This document shows positions 1-64,000 of a DNA stretch of 64,000 nucleotides, one piece after another. This DNA is from Allomyces arbusculus (taxonomy: Eukaryota > Blastocladiomycota > Blastocladiomycetes > Blastocladiales > Blastocladiaceae), in contig JADHYV010000017.1 in assembly GCA_027604705.1 (NCBI GenBank), forward strand, positions 337,451-401,450, given 5' to 3'. Below the pieces are notes generated by a model that had not been told where the DNA came from, searched no databases, and saw only the letters and a program-made list of their open reading frames with translations. Position numbers and translations under genes: made by a program. The stretch's first letter is position 1. The number at the start of each line of letters is the position of its first letter.

Positions 1-1992
1 TACTTGGCCAGCTGCGACAGACTGCACGGTCGAACAATTTAATACAAGTCGCAGGAGCATGTTGCTGATCAGCATTCGTGCGTGCGGCGGAGACTGGAGC
101 GGCGTCGTCGATCATGGTGGTGGGGATTGCAGCGATAGTGATCGTACCGGAAGGCCGGCCGGGCCGCCGCCTTCATCGACGAAGACAGAGCAAACATGGT
201 GAAGAAGAGGTCGAGACGAGTGTAGAGCGGGCGAGTGCCAGCAGTCGACTGAGGAGAGAAGAGCTCGGGGAGCGGGGGGTCGGCCTGGCTTTGTAGTGGC
301 AGACGAGTGCCCCAAACTTTGCAAACGGTGGACGAGGTCAAGAACAACAACAGATAAATTTTGCAAGCCCCGGCGAGCAAAAACGTTGCGGTCAGCAGCA
401 GCACAACAACAAGAACAGGCCCCACCGCCACCGCGAGCACAACATGCGCGCGTTGCGGTTGGAGAAAGAGGGGCTGGCCAATGGCGGCCAATGGCAGCAG
501 GTGGTGGTGGTGGCGACGACTGTCAGCTCAATCAAGTCCCTTCAAGGCCCGCACGCGTCCAGCCCGTTCCCCGCCGGCAGGTGCACTCGTGGGCCACCGT
601 TCGTCTCCGTCATTCAGCCATGCCGGTCGGGCCTCGGGTTTCTGACCGGGGTTGGTGGGGTGGAGTGCAGGCCTGCTCGCGATCGTGCGATGAAAGCCGC
701 GGCCCGTCGGGACGAGAGAATGCAACGGGCCGCACCATCCCACCAAGATCACCAGCGTGTCTCTGACGGATTGTCGGCCAAGGATGCCGCCTCGACGACG
801 GCTGATCGAATCAGTCGCGCCGCGTGCAAGCAACCCCCCGCAATACCGCAACATGGCGCACAGGGCGTCGTGGCGAAAAGGAGCGCATGCTCCCATTTTT
901 TTTCCTTGGCCGAGGTAGCGGTTGCGGCGGCGTGTGCACGTCGGGGATGCCCGGGCTGTCGGCGCGATGCACGGTGATCGGGAAAGGTCGGGCGGCTGCC
1001 CGAGGTGTTCCGAGCTCGGCCAAGTCACGCTGGCTGGTCTGGCCTGGCGTGAGCCGTGCCGCGAGTGAGGTGGACGTCTGCCAGAGACATCGCCTGCTTC
1101 TTGCCGAGGCGCGAGATGGTGCGAGACATTGCAACGCCACGGCTCGCCACGGCGGCCACCTTGCAGCGCATCCGCGGCGCTCGGCCTCTCGCTCGCCTCC
1201 CTCGCCTCTTCTTCGCGCCAAACCATTGCTCGCACCAACCAAACCGCCGCAATCAAACTCGCGCGCAACTCGCGCAAGTTGCAACTGAATTGCCCTGCCC
1301 GCCTGACGCGCCGCCAAGATGCCCTGACGTGGGCCTGCCTGGCCCGGCCCGGAAGCGAAACACCTGATGACCCCGGACATGATGTGGGGGCGCGCGCGCA
1401 GGCGCCGGAACCCGAATGCTGTGCATGGGTGAGACAGGTCGAGTCGCGTTTGGATCTTGGCGGTGACGGCGGTGATGGATGGCCACTGGCCCCGCCGCCG
1501 CCGTGGGCCGGCCCAAAAATACGCAGCAGCGATTGATCATGAATGGGACGCGCACGCGCGCGCCCATGTTTCGCCGGCACGGCGCCCGGGTGTTGCACTG
1601 TCTGGACGACGACGTGGACGACGACACCACTTCGGAGGCGCACCGGGCGCGCATCGCAAACAGCCGCGCACCGGGCAACGAACCACCAAGTGCACCCGGC
1701 CACGCAAGCGGGCAACAGACTTTGCTGCTCTTCTGCTGCCCAAGGCGCCCTCGCTCCCCAGCTCGCTCCTGCCCGTGCTCCTGCCGCCGCCGCTACCGCC
1801 CCGCCGTGCTTGTGTCCGGCTCGCTCGACGGCCACGCCGCGCTGGTTCCCGCCGCCAACTGCCCAACGGGACCGACCTCAGCGTGACCGACCGACCAACC
1901 GACAGAGCGACCAACCGGCCACTGCCGCGCCGGGCCCGTAGCCGATAGCAACTGCCCAACCGCCGCCCTCCGTCGCCCCTCCTGCCGCGACC
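1..1992. other. Gene-poor leader, no supported gene
   Basis: Open frames exist on both strands here, as expected in GC-rich DNA, but none gives a recognisable domain, a stable codon pattern or plausible exons. The right part is probably promoter and 5' UTR of the cyclin gene that starts at 1993. The left part may hold the end or promoter of a gene outside the window. Confidence 0.5.
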
Positions 1993-4286
1993 ATGCTGCA
2001 AGCCGCGCCGCGCACCCTTGCCGCCACCGCGGCCAGCTCGGCAAGTGCCGCTGCCGCTGCCGATGCCCAATTTGCAGCCAGGGCCGCGACCACCACGACG
2101 ACGACCCCGTCCGACGTTCGCTCCACGGCGACCAGCAGCACATCGACGACGGCCGCAGCACGGTCGCCACCGCCATTGACCCGTGGGCCCGTCTCGCTGC
2201 ACCACGCCTCCGCCAACACGCTCGATTTTTATGCTTCCTTGATTGCTGCCGTGGCGCTGCACCTGTGGGCGCGCCGGCCGCTGCCATCGACGCCGACGCA
2301 GTGTGGGCAAACGCACGACCAGCCGCTCACGGCGCTCGTCAAGCACTTGCTCGTTACGACCAAGCTGCCGCTCGAGCAGTTCTACTTGGCGCTCAAGCTC
2401 ATGCAGGTGCTCACGGCCAGCTACCCCGAACTCACGACCGTCTCGAAACCCGGGTCCGAGATTCGGTACGTGCTGTGTTTGGAGTTTGGTGTTGTTGCTC
2501 GCGGTTGCGCAGTTCTGTCGCTCGCGGTGCACCGTTCGCGTTTCACGGCGGCCCGGCAAAGATGCGTCGCGCGCATCAGCAAGCATCATGCCGGCTAGCG
2601 GCCGTGTGCGCTTGTTGTGCGATGTGTGCGACCTGTGCGCACGCATCGGTGACTCGAGACGCGCCATCGAGATGTTGCCGTCACCTTTGCTGCAGAGCGA
2701 CTGAAACTGACGCGACTTGCTTGCCCCCTTGCCCCACTCTGTCGTGTATGAAACGCTCAAATCATGAATTGATCAAACGCTCGTGTTCTCACGTCGCCAG
2801 CGTGACCATGGCCGCCGTGATCCTGACCAACAAGATCAGCGAGGACAACTACATTTCCAAGCGGTCCTGGGCACGCGTCTCGTCGCTGGCGCTCGCCGAG
2901 CTCAACAAGATGGAGCTCGAGATTCTCGACGGCCTGCACTGGCACCTCGAGATCCCTCAGCAAGAGTATAATGCTTGGATCCAGTGGCTGCGTGACCTCG
3001 CGCTGCACTGGCGCAAGATCTACCGGTCGCCCGCCGACGTGGCCGCGACGCGCAACGTGCCGCCGTCGCCGGCCTCGCCCGTCCACCCGGGGTACCCGCC
3101 GCTCGTCACAGCGCGGTCGAGCGGTACCGCTGCTGCTGCGGCGGCCGTGCCAGTATCAACTGGCAGCAAGGGTGCCGTGCGCCTCGACCCGACGCAGGCG
3201 CTCACGTCCCCGCCTGTCTCACCCGCTGCTGCCGCAGCTGCATCCGGAAACAATGCGCAGGGCACCGCGTCCGCGGCAGTTGCAGCGGCAGCCACCGCGC
3301 CACGACGCGTGACGGGCCGGCCGCGCGCGCGGTCCGATTCCGTGCATCACCGGCTGCACCAGCCGAGCGTCATGCCGCCGTATGGCCCTCCCGCCGTCCC
3401 GCAGCACTTTCAACAGCCACTTCCGGGCCAGCACCATCAGCACCCGACGCCGCAGTCGGCGCCAGGGACCGCCGTCCCCGCGCCCATCCTGCACGCGCCC
3501 AACCCGTCCGCGGCAGTCACGCGGTTCCGTTCGCAGTCGCACTCAATCCACGCCCTGCCACCCGTCGTAGGGCCCACGTCTGAGCCCGCATCGGCGCGGA
3601 CCGGTATGCCGCATGCGGCCCCTGCCGACTCTACTTGTACCGGTCAATCAGACGACACCGATGACCCAATGTCGCTCGCCAACGTGCTCGCACAGCACCG
3701 TGCCGCCGTTGCTGCCGCCGCGTCCCGGCAACAGTACAGCTCCCCCTCGGCAGTCGCTGCGGCGTCGGGCCCGACCCCCGCGACCGCGCTCCCGCCGCTG
3801 CCGTACCCGCCGCCGACGCTGCAGTCGACTGCGCACCATCTCGCGCACGCGCCGCCGCAGCGGTCGCGCCGCCAGGCACGGACCACGGGCGCCGACCCGC
3901 TCGCCCTTTCGGCACCGCGATTCGCGACCGACTTGGCCGACTGCGCCGAGGGCAGTGAAGGGTGCACGCATTACGGACAGCAGGCGCGGGCGGGTGGGAT
4001 GTGTGCGGGCGAGAGCGGGCAGCGGATTGCCACGTCGCACGCGACGGGCGCGTGGATTCCGGCGGTGCCCGTCTCGCACTTGGCGATGGCCGCAGTGGTG
4101 CCGATTCAGTTCCCGCCCACGACGTCGTCGACCGCGTCGGGGTCAGTGGGCGCGGCCCCCGCGCCCGTTTCCACAGCCGGGTCGCGAGGGCCGTATGGCC
4201 CGAACTCTGCGTTGCCGGTCTCGGGTCATATCGTTGGTGCGCCGAACCAGTTTGCCGCGTACGCGCACCGGTTCGACTATTGCTGA
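1993..4286 (+). CDS. Pcl/PHO80-type cyclin with long disordered tail
   Basis: Likely regulatory subunit of a Pho85/CDK5-class kinase. Two exons, 1993-2465 and 2801-4286, joined by a 335-nt GTACGT...CAG intron, give about 652 residues. The cyclin box spans the junction, roughly residues 75-210. Exon 1 supplies the helix around LVKHLLVTTKLPLEQFYLAL; exon 2 supplies AAVILTNKISEDNYISKRSW and LNKMELEILDGLHWHL, the pattern of fungal Pcl cyclins (a new position of helices 3 to 5). The first ~70 residues are Ala/Thr-rich. After residue ~230 the protein is low-complexity Pro/Ala/Ser/Gln with no recognised domain, longer than typical yeast Pcl proteins (about 280-430 residues). The start at 1993 is the first in-frame ATG of exon 1 and is less certain than the family call. 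A T-rich 3' UTR follows the stop. Confidence 0.8.
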
Positions 4287-6018
4287 GGCAGCAGCCTCGT
4301 CTGCCGCAGCGAGAAATGGTGTGAGTTCAATTCTTGTTGTGTCGTGTATTCTTTTCATCGTGTGTTGTGTATCCTCCTATGTCTGTGCTGCGTGCTTTGT
4401 TTTGGTTTTTTTTTTTGGTATTTTCCGCCTTTGGACCGGCTCTCCTCTCCTGCTCTTCTTTCTTTCACCACTCCTTTGTCTGCAGACATCCGTGCCGATT
4501 GATAGGCGACGGCTCCACGCGAACGTACCGAAATACAAACCCGTCCTCCCACTCCTTTTGACGATGTGCTGTCCACAGCGACGCAAGCTGTTGCGACCAT
4601 GAAGCTCGTGGAACATGGACCAGGACCATCGCCATGTCAAAACGACCACGATGCAACTCCAACGCCGGCAGATGTCCTGCTTTCATTGTACCAGGACTCC
4701 ACTCTGTCTATTGTCGTTCACTTGAGTTGTGATCAACCCGTGATGGGCGGCCCGCATCTGGCGCCGGCAGGCATGCGTTCTCATCATGCCTCGTGTCGGC
4801 GGTGCCAAGCGGCCTCGCCGTCCACGGCGGCGCACTGCTGTGCTTCGAAGTCGCCGAGCAGCGGGCGAGTCGCTGGGATTGACAGTGCAACCATCGCCGG
4901 CCGCGCCGTCAACGAGGTTCTCGACTCGATACATCGGCTTCGCAAATCGAGTCAGGCGAGAAGCACGTGGTGTGAAACGGTGTACGCGTTTTCCAAATCG
5001 TGGTGTCTCGCATCTCTTGATTACGACGCGCAGAAGTGCCAAACAAAAAACACAGCGAGCTGAGCGCTGGAGAAGGCCGCACTCGGCGCAAAGCAAAGAA
5101 ACACGAGCGGTAAATCTCGGTAAATTACCATCCGGGCCCCGCATGCGCTGGAGGTCAAGACGACACTGGCACCAACCAACCAACCGACCTCGCGCACGAG
5201 CCGAATTCCTCGCCGCACGAGCCTAATTCCTCGCCGCACGACCTGCAGCAGTTCTCCTAGTCGCCCCGAGCCAACATTCGCCCCGCGCGCCCGCCCCGCG
5301 CGCTGCTCTCCCCCTCATCTATCTCAAATATTCGGTCAGTACCGCGCGCGCCTGCCCGCCCTGCTTCCCGACGCCCCAGTCCGCCCCAGTCGCTGCCGCC
5401 TGGGTCCTTGCTCCTCTCCTGCGCGATCACTGACAACTGTTGCCCGTCCCCATCGACTCTGCTTCTCCGATCACCTCACTATAGGCGCGGTTATCCGTGC
5501 CCACATCGTCCCTTCTCTCTCTCCTCGCCCCTCTCCTCTCGACTTCCGTCGCCTTGAACGACGTGGCCTCGAGCGCGCGCGCTGCCTCCCTCCGCCCACC
5601 TGCCCGCCGTTCGGTCGCTCGGTCGATCCGTTGCTGCTGCTGCACCTTTCGCCTCCTCCACCGGCCCCATTCATCCCTGCCCGCGGCATTCCTCTGCCTG
5701 CGCAAACCAACGCTTCACGACGCTTGCCCACGTCGTAACTCGCCGCCCACTCTCCATTTGTTCGCGCATCGACTCGTGCCAGCGCGCGCCTTCTTTCTCG
5801 AGGTATGCTCGTCATGCCATGCCGCACGGGATCCCCGCGTCGTCGGCTGGCGCCAGGGGGTCCGGCGCTGGAATGAAGCGCATGTCTTCCCCGTGCACGA
5901 ACCTGATCACGACGTCTACTCGCTAGAACTTTCTCGAGCGAGCGGGATTCATCCGTTTCCACTGGTCGGCACTCGACGCTTCACCCCCTCTCTCTCATCC
6001 ATCCTTGTCATCACCATC
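4287..6018. other. Intergenic region, 1.7 kb
   Basis: No gene is supported. It begins with the T-rich 3' flank of the cyclin gene (about 4330-4470) and ends in C/T-rich tracts (about 5400-5700), typical of the 5' UTR of the next gene. A 21-bp tandem duplication lies at 5200-5241. Confidence 0.5.
5200..5241. repeat. 21-bp unit, two tandem copies
   Basis: The unit containing aattcctcgccgcacga occurs twice in direct contact with one mismatch. Non-coding; no function evident. Confidence 0.7.
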
Positions 6019-6967
6019 ATGGGCTGCGGCGCATCCAAGCAGGCCGCCGAGCAGGCCATCCCGTCGGACCAGCGCACGGCGCCCGGGCAGCCAGTCGCGT
6101 CCCCTGCCCCCGCCACCGTCGCTGCCCCGGCCGCGGCAGCACCAGTTCCCGCGACCGCGGCCCCGTCAACGGCGGCTCCGGCGCGACCGGCCGCCGCCGC
6201 CGCCGCCGCCGCCGCGTCGTCCTCCTCCGCAGGCAAGGCCAAGCCCACGTCGGCTGCGCGGTCGCTCGTGGACCCGGCGATCCGGTCGGACTCGGGCATT
6301 GGGACGCGGCACAGTGCCGGGTCCAACAAGTCGGTGCCCGCGCCACTGCCGGCCAAGCCGTTGCCGTCGATTGCCGCGGCGAGTGCCGCGGCACCTGCAG
6401 GCAGCGCCCAGCCGACGGCGTTTGAGATCCCGCTCGACGACGCGGTCAAGGTCAAGGCGCGCAAACCCATGTCGGCGAACCCGCGCAACCGCCGGCGCAC
6501 GCAGTTGCAGCCTGTGCATGTCTCGAATGAGGAGTTGATGCGCAAGATCAAGGAGGCCGAGGCCAAGTGGGACGTGGTATGGCATACCCGTCTGCGATGC
6601 AGTCTTCTCCACCCAAATCTACAACTGACGTTGCTGGCGGTGGAATGAATAGGACCCGATTGCCAAGGATAAGGACCTCGACCCGACCCTGCTCCGCGCG
6701 ATCATGTCGGAGCGCGAGTCGCGCATTGCGCAGAACCGCGCGCGCGAAATCGAGGAAAAGAAGGCGCGGCTCGCTCAACACGACCAGCACGTGCGCGCTG
6801 TCGCTGATCGCAAGAACAAGTTGGCGGCTGCGGCTGCGGCCGCCGCGAATGCCGCGGGCGACGAACTCGAAGTCCTGAAAATGTCGTGGGGCGGCGATTC
6901 CACGGCGTCGCGGCAGGGGCTTGCGGCGGCACGGCTCGCCGACGTGCCCATGGGGCTCGAGGGATAA
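6019..6967 (+). CDS. Small MGCGASK-headed, probably lipid-anchored protein
   Basis: Not recognised as a named family. Exons 6019-6576 and 6653-6967, with a 76-nt phase-0 intron, give about 290 residues. The frame is open upstream of 6019, but the ATG at 6019 is preferred because it creates MGCGASK, a textbook N-myristoylation (Gly2) plus palmitoylation (Cys3) signal. Residues ~20-150 are disordered, with Ala/Pro runs that include a GCC microsatellite. The second half is strongly helical and charged (EELMRKIKEAEAKW, then ERESRIAQNRAREIEEKKARL), suggesting a coiled coil. It is probably held at the cytosolic face of the plasma or flagellar membrane; its role is unknown. Confidence 0.65.
6190..6216 (+). 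repeat. GCC trinucleotide run
   Basis: Eight or more GCC/GCG codons in a row encode the alanine run of the MGCGASK protein. Such runs are prone to length change. Confidence 0.8.
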
Positions 6968-7302
6968 GTGTTGCGAAGAGCGTGCTTGGCGCCGGTCGCC
7001 GAGGACGTATGAGGAAGGAGAGTGGAGACGACTTGGCGATGAATTGGTGGGTGGTGGACGGGGACGACTCGTTGGGGGACGGACTGAGCGTGGATCGGGA
7101 TCCATGCACGTTCTTTCGCCCGCTCTGTTTGTTGGTTGGGTTTGGCGGTGCTCTGGTGGTGGTTCGTCGCGGGGTTCCAGCTCGTTATTGGTCGGCGGCT
7201 CACGGGAATAGATTTGACCTCATTTAACGCGGCGGGAAGGACGCACAACAATGTTTCTTTCGATCCATCCTGCGATCACTACAGCCAGAGGTCCTGGTTC
7301 AT
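6968..7302. other. Convergent intergenic spacer
   Basis: About 335 bases between the 3' ends of the MGCGASK gene and MCMBP. Only 3' UTR-like sequence is seen. Confidence 0.5.
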
Positions 7303-9180
7303 TCACAACGCGCGGCTCGCGCCTGCAGGTGCCGTCCTCGCCGCGGCCTCAGTGAGCCGCACGATCCGTGTCTTCTCCAACGCGCGCACCGTCTCCCAAA
7401 TGTCCATGGTCACAGTCGCTTCCCCACGTGACCGCCCGAGGGCGCGAGCCAGTGCGAGCTGCCAGTGGAGCTGCTCTTGCCCACACGTGTCGACCCCGCC
7501 CGACGTCGATGACGACGCGCCCGTCGATGCCGCGCGCTGCCGGTCGGCCACATACGCCTGCTCAATCGCCTTGGCGACTGCGTCGTCGCCGAGCTTGCAT
7601 GCCGGCGCAGACAGCGCCCATGTCAGGTACGCAGACGCGGCAGCCGACGGCGCGGGTTGCGGAGTCGCGGCAGTGCTTGTGGGAGCGAGCGGAACGCGGA
7701 CCTGGCACGGGACGATCGGTTTCGTGGATTCAGAAACGACGAGGATGGTGTAATCGATGGGCAAGTCGACGCGAGAGTACGGGAATTCGCACGGCAGGAC
7801 GCGCGCTTGCGCGACGGATGCAAGCGCTTGCAAATTACGCACGGCTGGTCAATAAAATGGTGGGAAGTGAGAGGCAGGAACGAACGAACGTCAGATGCAA
7901 GAGACAATACCGTGCTCATTGAGCTTGCCCTCGGTCATGGCCATCTCATCCACGACCAGTACCGACCCATGCGCGAGCTGCAGCCGCCCGGCCAAGATGC
8001 CTTCGGGTTCGTCCATGATCTGCTCTGCGGTCGCAGCAGCGTCCAATGCAGCACCGGGTGCGGGCGCGTTGTCCTGAGCGGCCAGGAGCGCAGCGCGCGG
8101 CGCGAACACGTCCTTTTGCAGCACGTCACGCGAGAGCGGCAGCCAGGCCGCCGCGACACCCATCTTCTGCAGCGCGTCGGTCGCGATCCCGGCGCGCAAC
8201 CCTGCCGCGGCCACGATCCCCATCGCGCCAGCTCCTCCTGCCGCCTGAGCAGCGACGGAATCGCCGCGCATGATGAGGTGCAGCAGGACGTACTCTGCCG
8301 CAACCTCGTCCCCTCCGAGATACGATGCGAGGTACCGTACAAGCTCGGCGCGCGCCTGCGCAACGTCCGTCGGCCGGTCCACCACCGTCTTACCGAGATC
8401 GCACGCCCACATGACGTGCACCGTGATAGGTACGCCCAATTCGACTTCCAGGACACCCACAACCTCAACGACTTGCCCGATCCGCGGCTCGATCGGTGCC
8501 GGCGAGTAAAGTTTGGCGACGATCGCCTGATGGGGCGCGTTTGGGACGGGGAATTTCGCAGCGGCCTTGGAGGACCCGACCAGCGTGTCGCTCGGGTACG
8601 TGAGATCCGCGACGGGGAGGGGTTCGCCAGGGACCGAGACGAGGTAGATGGGCTGCCGGTCGCCGTAGCTCAGTACTTGCGTGGCCGGCGACAGGATCGC
8701 GTCGGGCAGGGCGTCGGTCCATGCGCCCGACTGGGTCGTCACGGGCTACGTGATCGAACAAAGCGTCAGAGGGGACCAACTCCAATCCCTGCAAACGTAC
8801 ACGAGACACGACGCTCACCTCACTCGACCCCGAGGTTCCCGGTGCAGCTCTCCATTGGAGCGGGTAGACTTGCGGCGACAGCGACGTGTCCTGGACCATA
8901 CCATGGAACCGGACGAGCCGGCCGTTCAGGGTCGGCAGTTTCGCAAACGGCTCGACATTGATGGACGGGATCTGAGCACAGGAGCAAGTCGGGCATCAGC
9001 GTTGCAACTTGGTCGACATGTTGAACTGGATCAAGCGCCATCACGTACGACGCGATGCACATCGTCGAGCGTCGGGAACAGTTGCGCGACGGCTGCCTGC
9101 GTGGCCGCGACCGAGTCGAATTGCGTCGCCCAGGTGCGCGGATCGTGCAGCAGGTCGTTCATGGCAGCAAGTGGCGCCAT
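7303..9180 (-). CDS. MCM complex-binding protein (MCMBP/ETG1)
   Basis: Binds MCM2-7 subunits, helps unload or store MCM complexes, and supports replication and sister-chromatid cohesion. Four exons on the minus strand: 9180-9049, 8971-8819, 8745-7911 and 7844-7303, with introns of 77, 73 and 66 nt. They give 553 residues (human about 642). Family landmarks in order: IPSINVEPF plus VRFHGMVQD (human equivalent VPSLNEVPL plus VKFRCMIQD), the VPGEPLPV segment, AAEYVLLHLI, LQLAHGSVLVVDE, and NLQALASVAQARVLPCEFPY. The reading frame keeps these landmarks aligned across every splice site, which supports the gene model. MCMBP is absent from budding yeast, so its presence suggests a lineage that kept this ancestral factor. 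Confidence 0.92.
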
Positions 9181-9686
9181 GGTCAGAGTCGCTGGTCGAC
9201 GAAAAATGGTGGTTGACGACCAGATTGATCAGATCCAAGGAGAGACACGAGATAGACAACGACAGCCAGCCGGCCGGCAAGACGAGGAAATGTGACTCTT
9301 TCGGTCATTCCTCTTGCACATTTACTTGACCATTCTTTGAGCGAACCCATTACATGCAAGACTGGAAGAATGCCCGAAAACGGCCTGACGAGAGAGGAAG
9401 GAGCCTGGGCCGCGGTAAAGAGGGCAAATGGACGTTTACATGACGTATGGCACGACGATGGCGAGCAAACTATGTAGGACCACGGAACAGGGGCGGGAGA
9501 AAAACGAGCAAGATGCCGGGGATGATGGTTAAAAATGGCTGGGTTGGAGGAGGATGGTTCGGGGCAAGAATCAAGACAAAAAGCATCAACACGAACAAGA
9601 CGAGCGCAAGTGCGCTCCAACGGACACGAACAAAACTTGGCATCAAAAAGGGTCACAAAGGAGAGACTGGTTGCGTCACGGACAGT
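9181..9686. other. Intergenic spacer
   Basis: Promoter side of MCMBP and 3' flank of the next minus-strand gene. No coding signal or RNA gene recognised. Confidence 0.5.
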
Positions 9687-11693
9687 CTACTGCGGCAGCG
9701 CGATCCGTTGCGTTGTGCCCGGTGGGTTCGACGTGGGTGTACCAAACATGGGTTGCATGTCCATGGCCATTCCGCCCGGTCCCGCCTGCGGCCCGCCATA
9801 TCCCATGGGCGCTGGTGCACCAGATGTGGGTGCCGGCGCATACGCGCCCGCAGCAACCGAGACGCCACTTGGCGGTGCCGAAGACGACAGTCCGGATGCC
9901 GTGGGCAGGTAGTAGAGCTCGCGCTGTTGCGTGTCCGGGTTCGTGCGGTACGCCGCACCCGATGGCGGGACCGGCCGATGCAAACTCGACGTCGACCCGG
10001 CGATCTGCGCGCTCGCGTACAATGGGTGTGGCGCCAGCTGAGCTTGCGACTGGAACTGCTGCGGCTGCTGCTGTTGCTGTTGTTGGAACTGCTGCGATTG
10101 CTGTAGTTGCGGCTGCTGCGGCTGCTGGAACTGCTGCAGTTGCGGCGGGTGCGGCTGCGACGTTGGCGCGTCGTTTCGCGGGACCGTGGCCGCAAATAAC
10201 ACGTCGTCGATACTATCGCCATCATTGTCGAGGTGCGCGTGCATCGGAATATGCGGGCCCGAGTGCATCGGGATCGCGGACACTTGGTCCATGGGCGGCG
10301 GGCGCGACTGCGGTGCCGACACAGGTACACCAGCGCCCATCCCCATCCCTATGCCCATCCCGGGCACCATTCCGGGTGCCATCCCGTACCCCATCCCGCG
10401 CGCGACGGGCATGCCCGCATGCGTCGGTGCCGGCGGGTTCATGGGCGCAGCCGCCTGGCCCTGCAGAAGCCCTTGCTGCTGCTCAAATTGCGGCGGCGGA
10501 GCCGTGAACGTGGCCGTGCTCTGCCCGAGCCCGGCGTGGCCGTACATCTGCTGCTGCGGCCTGCTCGCGCCCGGCTGCTGCGGCCCACCAAGCAGTGGTT
10601 CCTTGGCGGGCAGCGGCGACGCCGAGCCGGCATTCTGCGCGCCCGTGGCCGGCGCGCTCGAGGTCCCGACTTCTACAAGGGTCACAACACCGGCACCGTA
10701 ATCCTCACCCGCACCATGCAGCCCACCGGCGGGTTTCCCGTACCCGGCGACGCGCGAGTAGCTCGGTGCAGGACCGGACCCGGGGAGGCCCGGTTGAAAC
10801 GCGCCGTTTCCAAACCGGTCGGTACCCTTGAACACGCGCGCCTTGCGGTTGTTGGTGTGCTTGCGGCGAATGATAAAGACGGCTGCGGCAATCAGGACAA
10901 CGGCGCCGCCAAGGCAGCCGAGGACCGTGAAGAATGTGGAAGACTGGAAGAGTCCGTCGCCGTTGATGCTTTTGATCACGGCCGCGTCCTGCGGGTTGTT
11001 CACTTCGGTCGGAACCAACACGACGGACGTGGTCCCGTCAACAACAACTTTGGATTTGTAGACGGTCGTGAACGGGAGAAACGAGGCCGTCAGTGCGGTG
11101 GTTGTATGCACGGGCAATGCGGCCGTGCCTGAGGCCGACGCGTCGGCCGGCGTGGGCGCTCCACCCGCGGGACCGAATGTAATAAACGTCGTGACCCCGT
11201 CTTGAACGTGCGTCACAATCGTCGTTGGCCCGGACCCGGCCGTGGGTGCGGCCGGCGACGAGGCGCCGTTATCGCTGGTCGGCGATGACGATGTGGATCC
11301 CTTGGACGTGGCCGAACCCGACGATGGCGACCCGCTGCCCGTGTTACTCGTTGGGCTCGGCTTGGACGGCGTGTCGCTCGACGGTGCGGGAGCCGGCGCG
11401 GGCGACGACTTGGTCGGCTGGCTGTCGTTGTTGTTGTTATTGTTGTTGTTGTTGCTCGTGTCCTTGTTACTGCTGTCATCGGCCGGTGGGAGCACTCCCG
11501 CGAGCGGGTTAATGCCCGCGCCAAACACGGGCAGCGGAGCCTCGACAATTCCGGCGGCTGCGGCAAACACGACAAGAGCGGCCATGGGCATCACCGCGCG
11601 CGCTCGCCGCGACGTGGACGCGGACGAGGACGTCGGCCTCCACAGCCACGAGGCCGGGACTTTGGCGCGGGGCACAGTAGCACGGGCGACCAT
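9687..11693 (-). CDS. Single-pass membrane protein, Ser/Thr-rich ectodomain, Gln-rich tail
   Basis: One open frame of 668 codons with no named domain. The hydrophobic stretch MAALVVFAAAAGIVEA (residues ~37-52) looks like a signal peptide, so translation may start at Met35 (11591) or Met37 rather than at 11693. Residues ~70-250 are Ser/Thr/Pro/Asn-rich with a nine-Asn run, like an O-glycosylated cell-wall-facing stalk. A transmembrane helix (TVLGCLGGAVVLIAAAVFII, ~256-276) is followed by RRKHTNNRKAR as stop-transfer. The cytoplasmic tail is Gly/Pro/Met-rich and then strongly Gln-rich (DNA about 10040-10150). The layout resembles fungal wall-stress sensors (Mid2/Wsc/Skg6-like), but no WSC domain is seen. 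The protein encoded at 50781-52790 has the same plan. Confidence 0.7.
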   Translation of the reverse strand: MVARATVPRAKVPASWLWRPTSSSASTSRRARAVMPMAALVVFAAAAGIVEAPLPVFGAGINPLAGVLPPADDSSNKDTSNNNNNNNNNDSQPTKSSPAPAPAPSSDTPSKPSPTSNTGSGSPSSGSATSKGSTSSSPTSDNGASSPAAPTAGSGPTTIVTHVQDGVTTFITFGPAGGAPTPADASASGTAALPVHTTTALTASFLPFTTVYKSKVVVDGTTSVVLVPTEVNNPQDAAVIKSINGDGLFQSSTFFTVLGCLGGAVVLIAAAVFIIRRKHTNNRKARVFKGTDRFGNGAFQPGLPGSGPAPSYSRVAGYGKPAGGLHGAGEDYGAGVVTLVEVGTSSAPATGAQNAGSASPLPAKEPLLGGPQQPGASRPQQQMYGHAGLGQSTATFTAPPPQFEQQQGLLQGQAAAPMNPPAPTHAGMPVARGMGYGMAPGMVPGMGIGMGMGAGVPVSAPQSRPPPMDQVSAIPMHSGPHIPMHAHLDNDGDSIDDVLFAATVPRNDAPTSQPHPPQLQQFQQPQQPQLQQSQQFQQQQQQQPQQFQSQAQLAPHPLYASAQIAGSTSSLHRPVPPSGAAYRTNPDTQQRELYYLPTASGLSSSAPPSGVSVAAGAYAPAPTSGAPAPMGYGGPQAGPGGMAMDMQPMFGTPTSNPPGTTQRIALPQ
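10040..10150 (-). repeat. Gln-codon-rich low-complexity tract
   Basis: CAG/CAA-rich sequence read on the minus strand; encodes the Gln-rich part of the cytoplasmic tail of the 9687-11693 protein, including a run of seven Gln. Confidence 0.8.
11427..11454 (-). repeat. Asn-codon microsatellite
   Basis: A TTG/TTA run on the plus strand, read as AAC/AAT on the minus strand, encodes nine consecutive Asn in the ectodomain stalk. Confidence 0.8.
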
Positions 11694-12973
11694 TTGCGGT
11701 GGTGGTCACAAACGAAGGGAGGTGGTTCGCGCTGGTCGGGAAAATTGGCCAAATTCGTCAGTCCTGACGGCCGATTACCGGTGCAATGCGATGCAACCAA
11801 GTTGCCCGTCAACAACTTACCGGTCGCGCTTGGGAGCGTTTCCTGGACACACACGCGATCAGAGCACGGTTACCCGAGGTAGATGTGGTGGTACTTGACA
11901 CGAAAATCAAGCCGGCGCGAGCGTGTACGTGTGGTCGTTGGCAGACTTTGCCGTGCTGTCGAGCAAAAACAGGGCGTGCAGATGCAATTTCGTGTGGTCG
12001 AGGTCGACGAGCCGCAACCCGGTGCGCTGGTCGGTCGAGTTGAGATGCGGATCGTGCAATACTGAGCGCTGATGCGTGTCGAAGGCGCAGCAGGCGATGT
12101 CGGAGAGATCGTTGGAGCAAAGGAGCGTGGGCTCGAGCACCCGCTGGTCGTTGGCGTCAAGGGATCGTGATCAAGGGCGGATAAGCGTGCGCGCGGCGGG
12201 CCGGCGGGCTCGTCAAGGTTGATGACGAGAAAAGAATTTGTCGCCGTCGGTGGTTGCCTCGTCCGTGTTGAACAGAGGTCGAGACGAGGCAAGGTCGTCG
12301 GTCGGTGGTGGGTCCGAAACTTGAAAGGCAACAGCGGTTTGGACAGAGTTGCTCTCAACTGCGCCGATGGAACGTGCCGAGAACGCCTTGCGGTTCGCGT
12401 CACGCCGCGGCTTTCCCGCTCGTTTCCCGTGCGCCCGCAAGGCAAACTTCCTGCCAAGGAAAGTGGCGAGCCGCTCAGTCACCAAGCTGTTGCCTATGCT
12501 GTCGGGCGCGCCAGCGGGGTGGAACGTACAACTTTCAATGCCAAGGAGGACGTGGTGCTCTCTTTCAGGGTCAGTCGCAGTGTCGGACGGGTCGCGCAAA
12601 AGCCTGACTCCGCCCACGATGGAGATGCGGTTGGATGTGTTGAATTTACCTGAGCTGGCAATCGCGCAGCAGTCGTAGCACGAAGGTGATCGGCAATTGA
12701 TCGGACGGACTGTGACGAGTCTGGACGGAGAAGACGTGGTTTGCAAATCCACCGCGCCGACAAGGGCGGAAGCATGCGTTTGCTGGCACATACCGACGCG
12801 ATCGTGCAGCAGCACATCCTGGAGCGGATCCTCAATCCAGTCGCGGGAGCACAAGACGATATCCAAGGTGCAGCAGCGGCTGTATTGATGCCCCGCCAAC
12901 ACACACCACCACTCCGAACCCTCGAGAAAAAAAGCAATCGCGCGTCGACCACACGGGAAGGGGGACAAGCGCT
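11694..12973. other. Intergenic region with one possible orphan exon
   Basis: Lies between the membrane-protein gene and the 3' end of RPS18. Apart from the minus-strand segment at 11907-12140, and perhaps a stretch near 12800-12890 that ends at a GTATGT site, no coding signal is consistent. Part of it must be the RPS18 3' UTR. Confidence 0.45.
11907..12140 (-). CDS. Possible last exon of an unrecognised small gene
   Basis: The minus frame reads VLEPTLLCSNDLSD, then LRLVDLDHTKLHLHALFLL, and ends in a TGA. Third positions are strongly G/C, as in real genes of this window, and a CGACCAG acceptor sits just upstream. No start codon or upstream exon could be fixed, and no family is recognised. 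It could be the tail of a small minus-strand gene or a chance frame. Confidence 0.3.
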   Translation of the reverse strand: MLEPTLLCSNDLSDIACCAFDTHQRSVLHDPHLNSTDQRTGLRLVDLDHTKLHLHALFLLDSTAKSANDHTYTLAPA

Positions 12974-13544
12974 TTACTTCTTCTTCGACACACCGACCGT
13001 GCGGCCGCGACGGCCCGTCGTCTTGGTGTGCTGACCGCGCACGCGGACACCCCAGTGGTGACGGAGACCGCGGTGCGCGCGGATCTTCTTGAGACGCTCG
13101 AGGTCCTCACGCAGCGTGTTGTCGACGGCGTTCGACACGTTCTGCGTGTACTCACCAGTGCGGATGTCCTTCTGACGGTTAAGGAACCACTTGGGGATCT
13201 TGAACTGCAGCGGGTTCTGGATGATCGTCACAATGCGCTCGAGCTCCTCGGGCGTGAGCTGACCGGCGCTAGAAATAGTAAGAGAGCGTCAGTTCACCAA
13301 TCCAATGGCAAAATCAACGAATTCGGAACGGCCAGTAGGCACCAAACTCGCATCAGGACAAAACGAGGAAAACGCACCGCTTGTTGAGATCGACCTCGGC
13401 CTTCTTGCAGACAAGGTTGGCGTAACGGCGACCAACACCCTTGATGGCGGTCAAGGCGTACATGATCTTATCCTTGCCCTCCAAGTTGGTGTTGAGGACA
13501 CGCAGGATGAACGAGAACTGGCCCTTCTCAGAGACGACGAGCGA
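12974..13544 (-). CDS. RPS18: 40S ribosomal protein S18 (uS13), start exon not fixed
   Basis: Small-subunit head protein that contacts tRNA and uL5 in bridge B1. Two exons are certain: 13544-13378 (from [19 protein letters not shown]) and 13268-12974 (to VGVSKKK), with a 109-nt intron between DLNKR and [12 protein letters not shown]. Together they encode 153 residues that follow the family almost position by position ([40 protein letters not shown]). The frame begins right after a CAG acceptor, so the initiator Met lies in a separate upstream exon, as is common in ribosomal protein genes. Candidates are ATG followed by GTTCGT at 14053-14051 and ATGGCG followed by GTCGGC at 13908; neither can be proved from sequence. 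Confidence 0.95.
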
Positions 13545-14486
13545 CTGCAATCACCGCATGAAAAAGAACAATCGCAAAGACGACGAGCGAGTCGGAACGA
13601 GCATTACGAGCAGCGTAGAAACCGAGTTTTCGAGTTCGTGCAAGAAAAAGACCGCCGTTGGCGAGACGAGTGCCAAAACAATCAGGGCCAGGCAAAACGC
13701 CAAAGCGACGAGTCGACGAAAAACCGTCAAAACGATCGCATCGAGCGCGCAAAACGACGAGACGAGCAGCAAAACGTCGACGGCGCAGGGCAGCATGGTG
13801 CAGCGCGGGGCAGGGGGTCGTGTTGGAGAGATAGACGAGCGGAGTGACCGTTAGCCACGCTGGTCCATCCGTTGAATTTGGGCCGACTTGCCCGACGCCG
13901 ACCGCCATGACGAGCCGTCTGCTCGCGAGCGCTCGCGCAGTCGTTTAGTGAGCGTCGTGGGGTCGATTTTCAGGCAGCAGTCGCGGCCGGAACGGCAGTC
14001 GTCATGGCGGCGGTGTCGGCGGCGTGCGGTCGAGTTGAGGCTCGACGAACCATTTTGGAAGATGACCGATGACAGAGAGGGGGGGCCCTTCACAACAGGG
14101 CCAGCCAACTCGGCGCAAACGCTGATGTGATTAGCGCACGTGTGAGTGATGTGGTGGATGAGCCTGTCGGCAACATCCTGGCGCTGGTCGAAGCGATCAC
14201 TTTGCCCCAGTCCGCTCTGTCATCTCGCCCAAACCAGCTCGCGGAGGCATGTCGCCTCGCTCGTACTTGTCGTGAAGCGAGCAAAACTTAGCACCGCCGC
14301 AATGAACGATTGTTCGAGGCACTCGGACTGAAAAGGGCCAGAGCGGGCGCTGCTCTCGTTCTTCCAACCGTCGCCTCATTTCACCAAGCTCGCCGGCGCG
14401 ACGGGCAGTCCATCGTACTCCGTCGTCGCGACGAGGTACCGTGAACCAAGTTTCTCCACCGTGCCACGCTCGTCTCGCTCGCCACC
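13545..14486. other. RPS18: RPS18 5' intron/leader and divergent promoter
   Basis: Between the first certain RPS18 exon (minus) and the next plus-strand gene. It should contain the RPS18 start exon, a long first intron and the two promoters. No other gene is seen. Confidence 0.5.
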
Positions 14487-15698
14487 ATGACCGTTGGCCA
14501 TCCCAACTACATCGGCCCTGGTGCCGGTCCGTCGAGCTATTGGACCTGTGCCGAGCCTGTCGACTACCTGTACTCGACCCCCATCCAGGGCCCGCCGCCG
14601 CCCGAGCGGCGGCGGTACTTTTCGACCCGTGTTGTGTCGGGCGAGCTGACCAATGTTGACGAGTACATGGAGTACTTGGCCAACCGCCGTCCTTCCCTGG
14701 ACGAGAACAGCAGTATTGCCGACGACGGCGACATGGACGGCGACTGGACCGCAATTCCGAGCCCAGGTCTGGATGACCTCGACCTGATTGAAGAATATGT
14801 TCTCGACATGGTCTCGACCGGGCGCATCGTGCCCAGTGTCCTGCCGCCCGTCATTTCAGCATGGGCCGCCCCAGACGGCAATGACGTTGCGCTAGCGGCT
14901 GAAGAAGGTGTCGACGCACTCGCGTTCCGGCAACGCGCGCCGCGTTCGCCCAACCCGGACGTTGACACGTTCTCGGAGCACGAGGAACTGCTCGCGCCCG
15001 GCGACCGACTGCAACCCCACCATGACCCAACCTCGGACCCCACGGACCTGGACCCTCTGCGCACCGAACTGTTGACCACCAACGCGGCGGCGGCCATGCT
15101 CGATCGGCTCAACCAAGTCCTCGACCAGCTGCGTTCGCAGCGCGCGGCCCTCCTTGACGCGGCCCCATCGCTCCCTCCCTCCAGTCCATCACGCACGCCG
15201 CAGTTTGGCCCGGTGCGGGACCCGCTGCGCACGCCGTCGTGGTCGCCTCAGGTTGACGCGATTGCGCCCGCCGCGGAGCCGCCGATGTTTGCACTCGACG
15301 GCGACGCGTACGTGCCGGAGGACGATGGCGACCAGGTCGAGCCACGGTGGTACCACCCGACGCGCCGCCCGCCGCCGCTGCTCATGGGCGGGATGCGCCC
15401 GCGCACGGCTGCCCTGTCTGGCCCGGCCCTGTCGGCGACATTGGACGCTGACCGACTGGATGTCCCGCTCCCGCCGCGCCAACGCAGCGCACCGCTCGCA
15501 CTGTCGCCGATGCACACGGTGGAGATGGGTCGTTGGCGTGAACCGCGTACGCTTGCGGAGATTGTGTGCGAGGACCCAGCCGCGGCGCAGACGGAGTGGG
15601 AGGAGATTGTCGAGGCGGCACGTGCGGCGGGGGTGCCCGTGCTTGAGCCGTTTGGGACCGTGCACGTTGATTCGTTCATGGAGGGGCCTCAGCGCTGA
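14487..15698 (+). CDS. Unrecognised acidic 403-residue protein
   Basis: Intronless frame beginning MTVGHPNYIGPG, with ACC before the ATG (good start context). No domain, signal peptide or membrane segment is recognised. The N-terminal half is acidic (Asp/Glu-rich around residues 85-190). A probable amphipathic helix covers residues ~195-235 (MLDRLNQVLDQLRSQRAALL). The middle is Pro/Ser/Arg-rich with several SP/TP pairs, and the C-terminus has a conserved-looking segment WREPRTLAEIVCEDP followed by EWEEIVEAARAAGVPVLEPF. Codon use matches neighbouring housekeeping genes, so it is very likely real. Function unknown. Confidence 0.7.
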   Translation: MTVGHPNYIGPGAGPSSYWTCAEPVDYLYSTPIQGPPPPERRRYFSTRVVSGELTNVDEYMEYLANRRPSLDENSSIADDGDMDGDWTAIPSPGLDDLDLIEEYVLDMVSTGRIVPSVLPPVISAWAAPDGNDVALAAEEGVDALAFRQRAPRSPNPDVDTFSEHEELLAPGDRLQPHHDPTSDPTDLDPLRTELLTTNAAAAMLDRLNQVLDQLRSQRAALLDAAPSLPPSSPSRTPQFGPVRDPLRTPSWSPQVDAIAPAAEPPMFALDGDAYVPEDDGDQVEPRWYHPTRRPPPLLMGGMRPRTAALSGPALSATLDADRLDVPLPPRQRSAPLALSPMHTVEMGRWREPRTLAEIVCEDPAAAQTEWEEIVEAARAAGVPVLEPFGTVHVDSFMEGPQR

Positions 15699-16174
15699 AA
15701 TTGTTCCAGTGCATGGTGGTGCTGATATTGGCTTTCTGGTTCCTTGCTTGCCACTTGCCATCATTGTATATTTGCGTGTGCCGTTGGTCTTTTGTCGCAA
15801 TTTTGAAGAAGTAGACGGTGGTGGACGTTGGCCTCCTCCGAGCGCACGTGCATTTTCGTCGGCGGCATCACAGAGAACTCCACGAGCACGACCAGCAAGT
15901 CGGGCGGATTCCAATCCGATTCCATTCTCGTCGACAGAACAAAATCGTCCCAAGCTGAGAGCCGCGCCAAGCCAAGGTGGGGTGCGCGCCTGTCTCGCAC
16001 CGCAGGTTGAACGTGGCGCGCCTCGCACTCGATCTTTGCTTGTCGCCGTCGTCGCCGTTGCAGCATATCTTCCGTCTCCACTCGCGCTCGCCGACGCGCC
16101 CAACGCCCGCCCTTGCAGCAGTTGCGACTTGCTGCACTCTGTTCCCGCACACGCTCAGCACGCGCACCAGCACC
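15699..16174. other. Intergenic spacer upstream of LAMTOR2
   Basis: Holds the 3' flank of the acidic-protein gene and the promoter and 5' UTR of LAMTOR2. No gene seen. Confidence 0.5.
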
Positions 16175-16867
16175 ATGCTCAAACCCAAGGCGCTCGGCCA
16201 AGTTCTCGCGAGCGTGTGCTCTGGCGGCGTTCATACGGCGCTGTACGGTCAGCCCCTTCACGGCGATGATCACTCGCTACGAGTGTCCAATATGGTCATC
16301 GAATGACGGCTCGCGGTTCGCGGCGACGTCGCGTTGGAATGACGGTGATGGTCGTTGTTGGCTGCAACCACCCAACTCGTCAACAGCCACGCACCCGATA
16401 TCCGCCATCGCGAACCGCATGCCCAACTGCGACCGCGACACGTCATGTCCCAATCATCTCGTCCGCACGCTCACGGGCAACCTTCCCCACCGCATTTTGA
16501 TCTTAGCGTCATGAACATGGAGGGCGGTCTCCTGGCCTTCTCCGGCCCGTCCGAGCGCGACGCCGTCCTGCACGCGGCCATGGCCACAAATGCCTGGACC
16601 GTCTACGAGAAGAATGGCACGCCGATGCGGTCGATTTTGGTGGAGATTGAGGTACCGTCTCACCGTGCCGCGTCACTGCAACCGAGCAACCACGTCCACT
16701 GATTCACGCTACATTTGTAGAGCGGCGCGGTCCTGACCGTGCGCGTGACCCCGTCTCTTGCGCTGTGCCTGATCTCGGACGAGTCGATTGAGCTCGGCAT
16801 TCTCAGGCAGAAGGGGTTCACGCTCGCTGCTTATCTCGAGGCCCCGCTTAAGCAAATTCAGGCGTAA
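16175..16867 (+). CDS. LAMTOR2: Ragulator subunit LAMTOR2 (p14, Roadblock/LC7 fold)
   Basis: Half of the LAMTOR2-LAMTOR3 heterodimer in Ragulator, the late-endosome/lysosome or vacuole scaffold for Rag GTPases and TORC1. Three exons: 16175-16242, 16507-16651 and 16721-16867, with introns of 264 and 69 nt, give 119 residues (human 125). The N-terminus MLKPKALGQVLASVCSGGVH matches the human MLRPKALTQVLSQ...GGVQ signature; then MNMEGGLLAFSG, AAMATNAWTVYEKNG, RVTPSLALCLI and FTLAAYLEAPLKQI follow the Roadblock strand-helix order. The start is fixed by that N-terminal match. Joining at CT|C restores the GGVHTALVMNMEGG strand. Confidence 0.93.
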
Positions 16868-17254
16868 ATTGCCGTTCATGTTGTTTTTTACGTAGAGTGC
16901 CGTTTTTGTTTTCTCAGTTTTGTGGTTTGGAGACAGGGGGCGGGGGGCGAAAAGATTTGAGGTTCGACCGTTTTTGCACGAGCGAGCCATAACGCTTGTA
17001 TTCCAAGGCCACAGTGGACAAGCGGGAGCGCGGGGCCATCGAACCCGCGCGCGGCGACGAGAAGAGCGGGAATCAAAACTGGGAGGGCACGAACCGGGAA
17101 CGGAAAACAACATGTAGGCGCGGGAGGGTAGGACATGGCACGAACAAGAGGGTCAATTTTGCATCGGCGACACAGCAAAGGCGGGTCAAATCACACAAGA
17201 AGAGGCGAGACTAAAGAAGAACAACAATAACTGAAAACAGGTGGACAAGGAGGA
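16868..17254. other. Convergent intergenic spacer
   Basis: About 390 bases between the 3' ends of LAMTOR2 and the DnaJ gene; T-rich near 16880-16925. No coding signal. Confidence 0.5.
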
Positions 17255-19043
17255 TCACGTCGCAGCGGATGCAGCGGCAGCCGCCGCAGCCGCCGCCGCC
17301 TTGACGGGCGACGTGGCCTCGCCCTTGACGTCCTGGTACACTTGGCCAATGATCTTGAGCGCCGTCGCGCGGTTCTTTTGCACCTCTTTGCCGATCGTCT
17401 TGTCACCGAGCACCATGTCGCAGACGCTACAAAGCAGAGATCAGGCGCAGGTCACTCACATCAGGTCGCACGACGCAAACTAGATAAAAAAAAAAAGAAA
17501 GCAACGCACTCGCGCAGCACCGACTCGACTTCGAGCTTGGATCCCTTCCACAGCGCCTCTAACCCACGCGTCGCGGCTGCCTCCTCGAGTTTCGCGCGCT
17601 CCTCGGGAGTGAGCTGGCCCTTTTTGTCGGCCTCGGACAGCTGCGCAAACGACTTTTGCAGCTCAATCGCCGACTTGAACGTGGCGACCGTCTCCGACAC
17701 GATGTAGCCCTTTTCGACCATCGAGTGCCAGTACCCGCCGAGCCCCGACAGGTACTGCTTGGCCTTGAGCGAGTACGTGTACCCAATACTGTGCAGCAGC
17801 TCGATCCCATAGCTCGCATTCTTGAGTTCCTCGGCCTCCATTTCCATTTTCGCGGTAAATGCCTCGGTCGCAATCTTGTCCATGGGCGACTCGGTGAAGA
17901 TCGACAGCTTGCGAATCAAGTTCTCAGCCAATTTCTCGACACGCGCCTCGCGCGCCTTCATCTTCATGTCGAGCAATTCGGCGTCCTTCTTTTCCTTTTC
18001 TTCGGGCGTGGGCGGCGTGGCCGTATCCGCGTCGGACGCGGACGCCGACATGGCGTCCTTGAAGTCGCGCGCAATCGAGATATCGCCAATAATGTCGACA
18101 AACCGGTCGCCGCCAAACTGCTGCCGGAAGAATTCCTCGGGGTTCATCATGCCGCCTTCGGGCATCGACGACTGCTTGCCGTACTGGTTGTATTTTTTAC
18201 GCAGGTCCGGGTCCGACAGCACCTGGTAGGCCTCGGAAATTTTCTTGAACTTGTCCTCGGCCTCGGCGTTGCCCGGGTTCTTGTCCGGGTGGTACTTCAT
18301 GGCCATGGCGTAGTAGGCCTTTTTGATGGCGCCGGCGCTCGCGGTCGGGGACACGCCGAGCTCGTCGTAGTACTCGGTCGAGACAGGTTTCTCGTCTGTG
18401 CGATGGGTGGACAGTGCAGTCATCAGCGGACACAGCTCGAATCAGTGGAACGCGCTCCAAGGATCAACACCGTACCGGTCCCCGACCCCGTAGGGCCAAA
18501 GTTGGGCGTGCCCGCGCCCGACGCCGATGCCGACGCGGGCTTACTCGCGCCCGTCGACCTCGCGCCCGCTCCTGACGCGGCAGTCGACCCACGCGCATCG
18601 GGCTTGACGGAAATTTGGAACACGGCAGGACAATTCCAGCATTTGACGTTGACCGCCGACCACCCGGCGTTCCCCCAGACCCCAACCAGGTCCGGATGCG
18701 TCGGTCCCGGCACCTGGTACTGCACTTCGCTCCCACACGCGCTGCACAGGCACTGCGCGTAGGGAATCGGTTTGCGCGAGGTAATCGACGGCAGGCTCAT
18801 ATTGGGCACGGGCGGCGGCGGCGTGGGCGGTGGCGCGGGGGTTGATGCGCGCGACTTGGACCGGCTGCGCGACCGTGACCGGCGCGAACTGGTGCCGGTG
18901 GACGTTTGGCTCGACGACGACGAGGCCGACGAGGCCGAACTCGACTTGGACGGCGACGACGAGCGCCGGCGGAAGATATTGGCGAGCGAGGGCGGAATGG
19001 TGGCGAGTGGGCGGCGCGGCGAGCAGGTGCGGACGGCAGACAC
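17255..19043 (-). CDS. DnaJ/DnaJ-X (CAJ1-like) co-chaperone with N-terminal CxxC pairs
   Basis: Hsp70 co-chaperone of class C. Three exons on the minus strand: 19043-18476, 18395-17510 and 17426-17255, with introns of 80 and 83 nt, give 541 residues. Residues ~1-85 are Arg/Ser-rich and disordered. A Cys region follows ([13 protein letters not shown], then [11 protein letters not shown]), with two CxxC pairs that could bind zinc. The J domain follows [16 protein letters not shown] and keeps YHPDKNPG, so HPD is intact. Then come a charged linker and the DnaJ-X region ([31 protein letters not shown]), with an Ala-rich C-terminus. Without the first intron the locus looks like two genes overlapping at TGATG (18425-18421); splicing G|AC restores GTDEKP, the usual junction in fungal relatives. 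The start at 19043 is the least certain point. Confidence 0.88.
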
Positions 19044-19782
19044 GGGCGAACGGCGGGAGCGCTGGAGAGCAAACGTGGGCGCTGGGGGGCGGAGCTGCAG
19101 GAGCGAGAGCCCGGTCGATGGCTGGCTGGTGGGTCACTCGATCCTGGCACGGGCCGTGGTGGTTCGGGCGCGGTAAAATACGGGACGCGCGGTGCAGTGC
19201 GGGCAGTCGCGCGACGTGGCGGGCCGCGCAGGTCAATAAGATGAACGGACGTAGTTGCGTGGTGGGGAAGCAAGTCATCGCACGTCGCAGGACCGTGGCG
19301 TAACACGCGAAACTATGACTTTCATTTTCATGCGGAACTACCACGATCAATCTGTCTCGCGCTGAAGTGCGAGACACGACCACCGACCACACGCTTTGGT
19401 CCACGGGAGTTTCGCGCCTTTCCCGTCCATTCTGTGTGGGGCGCTCAGCTGACTTGACACGCTCTCGCACATTGTTTGCGGTCGTTTGCGATCAAGCAAA
19501 AATCTTCCCTGCTGCCCGCCAACGCACCACCAACACCGACCGATTTTCGAAGCCCGTCGCCAACCCGATTGCGACCGACCGGCACTAACTTGCTGCAATT
19601 AATACTCGGCAACACCTGGACCCCGCGCTCGACTTGTCCACCAGCAACCGAGCCCCTAATCCCCCACTTTCGGCCTGCAAAACCCAACTGTCGCTTTTTC
19701 ACGACCAACCACCGACTCGACCGTGCTGTTCTGCACCAAAAACCGCTCATTACCCGTCTCTACACCTTGTTTCCCGCTTACC
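19044..19782. other. Divergent promoter region, DnaJ / PAM16
   Basis: About 740 bases between the two start codons; C/A-rich toward PAM16. No gene seen. Confidence 0.5.
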
Positions 19783-20531
19783 ATGTCGGTGAGTATCCGC
19801 TTCAGGCTGCGGGAGCCCGTGTGCTGCCGCCGCGGATCCTGAGAGTGGCAAGCAAGACTTGCCGATCCATTTGTCACCGAAACCGAACACCAACACGCGC
19901 GCCGCACTCTCCTTGGTTCTAGCTTCCAAAAGTCATTGCCCAAGTCGTCTTGACGGGCGCGCAAATCTTTGGCCGCGCGTTCGCCGACGCCTACAAGCAA
20001 GCTGCTGCCAGTACGCTCGCTCTTTGTCCGCTCACGCCGATATCCGAGCGCCATGCCGCTTCCCTCGTTTCCTTGGTGGAATTACGAGCGGCAATGTGCT
20101 CGGTCTTGGCGTACCATCACGACCGAGCAACCAACCTGCTCACCATGACCCTCGGCACTCCCCGACTAGACGCCGCGCGCCAATCCGCATCCGCCTCGGG
20201 CGGTCCGCAGCGCGGTCCCGCCAACGCCGACGGATCCACCAACGTCTCCGACGACCTGACCTTCAAGACGGGTCTGACGCTCGACGAAGCCGCCAATATC
20301 CTGAACCTGAAAAAGGAGCCGCTGCCCACGCAAGAGGAAGTGCTCGCGCGGTACGAGACCATGTTCAAGCAAAACGATCCGGAAAAGGGCGGGTCCTGGT
20401 ACTTGCAGGCCAAGGTCTTCCGCGCGCGCGAGCGGTTCGACTTGGAGTTGGCCGAGGCATTGAAGGTGAGTAACCCGAATGCGGAACCACCAGCAGGTGG
20501 CGATGCGAGCGGCGCGGGGCCCAAGGCGTAG
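19783..20531 (+). CDS. PAM16: Mitochondrial import motor subunit PAM16 (TIM16/Magmas)
   Basis: J-like protein of the TIM23 presequence motor; pairs with Pam14/Pam18 at the matrix face of the inner membrane. Exons 19783-19788 (only ATG TCG), 19923-20010 and 20170-20531 give 151 residues. The N-terminus reads MSLPKVIAQVVLTGAQIFGR and continues into AFADAYKQAAANAARQSA, the family hydrophobic anchor. The J-like domain runs from LTLDEAANILNLKKEPLPT through MFKQNDPEKGGSWYLQAKVF to ARERFDLEL; the HPD motif is replaced, as is normal for Pam16. Joining A|AC at 20010/20170 is supported by the AAANAA motif. A good GTGAGT donor at 20466 is not needed because the frame runs on to a stop; a further C-terminal exon cannot be excluded. 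Confidence 0.9.
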
Positions 20532-20945
20532 TCAGTCGTGGATGCGTGTGCCGATGTATAGGTGTTTGGGTGTCCTTTTTTGGTTCTTGTTTTGGTTGGG
20601 TGCGTTTCGGGGCAGGTAGTTCAATAGGCTCCAGAATACACGGTTTTGCTTTGTCGGCACTGTCGCATCGTGGGCACGCATAGACGTTGACGGGCCAGGG
20701 GGTGCGGGCCGACAAGAAAGGTCAGAGCAGCACTCGACGACGATTTGGTATGGTCTGACAGTTTGGGCAACTTGCAGAGCACGGGACCGCGTAAAATTTC
20801 ATTTTTGTGAGCCAGAACCGAGCCGATCTCTTCACCACCCCACCAGCAAATTACCAGACTTCAGCTCCTCGCCCACCCCCATTCGAGCCGGCACTTTTAG
20901 CATTCCATCTTGGCGCATTCCAGCACCCCATCGTAGCCCAACACC
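20532..20945. other. Intergenic spacer PAM16-DRC4
   Basis: 3' flank of PAM16 (T/G-rich) and promoter/5' UTR of DRC4. No gene seen. Confidence 0.5.
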
Positions 20946-22734
20946 ATGGTCAGATCACCGATTTTTTCGTCCCGACGTCGACGTCTCCAGACCCAACCTC
21001 GCGCCAACATGGCTGACGACCCTGGGATGACGGCCTCTAGTCGTCACGCAAGCCGTCGGCAGCACGCAAGGGCTCTGGCCGCAAGGCTGCGTCGGCGTCG
21101 AGCAAGCAGGGCGACGGTGGCCCGCCCACGCTCGAGACCATGACGCGCGAACAGTTGCTCGAGGAAGTCAAGAAATTGCAGGCCGATATCAACACAGAGC
21201 GCGAGGAGCGCAATTACTTTCAGATGGAGCGGGTGCGCCTCCATTTCGGCGTTGCCTCGGTGGATGGAGGAGCTGCGACTGACGCGATACGGCGATGCCG
21301 ATGGGATCACAGGACAAGATCCACAACTTTTGGGAAATTACCAAGAACGAGATGAACGAGGCCAAGGCGCTCTTGCTCAACAAGGACCGCGAGATTGAGG
21401 AGCAGGAGGAGAAGCACCAAGTGGAGATCAAGGTGCGCACGCCGCCGTCCCTGGCGCTCTCGTGTGCCGTCCCTCGGAAGCTGCGCGCACCGGCTGACCA
21501 GATCCTCATCGCGTCACTTGCCGCGCTTCTAGGTCTACAAGCAAAAAGTCAAGCACCTGCTTTACGAGTACCAGAACAACATTGCGCACCTACAAACGGC
21601 ACACACCAAGACGCTCACGCAGTCGTCGTCCGAGCACGACGACCAGCAGCAGGTCCTGAAAAAGGACAAGCGCGCGCTCAAGCTGGAACTCAAGGAACTT
21701 GAGCTCTCGCACGAGGACGTGGTGCGCAACCTGCACGGCAAGCACGACGCCGAACTCAACGCGCTGCGCGTCGACTACGAGCGGCGCGCCAAGGAACTGC
21801 AGACCAAGTACGACCGCAAGATGAAGGCAATTCGCGACGACCTCGAGTTGCGGCGCAAGAACGAGATTCACGAGATCGAGGAGCGCAAGAATGGCCAAAT
21901 CAATGCGCTCATGAAGAACCACGAAAAGGCGTTTTCGGAAATCAAGAACTACTACAACGACATCACGCTCAACAACCTTGCGCTCATCAATTCGCTCAAG
22001 GAGCAGGTCGAGGACATGAAAAAGAAGGAGGAGCGCAACGAAAAAGTCATGAACGACATTGTCGCCGAGAACAAGCGGCTCTCGGAACCGCTGCAGGCCG
22101 CGCTCGCCGAGGGCGAGGCTTTGCGCAAGCAGCTCGCCAACTACCAAAAGGACAAGCTCTCGCTGCACAATGCCAAGGCGCGACTGCGCGTGCTCGAGGA
22201 TGCGCACAAGAACCTGGCCTGGGAACACGAAGTGCTCGAGCAGCGGTTTGCACAGGTGCAGAAGGAGCGCGACGACCTCTACAACCAGTTCTTGACGCGC
22301 GTCGTCGAGGTGCAGCAAAAATCGGGGTTCAAGAACCTGATGCTCGAGAAGAAGCTTGACGCGCTCAAGCTCACGCTCGAGAAGAAGGACATGGCCCTGC
22401 ACGAGGTCATGGCCACGAGCCACGTCGACCCGGCGACGGCTGCCAATATCTCGCGCAAGCTCGACGAGATTATCGACGCCAAGAACCAGCAGATTCGCGA
22501 GCTGCAGCTCGACTTGGCGCGCGTGACCAAGGTACGGCTTCCTTTTTCTCTTGCTTTGTTTCGCGCACCGTGCTGACGCCGACCGGCACGCTCCACTCCG
22601 CTATGTAGGCGCACAACGAGCTCATTCGCACGTTCCAGGCCAAGATGATCGAGAACGGGGTGCCGATTGACGACTTGAGTTTGAAACCGTTGGTGACGAA
22701 CGCGACTGTCCTCCCTGCCGTGGCACTGAAATAG
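20946..22734 (+). CDS. DRC4: Nexin-dynein regulatory complex subunit 4 (DRC4/GAS8)
   Basis: Core scaffold of the axonemal nexin-DRC that links doublets and regulates dynein; a marker of motile flagella. Exons: 20946-20948 (ATG only, inferred), 21041-21232, 21313-21432, 21533-22531 and 22609-22734; 479 residues against 478 in human. The protein is one long coiled coil. Landmarks: [98 protein letters not shown] and [14 protein letters not shown], all near-identical to the animal family. Each landmark that crosses an exon border is restored by the splices given. The first intron (GTCAGA...CTCTAG, with ggCTGACgac as branch-like sequence) is the weakest part of the model; everything from 21041 on is firm. 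Confidence 0.95.
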
Positions 22735-22900
22735 ACCCAGTTTCCAATATTGTTTCCTCTCCACCTGTTCATTTCCACCCGTACAATTGCGGGAAGCGTC
22801 TCTTGATGGCTGACATGACCACGGGATCACGCATCGCAGCAAACAAGCTCGATAATGGTACAAGGCGCGTCGTGAAAGAGAACGAAGACAAATCCAACGC

Positions 22901-23755
22901 TCAATAATCGGACTTGTCAGCCGCCTCGGCCTCGTCCACGTACGCGAGCCGCTCCACCGGATCCTGCGTGGCCAGTGCCAACCCGACATATGGCCTCTTG
23001 AGTTGCGGCATCGATTCGGCGATGTCCATATAGATTTCCACGGCCCGGTCCCTATGGCCGCGGGCCAGGATGCAATCGGCGAGCCCGAGCTTGGCGCGGT
23101 AATATCTCGGGTCGAGCTGGTTCGCTTTTTGGTACTTGCGCACCGCGTCATCGGATAACGGAATAACGTGCAGCTGGGTGCGCACGTCGCCCTGGCGCTT
23201 GTAGTACTCGAGATCGGCGAGCCCGCACAGCAACCGCGTGATGGGCTGGCTCGTGTTGTGCAACGCCTGCTCGTAATGCTGTTTTGCGCGCTGCAGTCGC
23301 TCCGTTTTGGACAGGTGGCGGTCGGCAGCGGGAAGCCCGTGGTTGAACAAGTAGCAGTCGCCGAGCCCGATAATACCCAGCACAAGGCCGTGCTGCGTCG
23401 CCTTGGTGTAGTAGTCGAACGCGAGCGCGTAGTCGGGTTTCAGCGAGCACTTGGCGCTGCCGTAATAGAAAATGTCGCCTAGATACACGAGCGCCATGTA
23501 CATGCGATGCAATGCGGCGGCTTCTTCGAACAGTGGAATCGCTTGGAGCACATCGCCATTGCCGTGGTGGTAGACTTCAAGTGCGTGCTGGAACGCGTCT
23601 TGTGCTGCGCGCAGGTCCGACGGCGGATGCAGTGGCGCGGCGTTTGCTTCGGGTCGTGTTTCTCGGACGAGCCGGGCATAGGGCGGCGGTGGAGACGACG
23701 AAGGCGAGCGTGAACTTGCGGGCGAGTGCGGGTCGTTCGTATTTGGTGGAGACAT
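22901..23755 (-). CDS. Sel1-like/TPR-type repeat protein, short paralogue of the neighbouring pseudokinase tail
   Basis: Intronless, 284 residues. After ~45 disordered Ser/Pro residues it is a helical repeat protein of Sel1/TPR type: ALVYLGDIFYYGSAK, KATQHGLVLGIIGLGDCYLF, LLCGLADLEYYKRQGD, YYRAKLGLADCILARGHRDR and ESMPQLKRPYVGLALATQDP. The whole repeat region matches, at roughly 60 percent by eye, the C-terminal ~230 residues of the gene immediately upstream on the same strand (24492-28052), down to the closing EAEAADKSDY versus EAEALDKADF. It lacks the helical and kinase-like parts. Most simply, it arose by tandem duplication of the 3' end of that gene and acquired its own start. Function unknown; Sel1 repeats usually mediate protein-protein contacts. 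Confidence 0.75.
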   Translation of the reverse strand: MSPPNTNDPHSPASSRSPSSSPPPPYARLVRETRPEANAAPLHPPSDLRAAQDAFQHALEVYHHGNGDVLQAIPLFEEAAALHRMYMALVYLGDIFYYGSAKCSLKPDYALAFDYYTKATQHGLVLGIIGLGDCYLFNHGLPAADRHLSKTERLQRAKQHYEQALHNTSQPITRLLCGLADLEYYKRQGDVRTQLHVIPLSDDAVRKYQKANQLDPRYYRAKLGLADCILARGHRDRAVEIYMDIAESMPQLKRPYVGLALATQDPVERLAYVDEAEAADKSDY

Positions 23756-24491
23756 GGTTTCAAGGGGAGGTCGACGGGGGTTCGTACTTGGTCGACGGGC
23801 ACAAGCAGGCAGTCAGGGTCGGTAGCGACGCACATTGGGCGAAAGGGCCACGTCAATCCCAACTTTTATTCGGGACGTGACTTGACGTTCGGTCGCGCGC
23901 TTCTTGCTCCCTGGTTCCCGCCCCGAGAGCCAGATTGCTCGAACATGGAGAATGCGTTCTGCCCGCCATCAGGCCTACCATGGCGCCTGTTGATGCTCAT
24001 GAAGCGCGGCGGTCTCGGTCCTTTCCCGCTCATTTGTGTCTGGCCGCTCATGATCAGCGACATGATGAACTCGCCGTTCTCCCCTTCCTGCTTGGCTTGA
24101 GGCTGAGCTGATGCTTTCTCTGAACTGCCCAGCGATATGCGCACCTTGTCCACCTGGTTGGTCTCGGCGGCATGGTGTCGGGGGACAAGACCGACCCGCC
24201 AAAGCTACAACGTTCTTACGCGACTCTCATGCGCTCCCCACCAAACTGCATGCACATCACCAAGATAAAATACACGTCTATCAAGAAAAAAAAATCACGT
24301 CTATTCTTATTGCCGTCGACAAAAAACCGTGCCGCAACAGACGAACTGCGTGAGGTAACAAATCGACATTACAAAAATGCTACGTACATTCCATGCTTTG
24401 CAAGCCAAGCCGAACCAAGCCAAAACCAAACAACATCACACCACAACTCCCACTGCCAACCAATCAGCACACCCCGGCGCGCGGCCACACC
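23756..24491. other. Spacer between the two Sel1-like paralogues
   Basis: About 735 bases, more A-rich than the surroundings near 24240-24460. No coding remnant of the kinase-like region of the long paralogue could be read here, so the short gene does not look like a simple 5' truncation by an internal break. Confidence 0.5.
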
Positions 24492-27400
24492 TCAGAAATC
24501 AGCCTTGTCCAGGGCCTCGGCCTCGGTCCCGTACCCGTTCCGCTCGACCGGGTCTCTTGTCGCGAGCGCGAGTCCGATATACGGCCGCTTCAGCTTGGGC
24601 ATCGACTCGGCGACATCCATGTAAATCTCGAGCGCCTGGTCTTCCTGCCCCCTGGCCAAACAACAGTCAGCGAGCCCCAGCTGCGCGCGGTAGTATCCGG
24701 GCTCAAGCTGGTTCGCGTCCTGATACTTGCGCAGCACCTCGTCCGACAACGGGATCACCCTGAACTGCGTGCGCAGTTCGCCCTGGTGCTTGTAGTATTC
24801 GAGATCCGCCAACCCGCACAGCAGCCGTGCCGTTGGTGAATTCGTGTTGCGGAACGCCAGGTCATAGTGATGCGCCGCTTGCCGCAACCGAGTCTCCTTC
24901 GGCTGGTTCGCGTCCGGCACGCCGAGGTTGAACAGGTAGCAGTCGCCAAGCCCGACGTGGCCCAGGATCATGCCGTTCTGCGTCGCTTTGTAATAGTAGT
25001 CGTAGGCGAGCGAGTACTTAGGCTTGATGCGGTGCTTGGCGTTGCCGTAATAGTAGATATCGCCAAGGTAGACAAGCGCCTCGAACTGCCGGTGGTTAAT
25101 GTACGCCGACTCGAACAGCCGAATCGCCTGGACCACGTCGCCGGCGCCGTGGTTATAGATCTCGAGCGCTTGCCGGAAGACATTGCGCACCGGGTAGACG
25201 GCGCGCGAGTCGGAATCGACCGAGTAGACCGAAGATGCGTACTCGGACCGCGAAACGCCGGGCGCGGAACTGTGGTACGACGGCGGCCGCGGACTTGCCG
25301 GGCGGAAGGCCTCGCTGTCGAACCCTGTCATGGTCGTGCCCATCGACGCGGTTCGGCTCGGCGGCAAGGGCGGGAGAGCAGAAGCACCTGCGCGCGGCGT
25401 CGTCGGTGCCGTGGCTGGCACGGGCACATCCTTGACGTTCTCGTAGGCCGCGTCGAGCGCGGCACGAACCCCCTCGAGCTGTGGCCGCGCAAGCACGTCC
25501 TGCGTGAGACACGCCATGCACAAGTCGGCGAGGTCGGCGTCGATTCCGGGCACGGGCGGGACGGGCACTCCGTTGTTGAGTTTCGGAATGAGCGTGGCGA
25601 ATTCCTCGGTCGCAAACGCGAGAAACTCGGTTTCCGTCAGGAGCGCGTGCATGACGGCACCGAAACTCCACACGTCCGACGGCAACAGCGGCATCCCGCC
25701 ACTGAAGACTTCGGGCGCAAGGTAACGCCCGCCGTCGGCCGCGTCGTCCTTGGGCGACTGCCAGTTGCTCACGTGGAACGCGCCAATCACCTTGACGTTG
25801 CGCCGCCGGTCGAGCAGGATCGAGTGTGTTGACAACGTGCCGAGCGGCAGACCCAGCTCGTGCATTGTTTGCAAAACCGACGCAACGTCGTGCAAAATGT
25901 CGATCTTGGCGCGCAGCGACAGTGGCGTCTCGGCCCCGTTGGCCAGGACCTCGGCGAGCGGCTGGAACGGTTTGGCGGGGGCCTCGGTCACGAGCGCCCA
26001 CTGGTGCCCGACAATCGTGAGCCCGTGAATGTGCAGCAGCGCCGGATGCGGCTGCCGCAGTGTGGCGCGCGCGCGCAGGTGCATGATCAGGTCGTCGGGC
26101 AAGTCCTCGAGCGAGGTCTGCACGAGCGGCCGGATCAGGACGGGGATCCCGCGCAACGTCGCCGAGTAGCACAGCGTCATGCCTGGCACGGCCAGTTCCG
26201 ACACCTCGTCAAAAGACGAACTCACAATAAAGTAGGCCTGCATGTCCTGCGGCGAGAGCGGCGCCAGCGAGTCGGTGCCGTCCCAGACGTCCTTGGCGAG
26301 AATGCGCTGCAAGTTGCGCTGAATCGCGGCGCGCTGGTCGGCGAGCTTCGAGTTGGCCGCCTCGTCCTGCGCGGCATCGTCTGGGCGGACCGCGTCGAGA
26401 AACCCGCCCACGGCATTCACGTCAATCGCCAGGTCCTGCAGCAGAGCCGGCGCGTTGATGCTCAAACTGTAGTGCGCGGCCGAGAACATGGCCACGTCCC
26501 GCGCAAACGAAAAATCGGCGAGAATGTCCTGCACTTGCCGCTGCGTGATCATCGTGACGAGCGCGCGGATCTGCCGGACAAGGTCGATCGCGGCCGCGGT
26601 CCAGCACGCCTCGTACCGCTGGTTGTCGCCGTCATACAAGAACACGACGTTGGGCTTCATGTCCGGGTCGATCGGGTACTTGGACGAGACGGCCTCGACG
26701 AGCCGACTGTACTCATCGATCAGCCGCTGTGCCTTGTGCGGGTTCTCGGGCGAGGCCTCGCGCAGCCACGTGAGCTTGCGCACGAGACTCTCGATGACGA
26801 TGGCCCTAAGCCGAGGAGACAATGAGCGTGAGCAAGTGAGACACAGGAAATCAAAATGCGAACAAAAAACAAGATCACGTACCAGCCAAACTCGACGCCG
26901 AGGAAATGGTCGAGCAGCGACGCGTCCGACGGGATCAGCGCGTCCAAGTCGGACGGGACCATGAACCTGACGCCGTGCCCCTCAACCGTCAACTTGTGCA
27001 GCACGTCGTGGTACATTCGCTCCGTGATGCGGCTCACCGTGGCCATTTCGAGCGCCGGGAAGTTCTGGCACAGAAACTCGTGCACGGCGCGCGAGAATCG
27101 GTCGAGCTCAATAGCGTCGGACCACTGCCGGTGCCGCCACAGGTCGCGCACCTCGGTATTCTTGATCGGCACGAGGTATTTCGGCATCGCATCGAGCTTG
27201 CGGTGAATCATGCCAATTTCGCGCGCCATCATCGAGACATTGGCGTTGACCGCGTTGAGCGTCTTTTGCTGCTTCGACATGGACTGGCTGAGCTTGGTCA
27301 TGTGCCCGAGCACGCGCGCCTCCATGGCCGCGACCAGTTTCTCGTTGGCGCGCGGCGCGTCCTTGAGCTGCGAGAGCACGGCGCGCATCGCGTCCGACAT

Positions 27401-28052
27401 GTTGTTCAAGTTGTAGAGCTCCTCGACCTGCAGCAGCGTGTTGAGCTGGAAGACCGTCTTGGACACGGCCTCGTCGAGCCGCCGAATGATCATTTCGTCG
27501 TGCGGCGCCATGATGAACCGCTTGGGCTTGGTCAGACCGAGCCGGTCGATCAACGACTTTTTCGGGGCCAATGCAATAGCCGCGGCCGCGTCCTCGCCCA
27601 CAGCCATAGTCGGCTTGCCGTACTTGACGACGAACGTGTTGAACTGGTGGAGAAGGTCCTTGGTCAGGTACTCTTCGCACTTGCGGAACATTTCGCTGAG
27701 CGCGAGGTGCTTGGGCTTGAGTCTGGGTGGTGGGCGTAGCAAAGTTTAGTGCATTAGTTGGCCATGGTCCTCCCCATCAGGATAAGGAACGTGGCCATGG
27801 GCGAGCGTACTCGTGAATCGACGTCATGAGGAACGCGAGGTCCTCGAGCCGCGTCGCTAGCCGCTGCAACGACGGGTCGATTTCCTGGTAGGCCGCTGAG
27901 AACCGCATCATCACTACGTGTTGGCCAAGTTGGTGAGTTGATTGGTCTCCGTGGCGCAGGACCCGGGGGACTCGAGGGAAGTACGCACTGTCGGCGGCCG
28001 TGAACAGCGCGCTGAAGCTCGACGCGATGATTTGTGGCGGAAAGGGCAACAT
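24492..28052 (-). CDS. Helical-region, pseudokinase and Sel1-repeat protein
   Basis: Four exons on the minus strand: 28052-27989, 27913-27811, 27722-26883 and 26805-24492; introns of 75, 88 and 77 nt; 1,106 residues. Residues ~1-535 are helical with no named domain (LQRLATRLEDLAFLMTSIHE, then coiled-coil-like segments). Residues ~540-795 have a protein-kinase fold of TKL/Tyr-kinase-like type, but catalytic residues are lost: the VAIK Lys is Arg in IPVLIRPL, the HRD loop reads LGLPLGTLSTHSILLD (Asp and Asn gone), and DFG reads AFH. YLAPEV and PSDVWSFGAV are kept. A Ser/Pro linker follows, then Sel1/TPR-like repeats at ~875-1106. This points to a scaffold or signalling adaptor, not an active kinase. 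The start at 28052 is chosen from the exon frame; the frame is open further upstream. Confidence 0.8.
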
Positions 28053-28880
28053 GGTGGTGGTGGTGGTGGTCCGCGCGCTACGCGGCGCGGAGAGTCGACG
28101 GGAGCAAAGAGCAACGAGCAACGGCGCAGTCAGGCGCAACGACGGCGTGCAAACGAGCGTGCGCCGGGGTGGTAGAGCGTGGAGCTTGGTACGCCGACGC
28201 TTGACTCTGGAATGCGAGCAACGGGCCGTGTCCGAGGGTCGAACCAGTACTTGCGCGAGCAGCAGGCGAGGCCGTCGGTTCCTGTTACTGTCGAAGCCTT
28301 GGCGGATCAATCTGGCTCGTCGAGCCTTCAGCGGCGGTGGCGGCAGCAACGGCGACAGCGGCCTCGGTCGGTCCGGCCGAGCAGAGTGCAGCAAGTCGCG
28401 GCGGGTCGCAGCGTGGGGAGAGCGGCGTGGGCGGCAGAGCGTTGGCGTCGGCGAGCGTGGGCGAGAGAGCGTCGCGTTTGGGCCTCGACTGCTGCTGGAC
28501 TGTTGATGGATGACACGAGCGAGAGTCGACACTCGACGGGCTGGTGTGGTGGTCGTTGGTGTGCTGCTGGCAAAAAACGAGGGTCAGCGGGCCAACCAGA
28601 TGCAGCCAGGCGCTGAGCTCCCTCACTCACGTCCCAAGCACGCACCCGCGCCACCTGGCGCCCTTCAATGACGCACCAGGGGCTGCCGCTTCCAGCAGCC
28701 GCGGCGACGGAGCGAACCGCACCGCGGCGCACCGCCCGCGTGCGCACGTGTCGCGTCGCGTCGCGTCGCAGACCATGAATCGCCAACACCGCGCACCCGT
28801 TGCGCGACTGCAAACAGCGTCTATTTATGCCCGTTCGCGTGCTCCATCACGAGCACGCCCAGCTTCTCCACCTGCTCATT
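28053..28880. other. Intergenic spacer
   Basis: Promoter of the pseudokinase gene and 3' flank of the PXA-RGS gene. Contains a GGT trinucleotide run (about 28052-28070) and a short cgcgt tandem near 28748-28766. No gene supported. Confidence 0.5.
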
Positions 28881-31800
28881 TCACTCGGCCGCGACCGCCT
28901 GGCCCTCGAATGCCATGGCCGGTGTTGCCGCGGCCATCATCTCGTGCTGGTGCTGACCGGCCTGCTGCTGCTGCTGCGCTTGTCCTTGGGTCTGTGCTTG
29001 TCCTTGTCCTTGTGCGTGCCCTTGTCCCGCGTCCCCACCTGTCGTCTCCGGCCCGAGCACCTCATCCACCAACGACGCGAGCACCTGCACGACCAGCCCG
29101 CGGTTCAACGCATCCACTTGCACGAGCGCCAACGTCGCGCGCAACCCCGCCGCGGCCGCATGCTTACCGAGCAAATGCCCGACAGCATCTGGCATTGCCG
29201 CTTCCAGTGCAGCTAAGACGACGGCGGGATCCTCGACGTCGTGCGGCTTGTGGTGCTCGTGACCGGGCGCGCGCGTGTGCCAGATCCCACCGGGCCAGAG
29301 CACGTCCACGACCGACGTCTGCAGTGCGTGGGCGAGGAACGTCGGGGACGACAGTTGGTCAATGACGGTGCCAACACTCGCTTGTATGTGGGCCGCGAGG
29401 ACCGGGCGCAGGACCGGGCGGAGGACGGCGAAAAGCCGTGCGCGGATGGTGCCGTCGAGCCCGAACACGTGCTTGACGACCGAGAAGGCGGCTTCCAGGA
29501 GCGCGTCGGTCTCGCGCGGGGAGAGCGCTACCGAGGACGCGGTCGGTGGTGTTGCGGGTATCGAAGGACTCGGTGCGGGTGACCGCGACCGGGTCGTCGT
29601 GCGCCGGCTGACTGCTGTTGCTGGTTCCTTGATAGACTCGGCATCTTGCCGTACATGCTCGTCGTTCCCACCATTGCCACCGCTCGCTGCCCCGTTTTCG
29701 CCAGTCTTGCCCGGCCGCCGCTTGAATGACCCGAGCCTCGACGCGCGACGCACCAACTTGCTCGCGCCCCCCGCGGCCCCCGCGGCGGGCGCGCTCGGCA
29801 GCGCCGGCAAGTTCGGCAACGCCAACGTCAACGTCGATGCGAGCGTCGACGCCGACGACTTCCTCCTCAAACTCACCGTCTTCTCGGACCCGGCCGTCGA
29901 CACGGGCCCCAACCCATCCTCCCCCTCTTCGGCCGACGCTGCGCGCGACTTGCGTCCAAACGAGGGCATCGGGGGCAAATGCGCCGGGACGAGTGTGGTT
30001 GCGTTACTGCTCATCGACAGCGACGACACTTTGCGTTTCAGTTGCGACCCGCGGTTCGTCCACGCCGACCCGAACGCCGATCGTTTCTCGCCGAATCCTT
30101 TGAACGCCGACCGCATGCCTTTGCCGACATTCGCGGTGAGAGCCGACGCGGAACTCGCGATCCCGGACAGGGACGCGGCCACCTGGTGTCCTTCCCTGAC
30201 AACCGTCTCGGCAAACGGCGTGCTCGGTGACGGAGGCGGTGGGGGCAACTTCGCCGATGCCGCCTGTGCGGGTTTCGCCGGCGCGCGGTGATCGCCGCGC
30301 ACCCACTCCTCGAGCGCGACCAGCGCACACTCGACCTGCGATCGCTGCGTCATGAGCCGCGAGACCGCATCGTCGTCGTCGATGGCCATTGCGTGCCGCA
30401 GCATGGTCTCCAGCACAAGGTACTGCGTCTGGAACGTGACCATTGACGACGCGACAAAGTGCGCGTCCCCGGCCACCGCCGGTCCATGGTCCACGGCGAG
30501 AAGCGCTGCGTGCCGTGCGGCCAGGGCAGCCACTGGATCGACTTCCGCCAAAACCGCGTGCAATGCGGGGCGGTCAGCGACCGTGAGCGACTGCGCGCGG
30601 CGGCGGCGTGGGACACGCGGACGAGTGACGCGCGCGACTCCCGCCAGGAGAGCGGCCACCGCTGCGTCCTCGCTTGCCGCGGCCTGCCGCTTCGTCTCTT
30701 GTCCGGCAACGTACGCGGCGACGCGCGCGTCCAAGATACGCTGCACTTCCGCGGCGGCCGCATCAAACACGGTCGCGTCCGGGTCAGCGACGAGTGCTTG
30801 TTCCACGTCACGCGCCCACGGTTCCGGGGGCAAGACGGCGTGTTTGCCCGTTAAGTAGGCATCGACCGTATCGAACCCTTCCTGCTGCAATAACGCGCGC
30901 GACGACGGATCCGCCGGATCCAGCAGGTCCGTGAGCAACTTGAAGGACGCGGCGGCCTGCAAAAAGGCGACGAGCCGCGTCTGCTTGGTTGCATCGAGGT
31001 ACTCGTGGAAATCGGCGAGCAACGCGCCGCCGTGCGCTTCGAGCGCGGCCCAGGTGCGTGGGAGCGCCGGGAGTGGCGGCGGGGGCGAGAGCGCGCGGGT
31101 TGCAGGTTGCAGAGGAGAGAGCGACGCGAGCGAGAGCCCGTCGGACGGGGTGGATGCGAGTGAGTCATGGTCAATGTGCACCGGGTCGTCGACAAGCGCG
31201 CCACCGCCGTCCTCGTCGTGTCCGACCAGGACCAGGTCGAGATCGTCAGGACTGCGCGCATCGTCTGCTTCCGCCGCGTGCGCGACGAGCGGGGGAACCG
31301 GCTCAGGATACGCCACCGGCTGCAGTTCCGCCGACGGCGGTGCCGTGCTTCCGGTGCGCTGTGGCAATGCCGGTGCTGCCGCTGCGGCTGCAGTTTCAAC
31401 GGTGATGTCGGGCACGGCAATAACCGGTGCCGGCACGCGCTCGAGCTCGAGCCACAAGTCCGCGACCGGTTCGTTCCCACCGTGAATCGGCGTGAACGTG
31501 ACCCACCCGACGTGCGGCAACTCGTCGAGCGTCACCGTGACGGTGCCAAGCGGCTCGAGGACGATCTGGTCGTGGTCAGTGGCGTGGCTGCGGCCCAGGT
31601 GCAGAACAACGACGGGCGGCGTGGGCATGCCGACGGTTCGCCAGGGGCTATTCACGCGGGAGAATACACGTGAGCCTTTTCAGGCTGGACGCGCGCAAGG
31701 AAATTCACGGAATCGAGACACGTACAAGGACAGACTTGCATCGAAAATGTAGGACGCGTTCGAGGTGCCATTCACGACGGGGGCCACCGTCTCGGCATGG

Positions 31801-33152
31801 TCCTGGAATGAAACGGTGATGCGCATCTCACTCGGGTCCAGGTCCGTCAGCACATTGGCGTGGCCCTTGGTCTGGATGACACGCGCATTCAGCTCGTCGG
31901 TGATCACCTCCTGTGCTTGCGCGGGTGCACCCTGGCCAGCTGCTCCGTTGGCGGGGGCTGTTAGGGCCGAGAGGAGCATGTGGTTGATGAAATGCGGTGC
32001 CGAGGCCTGGCGTATGGCAGGCCAGAGCGCAGCCGAGCACAGCAGTTCTACGAGCATGGCCAAAACCAGCGGGCATGAAGCATCTTGGTCGGGTAACCAC
32101 GCATGCAACAAGCGGCGCGCAATCGACCGCAATGCGACAGCGTGCCGCATCGGATCGGCAGCACGCGCCAGGACCGAGTGCGGGTTCGCGGCTATGTGCG
32201 AATCGAGAGCACCAGCAACGTCGGCGAGCGGGTTAGCGAGTGTTGGCTCGACTTCGTCATACCAACCGTGAAACGCTTTCAGGAGCGCGACCAGGTCGCC
32301 GGTCGCGCGCGAAGCGACGGAAACGAGCAGTTCCTGCGGTGCGCGCGCCGTCAGCGACGCAGCAGCGTTCATGACCACGGCATCGATGGTGGACGCGACG
32401 GCGTGCGGGAAAACGGCGCGGTCCGCGTCGGGCCCGGGCGCAGCGACGGTCGGCAGGTACCACGTGTCGACAAAGTCGCGCAGGACATTGTTGCGCACAG
32501 TGGCAATGACCGTATCGAGCGCGCCGCCGTGGTCAAGGTCGAGGGTCGGGAGCGGCATGGTGGATTTGCCAGCGTGTGGCACATGCACTCCCGCGTGATG
32601 GTGCGTCGCGGCATCGTCGCCCCACCGGCGTCGGCGCGTGCGCTGCTTGCGGCGGCGGTGCGTCGTGGTCGTTGCGGCGGCTCCTTTGGGTTCGTGCACG
32701 GTCGACGCAAGTGGGGCCGAGTTTGGTGACATCACGCACTCTTGGTTGTCATGGTGCGCGCCACGACTTGCAGCCGAGACCAGCGGGCGCAGATCGTCGT
32801 CTGAGATGCCAGCCGAGTGATACTCGGAATCCGACTCGGAATCCGACTCGCTGTCGCTGCCCGGGTCCATGGCAACGAGCAGCGCCGTGGCAGCGAGCAC
32901 GACCGCGAGAGCAAAGACGGTCGCGGGCAAAAACGCGGCAGGCCACAGGAGCAGCGCGACCGTGCCGATGGCCAGCGCGGCAGCCAGCGGGTGCTCGAGC
33001 GGCACGGCCGGGATCCAGGCGAGCGCACGCTTGACGGGTACGAGCGCGAGGTTGGCGCGGCGATGCATGGCGTCGAGGTCGAGCTTGACGTGCCAGGAGC
33101 CGGGTAAGATGGCCGACGCGCGATCGGCGATAGCGGCCGCGGCGCTGTCCAT
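28881..33152 (-). CDS. PXA-RGS-Nexin_C protein (SNX13/14/25, Mdm1 relative) without visible PX
   Basis: ER-anchored membrane-contact/trafficking protein of the RGS-PX sorting nexin type. Exons 33152-31726 and 31647-28881 with a 78-nt intron; 1,397 residues. A hydrophobic hairpin at ~54-95 is the ER anchor. An acidic SDSE repeat follows, then PXA at ~210-395 (from LDTVIATVRNNVLRDFVDTW to PHFINHMLLSAL), an RGS-like domain at ~681-791 (ADFHEYLDATKQTRLVAFLQ, LLQQEGFDTVDAYLT, DARVAAYV), and Nexin_C at ~1186-1339 (AAFSVVKHVFGLDGTIRARL, VVDVLWPGGIW). Between RGS and Nexin_C, where PX should sit, the sequence is Ser/Ala/Lys-rich and disordered. The tail is Gln/Gly-rich. The start at 33152 has a strong GCCATGG context; the frame is open up to an ATG at 33386. 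Confidence 0.85.
32821..32852 (-). repeat. 12-bp minisatellite in acidic linker
   Basis: The unit ctcggaatccga is repeated about 2.5 times; read on the minus strand it encodes the Ser-Asp-Ser-Glu repeat after the membrane hairpin. Confidence 0.75.
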
Positions 33153-33776
33153 GGCGGTGGGCAGCGGTAGCGCGTGCGGAGCAGTCGCGGCAGCAGCAGG
33201 AGCGAGAGCGAGCGGCCGGGCGTGTCGTGGGCGGTGTGGCGTCGCTGGCGTTGGCCCCGTATTCGTCGTCGGCGTCGGCGTCGGCGTCGTCGTCGTCGCG
33301 TCGTTGCAGCGGCGAGAGCGGCGGCGGAGCGCGCGGGCGTGGAGGAGCGCGCGGAGCGGAGCGGTGAGCGTTCTTGCCTGCGCCACTTGAAGGGCACGCT
33401 GCTATCGCGTGGCGCACGTGCTACGCGCGAGCGTCCCGCGGCCGCGTCTCGCGGCGCGTGCGACCGCCGTCACGTGTGCCGCGGCTCCTGGCGGCCTCCC
33501 GCTGCTGTTGGCGGCCCGCTGGCCGTGCGGTCGACGAGCTGCGGCAGTCTGCAAAGATCGACGAAACCGCTCGGCCGCCTTGACCACGACCGCGACCCGC
33601 GACACACTGCGCTGCTGCTGCTCACGTCGTTGCCGCTGCAGACCACCAACCCGCAAAGGAACGCGAGCTGCTCACGCCCCGCGCTCGATTCGCTGTTCTC
33701 GTCGACGCAACGACGCCGACTACTCCCACGCGCGCCAGCTCCTGTCGCCGCCACCTTCATCGAGCCTGCTTCCACC
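33153..33776. other. Divergent promoter, PXA-RGS gene / coronin
   Basis: About 620 bases between the two start codons. Contains a GTCGGC/GTC microsatellite (about 33261-33301). The minus frame of the PXA gene stays open through part of it, so a longer N-terminus is possible. Confidence 0.5.
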
Positions 33777-35699
33777 ATGTCGCGCTTCGGTATGCGCACC
33801 CCACCTGCTGCAATCCAGTCGCGCACGCGAACGCGTCGAGGCGCGACGCGACGCGGCAAGAGGAGATCAAATGCGACGCGACTGCACCGCACCGATGCCG
33901 TGATCGCGACCACCATGCCCTAACCTGCCGTATTGCCCGCGTCGTGCCCACCCTTCAATACCAGTCCGTGCCAGCAAGTACCGCCACGTCTTTGGCACGC
34001 CCGCCAAGCGCGAGGTCTGCTACGACAACCTCAAAATTTCGTCGTCGGCCTGGGACACGAACCTCATCAAGGTCAACCCGCTCTTCTTCTCCATCAACTG
34101 GAACGCGGCCGGCGGCGGCGCCTTTGCCGTGATCCCGCACGACTACACGGGTACGCTTCATTTGTTCGATTGTGCCCTGACCACCATGCTCACTCGATCG
34201 ACCCCCCTGTCCTTGTTTGCTAACTCTCATCCCCTGCCCGCTCCCCTACACCAGGCAAGCTCCCTGACGGCCTCCCGCTCTTCAACGGCCACACGGGCAC
34301 CGTGCTCGACACCGATTTCCACCCGTTCAACGACCATGTCATTGCCTCGGGCGCCGAAGACTGCAAGGTCATGATTTGGAAGATCCCGGACGGTGGCATT
34401 CGCGACCACGTCTCCACGCCCGCCGTCACGCTCTCGGGCCACCAGCGCAAAGTCGGCAACGTGAGCTTCCACCCGACCGCCGACAATGTGCTCGCGTCTG
34501 CCGGTGCCGACGTATGTCCCCCCCCCCCCCCCCTGTCTTGCTTATCGACGTGTCTCCGACATCACTGACGCGTGCCCTCTGCACCACTAGTTTGTCGTGA
34601 AAATGTGGGACATTGAGCACGCCGCCGAGAAAATTGAGCTTGGCGGGCACGGCGAAATTATCCAGTCGATGACCTACTCGTGGACCGGCGATATGCTGGC
34701 CACCACGTGCAAGGACAAGATCTTGCGCGTCTTTGATATTCGGTCCAAGACGGCGGCCGTCGAGACGCTCGGCCACCAAGGCGTCAAGGGATCGCGCGCC
34801 GTATGGCTCGGCGACCTTGACAAAATTGTGACGGTCGGGTTTTCCAAGACGTCGGACCGGCAAATCTTTGTCTGGGACTTGAAGAACCCCAAGACGCCCA
34901 TTAAGACGCAGGAACTCGACATGTCGGCGGGCATTCTCATGCCGCATTACGACAAGGATACGTCGATCTTGTTCTTGGCGGGCAAGGGCGACGGCAACAT
35001 TCGCTACTACGAGGTACGGCTGTTGGTTGTGTGGGTGGAGTGTCGACTGGACGACACTTACCAGCGCGCACCAACGGTTTCTAGTACGATGACGCCCAGA
35101 CCGAGCTCTTTTACCTGTCCGAGTACAAGTCGTCAGACCCGCAGGTACGCTTAGTCTTCCTCGCCCGGCCCTCCCCCATCCGACCCGACGACACACGTAA
35201 CTCACAGCGCCCCTCCTCCACCAATCCTTAGCGCGGCATCGGATTCCTGCCCAAGCGCGCTTGCGACGTCTCGCAGCAAGAAATCGCGCGCGCCTACAAG
35301 GTGCACAATGCCATGGTGGAGCCGATCTCGTTCACGGTCCCGCGCAAGGCCGACACCTTCCAGGCCGATATTTTCCCGGACACGGTCGGCGACGAGCCCT
35401 CGCTCACGGCCGACGAGTTCTTTGCCGGCAAGACGGCGCCGCCCAAGCTGATTTCGCTCGAAAAGGGGTTCAAGGCGACCAACAAGGCTAAGGAGTTTAC
35501 CGCCAAGCAGGCCGAGGGTGGGAGTGTCGCGTCGGCGGGAACGGCCGCGGAGCCTGTGGGGGAGAAGGAGTTGCAGGACGCCTACAAGTCGCTCAAGTCG
35601 GAGAACGAGACGCTCAAGAATGAGTTGGTCCAGAAGGAGCTGCGCATCAAGCAGCTCGAGGCACTTCTCAACTCGGCGAGTTTGGCCAAGGATAACTAG
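33777..35699 (+). CDS. Coronin (actin-binding WD40 protein)
   Basis: Binds F-actin and Arp2/3 and controls actin patch turnover. Six exons: 33777-33789, 33965-34150, 34255-34511, 34591-35013, 35085-35144 and 35232-35699; introns 175, 104, 79, 71 and 87 nt; 468 residues. The start MSRFVRASKYRHVFG is the invariant coronin N-terminus and is rebuilt only by splicing the 13-nt first exon. A seven-bladed propeller follows (AWDTNLIKVNPLFFSINW, GHTGTVLDTDFHPFNDHVIA, GHQRKVGNVSFHPTADNVLA, VKMWDIE), then the coronin C-terminal extension (GIGFLPKRACDVSQQEIARA) and a short coiled coil (ELVQKELRIKQLEALLNSA) for trimerisation. The third intron carries a 16-base C run. Confidence 0.96.
34518..34533 (+). repeat. 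Poly-C run in coronin intron
   Basis: Sixteen C in a row directly after the GTATGT donor of coronin intron 3; likely unstable in length or prone to sequencing error, with no effect on the protein. Confidence 0.8.
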
Positions 35700-36985
35700 G
35701 CGCGTACGCGACGGGTGGAGAGCCGTGCGCTTTGACCGCGTCGCGTCGAACTGGCGGTTGTTCGGTTGTGCCGCTCGTGTACGGACCGGCCGCTGCTGGA
35801 ACGTGCGGTCGCTTGGTTAGGTTTGATTTCGGACCGTGGTTTGCTTTGGATGCTCGTGTTCGCTTCTTGTCGTTTTCTCTTTCTTTGTTTCCTTTTTTTT
35901 CGAATCCCCTCGCGATAACATATGCCATTGCTTGCATTACATCTACGCAACGGCGATCGGGGCACGTGAAGTGCTGACGTGCGACTTGCACACATGCAGC
36001 GCGCGACTGGAGCCGGTCCAGTATCCCGCGGAAGTGACGACGAAAAAACGAGCCGTGGGGTAGAGAAGGATAGCGGCTGCTCAAAGAAACAGTGTAAGAG
36101 TGGGCGGCTACAGAGTCGGCCGCCTTCCATGAGCACATCTTTCGGGCGCAGATTGCGAGCTCAAAATGGCCAACGGGGCGATCTTGACGAAGCGCGACAT
36201 CAAATTAATCCACATATGTTGCGAAAGAGCTTCGCGAGCTGAGGACGGCGACAATATCTTGTTTTCGTGTAGAACGGATGCCACGGGCGACCTGCAATCG
36301 CTGATCGAATCAAGACAACGCTTTGAAAGAACGATCGGGAAGTCAGCGGCATACAGATGATGAACGTCACTTTGATCAGGAACTGCACATTATTTCAGAG
36401 CAACGCACCAGCACGCAGCCATACTCACGTCGCGCGGCCACGTTCAAGCGGCCGCGCGTTAGGGCGCAGGCAGCGCGACCCGCGCACGCGCCGTTCGATG
36501 TCGCGGCCGAACCGTTTCGGTGGTGCGACGCGCGACAAGTTTGATGGTTGCTAGCGGTCTCACAGTCTCTCGTCTCTTGCAATTAACCTGCTGATTGCAC
36601 AGTCATGATCGCCATTCATGGCGTCTGTACGCGACAGAATGGGGACTGAGGAAATGCGGTTCGGCTGAATCAACGCACCCCGCATGCCAGGTCACTGGTC
36701 CCGGACCGGTTTCTCAAGTCAATTATACGAGAAAAAACAGGGTGGAGAAGCTCAACAGAGACACAAGAGACGAAATGTGGAGTTGGCAGCCGATGGACAG
36801 CGGCTGTTTGTCGGGCTGGAGAGCACACGAGCGCAGCAACGACTTCACTCGTTATCACCCACGAACTACACAAAACGTTGGAGGAAAAAAATGACCGTAA
36901 TGGTATTCATTGAATCAATACACAGCCCGCAGGCAATACACAAACAGATCAGCAACTAATCACATCACCCCCACGCGTCGCTGAC
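35700..36985. other. Convergent intergenic region, 1.3 kb
   Basis: Between the 3' ends of coronin and the repeat-protein gene. T-rich sequence at about 35860-35900 is probably the coronin polyadenylation region. The rest is less GC-rich than the genes; no coding signal or RNA gene recognised. Confidence 0.5.
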
Positions 36986-38452
36986 TTAGCAGAACGACGG
37001 GTGCGCGACCGTCGAGTGCACGTCGATTGACTGAGCCTGGCCCTGAGCCTGGAACGCCGAGACATCAGCACCGCCGTGGCAGCCACCAGCCGAGGCATCA
37101 ATCGACTGGTACTGGCCCTGCGACTGCGCCGCGAACACATCGGCGCCACCATGACCCGAGATGTCGACCGACTGCGTCTGGAACTGCGCCTGCGACGCGA
37201 ACACATCAGCACCGCCGTGGCCGCCAGCCGACGCGTTGATCGACTGCCCCTGGAATTGCGCCTGCGACGCGAACACGTCAGCGCCGCCGTGACCACCTGC
37301 CGACACATCAAGCGACTGCTGCTGGAATTGGCCCTGCTGGGCCGAAACGTTGGCGCCACCGTGGCCGTGCGCCGACGCATCAACCGACTGGTACTGGAAC
37401 TGGGACTGGTCGGCCGAGATCGACGAGCCGCCGTGGCAGCCGCCGCCCGACACGTCAATCGTCTGCTGCTGGTACTGCCCCTGGTTGGCCGAGATGTTGG
37501 CGCCACCGTGGCCGTAGGTCGACGCATCAATCGTCTGGTACTGGCCCTGGGCTTGGCCAGCGTGCACGCCCGTCGCATACCACGAGCCGTCGTCGACGTT
37601 GATCTGCTGCGCTTGCCACTGGCCCTGCGACGCGTTCACACCCGCACCAGCGTGGCCGCCCGCCGAGATATCAATCGTCTGCCCCTGCCACTGCGCCTGC
37701 GAGGCCGAGACGTCGGCACCGCCGTGGCAGCCACCACCCGAGACGTTGATCGACTGCGACTGCGCCTGCGCCTGCGAGGCGTTGACCGAGGCACCGCCGT
37801 GACCACCACCCGACACGTTGATCGACTGCGCCTGCCACTGAGCCTGGTCGGCGGAGATCGACGAGCCGCCAAAGCCGCCACCCGAGACGTCAATCGACTG
37901 CCCCTGCCACTGGGCCTGCGAAGCGTTCACGCTCGCGCCACCGTGGCCGTGCGCCGACGCGTCAATAGTCTGGTACTGGAATTGCGCCTGGTCGGCCGAA
38001 ACCGACGACCCACCGTGGCAGCCGCCGCCCGAGACGTTGATCGACTGCGACTGCGCCTGCGCCTGCGTGGCGGAGACGGACGAGCCGCCGAAGCCGCCGG
38101 ACGACACGTCGAGCGACTGCTGCTGGAATTGACCCTGCTGGGCCGAGACATTGGCGCCGTGGCCGCCCGAAACGTTGATGGACTGGCCCTGCGCCTGTGC
38201 CTGCGTCGCCGAGACGTTACCGGCACCCGACGCGTCAATCTGCTGGTACTGGAATTGACCCTGCTGGGCCGAGACGTTGCCGGAACCCGACGCATTGACC
38301 GACTGGTACTGGCCCTGGAGCTGGGTAGCCTCGACCTGGCGGATGAGAGAGAAACGCAAAATTGTGGGTCAGTTTGGGCCAAACGCGGTGGTTGACCGGG
38401 TGGAGAGGGTTGAGCGTACCGAGGTCGTGTTGTAGCAGGGAGCGATGGCCAT
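36986..38452 (-). CDS. 19-repeat Gln/Ser/Gly-rich predicted beta-solenoid protein
   Basis: Exons 38452-38420 (encodes MAIAPCYNTTS) and 38335-36986, joined by an 84-nt GTACGC...CAG intron; 460 residues. From residue 12 to the end it is nineteen tandem units of about 19-26 residues with consensus V-S-A-x-Q-A-Q-x-Q-x-Q-S-I-D-V-S followed by a Gly-rich turn such as GGGCHGGA. The alternating pattern suggests two short strands and a turn per repeat, as in curli-type or other beta-solenoids, with Gln ladders. No Lys or Arg is visible in the spliced product and Pro is nearly absent. There is no classical signal peptide. A TATA box 64 bases upstream of the ATG suggests strong or regulated expression. 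No family recognised; a structural or amyloid-like role is inference. Confidence 0.85.
37010..38330 (-). repeat. Tandem coding repeat array, unit about 60-75 bp
   Basis: Nineteen diverged copies encode the repeats of the 460-residue protein. Units that share the CHGG or HGHGG turn alternate through the array, which suggests duplication of multi-unit blocks. Confidence 0.85.
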
Positions 38453-38515
38453 GTTGATGAGAAGTGGGTAGTGGAGTGCACTGGGATGCTGTCAAGGCGC
38501 GGCGGGTGCACCTGG

Positions 38516-38523
38516 TATATATA
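38516..38523 (-). promoter_or_regulatory. TATA box of the repeat-protein gene
   Basis: Perfect TATATATA on the minus strand, 64 bases before the ATG at 38452, in otherwise GC-rich DNA. No comparable TATA element was noticed in front of the other genes. Confidence 0.6.
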
Positions 38524-39988
38524 CGCGTCGGATCACGCGCAGCCCTTTGGCCGTGCGGGACGTGCGAGGGCGTACGGCAACGGAGAATGAGCGTCCACCG
38601 CTCTCACACGCGTGAGGGTCGAACCGCAGCGGTCCCGTCACGGACGAGTAGTTCCGCGCGCAAGGGACATTGTGATCAGGGCGAGCTTGTGTGCGCGGCC
38701 GCCACGTCGCGCACGCAACGGCCCTCACGCAGTACAAAGGAGAACCTTGTCCTTGCCGTCGTCGTTCTGCACCAGCGTGCTCCAGCGCGGCGGTAAGTGG
38801 AGGGCGATCTGAGCGGCAGGGCGGCTGCTTGCTTGAGACGCAACGTCAAACTGACGCGACGGTCCGTTGCATTGTGATCGGGCGTGGGCGAAGTGAACAG
38901 GATTGGCTTCGCCGAAGGTACTGAAGGCACAGCTTCCAAATTCGTTGAGCCATGCAAAGCGATGCAAGCACTACTCACTCGATGCAGGGAAACTTTCTTG
39001 ATTTTCTTGAGTCACAAACGCGTCTCACGCCATGTGTGGGACAGAATGGCGACAAAAAGGTGCATTCAGAGATGCAACCCGCAGGGCCGGTCCGCAGGGA
39101 CGGTGAACTTCGCCAAATCTCGTGAAACCATTTTAGTCACGAAACTCGAAAACGCACGCGCGAGCCCGCACGCAGGCCGAGAAACCGAGGGATGAACGGC
39201 AAGGAGAGGGTGGCGAACAAAGGCGACGGTGTACTTCGCCGAAACGGTGCGTAGTCATCCTCGTTCATATTCTTGCGTCCGAAGGGTTGTCGACGATTTG
39301 CAGAAGTGGTGGGTTCTTTGAGTTGTCTTGCCCGTCATCCTGGCGACCTGCTCACTCATCATCATTTTCATGATCACCGAGGTGGAGTGTGGCACGTGTT
39401 GGTTGCGGGGCGAGGGTCGCGCAACACTCGCCCCTCGTCAACCGTGGTCGAGGGTGCGACGACCTGCCCTGGCCGAGGGCGTGATGGCCGAAGGCACCCG
39501 CCGGTCGAGGGTGAGGCAGCTTGCGCAGTACCAAGGGATACGCACCGGGACGCGCTGAATATGGTGCGCTGTGGTTTGGGTGCAAAGGGCCTTGTCGACG
39601 ACAAGGGGCGCGGCAAAGGCGGTGTGAACAGCAGCTATCGAGCACGCTTCGCGCCGGCGAGCCGGGGATGGTGGCCACAAAGCGCGCCAGTATGAGCGGC
39701 CGTTGGCTACACTGTTGGCTGTGGCTGCTGCACAGTGACCGTGGACGACAGTGCTTCATGAGCATGGCCACGAGCCAGTCCGCTTCGCCAATACTCTGAA
39801 TATGCGCTTCCTTCACCTGGTCCGACGAAGCGCTCTGCTCGAAATGGAGTTTATCTCAAGTGGAGCGCGAACTTTGCGCCATCTCATCGTTCGTGCTGTT
39901 GGAGGAACAGTAAATGGCAACACTCCATGTAAAACATCAACGGACAATAACCTCCCACCATCTCCACCCATCCACCCACCAGCGGCGC
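38524..39988. other. Intergenic region, 1.5 kb
   Basis: Upstream of the repeat-protein gene and downstream of the LIM-RapGAP gene. No coding frame with a domain, no RNA gene recognised. Confidence 0.5.
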
Positions 39989-42900
39989 TCACGGCAGCGG
40001 CACGTCCTCATCATCCGCACTCGCCGCGGCCGCTGTCGCCAACATGGTCATACTCGTCGCCGTCCCCAAATTTCCCTTGCGCTTCATGCCCATGGCCGCA
40101 AGAAACCCGCCCGTACGCGATTTGTGCGTGCGCGGCGGCGACCCAACCGTCAGCTGCTCGGCCGTCGGCGGATCAGTGACTTGCTCGGCTGCACCGGGCT
40201 TGTCGTTGTTGCGGCGCGACGTAAAGTCAAACATGCGCTGCACCGGCGATAGTGCCGGTGCCTGCGGGTGCGACGACGGCGACGCTGATGGCGGTGGGGC
40301 TGGACCAAGATGCTCGTCGGCGGCCAACGACGTGGCTGAGGGCATTACGACGGGCCCCGACTTGCGCCGCGCCGACCGCTTGAACAAGTCAAAGTCGGAC
40401 CGCGCCTTGGCCGGTTTCGCGCCTGGCGGAAGCAAGTCGTGGTCGTCGCTCGTCGCACATGAGCCTGCGGAGGCGGCGGTCGCGGCATCGGCGGCTGCCG
40501 ACGAGTGCGCCGGCTTGCCTTCGCCCTGTGTCTTGATGTAAAACTGGGTCACGTCGTCTAAGAGCATGCGCCGCGTGCGTGCGTGTAATTTCTGGAACTT
40601 GGCCGCCTTGATCGCCGCGCTCTCGGCATTGATCACTTTCGCCCACAAGAAATGTCGCAACTGGACGGGGTCCGCAAAAAACGCGTCGGGCGGGAGCGGG
40701 GGGCCAAATGCCGGCACGTCGGCCTGGGACGTGACGGCGACACGGTAACCCGCAACGCCGGCGAGAATGCACGGCTCGACGATAATGTAGACGGTCAGGT
40801 ACTGGGACCGAATCATGCGCGGGTCGAATGCGGGCGCCGCGTCGTTGGCCTGGTTGAAGGTGCGGTCGTTGAAGACGATGCACACGATGTCGTTGCCAAT
40901 CAACGACTTGCGCGCGATTTGCTGCACGTCACGGTCCGAGTACGGCAACATCGTCGACACGTGCGCCATGATCTCAAACGCGCGCGCACGCGCATAAAAC
41001 GAGTGCGTGCCCTGGTGGTTGTGCTTGGTATCGAGCCCACCGTCAAACCCGTCAAACCCGGCGAGCGCGACGCGGCGGCCCAACACCCACAGGAACGACT
41101 CAAATGCCGGCGAGTGCGTTTCGTTCCCGAATACCTGCTCCTCAGTCGTTTGCCCGTGCCGCATGTAGACAACGCCGACCTTCACGTGGAAACACAGCTG
41201 CAGTTCATCGAGCTTGACGAGATCCTGCACGACCCGCGGCGACCGCACCTTGATCAGCTTGTTCATCGGGAACCGCGGGTAGACGTACTTGATCAGTTCC
41301 TTGCGCCGGCGCACGCGTGATTTGGTCTCGGCCATGGGCACCTCCAAGCGGAAATCGCGGTCGGCCGTGCGCACGATCATCCGGTAAATCCCTTGGTGCT
41401 CGTCGCGGCGAATCGAAAACACCAGCGGGCCCGTAAGGACCGTGTCGTCGATGCCCGCCGCGGCGACTGCCGCATCGCCATCAATCATCGCGACGTAATT
41501 GTTATGCGTAAGGCTCGCGAAATGGGACCGGTAGTACATGGACGCGACGTCCACGTGCTCGAGCACCGTCAGTTCCGACGCGCCGGGCACACGGTAGTCG
41601 GCGTAGGCCAGCGGCACAAACGTGTCGTACTTGGTAGAATCCACCAGCCACGGGTTGGCCCCACGCGCGCGGAAGGTCGTGCCGCTCTTGAGACTCGCGG
41701 TCATAGACACGGGCGACCCGCCCGACTCGGCCGCGTCGAGTGGCGCCGTCACGGGAGACGACGGCGCGGACGTGCGCGCGAAGGTCAAGGCCGCACGCCC
41801 TCTCGCCATCGTGACGGACGAGGGAGCCGGCGCCGGTTCGGGGACTTCCATCACCGCCGCCATGGGGGACGGCGGTAATGGTGATGCGCGCTGCGAGTGC
41901 GGCAACGCCTCGATCGTGTACCCGTCGCGTTCCGCGACAAGCGGCGGCACAACCGCGGCTGACGGGTAGGCCGGCACGTCCTGCAAGTCGGTGGTCCCTC
42001 TTGGTTTCAGCGGTTCATTGCCGAGCGTGCCCCTACCGAGCGTGCCCCTGCCGAGCGTGCCCATCCCAAACGCCTGCGGTGGGCTCGGCGGGGTCAAGTG
42101 CATGTGCATGAGCGGTTCCGACGCGTGCAGTTTCGTGTGCGTCAGCGGCGCACCTGGGCTCGTGCCCATCCCACCACCCGAGTCCGAGGACCCACCGAGG
42201 GCGTCGCATGACTTAGAAACGACATCGAGCGTGGAAATGGGCGCCGAGGCGGACGCGGGCACACCCGCGCGCGCCGACCTGGACGACGAGGCCTGCGATC
42301 CGGACGAGTTCAATAGTAGATCAAACGCGTCGGTCGAGGCAAAGTCGTAGGATCTGCTGTTAGCCGTGGTCGTGCCGTGCGCCGTGCTGGCACCCGATCC
42401 GGTCCCGAGCCGCGACCGCACCGTTGGGGACGAGGTGTAGGCGTCGACGATCGCGTCAAGCGACACGTCCTCGTCGGAAATCCAGTCGCGGGGCTCGTTG
42501 CCCGCAGGCTCGGCGGTGCGCGAGTCGACGGTGCTGCTTTTGCCCCAACCTACCGGGTGGAGAAGCATTGCTGAATGGTTAGAATGCAGAAACTGCGCGC
42601 GGGAATGGGGTGGCGGGTCAAGTAGTAGACAAAAGCGCGAAAAAACAAACAGGGAAAGCAACAGAGAAAACAGTGGCGGGTGCGTACTCCTGGCAGAAGG
42701 CGGATCGGCATTCGTGTCGCTACTCGTCTCGGCACCAGATTCCTGCACTTTTGGCGACAAGAGCGGTTGGGCTCTTGCCTCGCCCAATTTATGCTCGGGT
42801 AATTCCTCGGATTCGGCGCTGCCGAGCGCAGCCGCCGCCAGCCGTAATGGGCGCAACAACGAGGGCGGCGAATTGGCGGGTGCGGAATGGTTGCGGTTAC

Positions 42901-43797
42901 GCATAGACACGGCGCGCGTGAGCGAGCTGGCATTGCTCGTCGAGATGGGCGATCCGGCCGTCGGCGAGCTCGCCTTGCTGCTGCCTTCCTCAGCGAGAAT
43001 GGGCTCGGCGCCATCGAGGTTCTTGACCTTGTCCATGAACGTGCCCGAGTTGGTGAGGATCGACATGGGGCGGCGCAGCGTGCGCGAGAGAAACGAGCGC
43101 TTGGTGGGGGCGCCGGCGGTCGGGACCGACGGGTTGTGCTTTGGGCAGTAAATGTCGCCGTTAAAGCTGACGGCCTGCATGAGCGACAGCGGTTTCTTGC
43201 ACTCGACGCACTTGAAGCACTGATGAGGGTCCAAAAGCAAGGAGGTGGTGGAGAAGAGGGCAGGGCCCGGCGCGTCAGATCACGGCCTTGTTCGCGGACC
43301 CATGCCGCCGAGTTGCAGGAGCAGCCGAGAGGCAAATGCAACCAAATGGCATTTGCGGCACAGATGTGCAGCAGCGCCCTGCCTGCAAACGACGTTGGCG
43401 ACGACAAACGCACCTTGCGATGGTAGAGCATGCCGTCAAACGAGCACGCCTCAAACGTATAGACGCCCTGGCCGCACACGACGCACGCGTGATGGCCCGA
43501 GGACGTTGGCACCGACGCGGCGCTCGCGCGCGACATGCGTCTCAGCACCAGGTCCTCGGTATCGGCCGCGGGCGACCCATGCAAGAGCGCGGCCGAGGGC
43601 GCGTCGGATGGCGGCTCCACGTCCGTCACGGGCGCGTGGTGCGGGTGATCGGAGGGCCCCGCGGCGCGTCGAGTGAGTGGCGACGAGGACGCAGACGCCG
43701 ACGAGACGACGAGCGGCGACGTGGCGCCGTCAGGACGCGGCATCGCGGCAACTTGCTCGCCACGCGCACCGGGGCGCAGCGGCGGATCAGGATCCAT
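39989..43797 (-). CDS. LIM domain plus Rap/Ran-GAP protein
   Basis: Predicted GTPase-activating protein for a Rap/Rheb-class small GTPase. Exons 43797-43414, 43219-42688 and 42549-39989; introns 194 and 138 nt; 1,158 residues. A LIM zinc finger lies at ~105-160 (CVVCGQGVYTFEACSFDGML, then HRKCFKCVECKKPLS, ending YCPKH); its second half is on exon 2, so the splice is needed to complete the zinc ligands. A ~470-residue disordered Ser/Thr/Pro region follows. The Rap-GAP domain covers ~633-975: RKELIKYVYPRFPMNKLIKV, VGVVYMRHGQTTEEQVFGNE, FESFLWVLGRRVALAGFDGF, and the catalytic Asn-thumb helix SLIGNDIVCIVFND (Asn ~858 present). The tail is basic and disordered. LIM fused to RapGAP suggests targeting to the cytoskeleton or a membrane scaffold. 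Confidence 0.88.
42021..42065 (-). repeat. 15-bp unit, three tandem copies
   Basis: The unit ccgagcgtgcccctg, repeated three times, encodes GTLGR-type pentapeptides in the disordered middle of the LIM-RapGAP protein. Confidence 0.85.
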
Positions 43798-45095
43798 GCG
43801 TGCTGACCGGACCGAGTGAGGCAGGTGCTTGTGCAGTACGTGCCGCCGCCGAGTCGGCGATCTGGGCGGGCGGGTCAGCTTGCTCGTCGCGGCGTCGGTG
43901 CGCGAAGGAGCACTCGGGACCGTGAGGTTGCTCTCGTTCTGGCGGACGAGACTGTCTGCGTAGTATACTGGCCCGCAGCGATTGGCGGTGCGATGGATGG
44001 TGATGCCAGCAGCAGACCGACTTCGTGGCTGTCAGCCGACCAATGGACGGGTTGGCAGTGTCAACGTGGATTGCTCGATGGACAGGCGGTACGACTGCTT
44101 CCGCTCGCTTGTCCACCACGTCACCTTGCTTGCGGGCGGCCCTGAGCGGCCGCGAATTGGCGGCTGGGCAGCTGGCACGGCCACCGGGCAGATTGGCCAC
44201 GATCAAGGTGGGTATTGCGGCGGCGTTGCGCGCGCGGGGCGGGGGCGCTGCTGGAAACGGGTGCCGGTTGCTGTTGGTTGCCGGCGCCGCAAATTCGAAA
44301 TCGAATCAATCAAATCAAATCACGGCCAGCGGCAGCAGCGTCGGGCTACCGGCTGCAAGTCGCGTCAGGGGTGGAGAGACGGAGACGAGCGCGGGGGGCG
44401 ACCGGACGGGCAGGCCCGCTTGCGCGGCGCGCGGGAAGCGGGCGGCAGAGAGTCAGAGAAAATGAAGAAGCAGGCAGGACGAGCACAAGGATCCGGGAAT
44501 GGAATGGTGCGCGCCGGTCATGCAGCAGCTCATGCATGGGCCCTGCTTGCCGCAGCGCGCGGCGGTGCACGTCAACGGCGAGCTTGTGCTCATCCGGCCG
44601 CGGAAACAATGGAGCGCGTGCTTCGCTGGCCGGCCACCCTGGCGCGCGCCGGCTGTCGCCACCCCCCTCCCCCCCCACCGTGGCGATCGGGCGGAGCCGC
44701 AACGGTGGCCCAAGAATGGGTGGGGACGAGGAGCATGGGCGACGCGACGATGTCTGCAAAGTCGGTCTGATCGTTGTCGGGTAAGCATGTCGTGATCGCG
44801 TTCATTACCTACTGACGGAATTATACTGCGGTGAGGGGCTTCCAGCGACGGCCCACGTGCACACGCGTGAGGTAGACGCACACTTTGTCCGCTGGTGTGC
44901 CACGCAACAGACGCGCCGCACCACGACGACGACGATCGCCGGCCCGCGATCAGATCGCCCCTCGTCGTCTTTGCCCGACCCGACGTAGAGCCGCCGACAG
45001 ACGCCGACCGTCGTGCACTGGCCGCCGGGCTGACCCCCCGCCCCACGCTTCTGCTCTCCTCTGCTGCCGCCGCCGTCGTCGCTTCCGTCGTCATC
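43798..45095. other. Divergent promoter region, LIM-RapGAP / Kap123
   Basis: About 1.3 kb. Frames on both strands around 44450-44800 are open but show no domain and no consistent codon pattern, so none is annotated. Confidence 0.5.
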
Positions 45096-48000
45096 ATGGA
45101 CGTGCGTACCATCGACTGCCTCGGCCCTGATCCGATCCATTCCAATGCATTACCAGTAATTAATTCAACCGGAATCACTCTCTGCCCAGTTCGCCACCCA
45201 GCTCTACCAGCTCCTGAGCACCACGGCCGCCGCCACCGACTCGGAGACGCTGCGCCAAGCCACGACGACGCTTAACAAGCAGTTCTATTCGAACGCGCAA
45301 TGCCTGCCCGCCCTGATCCGCATCGCTGCCGAGGCCGCTGACGCTCCGTTGCGCCAGCTTGCTGCCGTCGAGGCGCGCAAGCGCGTGGAGAAGTTTTGGC
45401 TCGAGACGCCCGCCGATGTGCGCGCGCAGCTGCAGCAGGTGCTCGTGCAGCGCGTCGTGGCCGAGCCCGACACGCGCACAGCTCACGGCCTCGCCCGCGT
45501 CATCTCGGCTGTCGCTCGCATCGAGGTGCCTGCTGGTCGCTGGACTGAGCTGATCCCGCTCATGGTCCAGGCTGCGGGTACGTCGCCCACGGTCGCGCAC
45601 CGCGAAGTCGGCATCTACGTCCTGCTCGCTCTCTTTGAGGTGCTCGTCGACCACATGCAGCCGCAGCTGCCCACGCTTTTTGACCTGTTTGCCAAGACGC
45701 TCGCCGACCCGGAATCGCGCCTGGTCCGCGTCACGACGCTCGAGGCCCTTGGCGAAGTTGCCGAGTACGTTGGTCCCGAGGACAAGCGACTCATCCAGTA
45801 CCTGATCGACCTGACGCCGCAAATGGTCACGGTCCTGCGCGAGGCCATCGAGGCCGGCGACGAGAACGGCGCGCTGCGTGGGTTCAACGTCTTTGACACG
45901 CTCCTCTCGTCCGAGACGAACGTTCTCAATGCGCATTTCGCGCCGTTTGTCGAATTCCTCGTCGGCACGTTTGCCAACACGACGCTCGCCGACTCGATCC
46001 GCGTCATGGCCGGGAACATGCTGGTCCTGCTCCCGCTCTACCGCCGCCAGCGCCTCATCAAGCTCAAGCTCTCGGAACCCGTCCTGACCCACATCCTGCC
46101 CGTGACCACCGAGCATGACGCTGACGAGGACGAGGACGAGGACACGCCCGGCCGCGTGGCTTTGCGTGCCATCAACTCGTTCGCGACCAACTTGCCACCG
46201 CAGCAGGTCTTCCCGTTCATCTCGGCCAAGGTCTCGGCCTACGCGCAGGACCCGCACCCGGGCGCGCGCCGCGCCGCCATGATGTGCGTCGCGTTGATCC
46301 TCGACGGATGCGCCGACGCGATGCGCCCGCACGTCGCCGACTTGGTCGACCTGGTCCTGCACCTCATGCAGGACGCTGATGTCGGTGTGCGCAAGGCCGC
46401 CTGCATTGCCCTCTCTGCGCTCGCCGACGCGCTCGACGGCGAGGTCTGCGCGCAGCACGCCAAGATTCTGCCCGTTCTGTTTGCGCTGATGCAGGACAAC
46501 GCCCACGTCGATGTCTTGCGCAACGCGACGAACGCGCTCGATGCGGTGCTCGACGGTCTTGGCGACGACATTCTCCCGTACATCCACGCACTCATGGAGT
46601 CGCTCGGCCACATGCTGGCCGTCCCGGACGTCAAGGTGCGTCAAGTCGTGACGGCGGCGATCGGGTCGGCCGCCCACGCGTCGGGCACCGAGTTTGTCAC
46701 GTATTTCCCGCACGTCTACCCGCGGATCGCCGAGATCATGGCGATTCAGTCCGAGGACGCCGAGGAAATGCTGCTGCGCGGGATTGCGACCGACACGATG
46801 TCGGCTATGGCCGATGCCGTCGGCGCCGATGTGTTCCGGCCCTACTTGCAGCAGGTGGCGGCGCTTGCCACCGAGTCAATGCAGCTCGACTCGCCCAAGC
46901 TCAAGGAGTGCGCCTACTGCTTCTTTGGCGTTCTGTCGCGGTCGTTCAAGGCCGAGTTTACGGCGTTCTTGCCGACGCTCGTGCCCGTGCTCTTCGAGTC
47001 GATTAAGACCGAGGAAAATTTCTTTGAGGACGACTCGGAGGACCTGGATCTGAGCCAAGGGTCGATCCAAATTGCCGCTGGGTCGTCGTCGGCTGCGGCG
47101 GCCAGTGGCGCGCTCGTGGCGGCTGCGGGTGGTGACGACGGTTTTGTTGACATGGACGACGACGATGAGGACGACGATGACGAGGACGCTTTTAAGGTCA
47201 ACTCGGCGATTGCCGAGGAAAAGTCGACGGCGATCGATGTCCTCGGTGACCTGTTTGAGGCGACCGAGGCCGAGTTCTTGCCGTACCTCGACGAGACCAT
47301 GTCGCTCCTGCTCGAGAACACGACGCACTACCATGACGCCGTGCGCAAGTCGATCATTCTCTCGCTGTTCAAGATCCTCGCGGCCATGCACAAGATGAGC
47401 AACCCGGCCGCGTGGCAAGCCGGTCTCCCGGCGCCCGTGCCGCTGCACGAGAATGTGGCCAACATGGCGCACGTGGTCATGTCGGCGATCCTGACCATGT
47501 TCGAGGAAGAGGACGAGCGCATTGTTGCTGCCGAGCTGTGCGACGCCCTGCAGGGCGCACTGCGCCTTGTTGGCCCGGCGCTGATCCAATCGCAAGGCAT
47601 GCTCGACAAGCTCGCCAACCTGCTCCTCTCGGTCCTGCAGGGCAAGCACCTGTCGCAAATGGACGAGGACGGCGAGGACATGGACGCCGACGAGCTTGCC
47701 GAGTACGACGGGATGCTGATTGCTGCGGCGGGCGACGTTGTCGGCGCGCTCGCGCACGTTCTGGGTGGCGCCGCGTTCGCTCCCTACGGCCAGCGCCTGC
47801 TCCCGCAGCTCAACAAGTACTTTAAGCCGTCGTCGCAGACGTCCGAGCGGTCCATGGCCGTCGGTGTTCTCGCCGACGTGGCTGCGGGCTTGCGCGACGC
47901 CGTGACGGCGTGGCACGGGCCGATGCTGCACGTGTTCACGCGCGCGCTCGAGGACCCGGAACTGGAAGTGCAGTCGAACGGATGCTTTGGCCTTGGTGTC

Positions 48001-48522
48001 CTCGCCGAATTCACGACCACCGCCTACGACGCTGCCGCCCTGCTCGCGCCGCTCGTTCCGCGCGTCAATGCCCCTGCCGGTGCCGCGCCCTTGGACATCC
48101 CGCAGGCGCGCGACAATGCGTGCGGTGCCGTCGCTCGTATCCTGCTCCGTGCTGATCACTGGCGCACGCCCGCGGTCGTTGCGACCAACGCTCTCCCGCT
48201 GCTCATTGCGTCCCTGCCGCTGCGCGCCGACTACGAGGAGAACCGGCCCGTGTTTGACTTGATTGGGCACCTTCTGCGACTTGGTGCCGCGGGTGACGCC
48301 GACGCGCTCGCGCAGTTGCCGGCGGTCCTCGCGCCCATGGTGGCCGCGGTCGCGCACGTGCTGGCTGCCGAGGACGAGGTGAATGACGAGTCGCGCGCGA
48401 TGCTCGGGCAGACGCTGGTGGCGCTCGCCGCGTCGGCGACGCTCCGTGGGCCCGTGCAGGAGGCGGTGGCGGCGCTTACGCCGGAGATGCAGCAGGCGGT
48501 GCAGAAGGCGATGGCCGCGTAA
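45096..48522 (+). CDS. KAP123: Karyopherin beta Kap123 / Importin-4
   Basis: Nuclear import receptor for ribosomal proteins and histones H3/H4. Exons 45096-45101 (ATG GAC only) and 45190-48522 with an 88-nt intron; 1,112 residues, essentially the length of yeast Kap123. The protein is HEAT repeats throughout; the N-terminal importin region starts MDFATQLYQLLSTT and continues TLNKQFYSNAQCLPALIRIA. Two acidic loops are typical: DADEDEDEDTPGRVALRAIN near residue 320 and DMDDDDEDDDDEDAFKVNSA near residue 655. The C-terminal repeats include MLIAAAGDVVGALAHVLGG and ALEDPELEVQSNGCFGLGVL. The two-codon first exon is inferred from the GTGCGT donor and CCCAG acceptor; the rest is firm. Confidence 0.93.
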
Positions 48523-48941
48523 GGTGTCGGTTGGTTGGTTGATTGATGTGGAGTGCGTTTGGTTTTGAATTGTTTAGATGCTCTTGCTGTTCCCCCCATC
48601 CCGATGTCCCAGTTGTCGTGCTTGTTGGTATTTTTTTTCTGCGGTGCCGCTTCGTGATTCGAAGACATGGACGATTGCTCTTGGATTGTACTCGTCGTCG
48701 ACCGTCTTGGGTTTGCGGTGGTTGATGGTGAGAGTCGAGCGATCCACCAGTCTCCCGCCTCCCGATGCGAACCTTCACTTGAGCTGGTCCAACACCACCG
48801 TTTCGGGTCCCGCCAACAAAGCAGCAAAACGACAGCTCAACCTGCTGCAACTTGCTGCAATTTGATCATCACGAGCCATCATCGACACGACCGCCAACCG
48901 CCCCCCACACTTGTTCACCGACCCGCACGCAACCATCCACC
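48523..48941. other. Intergenic spacer Kap123-DRC9
   Basis: T-rich 3' flank of Kap123 then C/A-rich 5' UTR of DRC9. No gene seen. Confidence 0.5.
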
Positions 48942-50245
48942 ATGCCGGTCGCCGCACCAGGACCGGCCGTGCACGCGCTCGAACTGCCACGCGGACTCGT
49001 CGAAAGCGTCGCCTGTATCCTCGACGATGCCGTCGACCAGCTCGCGATCCTTGCCGAAATGGCCGCACGCGCGGTCCGTGCCGCCTACCCCACCGCCATC
49101 CCACCCCAGCCCGCCAGCTCACGACTGTGCGCGAATCGCGAATCAATCTAGGACCAAGACCGGTGGCAGAATGGCGACCCGACCGCCTCCTTATCCCACG
49201 CCGCGCGCCTACGGCGGCGTAGTTCCGCCGCGTCGGTCGCCAGTCTCGGCGGGAGCGTCAATAACGGCAGCAAAAAACTCAAGTCGGCGCACTCGGCGGG
49301 CGGCGGTGGCGGTGCGACAAGCGACGCGGACCACGCCAAGACGGCGCGCGAGCGTCACGTCCTGCAGCAGTTGTTGAGCAAGAGCGTCGCCGAACTGCGC
49401 GACGGCCACGTTACATCGCTCGTGCGCGCGGTCGATGAGGAAAGGGCGAAACGGAACTTGTTGCATAATACGCTTGATCGGCACGTCTTCCTGCGCGGAT
49501 GCGGATGGGGTGAGTTCGAGCACCAACTAACGCCGTGTGGTGGCGAGAGGGGTGTAGTGAAAAGGAAGCGACCGCACACCTACGCGACCTGCAGCGTCAG
49601 CTCGCCGACGAGCAGCGCACGCTCGACCGGGAACGCAAGGACCGCGACACGGTCATCCAGCAATTGCGCGAAGCCATCCAAGAAATCCAGGCCCTCACTG
49701 CGTCGGAGCAAAAGTACCTGAAGCGCGAAATGCGCGCGCACGAGTCGGCACTCAAGCAGCAGTACGCCTACCAGGAAGCGCAACTCGTGGCCACTAAGGC
49801 GCACCTCGAGCGGCATTTGGCCATGGAGGGCAAAGTGCATGCGGGCGTTGTGGATTTCCTGACGCGGCAGCGGCAAGTACTCGAGCGGCAAATCCAGGAC
49901 TGGCTGGGTCGGCACGAGGAGGATACCGAGGCGAAGGCGGCCGAGATTGAGGCGCTCAAGGCCGCGCGCGCCGCGGACGTGGATCGGTTCGAGGAGCTGG
50001 TGGCCAAGTACGAGGAACTCGAGCGTCAAGTAGATGAGGACCGCGCGCGGCGCGACCGCGAGGCCGAGGAGCGCAGGCAGCAGCGCGCGTTGGAGCGGCG
50101 GGTGCGGGCTGCGCGCAAGATTCAGTTGTGGTGGCGCGGGTTCCACAAAGCTGATCGCAAAGGTACGAGCGGGAGCAAGCGGTCGGCGGGAAAGAAGAAG
50201 GGTGGGAGTGCGTCGCCCAAAAAGAAGAGCGCCAAGAAGAAGTGA
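48942..50245 (+). CDS. DRC9: Nexin-dynein regulatory complex subunit 9 (DRC9/IQCG)
   Basis: IQ-motif subunit of the axonemal nexin-DRC. Exons 48942-49073, 49152-49480 and 49558-50245; 382 residues. The N-terminus (SVACILDDAVDQLAIL) matches the human VLEDTTDQLSIL element. The coiled coil continues through VDEERAKRN to QRQVLERQIQDWLGRHEEDT and AEIEALKAARAADVDRFEEL, then the IQ-like RAARKIQLWWRGF and a Lys-rich tail ending KKSAKKK; human IQCG has the same order and a similar tail. Between exons 2 and 3 no GT site gives both the right frame and the family spacing; a GCACGT...GTGTAG (GC-AG) intron of 77 nt does, restoring 29 residues between ER and QL as in human. The first donor (GTCCGT at 49074) is uncertain by three codons. 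Confidence 0.88.
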
Positions 50246-50780
50246 GGGAGGGAGGGAAGTCGACTCTGGCGGCGATCCGGGACTTGGTGCTCGCGTTGTG
50301 GCCTTGGGAATGGACTGAATTTCGCTCCTTGATTTCGCTTCGTCGTCCAAGATGAACATGGTATATTATGCTTCTTTTTGCGCGCGACCGGTCTTTGGGA
50401 GGATGCGCGGCAGACGCAACAGACGCGAGATCGACCTGGCCGACCTCCACATTCGACTTGATTTCAAGCAAGCGCAAACCCGATTTCGCGCGTGAGATGC
50501 GAGACGCGTCATGATTTATGTACAAATCATTGATGAATGATTCCAATCATTGCACCGCTCAATCGTAACTTCCTTCGCGCACTCTTTCAACCGGTCGCTT
50601 TCTTCCCTCGATCGGTCGCTGCGATTCAGTGGGATCTCTCCTCCTATCGAATCTTGTCCAATCCAACCGTCAAGTCGCGACCGGATCCGACGCTTCTCCT
50701 TGCTCAACTCTCTCCATTTGCGCGGCCACCAAGTCCCCTGTTGCACCGAACCGCTCTCTTGATCATCGACTACACCGGGA
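50246..50780. other. Intergenic spacer
   Basis: Less GC-rich 3' flank of DRC9 followed by the promoter/5' UTR of the next gene. A missing upstream signal-peptide exon for that gene could lie here, but none was identified. Confidence 0.45.
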
Positions 50781-52790
50781 ATGTCGTCGCCGGCATCCTC
50801 CTCCGCTGTCGCGAGCGGGTCGTCGCCCGCCGCCAGCGGGTCGGTCCCGTCGGGCGGCACCGTTATTGCAACCGTTCCCGCACCGTCTTTAACCCCGACG
50901 GCCACGTCGACCACAACCCCACCAGCTTCGACGGTGTCGGAAACGTCCTCCACCCGCACGCCGGCAACCTGGTCTTCGTCGTCGACGCCCAAGACGAGCA
51001 CCGCGGCGCAATCCACAGACACGAGCTGCGCGACGGGCTCGGCCTTGATTTGCTCGCTGGATCCGACCACGTCGTGCGTGGCCCTGGCCCGATCGGATCT
51101 GTTCAAGGGTACGCGATTGCATCGACATCTTCTCGCAGTCAGGCCAAAGCGCGTTGCGCGATTTCCTGATTGTCCATTTATGACGTGTTTAGGCCTGCAG
51201 GGCAACAAGATCCTGATCCCAACCGACGTGTCGGCCTGGTTCCGGGACCGTCTCCCGACCGTGTACGCCAAAATCGTCAGCAATGAAGCGAGCCGGATCA
51301 CGAGCGCGACCGACCTTGTGCACCTCTTCACGTCGAGCACGTCCTACTCGCTCGCGTCCAACTGGGACGACTTCCACCAGACACTCGTCGAGTGCGCGGT
51401 GCCCGGACACCGGTGGGGTCTGACCTACGCGCTTGTTGATATCGTGCAATACTACCGCGTGCGCAATGACCCGTGCACCAACACGATCGGCGCCGCGGCG
51501 CTCAACGTGTGCAGCAGTATCCTCGCCGACCGCGCCGACTCGCTGCGCGCGGATTTCAATAACGCGACGCTGTGCCTGAACCAATCGGACGACGCCAAGG
51601 CCAAGCAAGCCGCGCACCTCGCGCTGTTGGCCACGGGGATCCCGTTACCGCTCGTGACCGACAATTCAACGTGCCGGTCCGCCACGGCGCTCGCGCTCGA
51701 TAACAGCAACTGGTGCGGGTACGCGACAGCCAACATTGCCGCGTCACGCGGGTGCGCGAGCGCAACCAAAGACGCGAGATTGCTCACGGGCGCTTCCACG
51801 GCCAATGGCGTGTTTGGGGACGTGTTTGGGCCCAATACGCAGTGGATCGTAATTGCCTTGATTGCCGGCGGCGCAATCATGGTGCTGGTTCTGATCGTGC
51901 TCATTGTGCGCGCGTGCCGCGCGGCCAAGCAGCGGCAGTACGAGAAGGAACAGTTGCTATTCAGTCCGATTTCGCACATGCATGCGGGGGCGCCGATTGG
52001 ACGGTCCGGGTCGGTGCGACAGATTGCTCCCGTTGGTGGCGGTACGCGTCGCGCGGCGGGTGGGAATACGGCGGCGACGGGGACCGCGGCCGAGCGGCGC
52101 GCGTTGATCCAGCGGCGCGAGCGCAGTGGACGCACGACTACGAACGAAAGCGATACGGCCGCGGACGTGGCGATCCCCGCCAAGCCGGTGCCGCCGAGTT
52201 CCGAGCACTACGCGACGGTCGCGCTGCCCAAGGCTGTGCCCGCGCGGCAAACGTCGGCCGCGGAGCCGAGCTCAACGCTGATCAATGTCATGCACCGCAC
52301 AAACCAGGCCGGGACGCAGTTTGCCGGCGGCGCGTCCACATCGGATCCGGCGTACCAGGCCGGGTACTACACGGCCGTGCAACCGCCGCCTGCGGGTGCG
52401 CCGTACGGTGGCATCTACCAGCCGGTCCAGCCGCAGATGCAGCCGCAGTTCATGCCGCCGACGGCGGGGGTCGTCTATGGCGAGGTGCGCCCCGGCCAGG
52501 CGATCCCAGTCTACGCGGCGGCAGCGCCCGCGCCGAGTTCGGCGGCCGGGTTCTATGCCGTGCCCGCCCCCGCTCCCGCACCGCCAGCGGCCTCAGTGGG
52601 TGGTGCCCTCGTGGCGGCGCCCTCGGGAGGGTACATGTACGCGACTTCGGCCATGCAGAAGCAGGCGTCGGCGAGCGATTTGAACCGGCGCGCGCCGCGG
52701 CCGCCAAGCAGCAGCATGGCGTCGAGCGGGTCGCTTTACGCGCTGAACCAGGCGTCAACCGAGTCGGGCGCACCCCCGGCGCCGCAGTAG
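50781..52790 (+). CDS. Single-pass membrane protein, Ser/Thr-rich N-terminus and Cys-containing ectodomain
   Basis: Probably two exons, 50781-51108 and 51193-52790. The 84-nt GTACGC...TTTAG intron is a multiple of three without a stop, so the unspliced frame is open too; spliced length is 641 residues. Residues ~1-85 are Ser/Thr/Ala/Pro-rich. A ~260-residue ectodomain with about nine Cys follows (LGLQGNKILIPTDVSAWF after an unspliced reading, WDDFHQTLVECAVPGHRW, NDPCTNTIGAAALNVCSSI). The transmembrane helix WIVIALIAGGAIMVLVLIVL precedes RACRAAKQRQYEK. The cytoplasmic tail is Pro/Gln/Ala-rich. No classical signal peptide is visible at Met1, so either the start exon is missing or insertion is signal-anchor type. 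No family recognised; the plan resembles the 9687-11693 protein. Confidence 0.7.
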   Translation: MSSPASSSAVASGSSPAASGSVPSGGTVIATVPAPSLTPTATSTTTPPASTVSETSSTRTPATWSSSSTPKTSTAAQSTDTSCATGSALICSLDPTTSCVALARSDLFKGTRLHRHLLAVRPKRVARFPDCPFMTCLGLQGNKILIPTDVSAWFRDRLPTVYAKIVSNEASRITSATDLVHLFTSSTSYSLASNWDDFHQTLVECAVPGHRWGLTYALVDIVQYYRVRNDPCTNTIGAAALNVCSSILADRADSLRADFNNATLCLNQSDDAKAKQAAHLALLATGIPLPLVTDNSTCRSATALALDNSNWCGYATANIAASRGCASATKDARLLTGASTANGVFGDVFGPNTQWIVIALIAGGAIMVLVLIVLIVRACRAAKQRQYEKEQLLFSPISHMHAGAPIGRSGSVRQIAPVGGGTRRAAGGNTAATGTAAERRALIQRRERSGRTTTNESDTAADVAIPAKPVPPSSEHYATVALPKAVPARQTSAAEPSSTLINVMHRTNQAGTQFAGGASTSDPAYQAGYYTAVQPPPAGAPYGGIYQPVQPQMQPQFMPPTAGVVYGEVRPGQAIPVYAAAAPAPSSAAGFYAVPAPAPAPPAASVGGALVAAPSGGYMYATSAMQKQASASDLNRRAPRPPSSSMASSGSLYALNQASTESGAPPAPQ

Positions 52791-55275
<2,485 letters not shown>

Positions 55276-55565
55276 ATGTGATTGATTGGTCGGTCACGCG
55301 GCAGTGTACAGCTGGTTCTTTGTGATTTCTGTTCGGGCTTTGGTGTTGCTGCTTTCCTGTTCTGCGGTTTCGGGTTCAGTTTTGTTGGGTGCCACATTGT
55401 AAATTTGATTGCTTTCCTGCTTCCCTTTCTCGGTGCTGTCAGCCTGTCGGACGTGGGCGCATTCCCGTCGTTGTCGCTGTCGTGGATCGTCGATGATGGA
55501 GTGACAGGACAGTTCAAAACAGCAAAATCTCTTTGTGTGCGAGCACATCCAAATGCACCCCCCCA
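55276..55565. other. Convergent spacer CTP synthase / CDC37
   Basis: T-rich 3' UTR-like sequence; no coding signal. Confidence 0.5.
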
Positions 55566-57310
55566 TCACTCGGTCTTCCCTGCCGCACCGCTCGCGGCTC
55601 CTGCTCCTGACGCCGCCGCCGCCGCCGCCATCGCCTCGACCCCCGCCTGCGCCTCTTCCGCCGTTTCGAACTCCTCCTCGCCCCCATCCTCGAAAATCCC
55701 GGCACGCTTGCACAAGTCAATCACGCGCTCAGCCTCGGGCTCCTCGTAACCCTCAAGCAGCTCATTCACCTTATCAAAGTCGTCGTTGGCCAAGGCGTCC
55801 CGGAACTCAGCGGGCAACTGGCGAATCAACTCGAGCTTCTCCTCGTCCGAGACCTCGCCCACCGCCTGGTCCTGGATCAGCCCAACCGCGCGGCACTGTT
55901 TCAGCAGGTCGGCGCCGTCCTTGCGCGCGCCGAGTACCGCGTGAACTTTTTCGAGGTCCTCGGTGAGCAGGGCTTGCTGCAGGTCGTTGGGCAGCGTGCG
56001 GAAGACGTCCATTTTCTTGCCGACCGGGTCGAGACTGATACCGGTCACTTTGCCTGCGGCTTTCGCTTGCAGCACCTTGGACCGGTTGTGGATGTGCGCG
56101 ACGGTGCGCGCCACGTCGTCGTGGAACATTTGCGCGGCGCGGTGGTTCGGGTCCTTGATGCTATTCGTGGGGATTTTCTGCGCGTCAGAATCTCGCGATC
56201 TCGCACGCCTAATCCGAGGGCTCAAATCGACAAAAGTGTACCGTGCAAAGAACATGGGCGCGCCGTCCGGACCCAAGTTGGCGCAGAACTGCAGAACCGT
56301 GGCCTGGTGCACGTAGTGGTCGGCCTTGGCAAATCGGCCGTTCATGGCGTACTGGAAGGCCGACGCGAGGATCTCGTCGGAAATGTCTTTCGACACGAGG
56401 TGCCGGTGCTCGCGCAAATACTCGTTCAGTGCCTCGTAGTTGGTGGCCGACAGGTTGGCGAAGTAGAGCGCTTCGTCGGACTTGATGTACTGGTCCTCGT
56501 CGTGCCGCGTGACCTTGATGGCTTCCTGCAGAATGGGGGAGGTTGGGTGAGCGTGGAGAGCGGAAAGGCGGGTGGGGAGGAGGGCAACCTGACAAGTAAG
56601 TACCTTGGCATGGCGCTCCTTGCCGAGCTGGACGCCCTTGGGATTCAAAACCTCGACGGTTTCGGATTTGCTCGGCGTGGCAGCAGTGGCGGATGCTGGT
56701 GCGGGCGCCTTGGTCGCAGAGGATGAGGAGGACGAAGGGGTGGAGGAGGATGCCGCGGGCTTGGCGACGACCTATGATCGATTGCAGGTCACAGATCCAC
56801 GACACGAGTGAGCCACCGCGTCGCCGATCAAGACCGCAAGCAGTGCACTCATCAAATCCATACCGTCTTGTCGAACCCAGGCTTGCAGATTGTATCCGAC
56901 GCGAGCTTGCGGCTCTCATCGGCCTCAAGCTTGGCGAGTTCGGTACGAATCACTTCGCGGTGCTTGGTGACGCGTTGCCGCAGCGCGTCAAACGCCGGCG
57001 GGACGGGCGGGACCGTCGTGAAGAGCAGTTCGGCGGGCAAGCCGTGAAACGCCGACAGGTGCTTGTTGGTCTTGTCGATGATGGCTTGGTCGGTGGTCGG
57101 GAAGTGTTGCAGAAGGTCGAGGTAGGCCTGCAGCCAGGGCAGCTGCTTCTTGTACTGCTCGATGGCGTGGCGGCGCTCGGCACGCTCCTTGCGAATCTGT
57201 TCCTGCCGCCAGCGGACAAGCGACTTGTGGTCGACGTTCGGGTGGCCCTCAATGTCCTCGTCGTCGGAGAGCTCAATGTTGTCCCAGCGCGAGTAGTCGA
57301 TGCGGCTCAT
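55566..57310 (-). CDS. CDC37: Hsp90 co-chaperone CDC37
   Basis: Delivers protein kinases to Hsp90. Four exons: 57310-56864, 56771-56604, 56525-56242 and 56160-55566; introns 92, 78 and 81 nt; 497 residues. The N-terminus MSRIDYSRWDNIELSDDEDI is the conserved kinase-recognition segment and includes the CK2-phosphorylated Ser in SDDED; HPNVDHKSLVRWRQEQIRKE follows. After a Ser/Ala linker come IKVTRHDEDQYIKSDE, FANLSATNYEALNEYLREHR and the Hsp90-binding/C-terminal domain (DPVGKKMDVFRTLPNDLQQA). The 81-nt third intron has no in-frame stop, but removing it restores MFFARIKDPNHRAAQMFHDD, the family pattern. The C-terminus repeats a UIM-like LPAEFRDALANDDFDKVNEL unit. Confidence 0.94.
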
Positions 57311-57712
57311 GGTGCTGGTGCGGGGTGCGGTGCTGGGCGGTGCGGCGCGGGCTGCCGGGTGCGTCGTGCTGGACGGTGCCGCGACGGGATGGCGGTGTCG
57401 TCGTCGGTCTCGGCCGCGGTGGTGCCGCGCGACGACTTGCCGGGTCAGGAACGCGCTCGAAGCCGGCACGTGGGCCGGCCTGGAAGCAGCGGCTGCCTCT
57501 TGCGATAAGCGTGCTGCGCCTGTGCGCGACACGGTCACCTGCGCGGCGCGGCGCTGGCCCCAACCGTGGCCACTTGATCGGCAGCACCGTGGCCGACACG
57601 ATCGCCAACTCGCTCTTCTCGACGAGGTCCTCTCCGCGACGACGTGGTCGATTTCGCCAACGCTCCCGCCTCCAAGTTGGACCAAGTTTTTGCCAGCACC
57701 ACCACCGCCACC
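57311..57712. other. Divergent promoter, CDC37 / KMO
   Basis: About 400 bases between the two start codons; no extra gene, although the CDC37 frame stays open upstream. Confidence 0.5.
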
Positions 57713-59354
57713 ATGTCCAGCACGCAACCAGCGACGACGCAGCGCGCGGCCCCGCAAGCCAAGACCGTCGCCATTGTCGGCGCCGGCCTCGTCGGCGGCC
57801 TGGCCGCGCTCTACTTTGCTGAGGCCGGGTGGAACGTGCACGTCTACGAGATGCGCACCGGTACGCTGGGTTTGCCGCTGTTGGGACAGACGCAACGCGA
57901 CCCAATTTGGTTAAAAATTCATCTGACGCGCCGTCCGTGTTGTTCAATCAGACATTCGCACCGAAAAGTACTCGCGCGAGCGCAGCATCAATCTGGCCCT
58001 CTCTGAGCGCGGCCTCTCGGCCCTGCGCGGCGCGCGCGGTGTCGATCTGCGCGCGCTTATGGCGCTCGCCGTGCCGATGCAAGGCCGCATGATCCACGCG
58101 CGCGACGGCACTCAAGTCTCGCAGCCCTACGGCGTGTTTGGCGAGTGCATCAACTCGGTCGATCGCCGCATGCTCAACGAAGTCCTGCTCGACGCGGCGA
58201 ACGCACTGCCCAACGTGCAAATGCACTTCCAGCACGAATTGCGCTCGGCCTCGCTCGATGCCGGCCAGTGCACTTTCTTTGATCGCACCACCAACGAATC
58301 CATCACGGTGCACGCCGACTTGGTGGTTGGTGCCGACGGCGCGCACTCGGCGATCCGCCGCGAACTGATGCGGCCGGCCCGCATGGACTATGCGCAGCAG
58401 TACATTGACTCGGTCTACCTGGAACTCACGATCCCGCCTGCTGCCAAGGGGTCGCCGCAGGCGATTGAGCCGGGAAGCCAGTTTGTGCTCGACCCGCACC
58501 ACCTGCACATTTGGCCGCGCAAGACCTACATGATGATTGCGCTGCCCAACCCGGACGGATCGTTTACCTGCACCGTCTTTGCCCCCGCGTCGATGCTCGA
58601 TGCGATCCAGACGCCCGCAGCACTGTTTGACCTGTTTGAGCGCGATTTTGGCGACGCGGTTGCCTTGATTGGCCGCGACCGTCTGGAACGCGAGTTTTTC
58701 AACAACCCGCGCGGCCCACTGATCACGGTCAAGTGCGGTCCTTACCACTTGAGCGACAAGGCCGTGATTATTGGCGACGCGGCGCACGCCATGGTCCCCT
58801 TCTACGGCCAGGGCATGAACTGCGGATTCGAGGACGTGCGCGTGCTCTTTGAGCATTTCCAGCGGCATGGCGTCTCGGCGACCGACGCGCGGCAATTGGG
58901 TGCGGCCCTGGCCGAGTACTCGGCGGCGCGGCACACGGACGTGGCTGCCATGTGCGACCTGGCCCTTGCCAATTACACGGAAATGCGTGCGTCGGTGATT
59001 TCCACCAAGTACCTGGCCTGCCGGTGGATCGAGCGTGTGTTGCACTTGGTTGCGCCGCGTACGATCGTGCCGCTGTATACGCTCGTCTCGTTTACGAACG
59101 TTCCGTACTCGGAGTGCATGTCGCGTGGCCGCGCGCTGCGCAAGGCGTCAGAGACGATCTTGAAGGTGGTCTCGGCCGTCAGCGTGGTCGGTGGGCTGGT
59201 GGGCACGGCGTGGGTCGCGAAGCGTGCGGGCGTGCGCGGGCCCATGGTGCGCGCGTGGATCGCGGCCATGGGACTCGCGCCGGCGCACGACGCAGTGCGT
59301 AACGGCGCGATTGCGTTGCTCGAGGGCGCCCTGGCGCAGGTCAAGCAGTTGTAA
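57713..59354 (+). CDS. BNA4: Kynurenine 3-monooxygenase (KMO/Bna4)
   Basis: FAD-dependent hydroxylation of L-kynurenine to 3-hydroxykynurenine in the kynurenine route to NAD, at the outer mitochondrial membrane. Exons 57713-57860 and 57952-59354 with a 91-nt intron; 516 residues. The FAD-binding motif VAIVGAGLVGGLAALYFAEA lies near residue 19; the splice rebuilds TDIRTEKYSRERSINLALSE, the KMO signature. DLVVGADGAHSAIRREL (DG motif) and VIIGDAAHAMVPFYGQGMNC (GD motif plus active-site loop) follow. A C-terminal hydrophobic segment (VVSAVSVVGGLVGTAWVA, ~450-468) fits the family membrane anchor. All cofactor motifs are intact. Confidence 0.95.
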
Positions 59355-59803
59355 GTGCATGTTCGCGTTTGGTTTGCAAGTGAGGGCACCGGGGGGCCCG
59401 GCGAAGGCCTGGCATGGCCGGCAAGGCCAGCAGGGCCTCGTAGCAGGTATTGTCTGTAAGTCGAGTAGAGATGAATACGTTTGCGATTTGCCGTGATTTG
59501 TCGTGGATCCGAATCGCGCTGGCAACGGGTGGTCGTTTGGTCACTGGTCTGCGTCACTTGCACGTGCGCCGTTGCTGGACCACTTCCACCGCAAACGTCC
59601 GCCCGCTTGCTGCGTTTTCACTCATCGCAACCGCTTCTCCCACCACCGTCGTGCGCGACCTCGCCTTTGAGCCGCCCATTTCCGCGAGGGCACTCCAACT
59701 ACCCGCATTCGCACCGCGCCGACGCTGCGACGATCCTCGACCTCCTCGATCCGCTTCATCGTTCCATCGCTGCGCCAGCCATCCGACCCCCCCAGCGCGC
59801 GCC
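59355..59803. other. Intergenic spacer KMO-bZIP
   Basis: 3' flank of KMO and promoter/5' leader of the bZIP gene. The bZIP frame is open back to 59450 but shows no conserved sequence there. Confidence 0.45.
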
Positions 59804-61486
59804 ATGAGCGACGGACGGCACGCGCTGCCCTTCCAACTGCCGGGCGACCATGCGCGCGCGCACCCAACCTTGGCCGCCGCCATGGTTGTTCCGGGTGCCT
59901 GGGACCCGGCCGCGCCGCTGCTGCCACAGTGGACATCGCACGCGCAAAGGACTTCCACGCCATCAACGACCAACCTACTCTCCGTCGCCGAGCCCATGGC
60001 AACAACGCCACCATCGTGGACGCACCTTGCCCCGGCGATGATGACGGTGACCCCGTCACCGACCCGCGCTCCTCCCCCACCGCCCGCCGCGCCGCCCGCC
60101 AAACGCCGCAAACCAACACCTCCACGCCGTGCCGCGCCAGCGACCGTCACGTCGCGTATTCGCCCGGTGATCTCGCCACCCGCGGCTGCACCTTCTCCAC
60201 CCATTCCCCCGCCCCCACCTGTCACAGACCCATCCACCACGCCCGCCGTGGCGCCCGCGCCCGTCGACGACTTGCGCGACGACAGCCCCGACGCACAGCT
60301 GCTGCATGCGACAGGCCCGCTGACCAGCGATCAGCGCAAGGCGCTGCGCAAGCTCAAGAACCGGCTCGCCGCGTCCGAGTCGCGCAAGCGCGCACGCGAG
60401 CACCTGAAGCAGCTCGAGAACGAAGTGCGCGATCTCAAGGCTAAGAACGCCGACCTTGAGCGGCGACTCGCCGAGGCCGAGGCCGAACTGATCAAGGCGC
60501 GGCAAGGTGGGTCCGCCGAGCGAGATCCTCTCACAGCGCCCACGACCAAGTCGGTTCGCGCTTCGGCACCACTCGATGTAGATGCAGTGACAACGGCCGT
60601 GGCCTCACGGTCAACGTCACCTGCGGGAACGCCGCCCATGACCATCAAGTCGCTCGGCGCCCTGTTTGCGCTCATGGTCATGAGCGCTGCCTGGCTTTTG
60701 CCGGCGTTCCCGTGGGTCCCGCTCGCGCTGCGGCCGACTCAGTCCCTCCCACTCGGGTGGATCCTGGACAACCCGGCCCAGGGTGCCGTGCTCGGGTCGT
60801 CGGTCCAGGACCTCCTCACGGGACTCGACTGGACGGGGATGCCGGCACTCGCGTCGGCGTGGGACGGCATGGACCTCGACCCGGCCATGCCGTCGCCCGC
60901 TGCGACCACGCCACTGGCTGCCGCTTACCCAAATGCGGACCTGGTGGTAGCGACGCCCGTCGCCGCGCCGTACCCGAACACGCAACCGGCCGCGGTCACG
61001 CCCGTTGCTGCGCAGTTTGACCGGCTCACGGTCCCGTCGGCCGTTGTTGAGCCGGCGATGTCGATGTCGCCTGTCGCGCCCATGTTCGATGGAGGCATGT
61101 ACCTTGAGCCGCAGCCGGTGCCGTCGCAGCCTCTGCCCCAAATGCAGATCCAGCCGGCGCCGAGTGTCGCGTCGGAACTGGCCGTTACCATGAACCAGGT
61201 CAACTTCATGCCCAGCGACGCCATGACCATCGAGCCCCCAGTGCCGTCGGGGACCGACGCGTACCCGGGCCTGATGGCCACTGACCCGACGCTCGCCATG
61301 TGGATGGCCATGTCCGGGTTCGTTGCGCCGAACGACCTGCACGCGCCGACGCCGTCACCGGCCGCCTTGAACCAGGGGGTGGACCCGAATGCGTTTGCGT
61401 CGACCTTATTGCCGGGTAGTTGGGCGCCGACGCCGGCGTTCTCGGAGTTGGCGTGGGCCAAGGGCGCGTTCTCGAGCACGAAGTAA
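59804..61486 (+). CDS. bZIP transcription factor with a transmembrane segment
   Basis: Intronless, 560 residues from the ATG at 59804 (GCCATGAG context). Residues 1-170 are Pro/Ala/Thr-rich with a basic patch (KRRKPTPPRR). The bZIP domain covers ~175-226: basic region QRKALRKLKNRLAASESRKR with the N-x7-R signature, then a zipper with Leu heptads (LENEVRDLKAKNADLERRLA). About 55 residues later a hydrophobic stretch, SLGALFALMVMSAAWLLPAF (~283-302), looks like a membrane anchor, followed by ~260 residues of Pro/Ala/Met-rich sequence. This bZIP-TM-lumenal order is that of ATF6 or CREB3-class ER-tethered factors released by proteolysis. No protease site can be assigned from sequence. Confidence 0.8.
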   Translation: MSDGRHALPFQLPGDHARAHPTLAAAMVVPGAWDPAAPLLPQWTSHAQRTSTPSTTNLLSVAEPMATTPPSWTHLAPAMMTVTPSPTRAPPPPPAAPPAKRRKPTPPRRAAPATVTSRIRPVISPPAAAPSPPIPPPPPVTDPSTTPAVAPAPVDDLRDDSPDAQLLHATGPLTSDQRKALRKLKNRLAASESRKRAREHLKQLENEVRDLKAKNADLERRLAEAEAELIKARQGGSAERDPLTAPTTKSVRASAPLDVDAVTTAVASRSTSPAGTPPMTIKSLGALFALMVMSAAWLLPAFPWVPLALRPTQSLPLGWILDNPAQGAVLGSSVQDLLTGLDWTGMPALASAWDGMDLDPAMPSPAATTPLAAAYPNADLVVATPVAAPYPNTQPAAVTPVAAQFDRLTVPSAVVEPAMSMSPVAPMFDGGMYLEPQPVPSQPLPQMQIQPAPSVASELAVTMNQVNFMPSDAMTIEPPVPSGTDAYPGLMATDPTLAMWMAMSGFVAPNDLHAPTPSPAALNQGVDPNAFASTLLPGSWAPTPAFSELAWAKGAFSSTK

Positions 61487-61830
61487 GGTAAAGAGGAGGT
61501 TTGTGAATATCCTGTCGTCGTTGTTGTGCTTGTTGTGCTTGATGTTGTTTGTGTCTGTTGCTGCCGAGCATCCGTTTATCAGTGCCGTTTTTTGGGATTC
61601 CGCCATCACTTCTTTGCCGCCGCGCTTCTGTGCAACATCAATCGCAAATCAATACCGTTTTCGTACCCGTCTTCTCTTGGCTCTCTAGATACGCTCCGCC
61701 GACACGATCGGCGACGCCAACTAGCAGTGTGGGAGCTCAAAAGCGGAGCAAAATTGCATTCATTTCAAACGACAAGCACGATTTTTCCGCTTCCATCGAC
61801 GACACGCGAAAGTGTGTTCACATCGCTCAT
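61487..61830. other. Convergent spacer bZIP / aminopeptidase
   Basis: T/G-rich 3' flanks of the two genes; no coding signal. Confidence 0.5.
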
Positions 61831-64000
61831 CTACTCGTCCTTGGGCTCCTCGGCAGCCACCTTGGCCGCCTCCTTGGCGCGCGCCAGCTCCTCCTCGCGC
61901 TCCAAACTCTTCCCTTCGAGCTTGCGCACCAACTTCTCCAATTCTTCGACGCGCTTCGTCAACCCGGCGACCGCCGGATCCGACCCGCCGGCCTTGCGCA
62001 GCGCCTTGATCGCCTTCCGGATCCGCGGCCGATCTTGCTCGGCAAACAGCGGCACGGCCGCCTCGATCGCGGCCGCGTAACTCGCCGCCGGCTGTCCAAT
62101 CACTGTGAGCGCACCGACCGCGCGGTTGCGCACGACCGACGCGCGGTCCGTAAGTGCCTCGGCGACCGTCTCGACAATCGTGTCGCGCACGGGTTTGTCA
62201 ACCCAGGACGCAACCGACGCGAGCGCCGAAAGCACCGCCGCACGCAGCTTGTCGTGCACGTCGGCGTGCATCAGGTCCGCGGCCTGCGTGAGCAGGTACT
62301 GCGCGGCCTCGGGCGTGCGGAAGTCGCCGAGCGCCGTGAGCGCGGCCGAACGGACCGTCGCGAGATGGTCCGGGAGCGACGTGTCCTCGTAGTGCTGCAC
62401 GAGCACGGCCCAGTCGTCGGGGTGACGCTGGATGGCGAGAGCACCCAAGAGAGCGGCACGCTGGCGGTACGTCAAGTCGTCCTGCGCGAGGAGCTCCAGG
62501 ACGGCCGTGCGGATCGCCGCGTGCTTGAACCGGAGGGTCGCGTACATTTCGGCCTTGACCTCGTCCGAGGTCTCGCGGCGGACCAGGTCGATCAGGGCCG
62601 CGACCGCGGGTGCGTGGCGGAGCTTGCCGAGCGCGCGGGCAATCTCCTTGCGCACGCCCGGGACAGTCTCCTCAGCGGCGGCCAGCTGAATCTTGCGCAG
62701 GGTCGCGAAATCCGCGTCCTTGATGAGCGTGCGGTACGCGCGAATGCGGTTGACCACGTCGCGGCCGGTCTTGGCCGTGCCGAGCAGAAGCGCCTGCTCC
62801 GGCTTGAAGTCCTCGGCGAACCCAAACAGCTGGTGGCCGTCCGGATCGATCTCGACGCGCGTCGGCTTGGTCGGAACGGCAATCGCCGCCTGCGCGCGCG
62901 CATTGTCGCCCGTGAACTGCGCGACCGCGCGGTAGACGGTGCCGTCGGCCGTGGCAAACTCGACGGCCACGTCCATGGCAAACAGCGGCACGCGCTTCTT
63001 CAAATCGGCCTGCGTCTGCTCCATCGTGACCGCCGCGACCTTGCGGTCGGCGTCGTATTGGAACGAGGCCTTGAAGATCGGGTAGCCCTTGGAGTGGAAC
63101 CACTGGTCAAAGAACTGCGTCAGGTTGAGACCCGAGAACTCTTCCATGACACGCTTGAAGTCCTCAGTCTCGACCGTCTTGCCAGCGTAACGCTGCAGGT
63201 ACGCGGCCACGGCAGGCCAGAAGACGGCGTCACCGAGCAACGAGCGCAGCATGTGGATGCGCGCACCGCCGCCGGGGTAGGTGGTCATGTCGAACATGTT
63301 CCAGCTGTGGTCGTACTTGCGGCAGACGACGGGGCGCAGGTAGCGCTGGGTCTCAGAGATGTAGCTGAAGGTCGGGAGAGCACGGTCAGGATCTGATCGA
63401 CAATGGACGCGCTCGCGAGCGACAAAAAGATAGAGCGTACCGCTCCTGATCGTTAAACCGGTACAGGCGCGCGTTGTCGCGGCGCTCCTCCGGCGTCGCG
63501 CCGTGGTTCTCCTCAACCCAGATGCCCTCAATGTAAGTCGCCCACGACTCCTTGAGCCACGCGTGCTCAAAGTAGCGAATGACTATCAAGCACAATTGGG
63601 TCAGTTTCAACGGCTTTGCGCAAAATCTGTGGGCGGAGAAGAGAGTGGAAGGCGTACCGGTCATGTCGCCAAAGTAGGTGTGTGCCATTTCGTGAATATT
63701 GACCGTGTCAATGAGGAACTTCCAGTCGCGCGCGTGCGTGTCGTCCATGGTCACAAAATCGCCCCACGACACGAGCGAAATGTTTTCCATGGCCCCACCA
63801 ATGAACGGGGCCGTGAACTGGAAGTACTTGGGCCACGGGAACGGCGTGCCGACACGCGTCGACAGCCACTCGATCATGGCGGGCGTGCTGTCAAACGCCT
63901 TCAGGATATGCTCGGCCTGATGCGCCTTGGGGCCAAAGTACTTGATCGGAATCCCGTTGGCGTCGCGGTCATCGACCACCGTGAAATCGCCCACGGCCAT
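61831..64000 (-). CDS. M1-family zinc aminopeptidase, 5' end outside the window
   Basis: Removes N-terminal residues from peptides. Exons visible: 64000-63658 (continues past the edge), 63582-63441 and 63364-61831; introns 75 and 76 nt; 672 residues in the window. The ATG at 64000 is internal to the fold, not the start: the preceding beta domain is missing. The exopeptidase motif is GGAMEN; the zinc site is HEMAHTYFGD with the third ligand Glu in LKESWATY. After splicing exactly 18 residues separate HExxH from that Glu, as the family requires, which confirms the 75-nt intron although it has no in-frame stop. PGGGARIHMLRSLLGD follows. The C-terminal half is HEAT-like helical repeats (VRSAALTALGDFRTPEAAQY, VRNRAVGALTVIG) ending in a charged coiled coil (LTKRVEELEKLVRKLEGKSL). 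Confidence 0.9.

Follow-up and report, generated by a model that had tools for sequence, protein, structure and literature searches.

The locus at positions 36986 to 38452 of the window (the whole stretch of 64,000 nucleotides that was analyzed) raises the question of whether a ladder of glutamines repeated 19 times belongs to a genuine protein and, if so, what kind of structure such a protein might build. The first-pass annotation had described a gene with one small intron, a TATA box upstream, and a product with no classical signal peptide, no Lys or Arg, and almost no Pro; in its main points, this description of the gene and of its repeats is correct. The gene was read as two exons on the minus strand (38452-36986) with a product of 460 amino acids. 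Exon 1 (38420..38452, minus strand) begins with an ATG at 38452, preceded by an A at -3 as read from the sequence, and encodes MAIAPCYNTTS. When exon 1 is read through, an in-frame TGA is reached within the predicted intron (38336..38419, minus strand), an 84-nt GT..AG interval that keeps the frame and in which a CTGAC branch-like site and a pyrimidine tract can also be read. Eight acceptors would keep the frame with one common donor; the 84-nt intron is the shortest of these choices and was selected because unit 1 stays whole with it. Exon 2 (36989..38335, minus strand; 449 amino acids) carries units 1 to 19 and their Gly-rich loops, with the stretch from the first to the last unit core at 37016..38335, and a TAA stop codon follows (36986..36988, minus strand). 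The reported TATA box was found as GGTATATATAC at 38514-38524, 62-72 nt upstream of the ATG; this TATA-box-like element on the minus strand (GTATATATACC) is a consensus match only.

The 460 residues of the product (approximately 45 kDa, pI 4.6) include 84 Gln, 80 Gly, 67 Ala, 67 Ser, 2 Pro, and 1 Glu, with 0 Lys and 0 Arg, whereas Lys plus Arg account for 6.8 to 11.5% of six other open reading frames (ORFs) of the window. No hydrophobic N terminus was seen in the protein, its best 12-residue Kyte-Doolittle mean being 0.675. To look for an upstream exon encoding a signal peptide, minus-strand ATG frames of at least 20 codons in 38336-39988 were scanned too; none had a 12-residue hydrophobic mean exceeding 1.6 close to its start, in a scan that a spliced leader would escape. 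On the opposite strand, an antisense ORF of 439 codons (37076..38395, plus strand) crosses the repeat and could mislead ORF-based gene finders; it is probably a by-product of the 72-bp periodicity of the DNA.

As announced by the first-pass annotation, the protein is built from 19 units carrying a Gln ladder. Each unit has 20 to 25 residues and consists of a 16-residue core, V-x-A-x-Q-x-Q-x-Q-x-Q-x-[IVL]-[DN]-[VAI]-S, followed by a Gly-rich loop. Five columns of the core are invariant (Ala-3, Gln-5, Gln-7, Gln-9, and Gln-11, each in 19/19 units), and three more are nearly so, with V or I at column 1, I, V, or L at column 13, and D or N at column 14 in all 19 units. The pattern QxQxQxQ occurs exactly 19 times, against a maximum of 7 and a mean of 0.49 in 10,000 shuffles of the protein. 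Thus, every unit has four one-sided Gln residues and none has five (QxQxQxQxQ, 0 times); QQQ is present 3 times, and the longest Gln run is of three residues (by eye). The Gly/His/Cys turn that had been ascribed to every unit was borne out in part: the loops are Gly rich and His is present in 13 of the 18 inter-unit loops, but the Cys turn (CHGG) is found in 4/18. The length of the loops ranges from four residues (GSGN, GAGN) to nine (GGGCHGGSS), and loops 1 and 2 have 4 residues each. The CHGG loops come after units 5, 9, 13, and 18, at a spacing of 4, 4, and 5 units, and their Cys or His residues might stack or bind a metal. Amino acid identity between units ranges from 20 to 84%, and the repeat is therefore not a perfect one. 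Near the middle of the array, unit 11 (37568-37639, minus strand) is an outlier, with the loop DGSWYATG and 20 to 50% identity to the other units.

Next, the constraint on the units was evaluated to ask which residues of the core are kept. For all unit pairs within this one gene, pN/pS was calculated in the style of Nei and Gojobori; read with the blurring that gene conversion and high synonymous divergence bring to comparisons between units of one gene, the ratio was 0.142 for the odd face, V-A-Q-Q-Q-Q-I-V (bootstrap, 0.089 to 0.21), and 0.999 for the even face (bootstrap, 0.81 to 1.26). In the four Gln columns pN is 0; both CAA and CAG are used in three of them, and the fourth is CAG in 19/19 units. 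When the core columns were split into two halves in every possible way, 11 of the 12,870 splits, the odd/even one included, separated pN at least as strongly. The faces are not cleanly divided, given that odd column 15 (V/A/I) has a pN of 0.365, above those of even columns 12, 14 (D/N), and 16 (Ser), with 0.345, 0.184, and 0.219, respectively. Two shifted frames of the units, in which 17 and 10 units were usable, gave pN/pS values of 1.47 and 1.20, respectively. A chance or noncoding tandem repeat would share with this locus the 72-bp repeat at the DNA level and the open frames on the opposite strand, but one would not expect it to show constraint specific to one frame, paired splice sites that preserve the frame, and columns invariant in 19/19 units, and we regard it as scarcely credible. 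Overall, these results indicate a real-looking, constrained repeat protein with a very regular glutamine face.

The alternation of constraint over 16 residues suggests a beta-strand with one packed face. A different explanation of the same regularity is that the protein is a mostly disordered Gln/Gly/Ser-rich repeat, condensate- or silk-like, in which the order of the units reflects repeat expansion. The composition fits if the organism is a fungus; fungal low-complexity regions are described as Ser/Gln rich and Lys/Arg poor (PMC11878562). Nevertheless, only one of the two faces is conserved, an asymmetry that expansion alone would not give, and synonymous differences are common (pS of 0.51 over all core columns) while Gln is fixed. 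Therefore, we consider disorder rather improbable and return to the packed beta-strand.

To examine this possibility, exon 2 alone was modeled by AF2 from the single sequence. The five models had pLDDT values of 82.0, 80.1, 77.7, 73.7, and 73.7, with a best pTM of 0.78, and the prediction was all-beta with no helix. Every one of the 19 units had at least 11, and up to 16, of its 16 core residues in strand, and the loops were mostly coil. DSSP of the model showed the core broken near columns 4 to 7 in 9/19 units and at columns 10 and 11 in 4/19; therefore, the 16 residues may not form one straight strand. AF2 is reported to produce confident but unrealistic solenoids for perfect repeats, as in 32 of 78 random repeats (PMC11795689). 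Because of this over-prediction, the antisense ORF of 439 residues, which repeats with the same period and is not expected to have a function, was modeled as a control, a single one and not a distribution. It gave pLDDT values of 63.5, 53.4, 39.8, 32.5, and 29.9 and a pTM of 0.56 and was also drawn as beta, indicating that the AF2 bias is at work; by AF2 confidence, the real frame is clearly preferred over this control. A Foldseek search with the model returned no match at E ≤ 0.001 in the PDB (38 matches up to E 10, the best at 0.55 and many being solenoids of the LRR, autotransporter, and polysaccharide-lyase kinds) and none at E ≤ 0.001 in BFVD (154 up to E 10, the best among the 50 listed being an uncharacterized phage protein at E 0.022 and TM 0.46). 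Regular beta-strand repeats, as proposed at first pass, are supported by the constraint mainly on one face and by an all-beta model that surpasses the antisense control; for a regular stacking of the repeats, the AF2 confidence stands beside the solenoid bias of AF2 and the lack of a significant Foldseek match in these databases. Taken together, a beta fold class is likely for the protein as modeled.

We also asked whether the units alternate, as they would in a solenoid with two units per turn. In a permutation test covering six lags and four column sets, uncorrected, the likeness of units at lag 2 was reached by 4 of 5000 permutations for face B plus loop, by 11 of 5000 for all 25 columns, and by 13 and 16 of 5000 in two runs for face B alone; direct neighbors also resembled each other, with counts at lag 1 of 23 of 5000 for loops and 111 of 5000 for all columns. 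The global contrast between odd and even units was not significant (373/2000 for face B plus loop, 156/2000 for all columns, 486 for loops, and 448 for face B). Gly comes first in 7/9 odd and 2/9 even loops (by eye; Fisher p of 0.057). The long alternation and the near-palindromic V-A-Q-Q-Q-Q-I-V would both follow from a solenoid with two units per turn, its odd units forming one sheet and its even units the sheet opposite, but duplication of pairs of units gives the same lag 2 signal.

The annotation of the protein as unrecognised held in the family collections searched. In Pfam, no family scored above its curated cut-off, and the best of three weak matches up to E 1 was the DUF2807 adhesin head (PF10988; E 0.00089), which at 19.5 bits stays below the cut-off of 24.2 and covers one stretch only. 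NCBIfam and PHROGs gave no match up to E 1, and the PDB sequences gave none up to E 1 with the single sequence or up to E 10 with a profile. An HMM of the units, run against six-frame fragments of the window, placed this gene alone above the inclusion threshold, the next best fragment having E 0.56. Peptide-pattern scans of viral contigs (22 and 273 candidate stretches) and genome contigs (89 and 113) yielded 0 relatives confirmed by tblastn, and tblastn against plasmids and phages yielded none at E 0.01; these collections held no eukaryotic genomes, and therefore the negatives say nothing about fungal relatives. The alignment used (A1) consisted of 10 three-unit pieces, 3 of which carry an initial M in place of the gene's V, a leading GTG having been read as a start, with a slight effect on two of the contig scans, the PDB profile search, and the hhalign comparison described below.

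The neighboring genes were inspected through ten chosen ORFs of the window, eight of which matched Pfam families at E ≤ 1e-4. These include two WD40 pieces (34597-35154 and 35301-35699), which we take to be a coronin, a Rap_GAP (39989-43240), an importin of the IPO5 type (45349-48522), a CTP synthase (53389-55275), a PXA domain (31680-33386), a Nexin_C domain (28881-31655), and a kinase with TPR (24492-26822, minus strand). By appearance, these are housekeeping genes of a eukaryote, and they do not point to a pathway. A second one-sided Gln run in the window, QGQGQAQTQGQAQQQQQ (28962-29012, minus strand), lies at a simple DNA repeat in the C-terminal part of ORF 28881-31655, which is sorting-nexin-like. 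By eye, the C-terminal TPR-like regions of the neighboring minus-strand ORFs 22901-23755 and 24492-26822 resemble each other, and the two ORFs have the look of tandem relatives. Moreover, ORF 9687-11693 (minus strand, 668 residues) combines, by eye, a poly-Asn run and Gln-rich tracts with a single stretch resembling a membrane span; it had no Pfam match at E ≤ 1e-4.

If the protein folds into stacked strands, the remaining question is what its four rows of Gln would do. How the nucleus of glutamine amyloid is structured is an old question, and designed sequences have been used to approach it (PMC10624427). From such sequences in yeast, that study describes a Q zipper, in which Gln residues interdigitate from strands with Gln at alternate positions, with the pattern (QXQXQX>3)4. 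There, strands of approximately six residues with three one-sided Gln were inferred to be enough for an intramolecular zipper, and segments of four Gln were predicted to be able to form a zipper but not to propagate, with which the data were consistent (PMC10624427). In [pin-] cells, amyloid appeared only with at least five one-sided or six two-sided Gln, while in [PIN+] cells, which hold a pre-existing prion template, it formed from the whole restricted-Gln series; the synthetic nucleus was made of Gln tracts linked by Gly3 loops (PMC10624427). The present protein contains the (QXQXQX>3)4 pattern of that report, with 19 QxQxQxQ units more than 3 residues apart, and it stays below the number for untemplated propagation (five one-sided or six two-sided contiguous Gln), a threshold that comes from engineered Gln-rich sequences in yeast and may not carry over to strands with V, A, and I.

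From the four one-sided Gln in 19/19 units, the five in none, and the Gly-rich loops, we infer a closed intramolecular Q zipper. Encoded by a single gene, the protein would be intracellular and structural, with 19 beta-strand units stacked on one another. Its odd face would point inward to the core, where the Gln residues, four from every unit, would line up as ladders flanked at both ends by aliphatic residues. These ladders would interlock with the Gln of the facing strand to form an intramolecular Q zipper, and the Gly-rich loops would turn the chain onto the next rung. The zipper would then close within the molecule, giving a rigid solenoid rod without free amyloid growth by itself, and this rod could serve as a cytoplasmic scaffold, rod, or lattice element whose variable, uncharged-to-acidic outer face is free for lateral packing. 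There is precedent for a Gln ladder in a solenoid, since a bacterial ice nucleation protein has been modeled with one internal Gln ladder (PMC3196904). On the sequence, the AF2 model, and the analogy with the designed zippers, a stacked-beta repeat protein with an interlocked Gln core and a closed intramolecular zipper is, in our judgment, an evenly balanced proposition. The Q-zipper core is plausible, and in the chain from a conserved face to a buried face, to interlocked Gln, and to the absence of growth, the certainty falls with each step.

The choice of the odd face as the core is the simplest reading of a face made of V/A/I ends and four Gln opposite one made of Ser, Asp/Asn, and variable residues. 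Alternatively, the Gln rows of a beta-solenoid could lie on the outside as a flat surface that binds an ordered ligand, such as a polysaccharide or ice, much as TxT faces bind ice. A binding face would likewise show up as an invariant row with even spacing along one side, and solenoids have been predicted for fungal ice nucleators (PMC12978214). Against an outward Gln face, V, A, and I/V are also part of the invariant face, and Ser and Asp/Asn are found on the opposite one, a distribution that agrees better with the inside/outside assignment; furthermore, the ice-nucleation family was absent from the Pfam matches up to E 1. We therefore hold a binding face to be quite improbable and keep the odd face as the putative core.

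As the functional amyloid suggested at first pass, the protein would be secreted unconventionally or released on lysis and then assemble into cross-beta fibers. Consistent with this, the strand-turn units are rich in Gln, Gly, and Ser and contain 0 Lys or Arg, one chain would offer 19 potential zipper strands, and all restricted-Gln sequences tested gave templated amyloid in [PIN+] yeast (PMC10624427). However, four one-sided Gln per strand are fewer than the five reported there for untemplated axial growth (PMC10624427), and the protein shows neither a hydrophobic N terminus nor a curlin match. Free amyloid growth thus appears unlikely, and we rank it below the evenly weighed closed solenoid. 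If the closed zipper is true, the cell would use the nucleus of polyglutamine amyloid as a safe building block. That selection here holds the one-sided Gln at exactly four per strand, one below the number for untemplated growth, and that the protein is the first closed Q zipper from nature, is a tentative thought that we lean against; among the open-access literature matches listed, judged by title and start of abstract, we saw no natural tandem QxQxQxQ repeat protein, a weak negative. A natural pattern repeated 19-fold would serve as a test object for Gln packing in an ordered core and for the restraint of growth, and the protein would add a family without an above-threshold Pfam match.

Finally, the protein was compared with known repeat systems. 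The calcium-binding repeats of RTX proteins have the motif GGxGxDxUx, and this family was absent from the Pfam matches up to E 1. Curlin CsgA consists of strand-turn-strand repeats of approximately 22 residues with Gly turns and Gln, and it is defined by a signal peptide and csg export neighbors. The 19-unit protein shares such repeats with Gly turns and Gln, but E. coli CsgA has no QxQ and a leader visible in its sequence, while the present protein has QxQxQxQ 19 times and no hydrophobic N terminus; likewise, the eight ORFs matched among the ten scanned belong to other, eukaryote-type families. Kinship with curlin, the comparison drawn at first pass, was not supported: none of the three Pfam families matched up to E 1 is a curlin, and hhalign of A1 against E. 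coli CsgA gave a probability of 0.2%. BLASTP of the repeat protein against CsgA as a single pair gave a best E of 0.010, from low-scoring Gly/Ser/Asn pieces.

The ice-nucleating proteins of bacteria and Mortierellaceae (InaZ type) are also tandem repeats predicted as solenoids, the fungal ones with the same solenoid as the bacterial; they have repeats of 16 residues that carry TxT, SLT, and YGS motifs, and a single Gln ladder (PMC3196904, PMC12978214). In contrast, the units here have 20 to 25 residues and four Gln rows, with no TxT in any unit (by eye), so that the 16-residue TxT repeat of that family is missing. The QA-repeat prion region of Cyc8/Ssn6 (Cyc8 is named in PMC10624427) resembles the present protein in its long one-sided Gln contiguity with Ala between, but it is one long tract, whereas here 19 spaced strands have conserved flanks. 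The comparison most relevant to the proposed core is with the Q zipper of polyglutamine nucleation and Orb2 (PMC10624427), which has the same one-sided alternating Gln strands and loops and whose (QXQXQX>3)4 pattern recurs many times over in the 19 units. Unlike that zipper, the repeat protein is natural and tandem, with V/A/I ends on its Gln face, Gly/His/Cys loops, and four Gln per strand instead of at least five.
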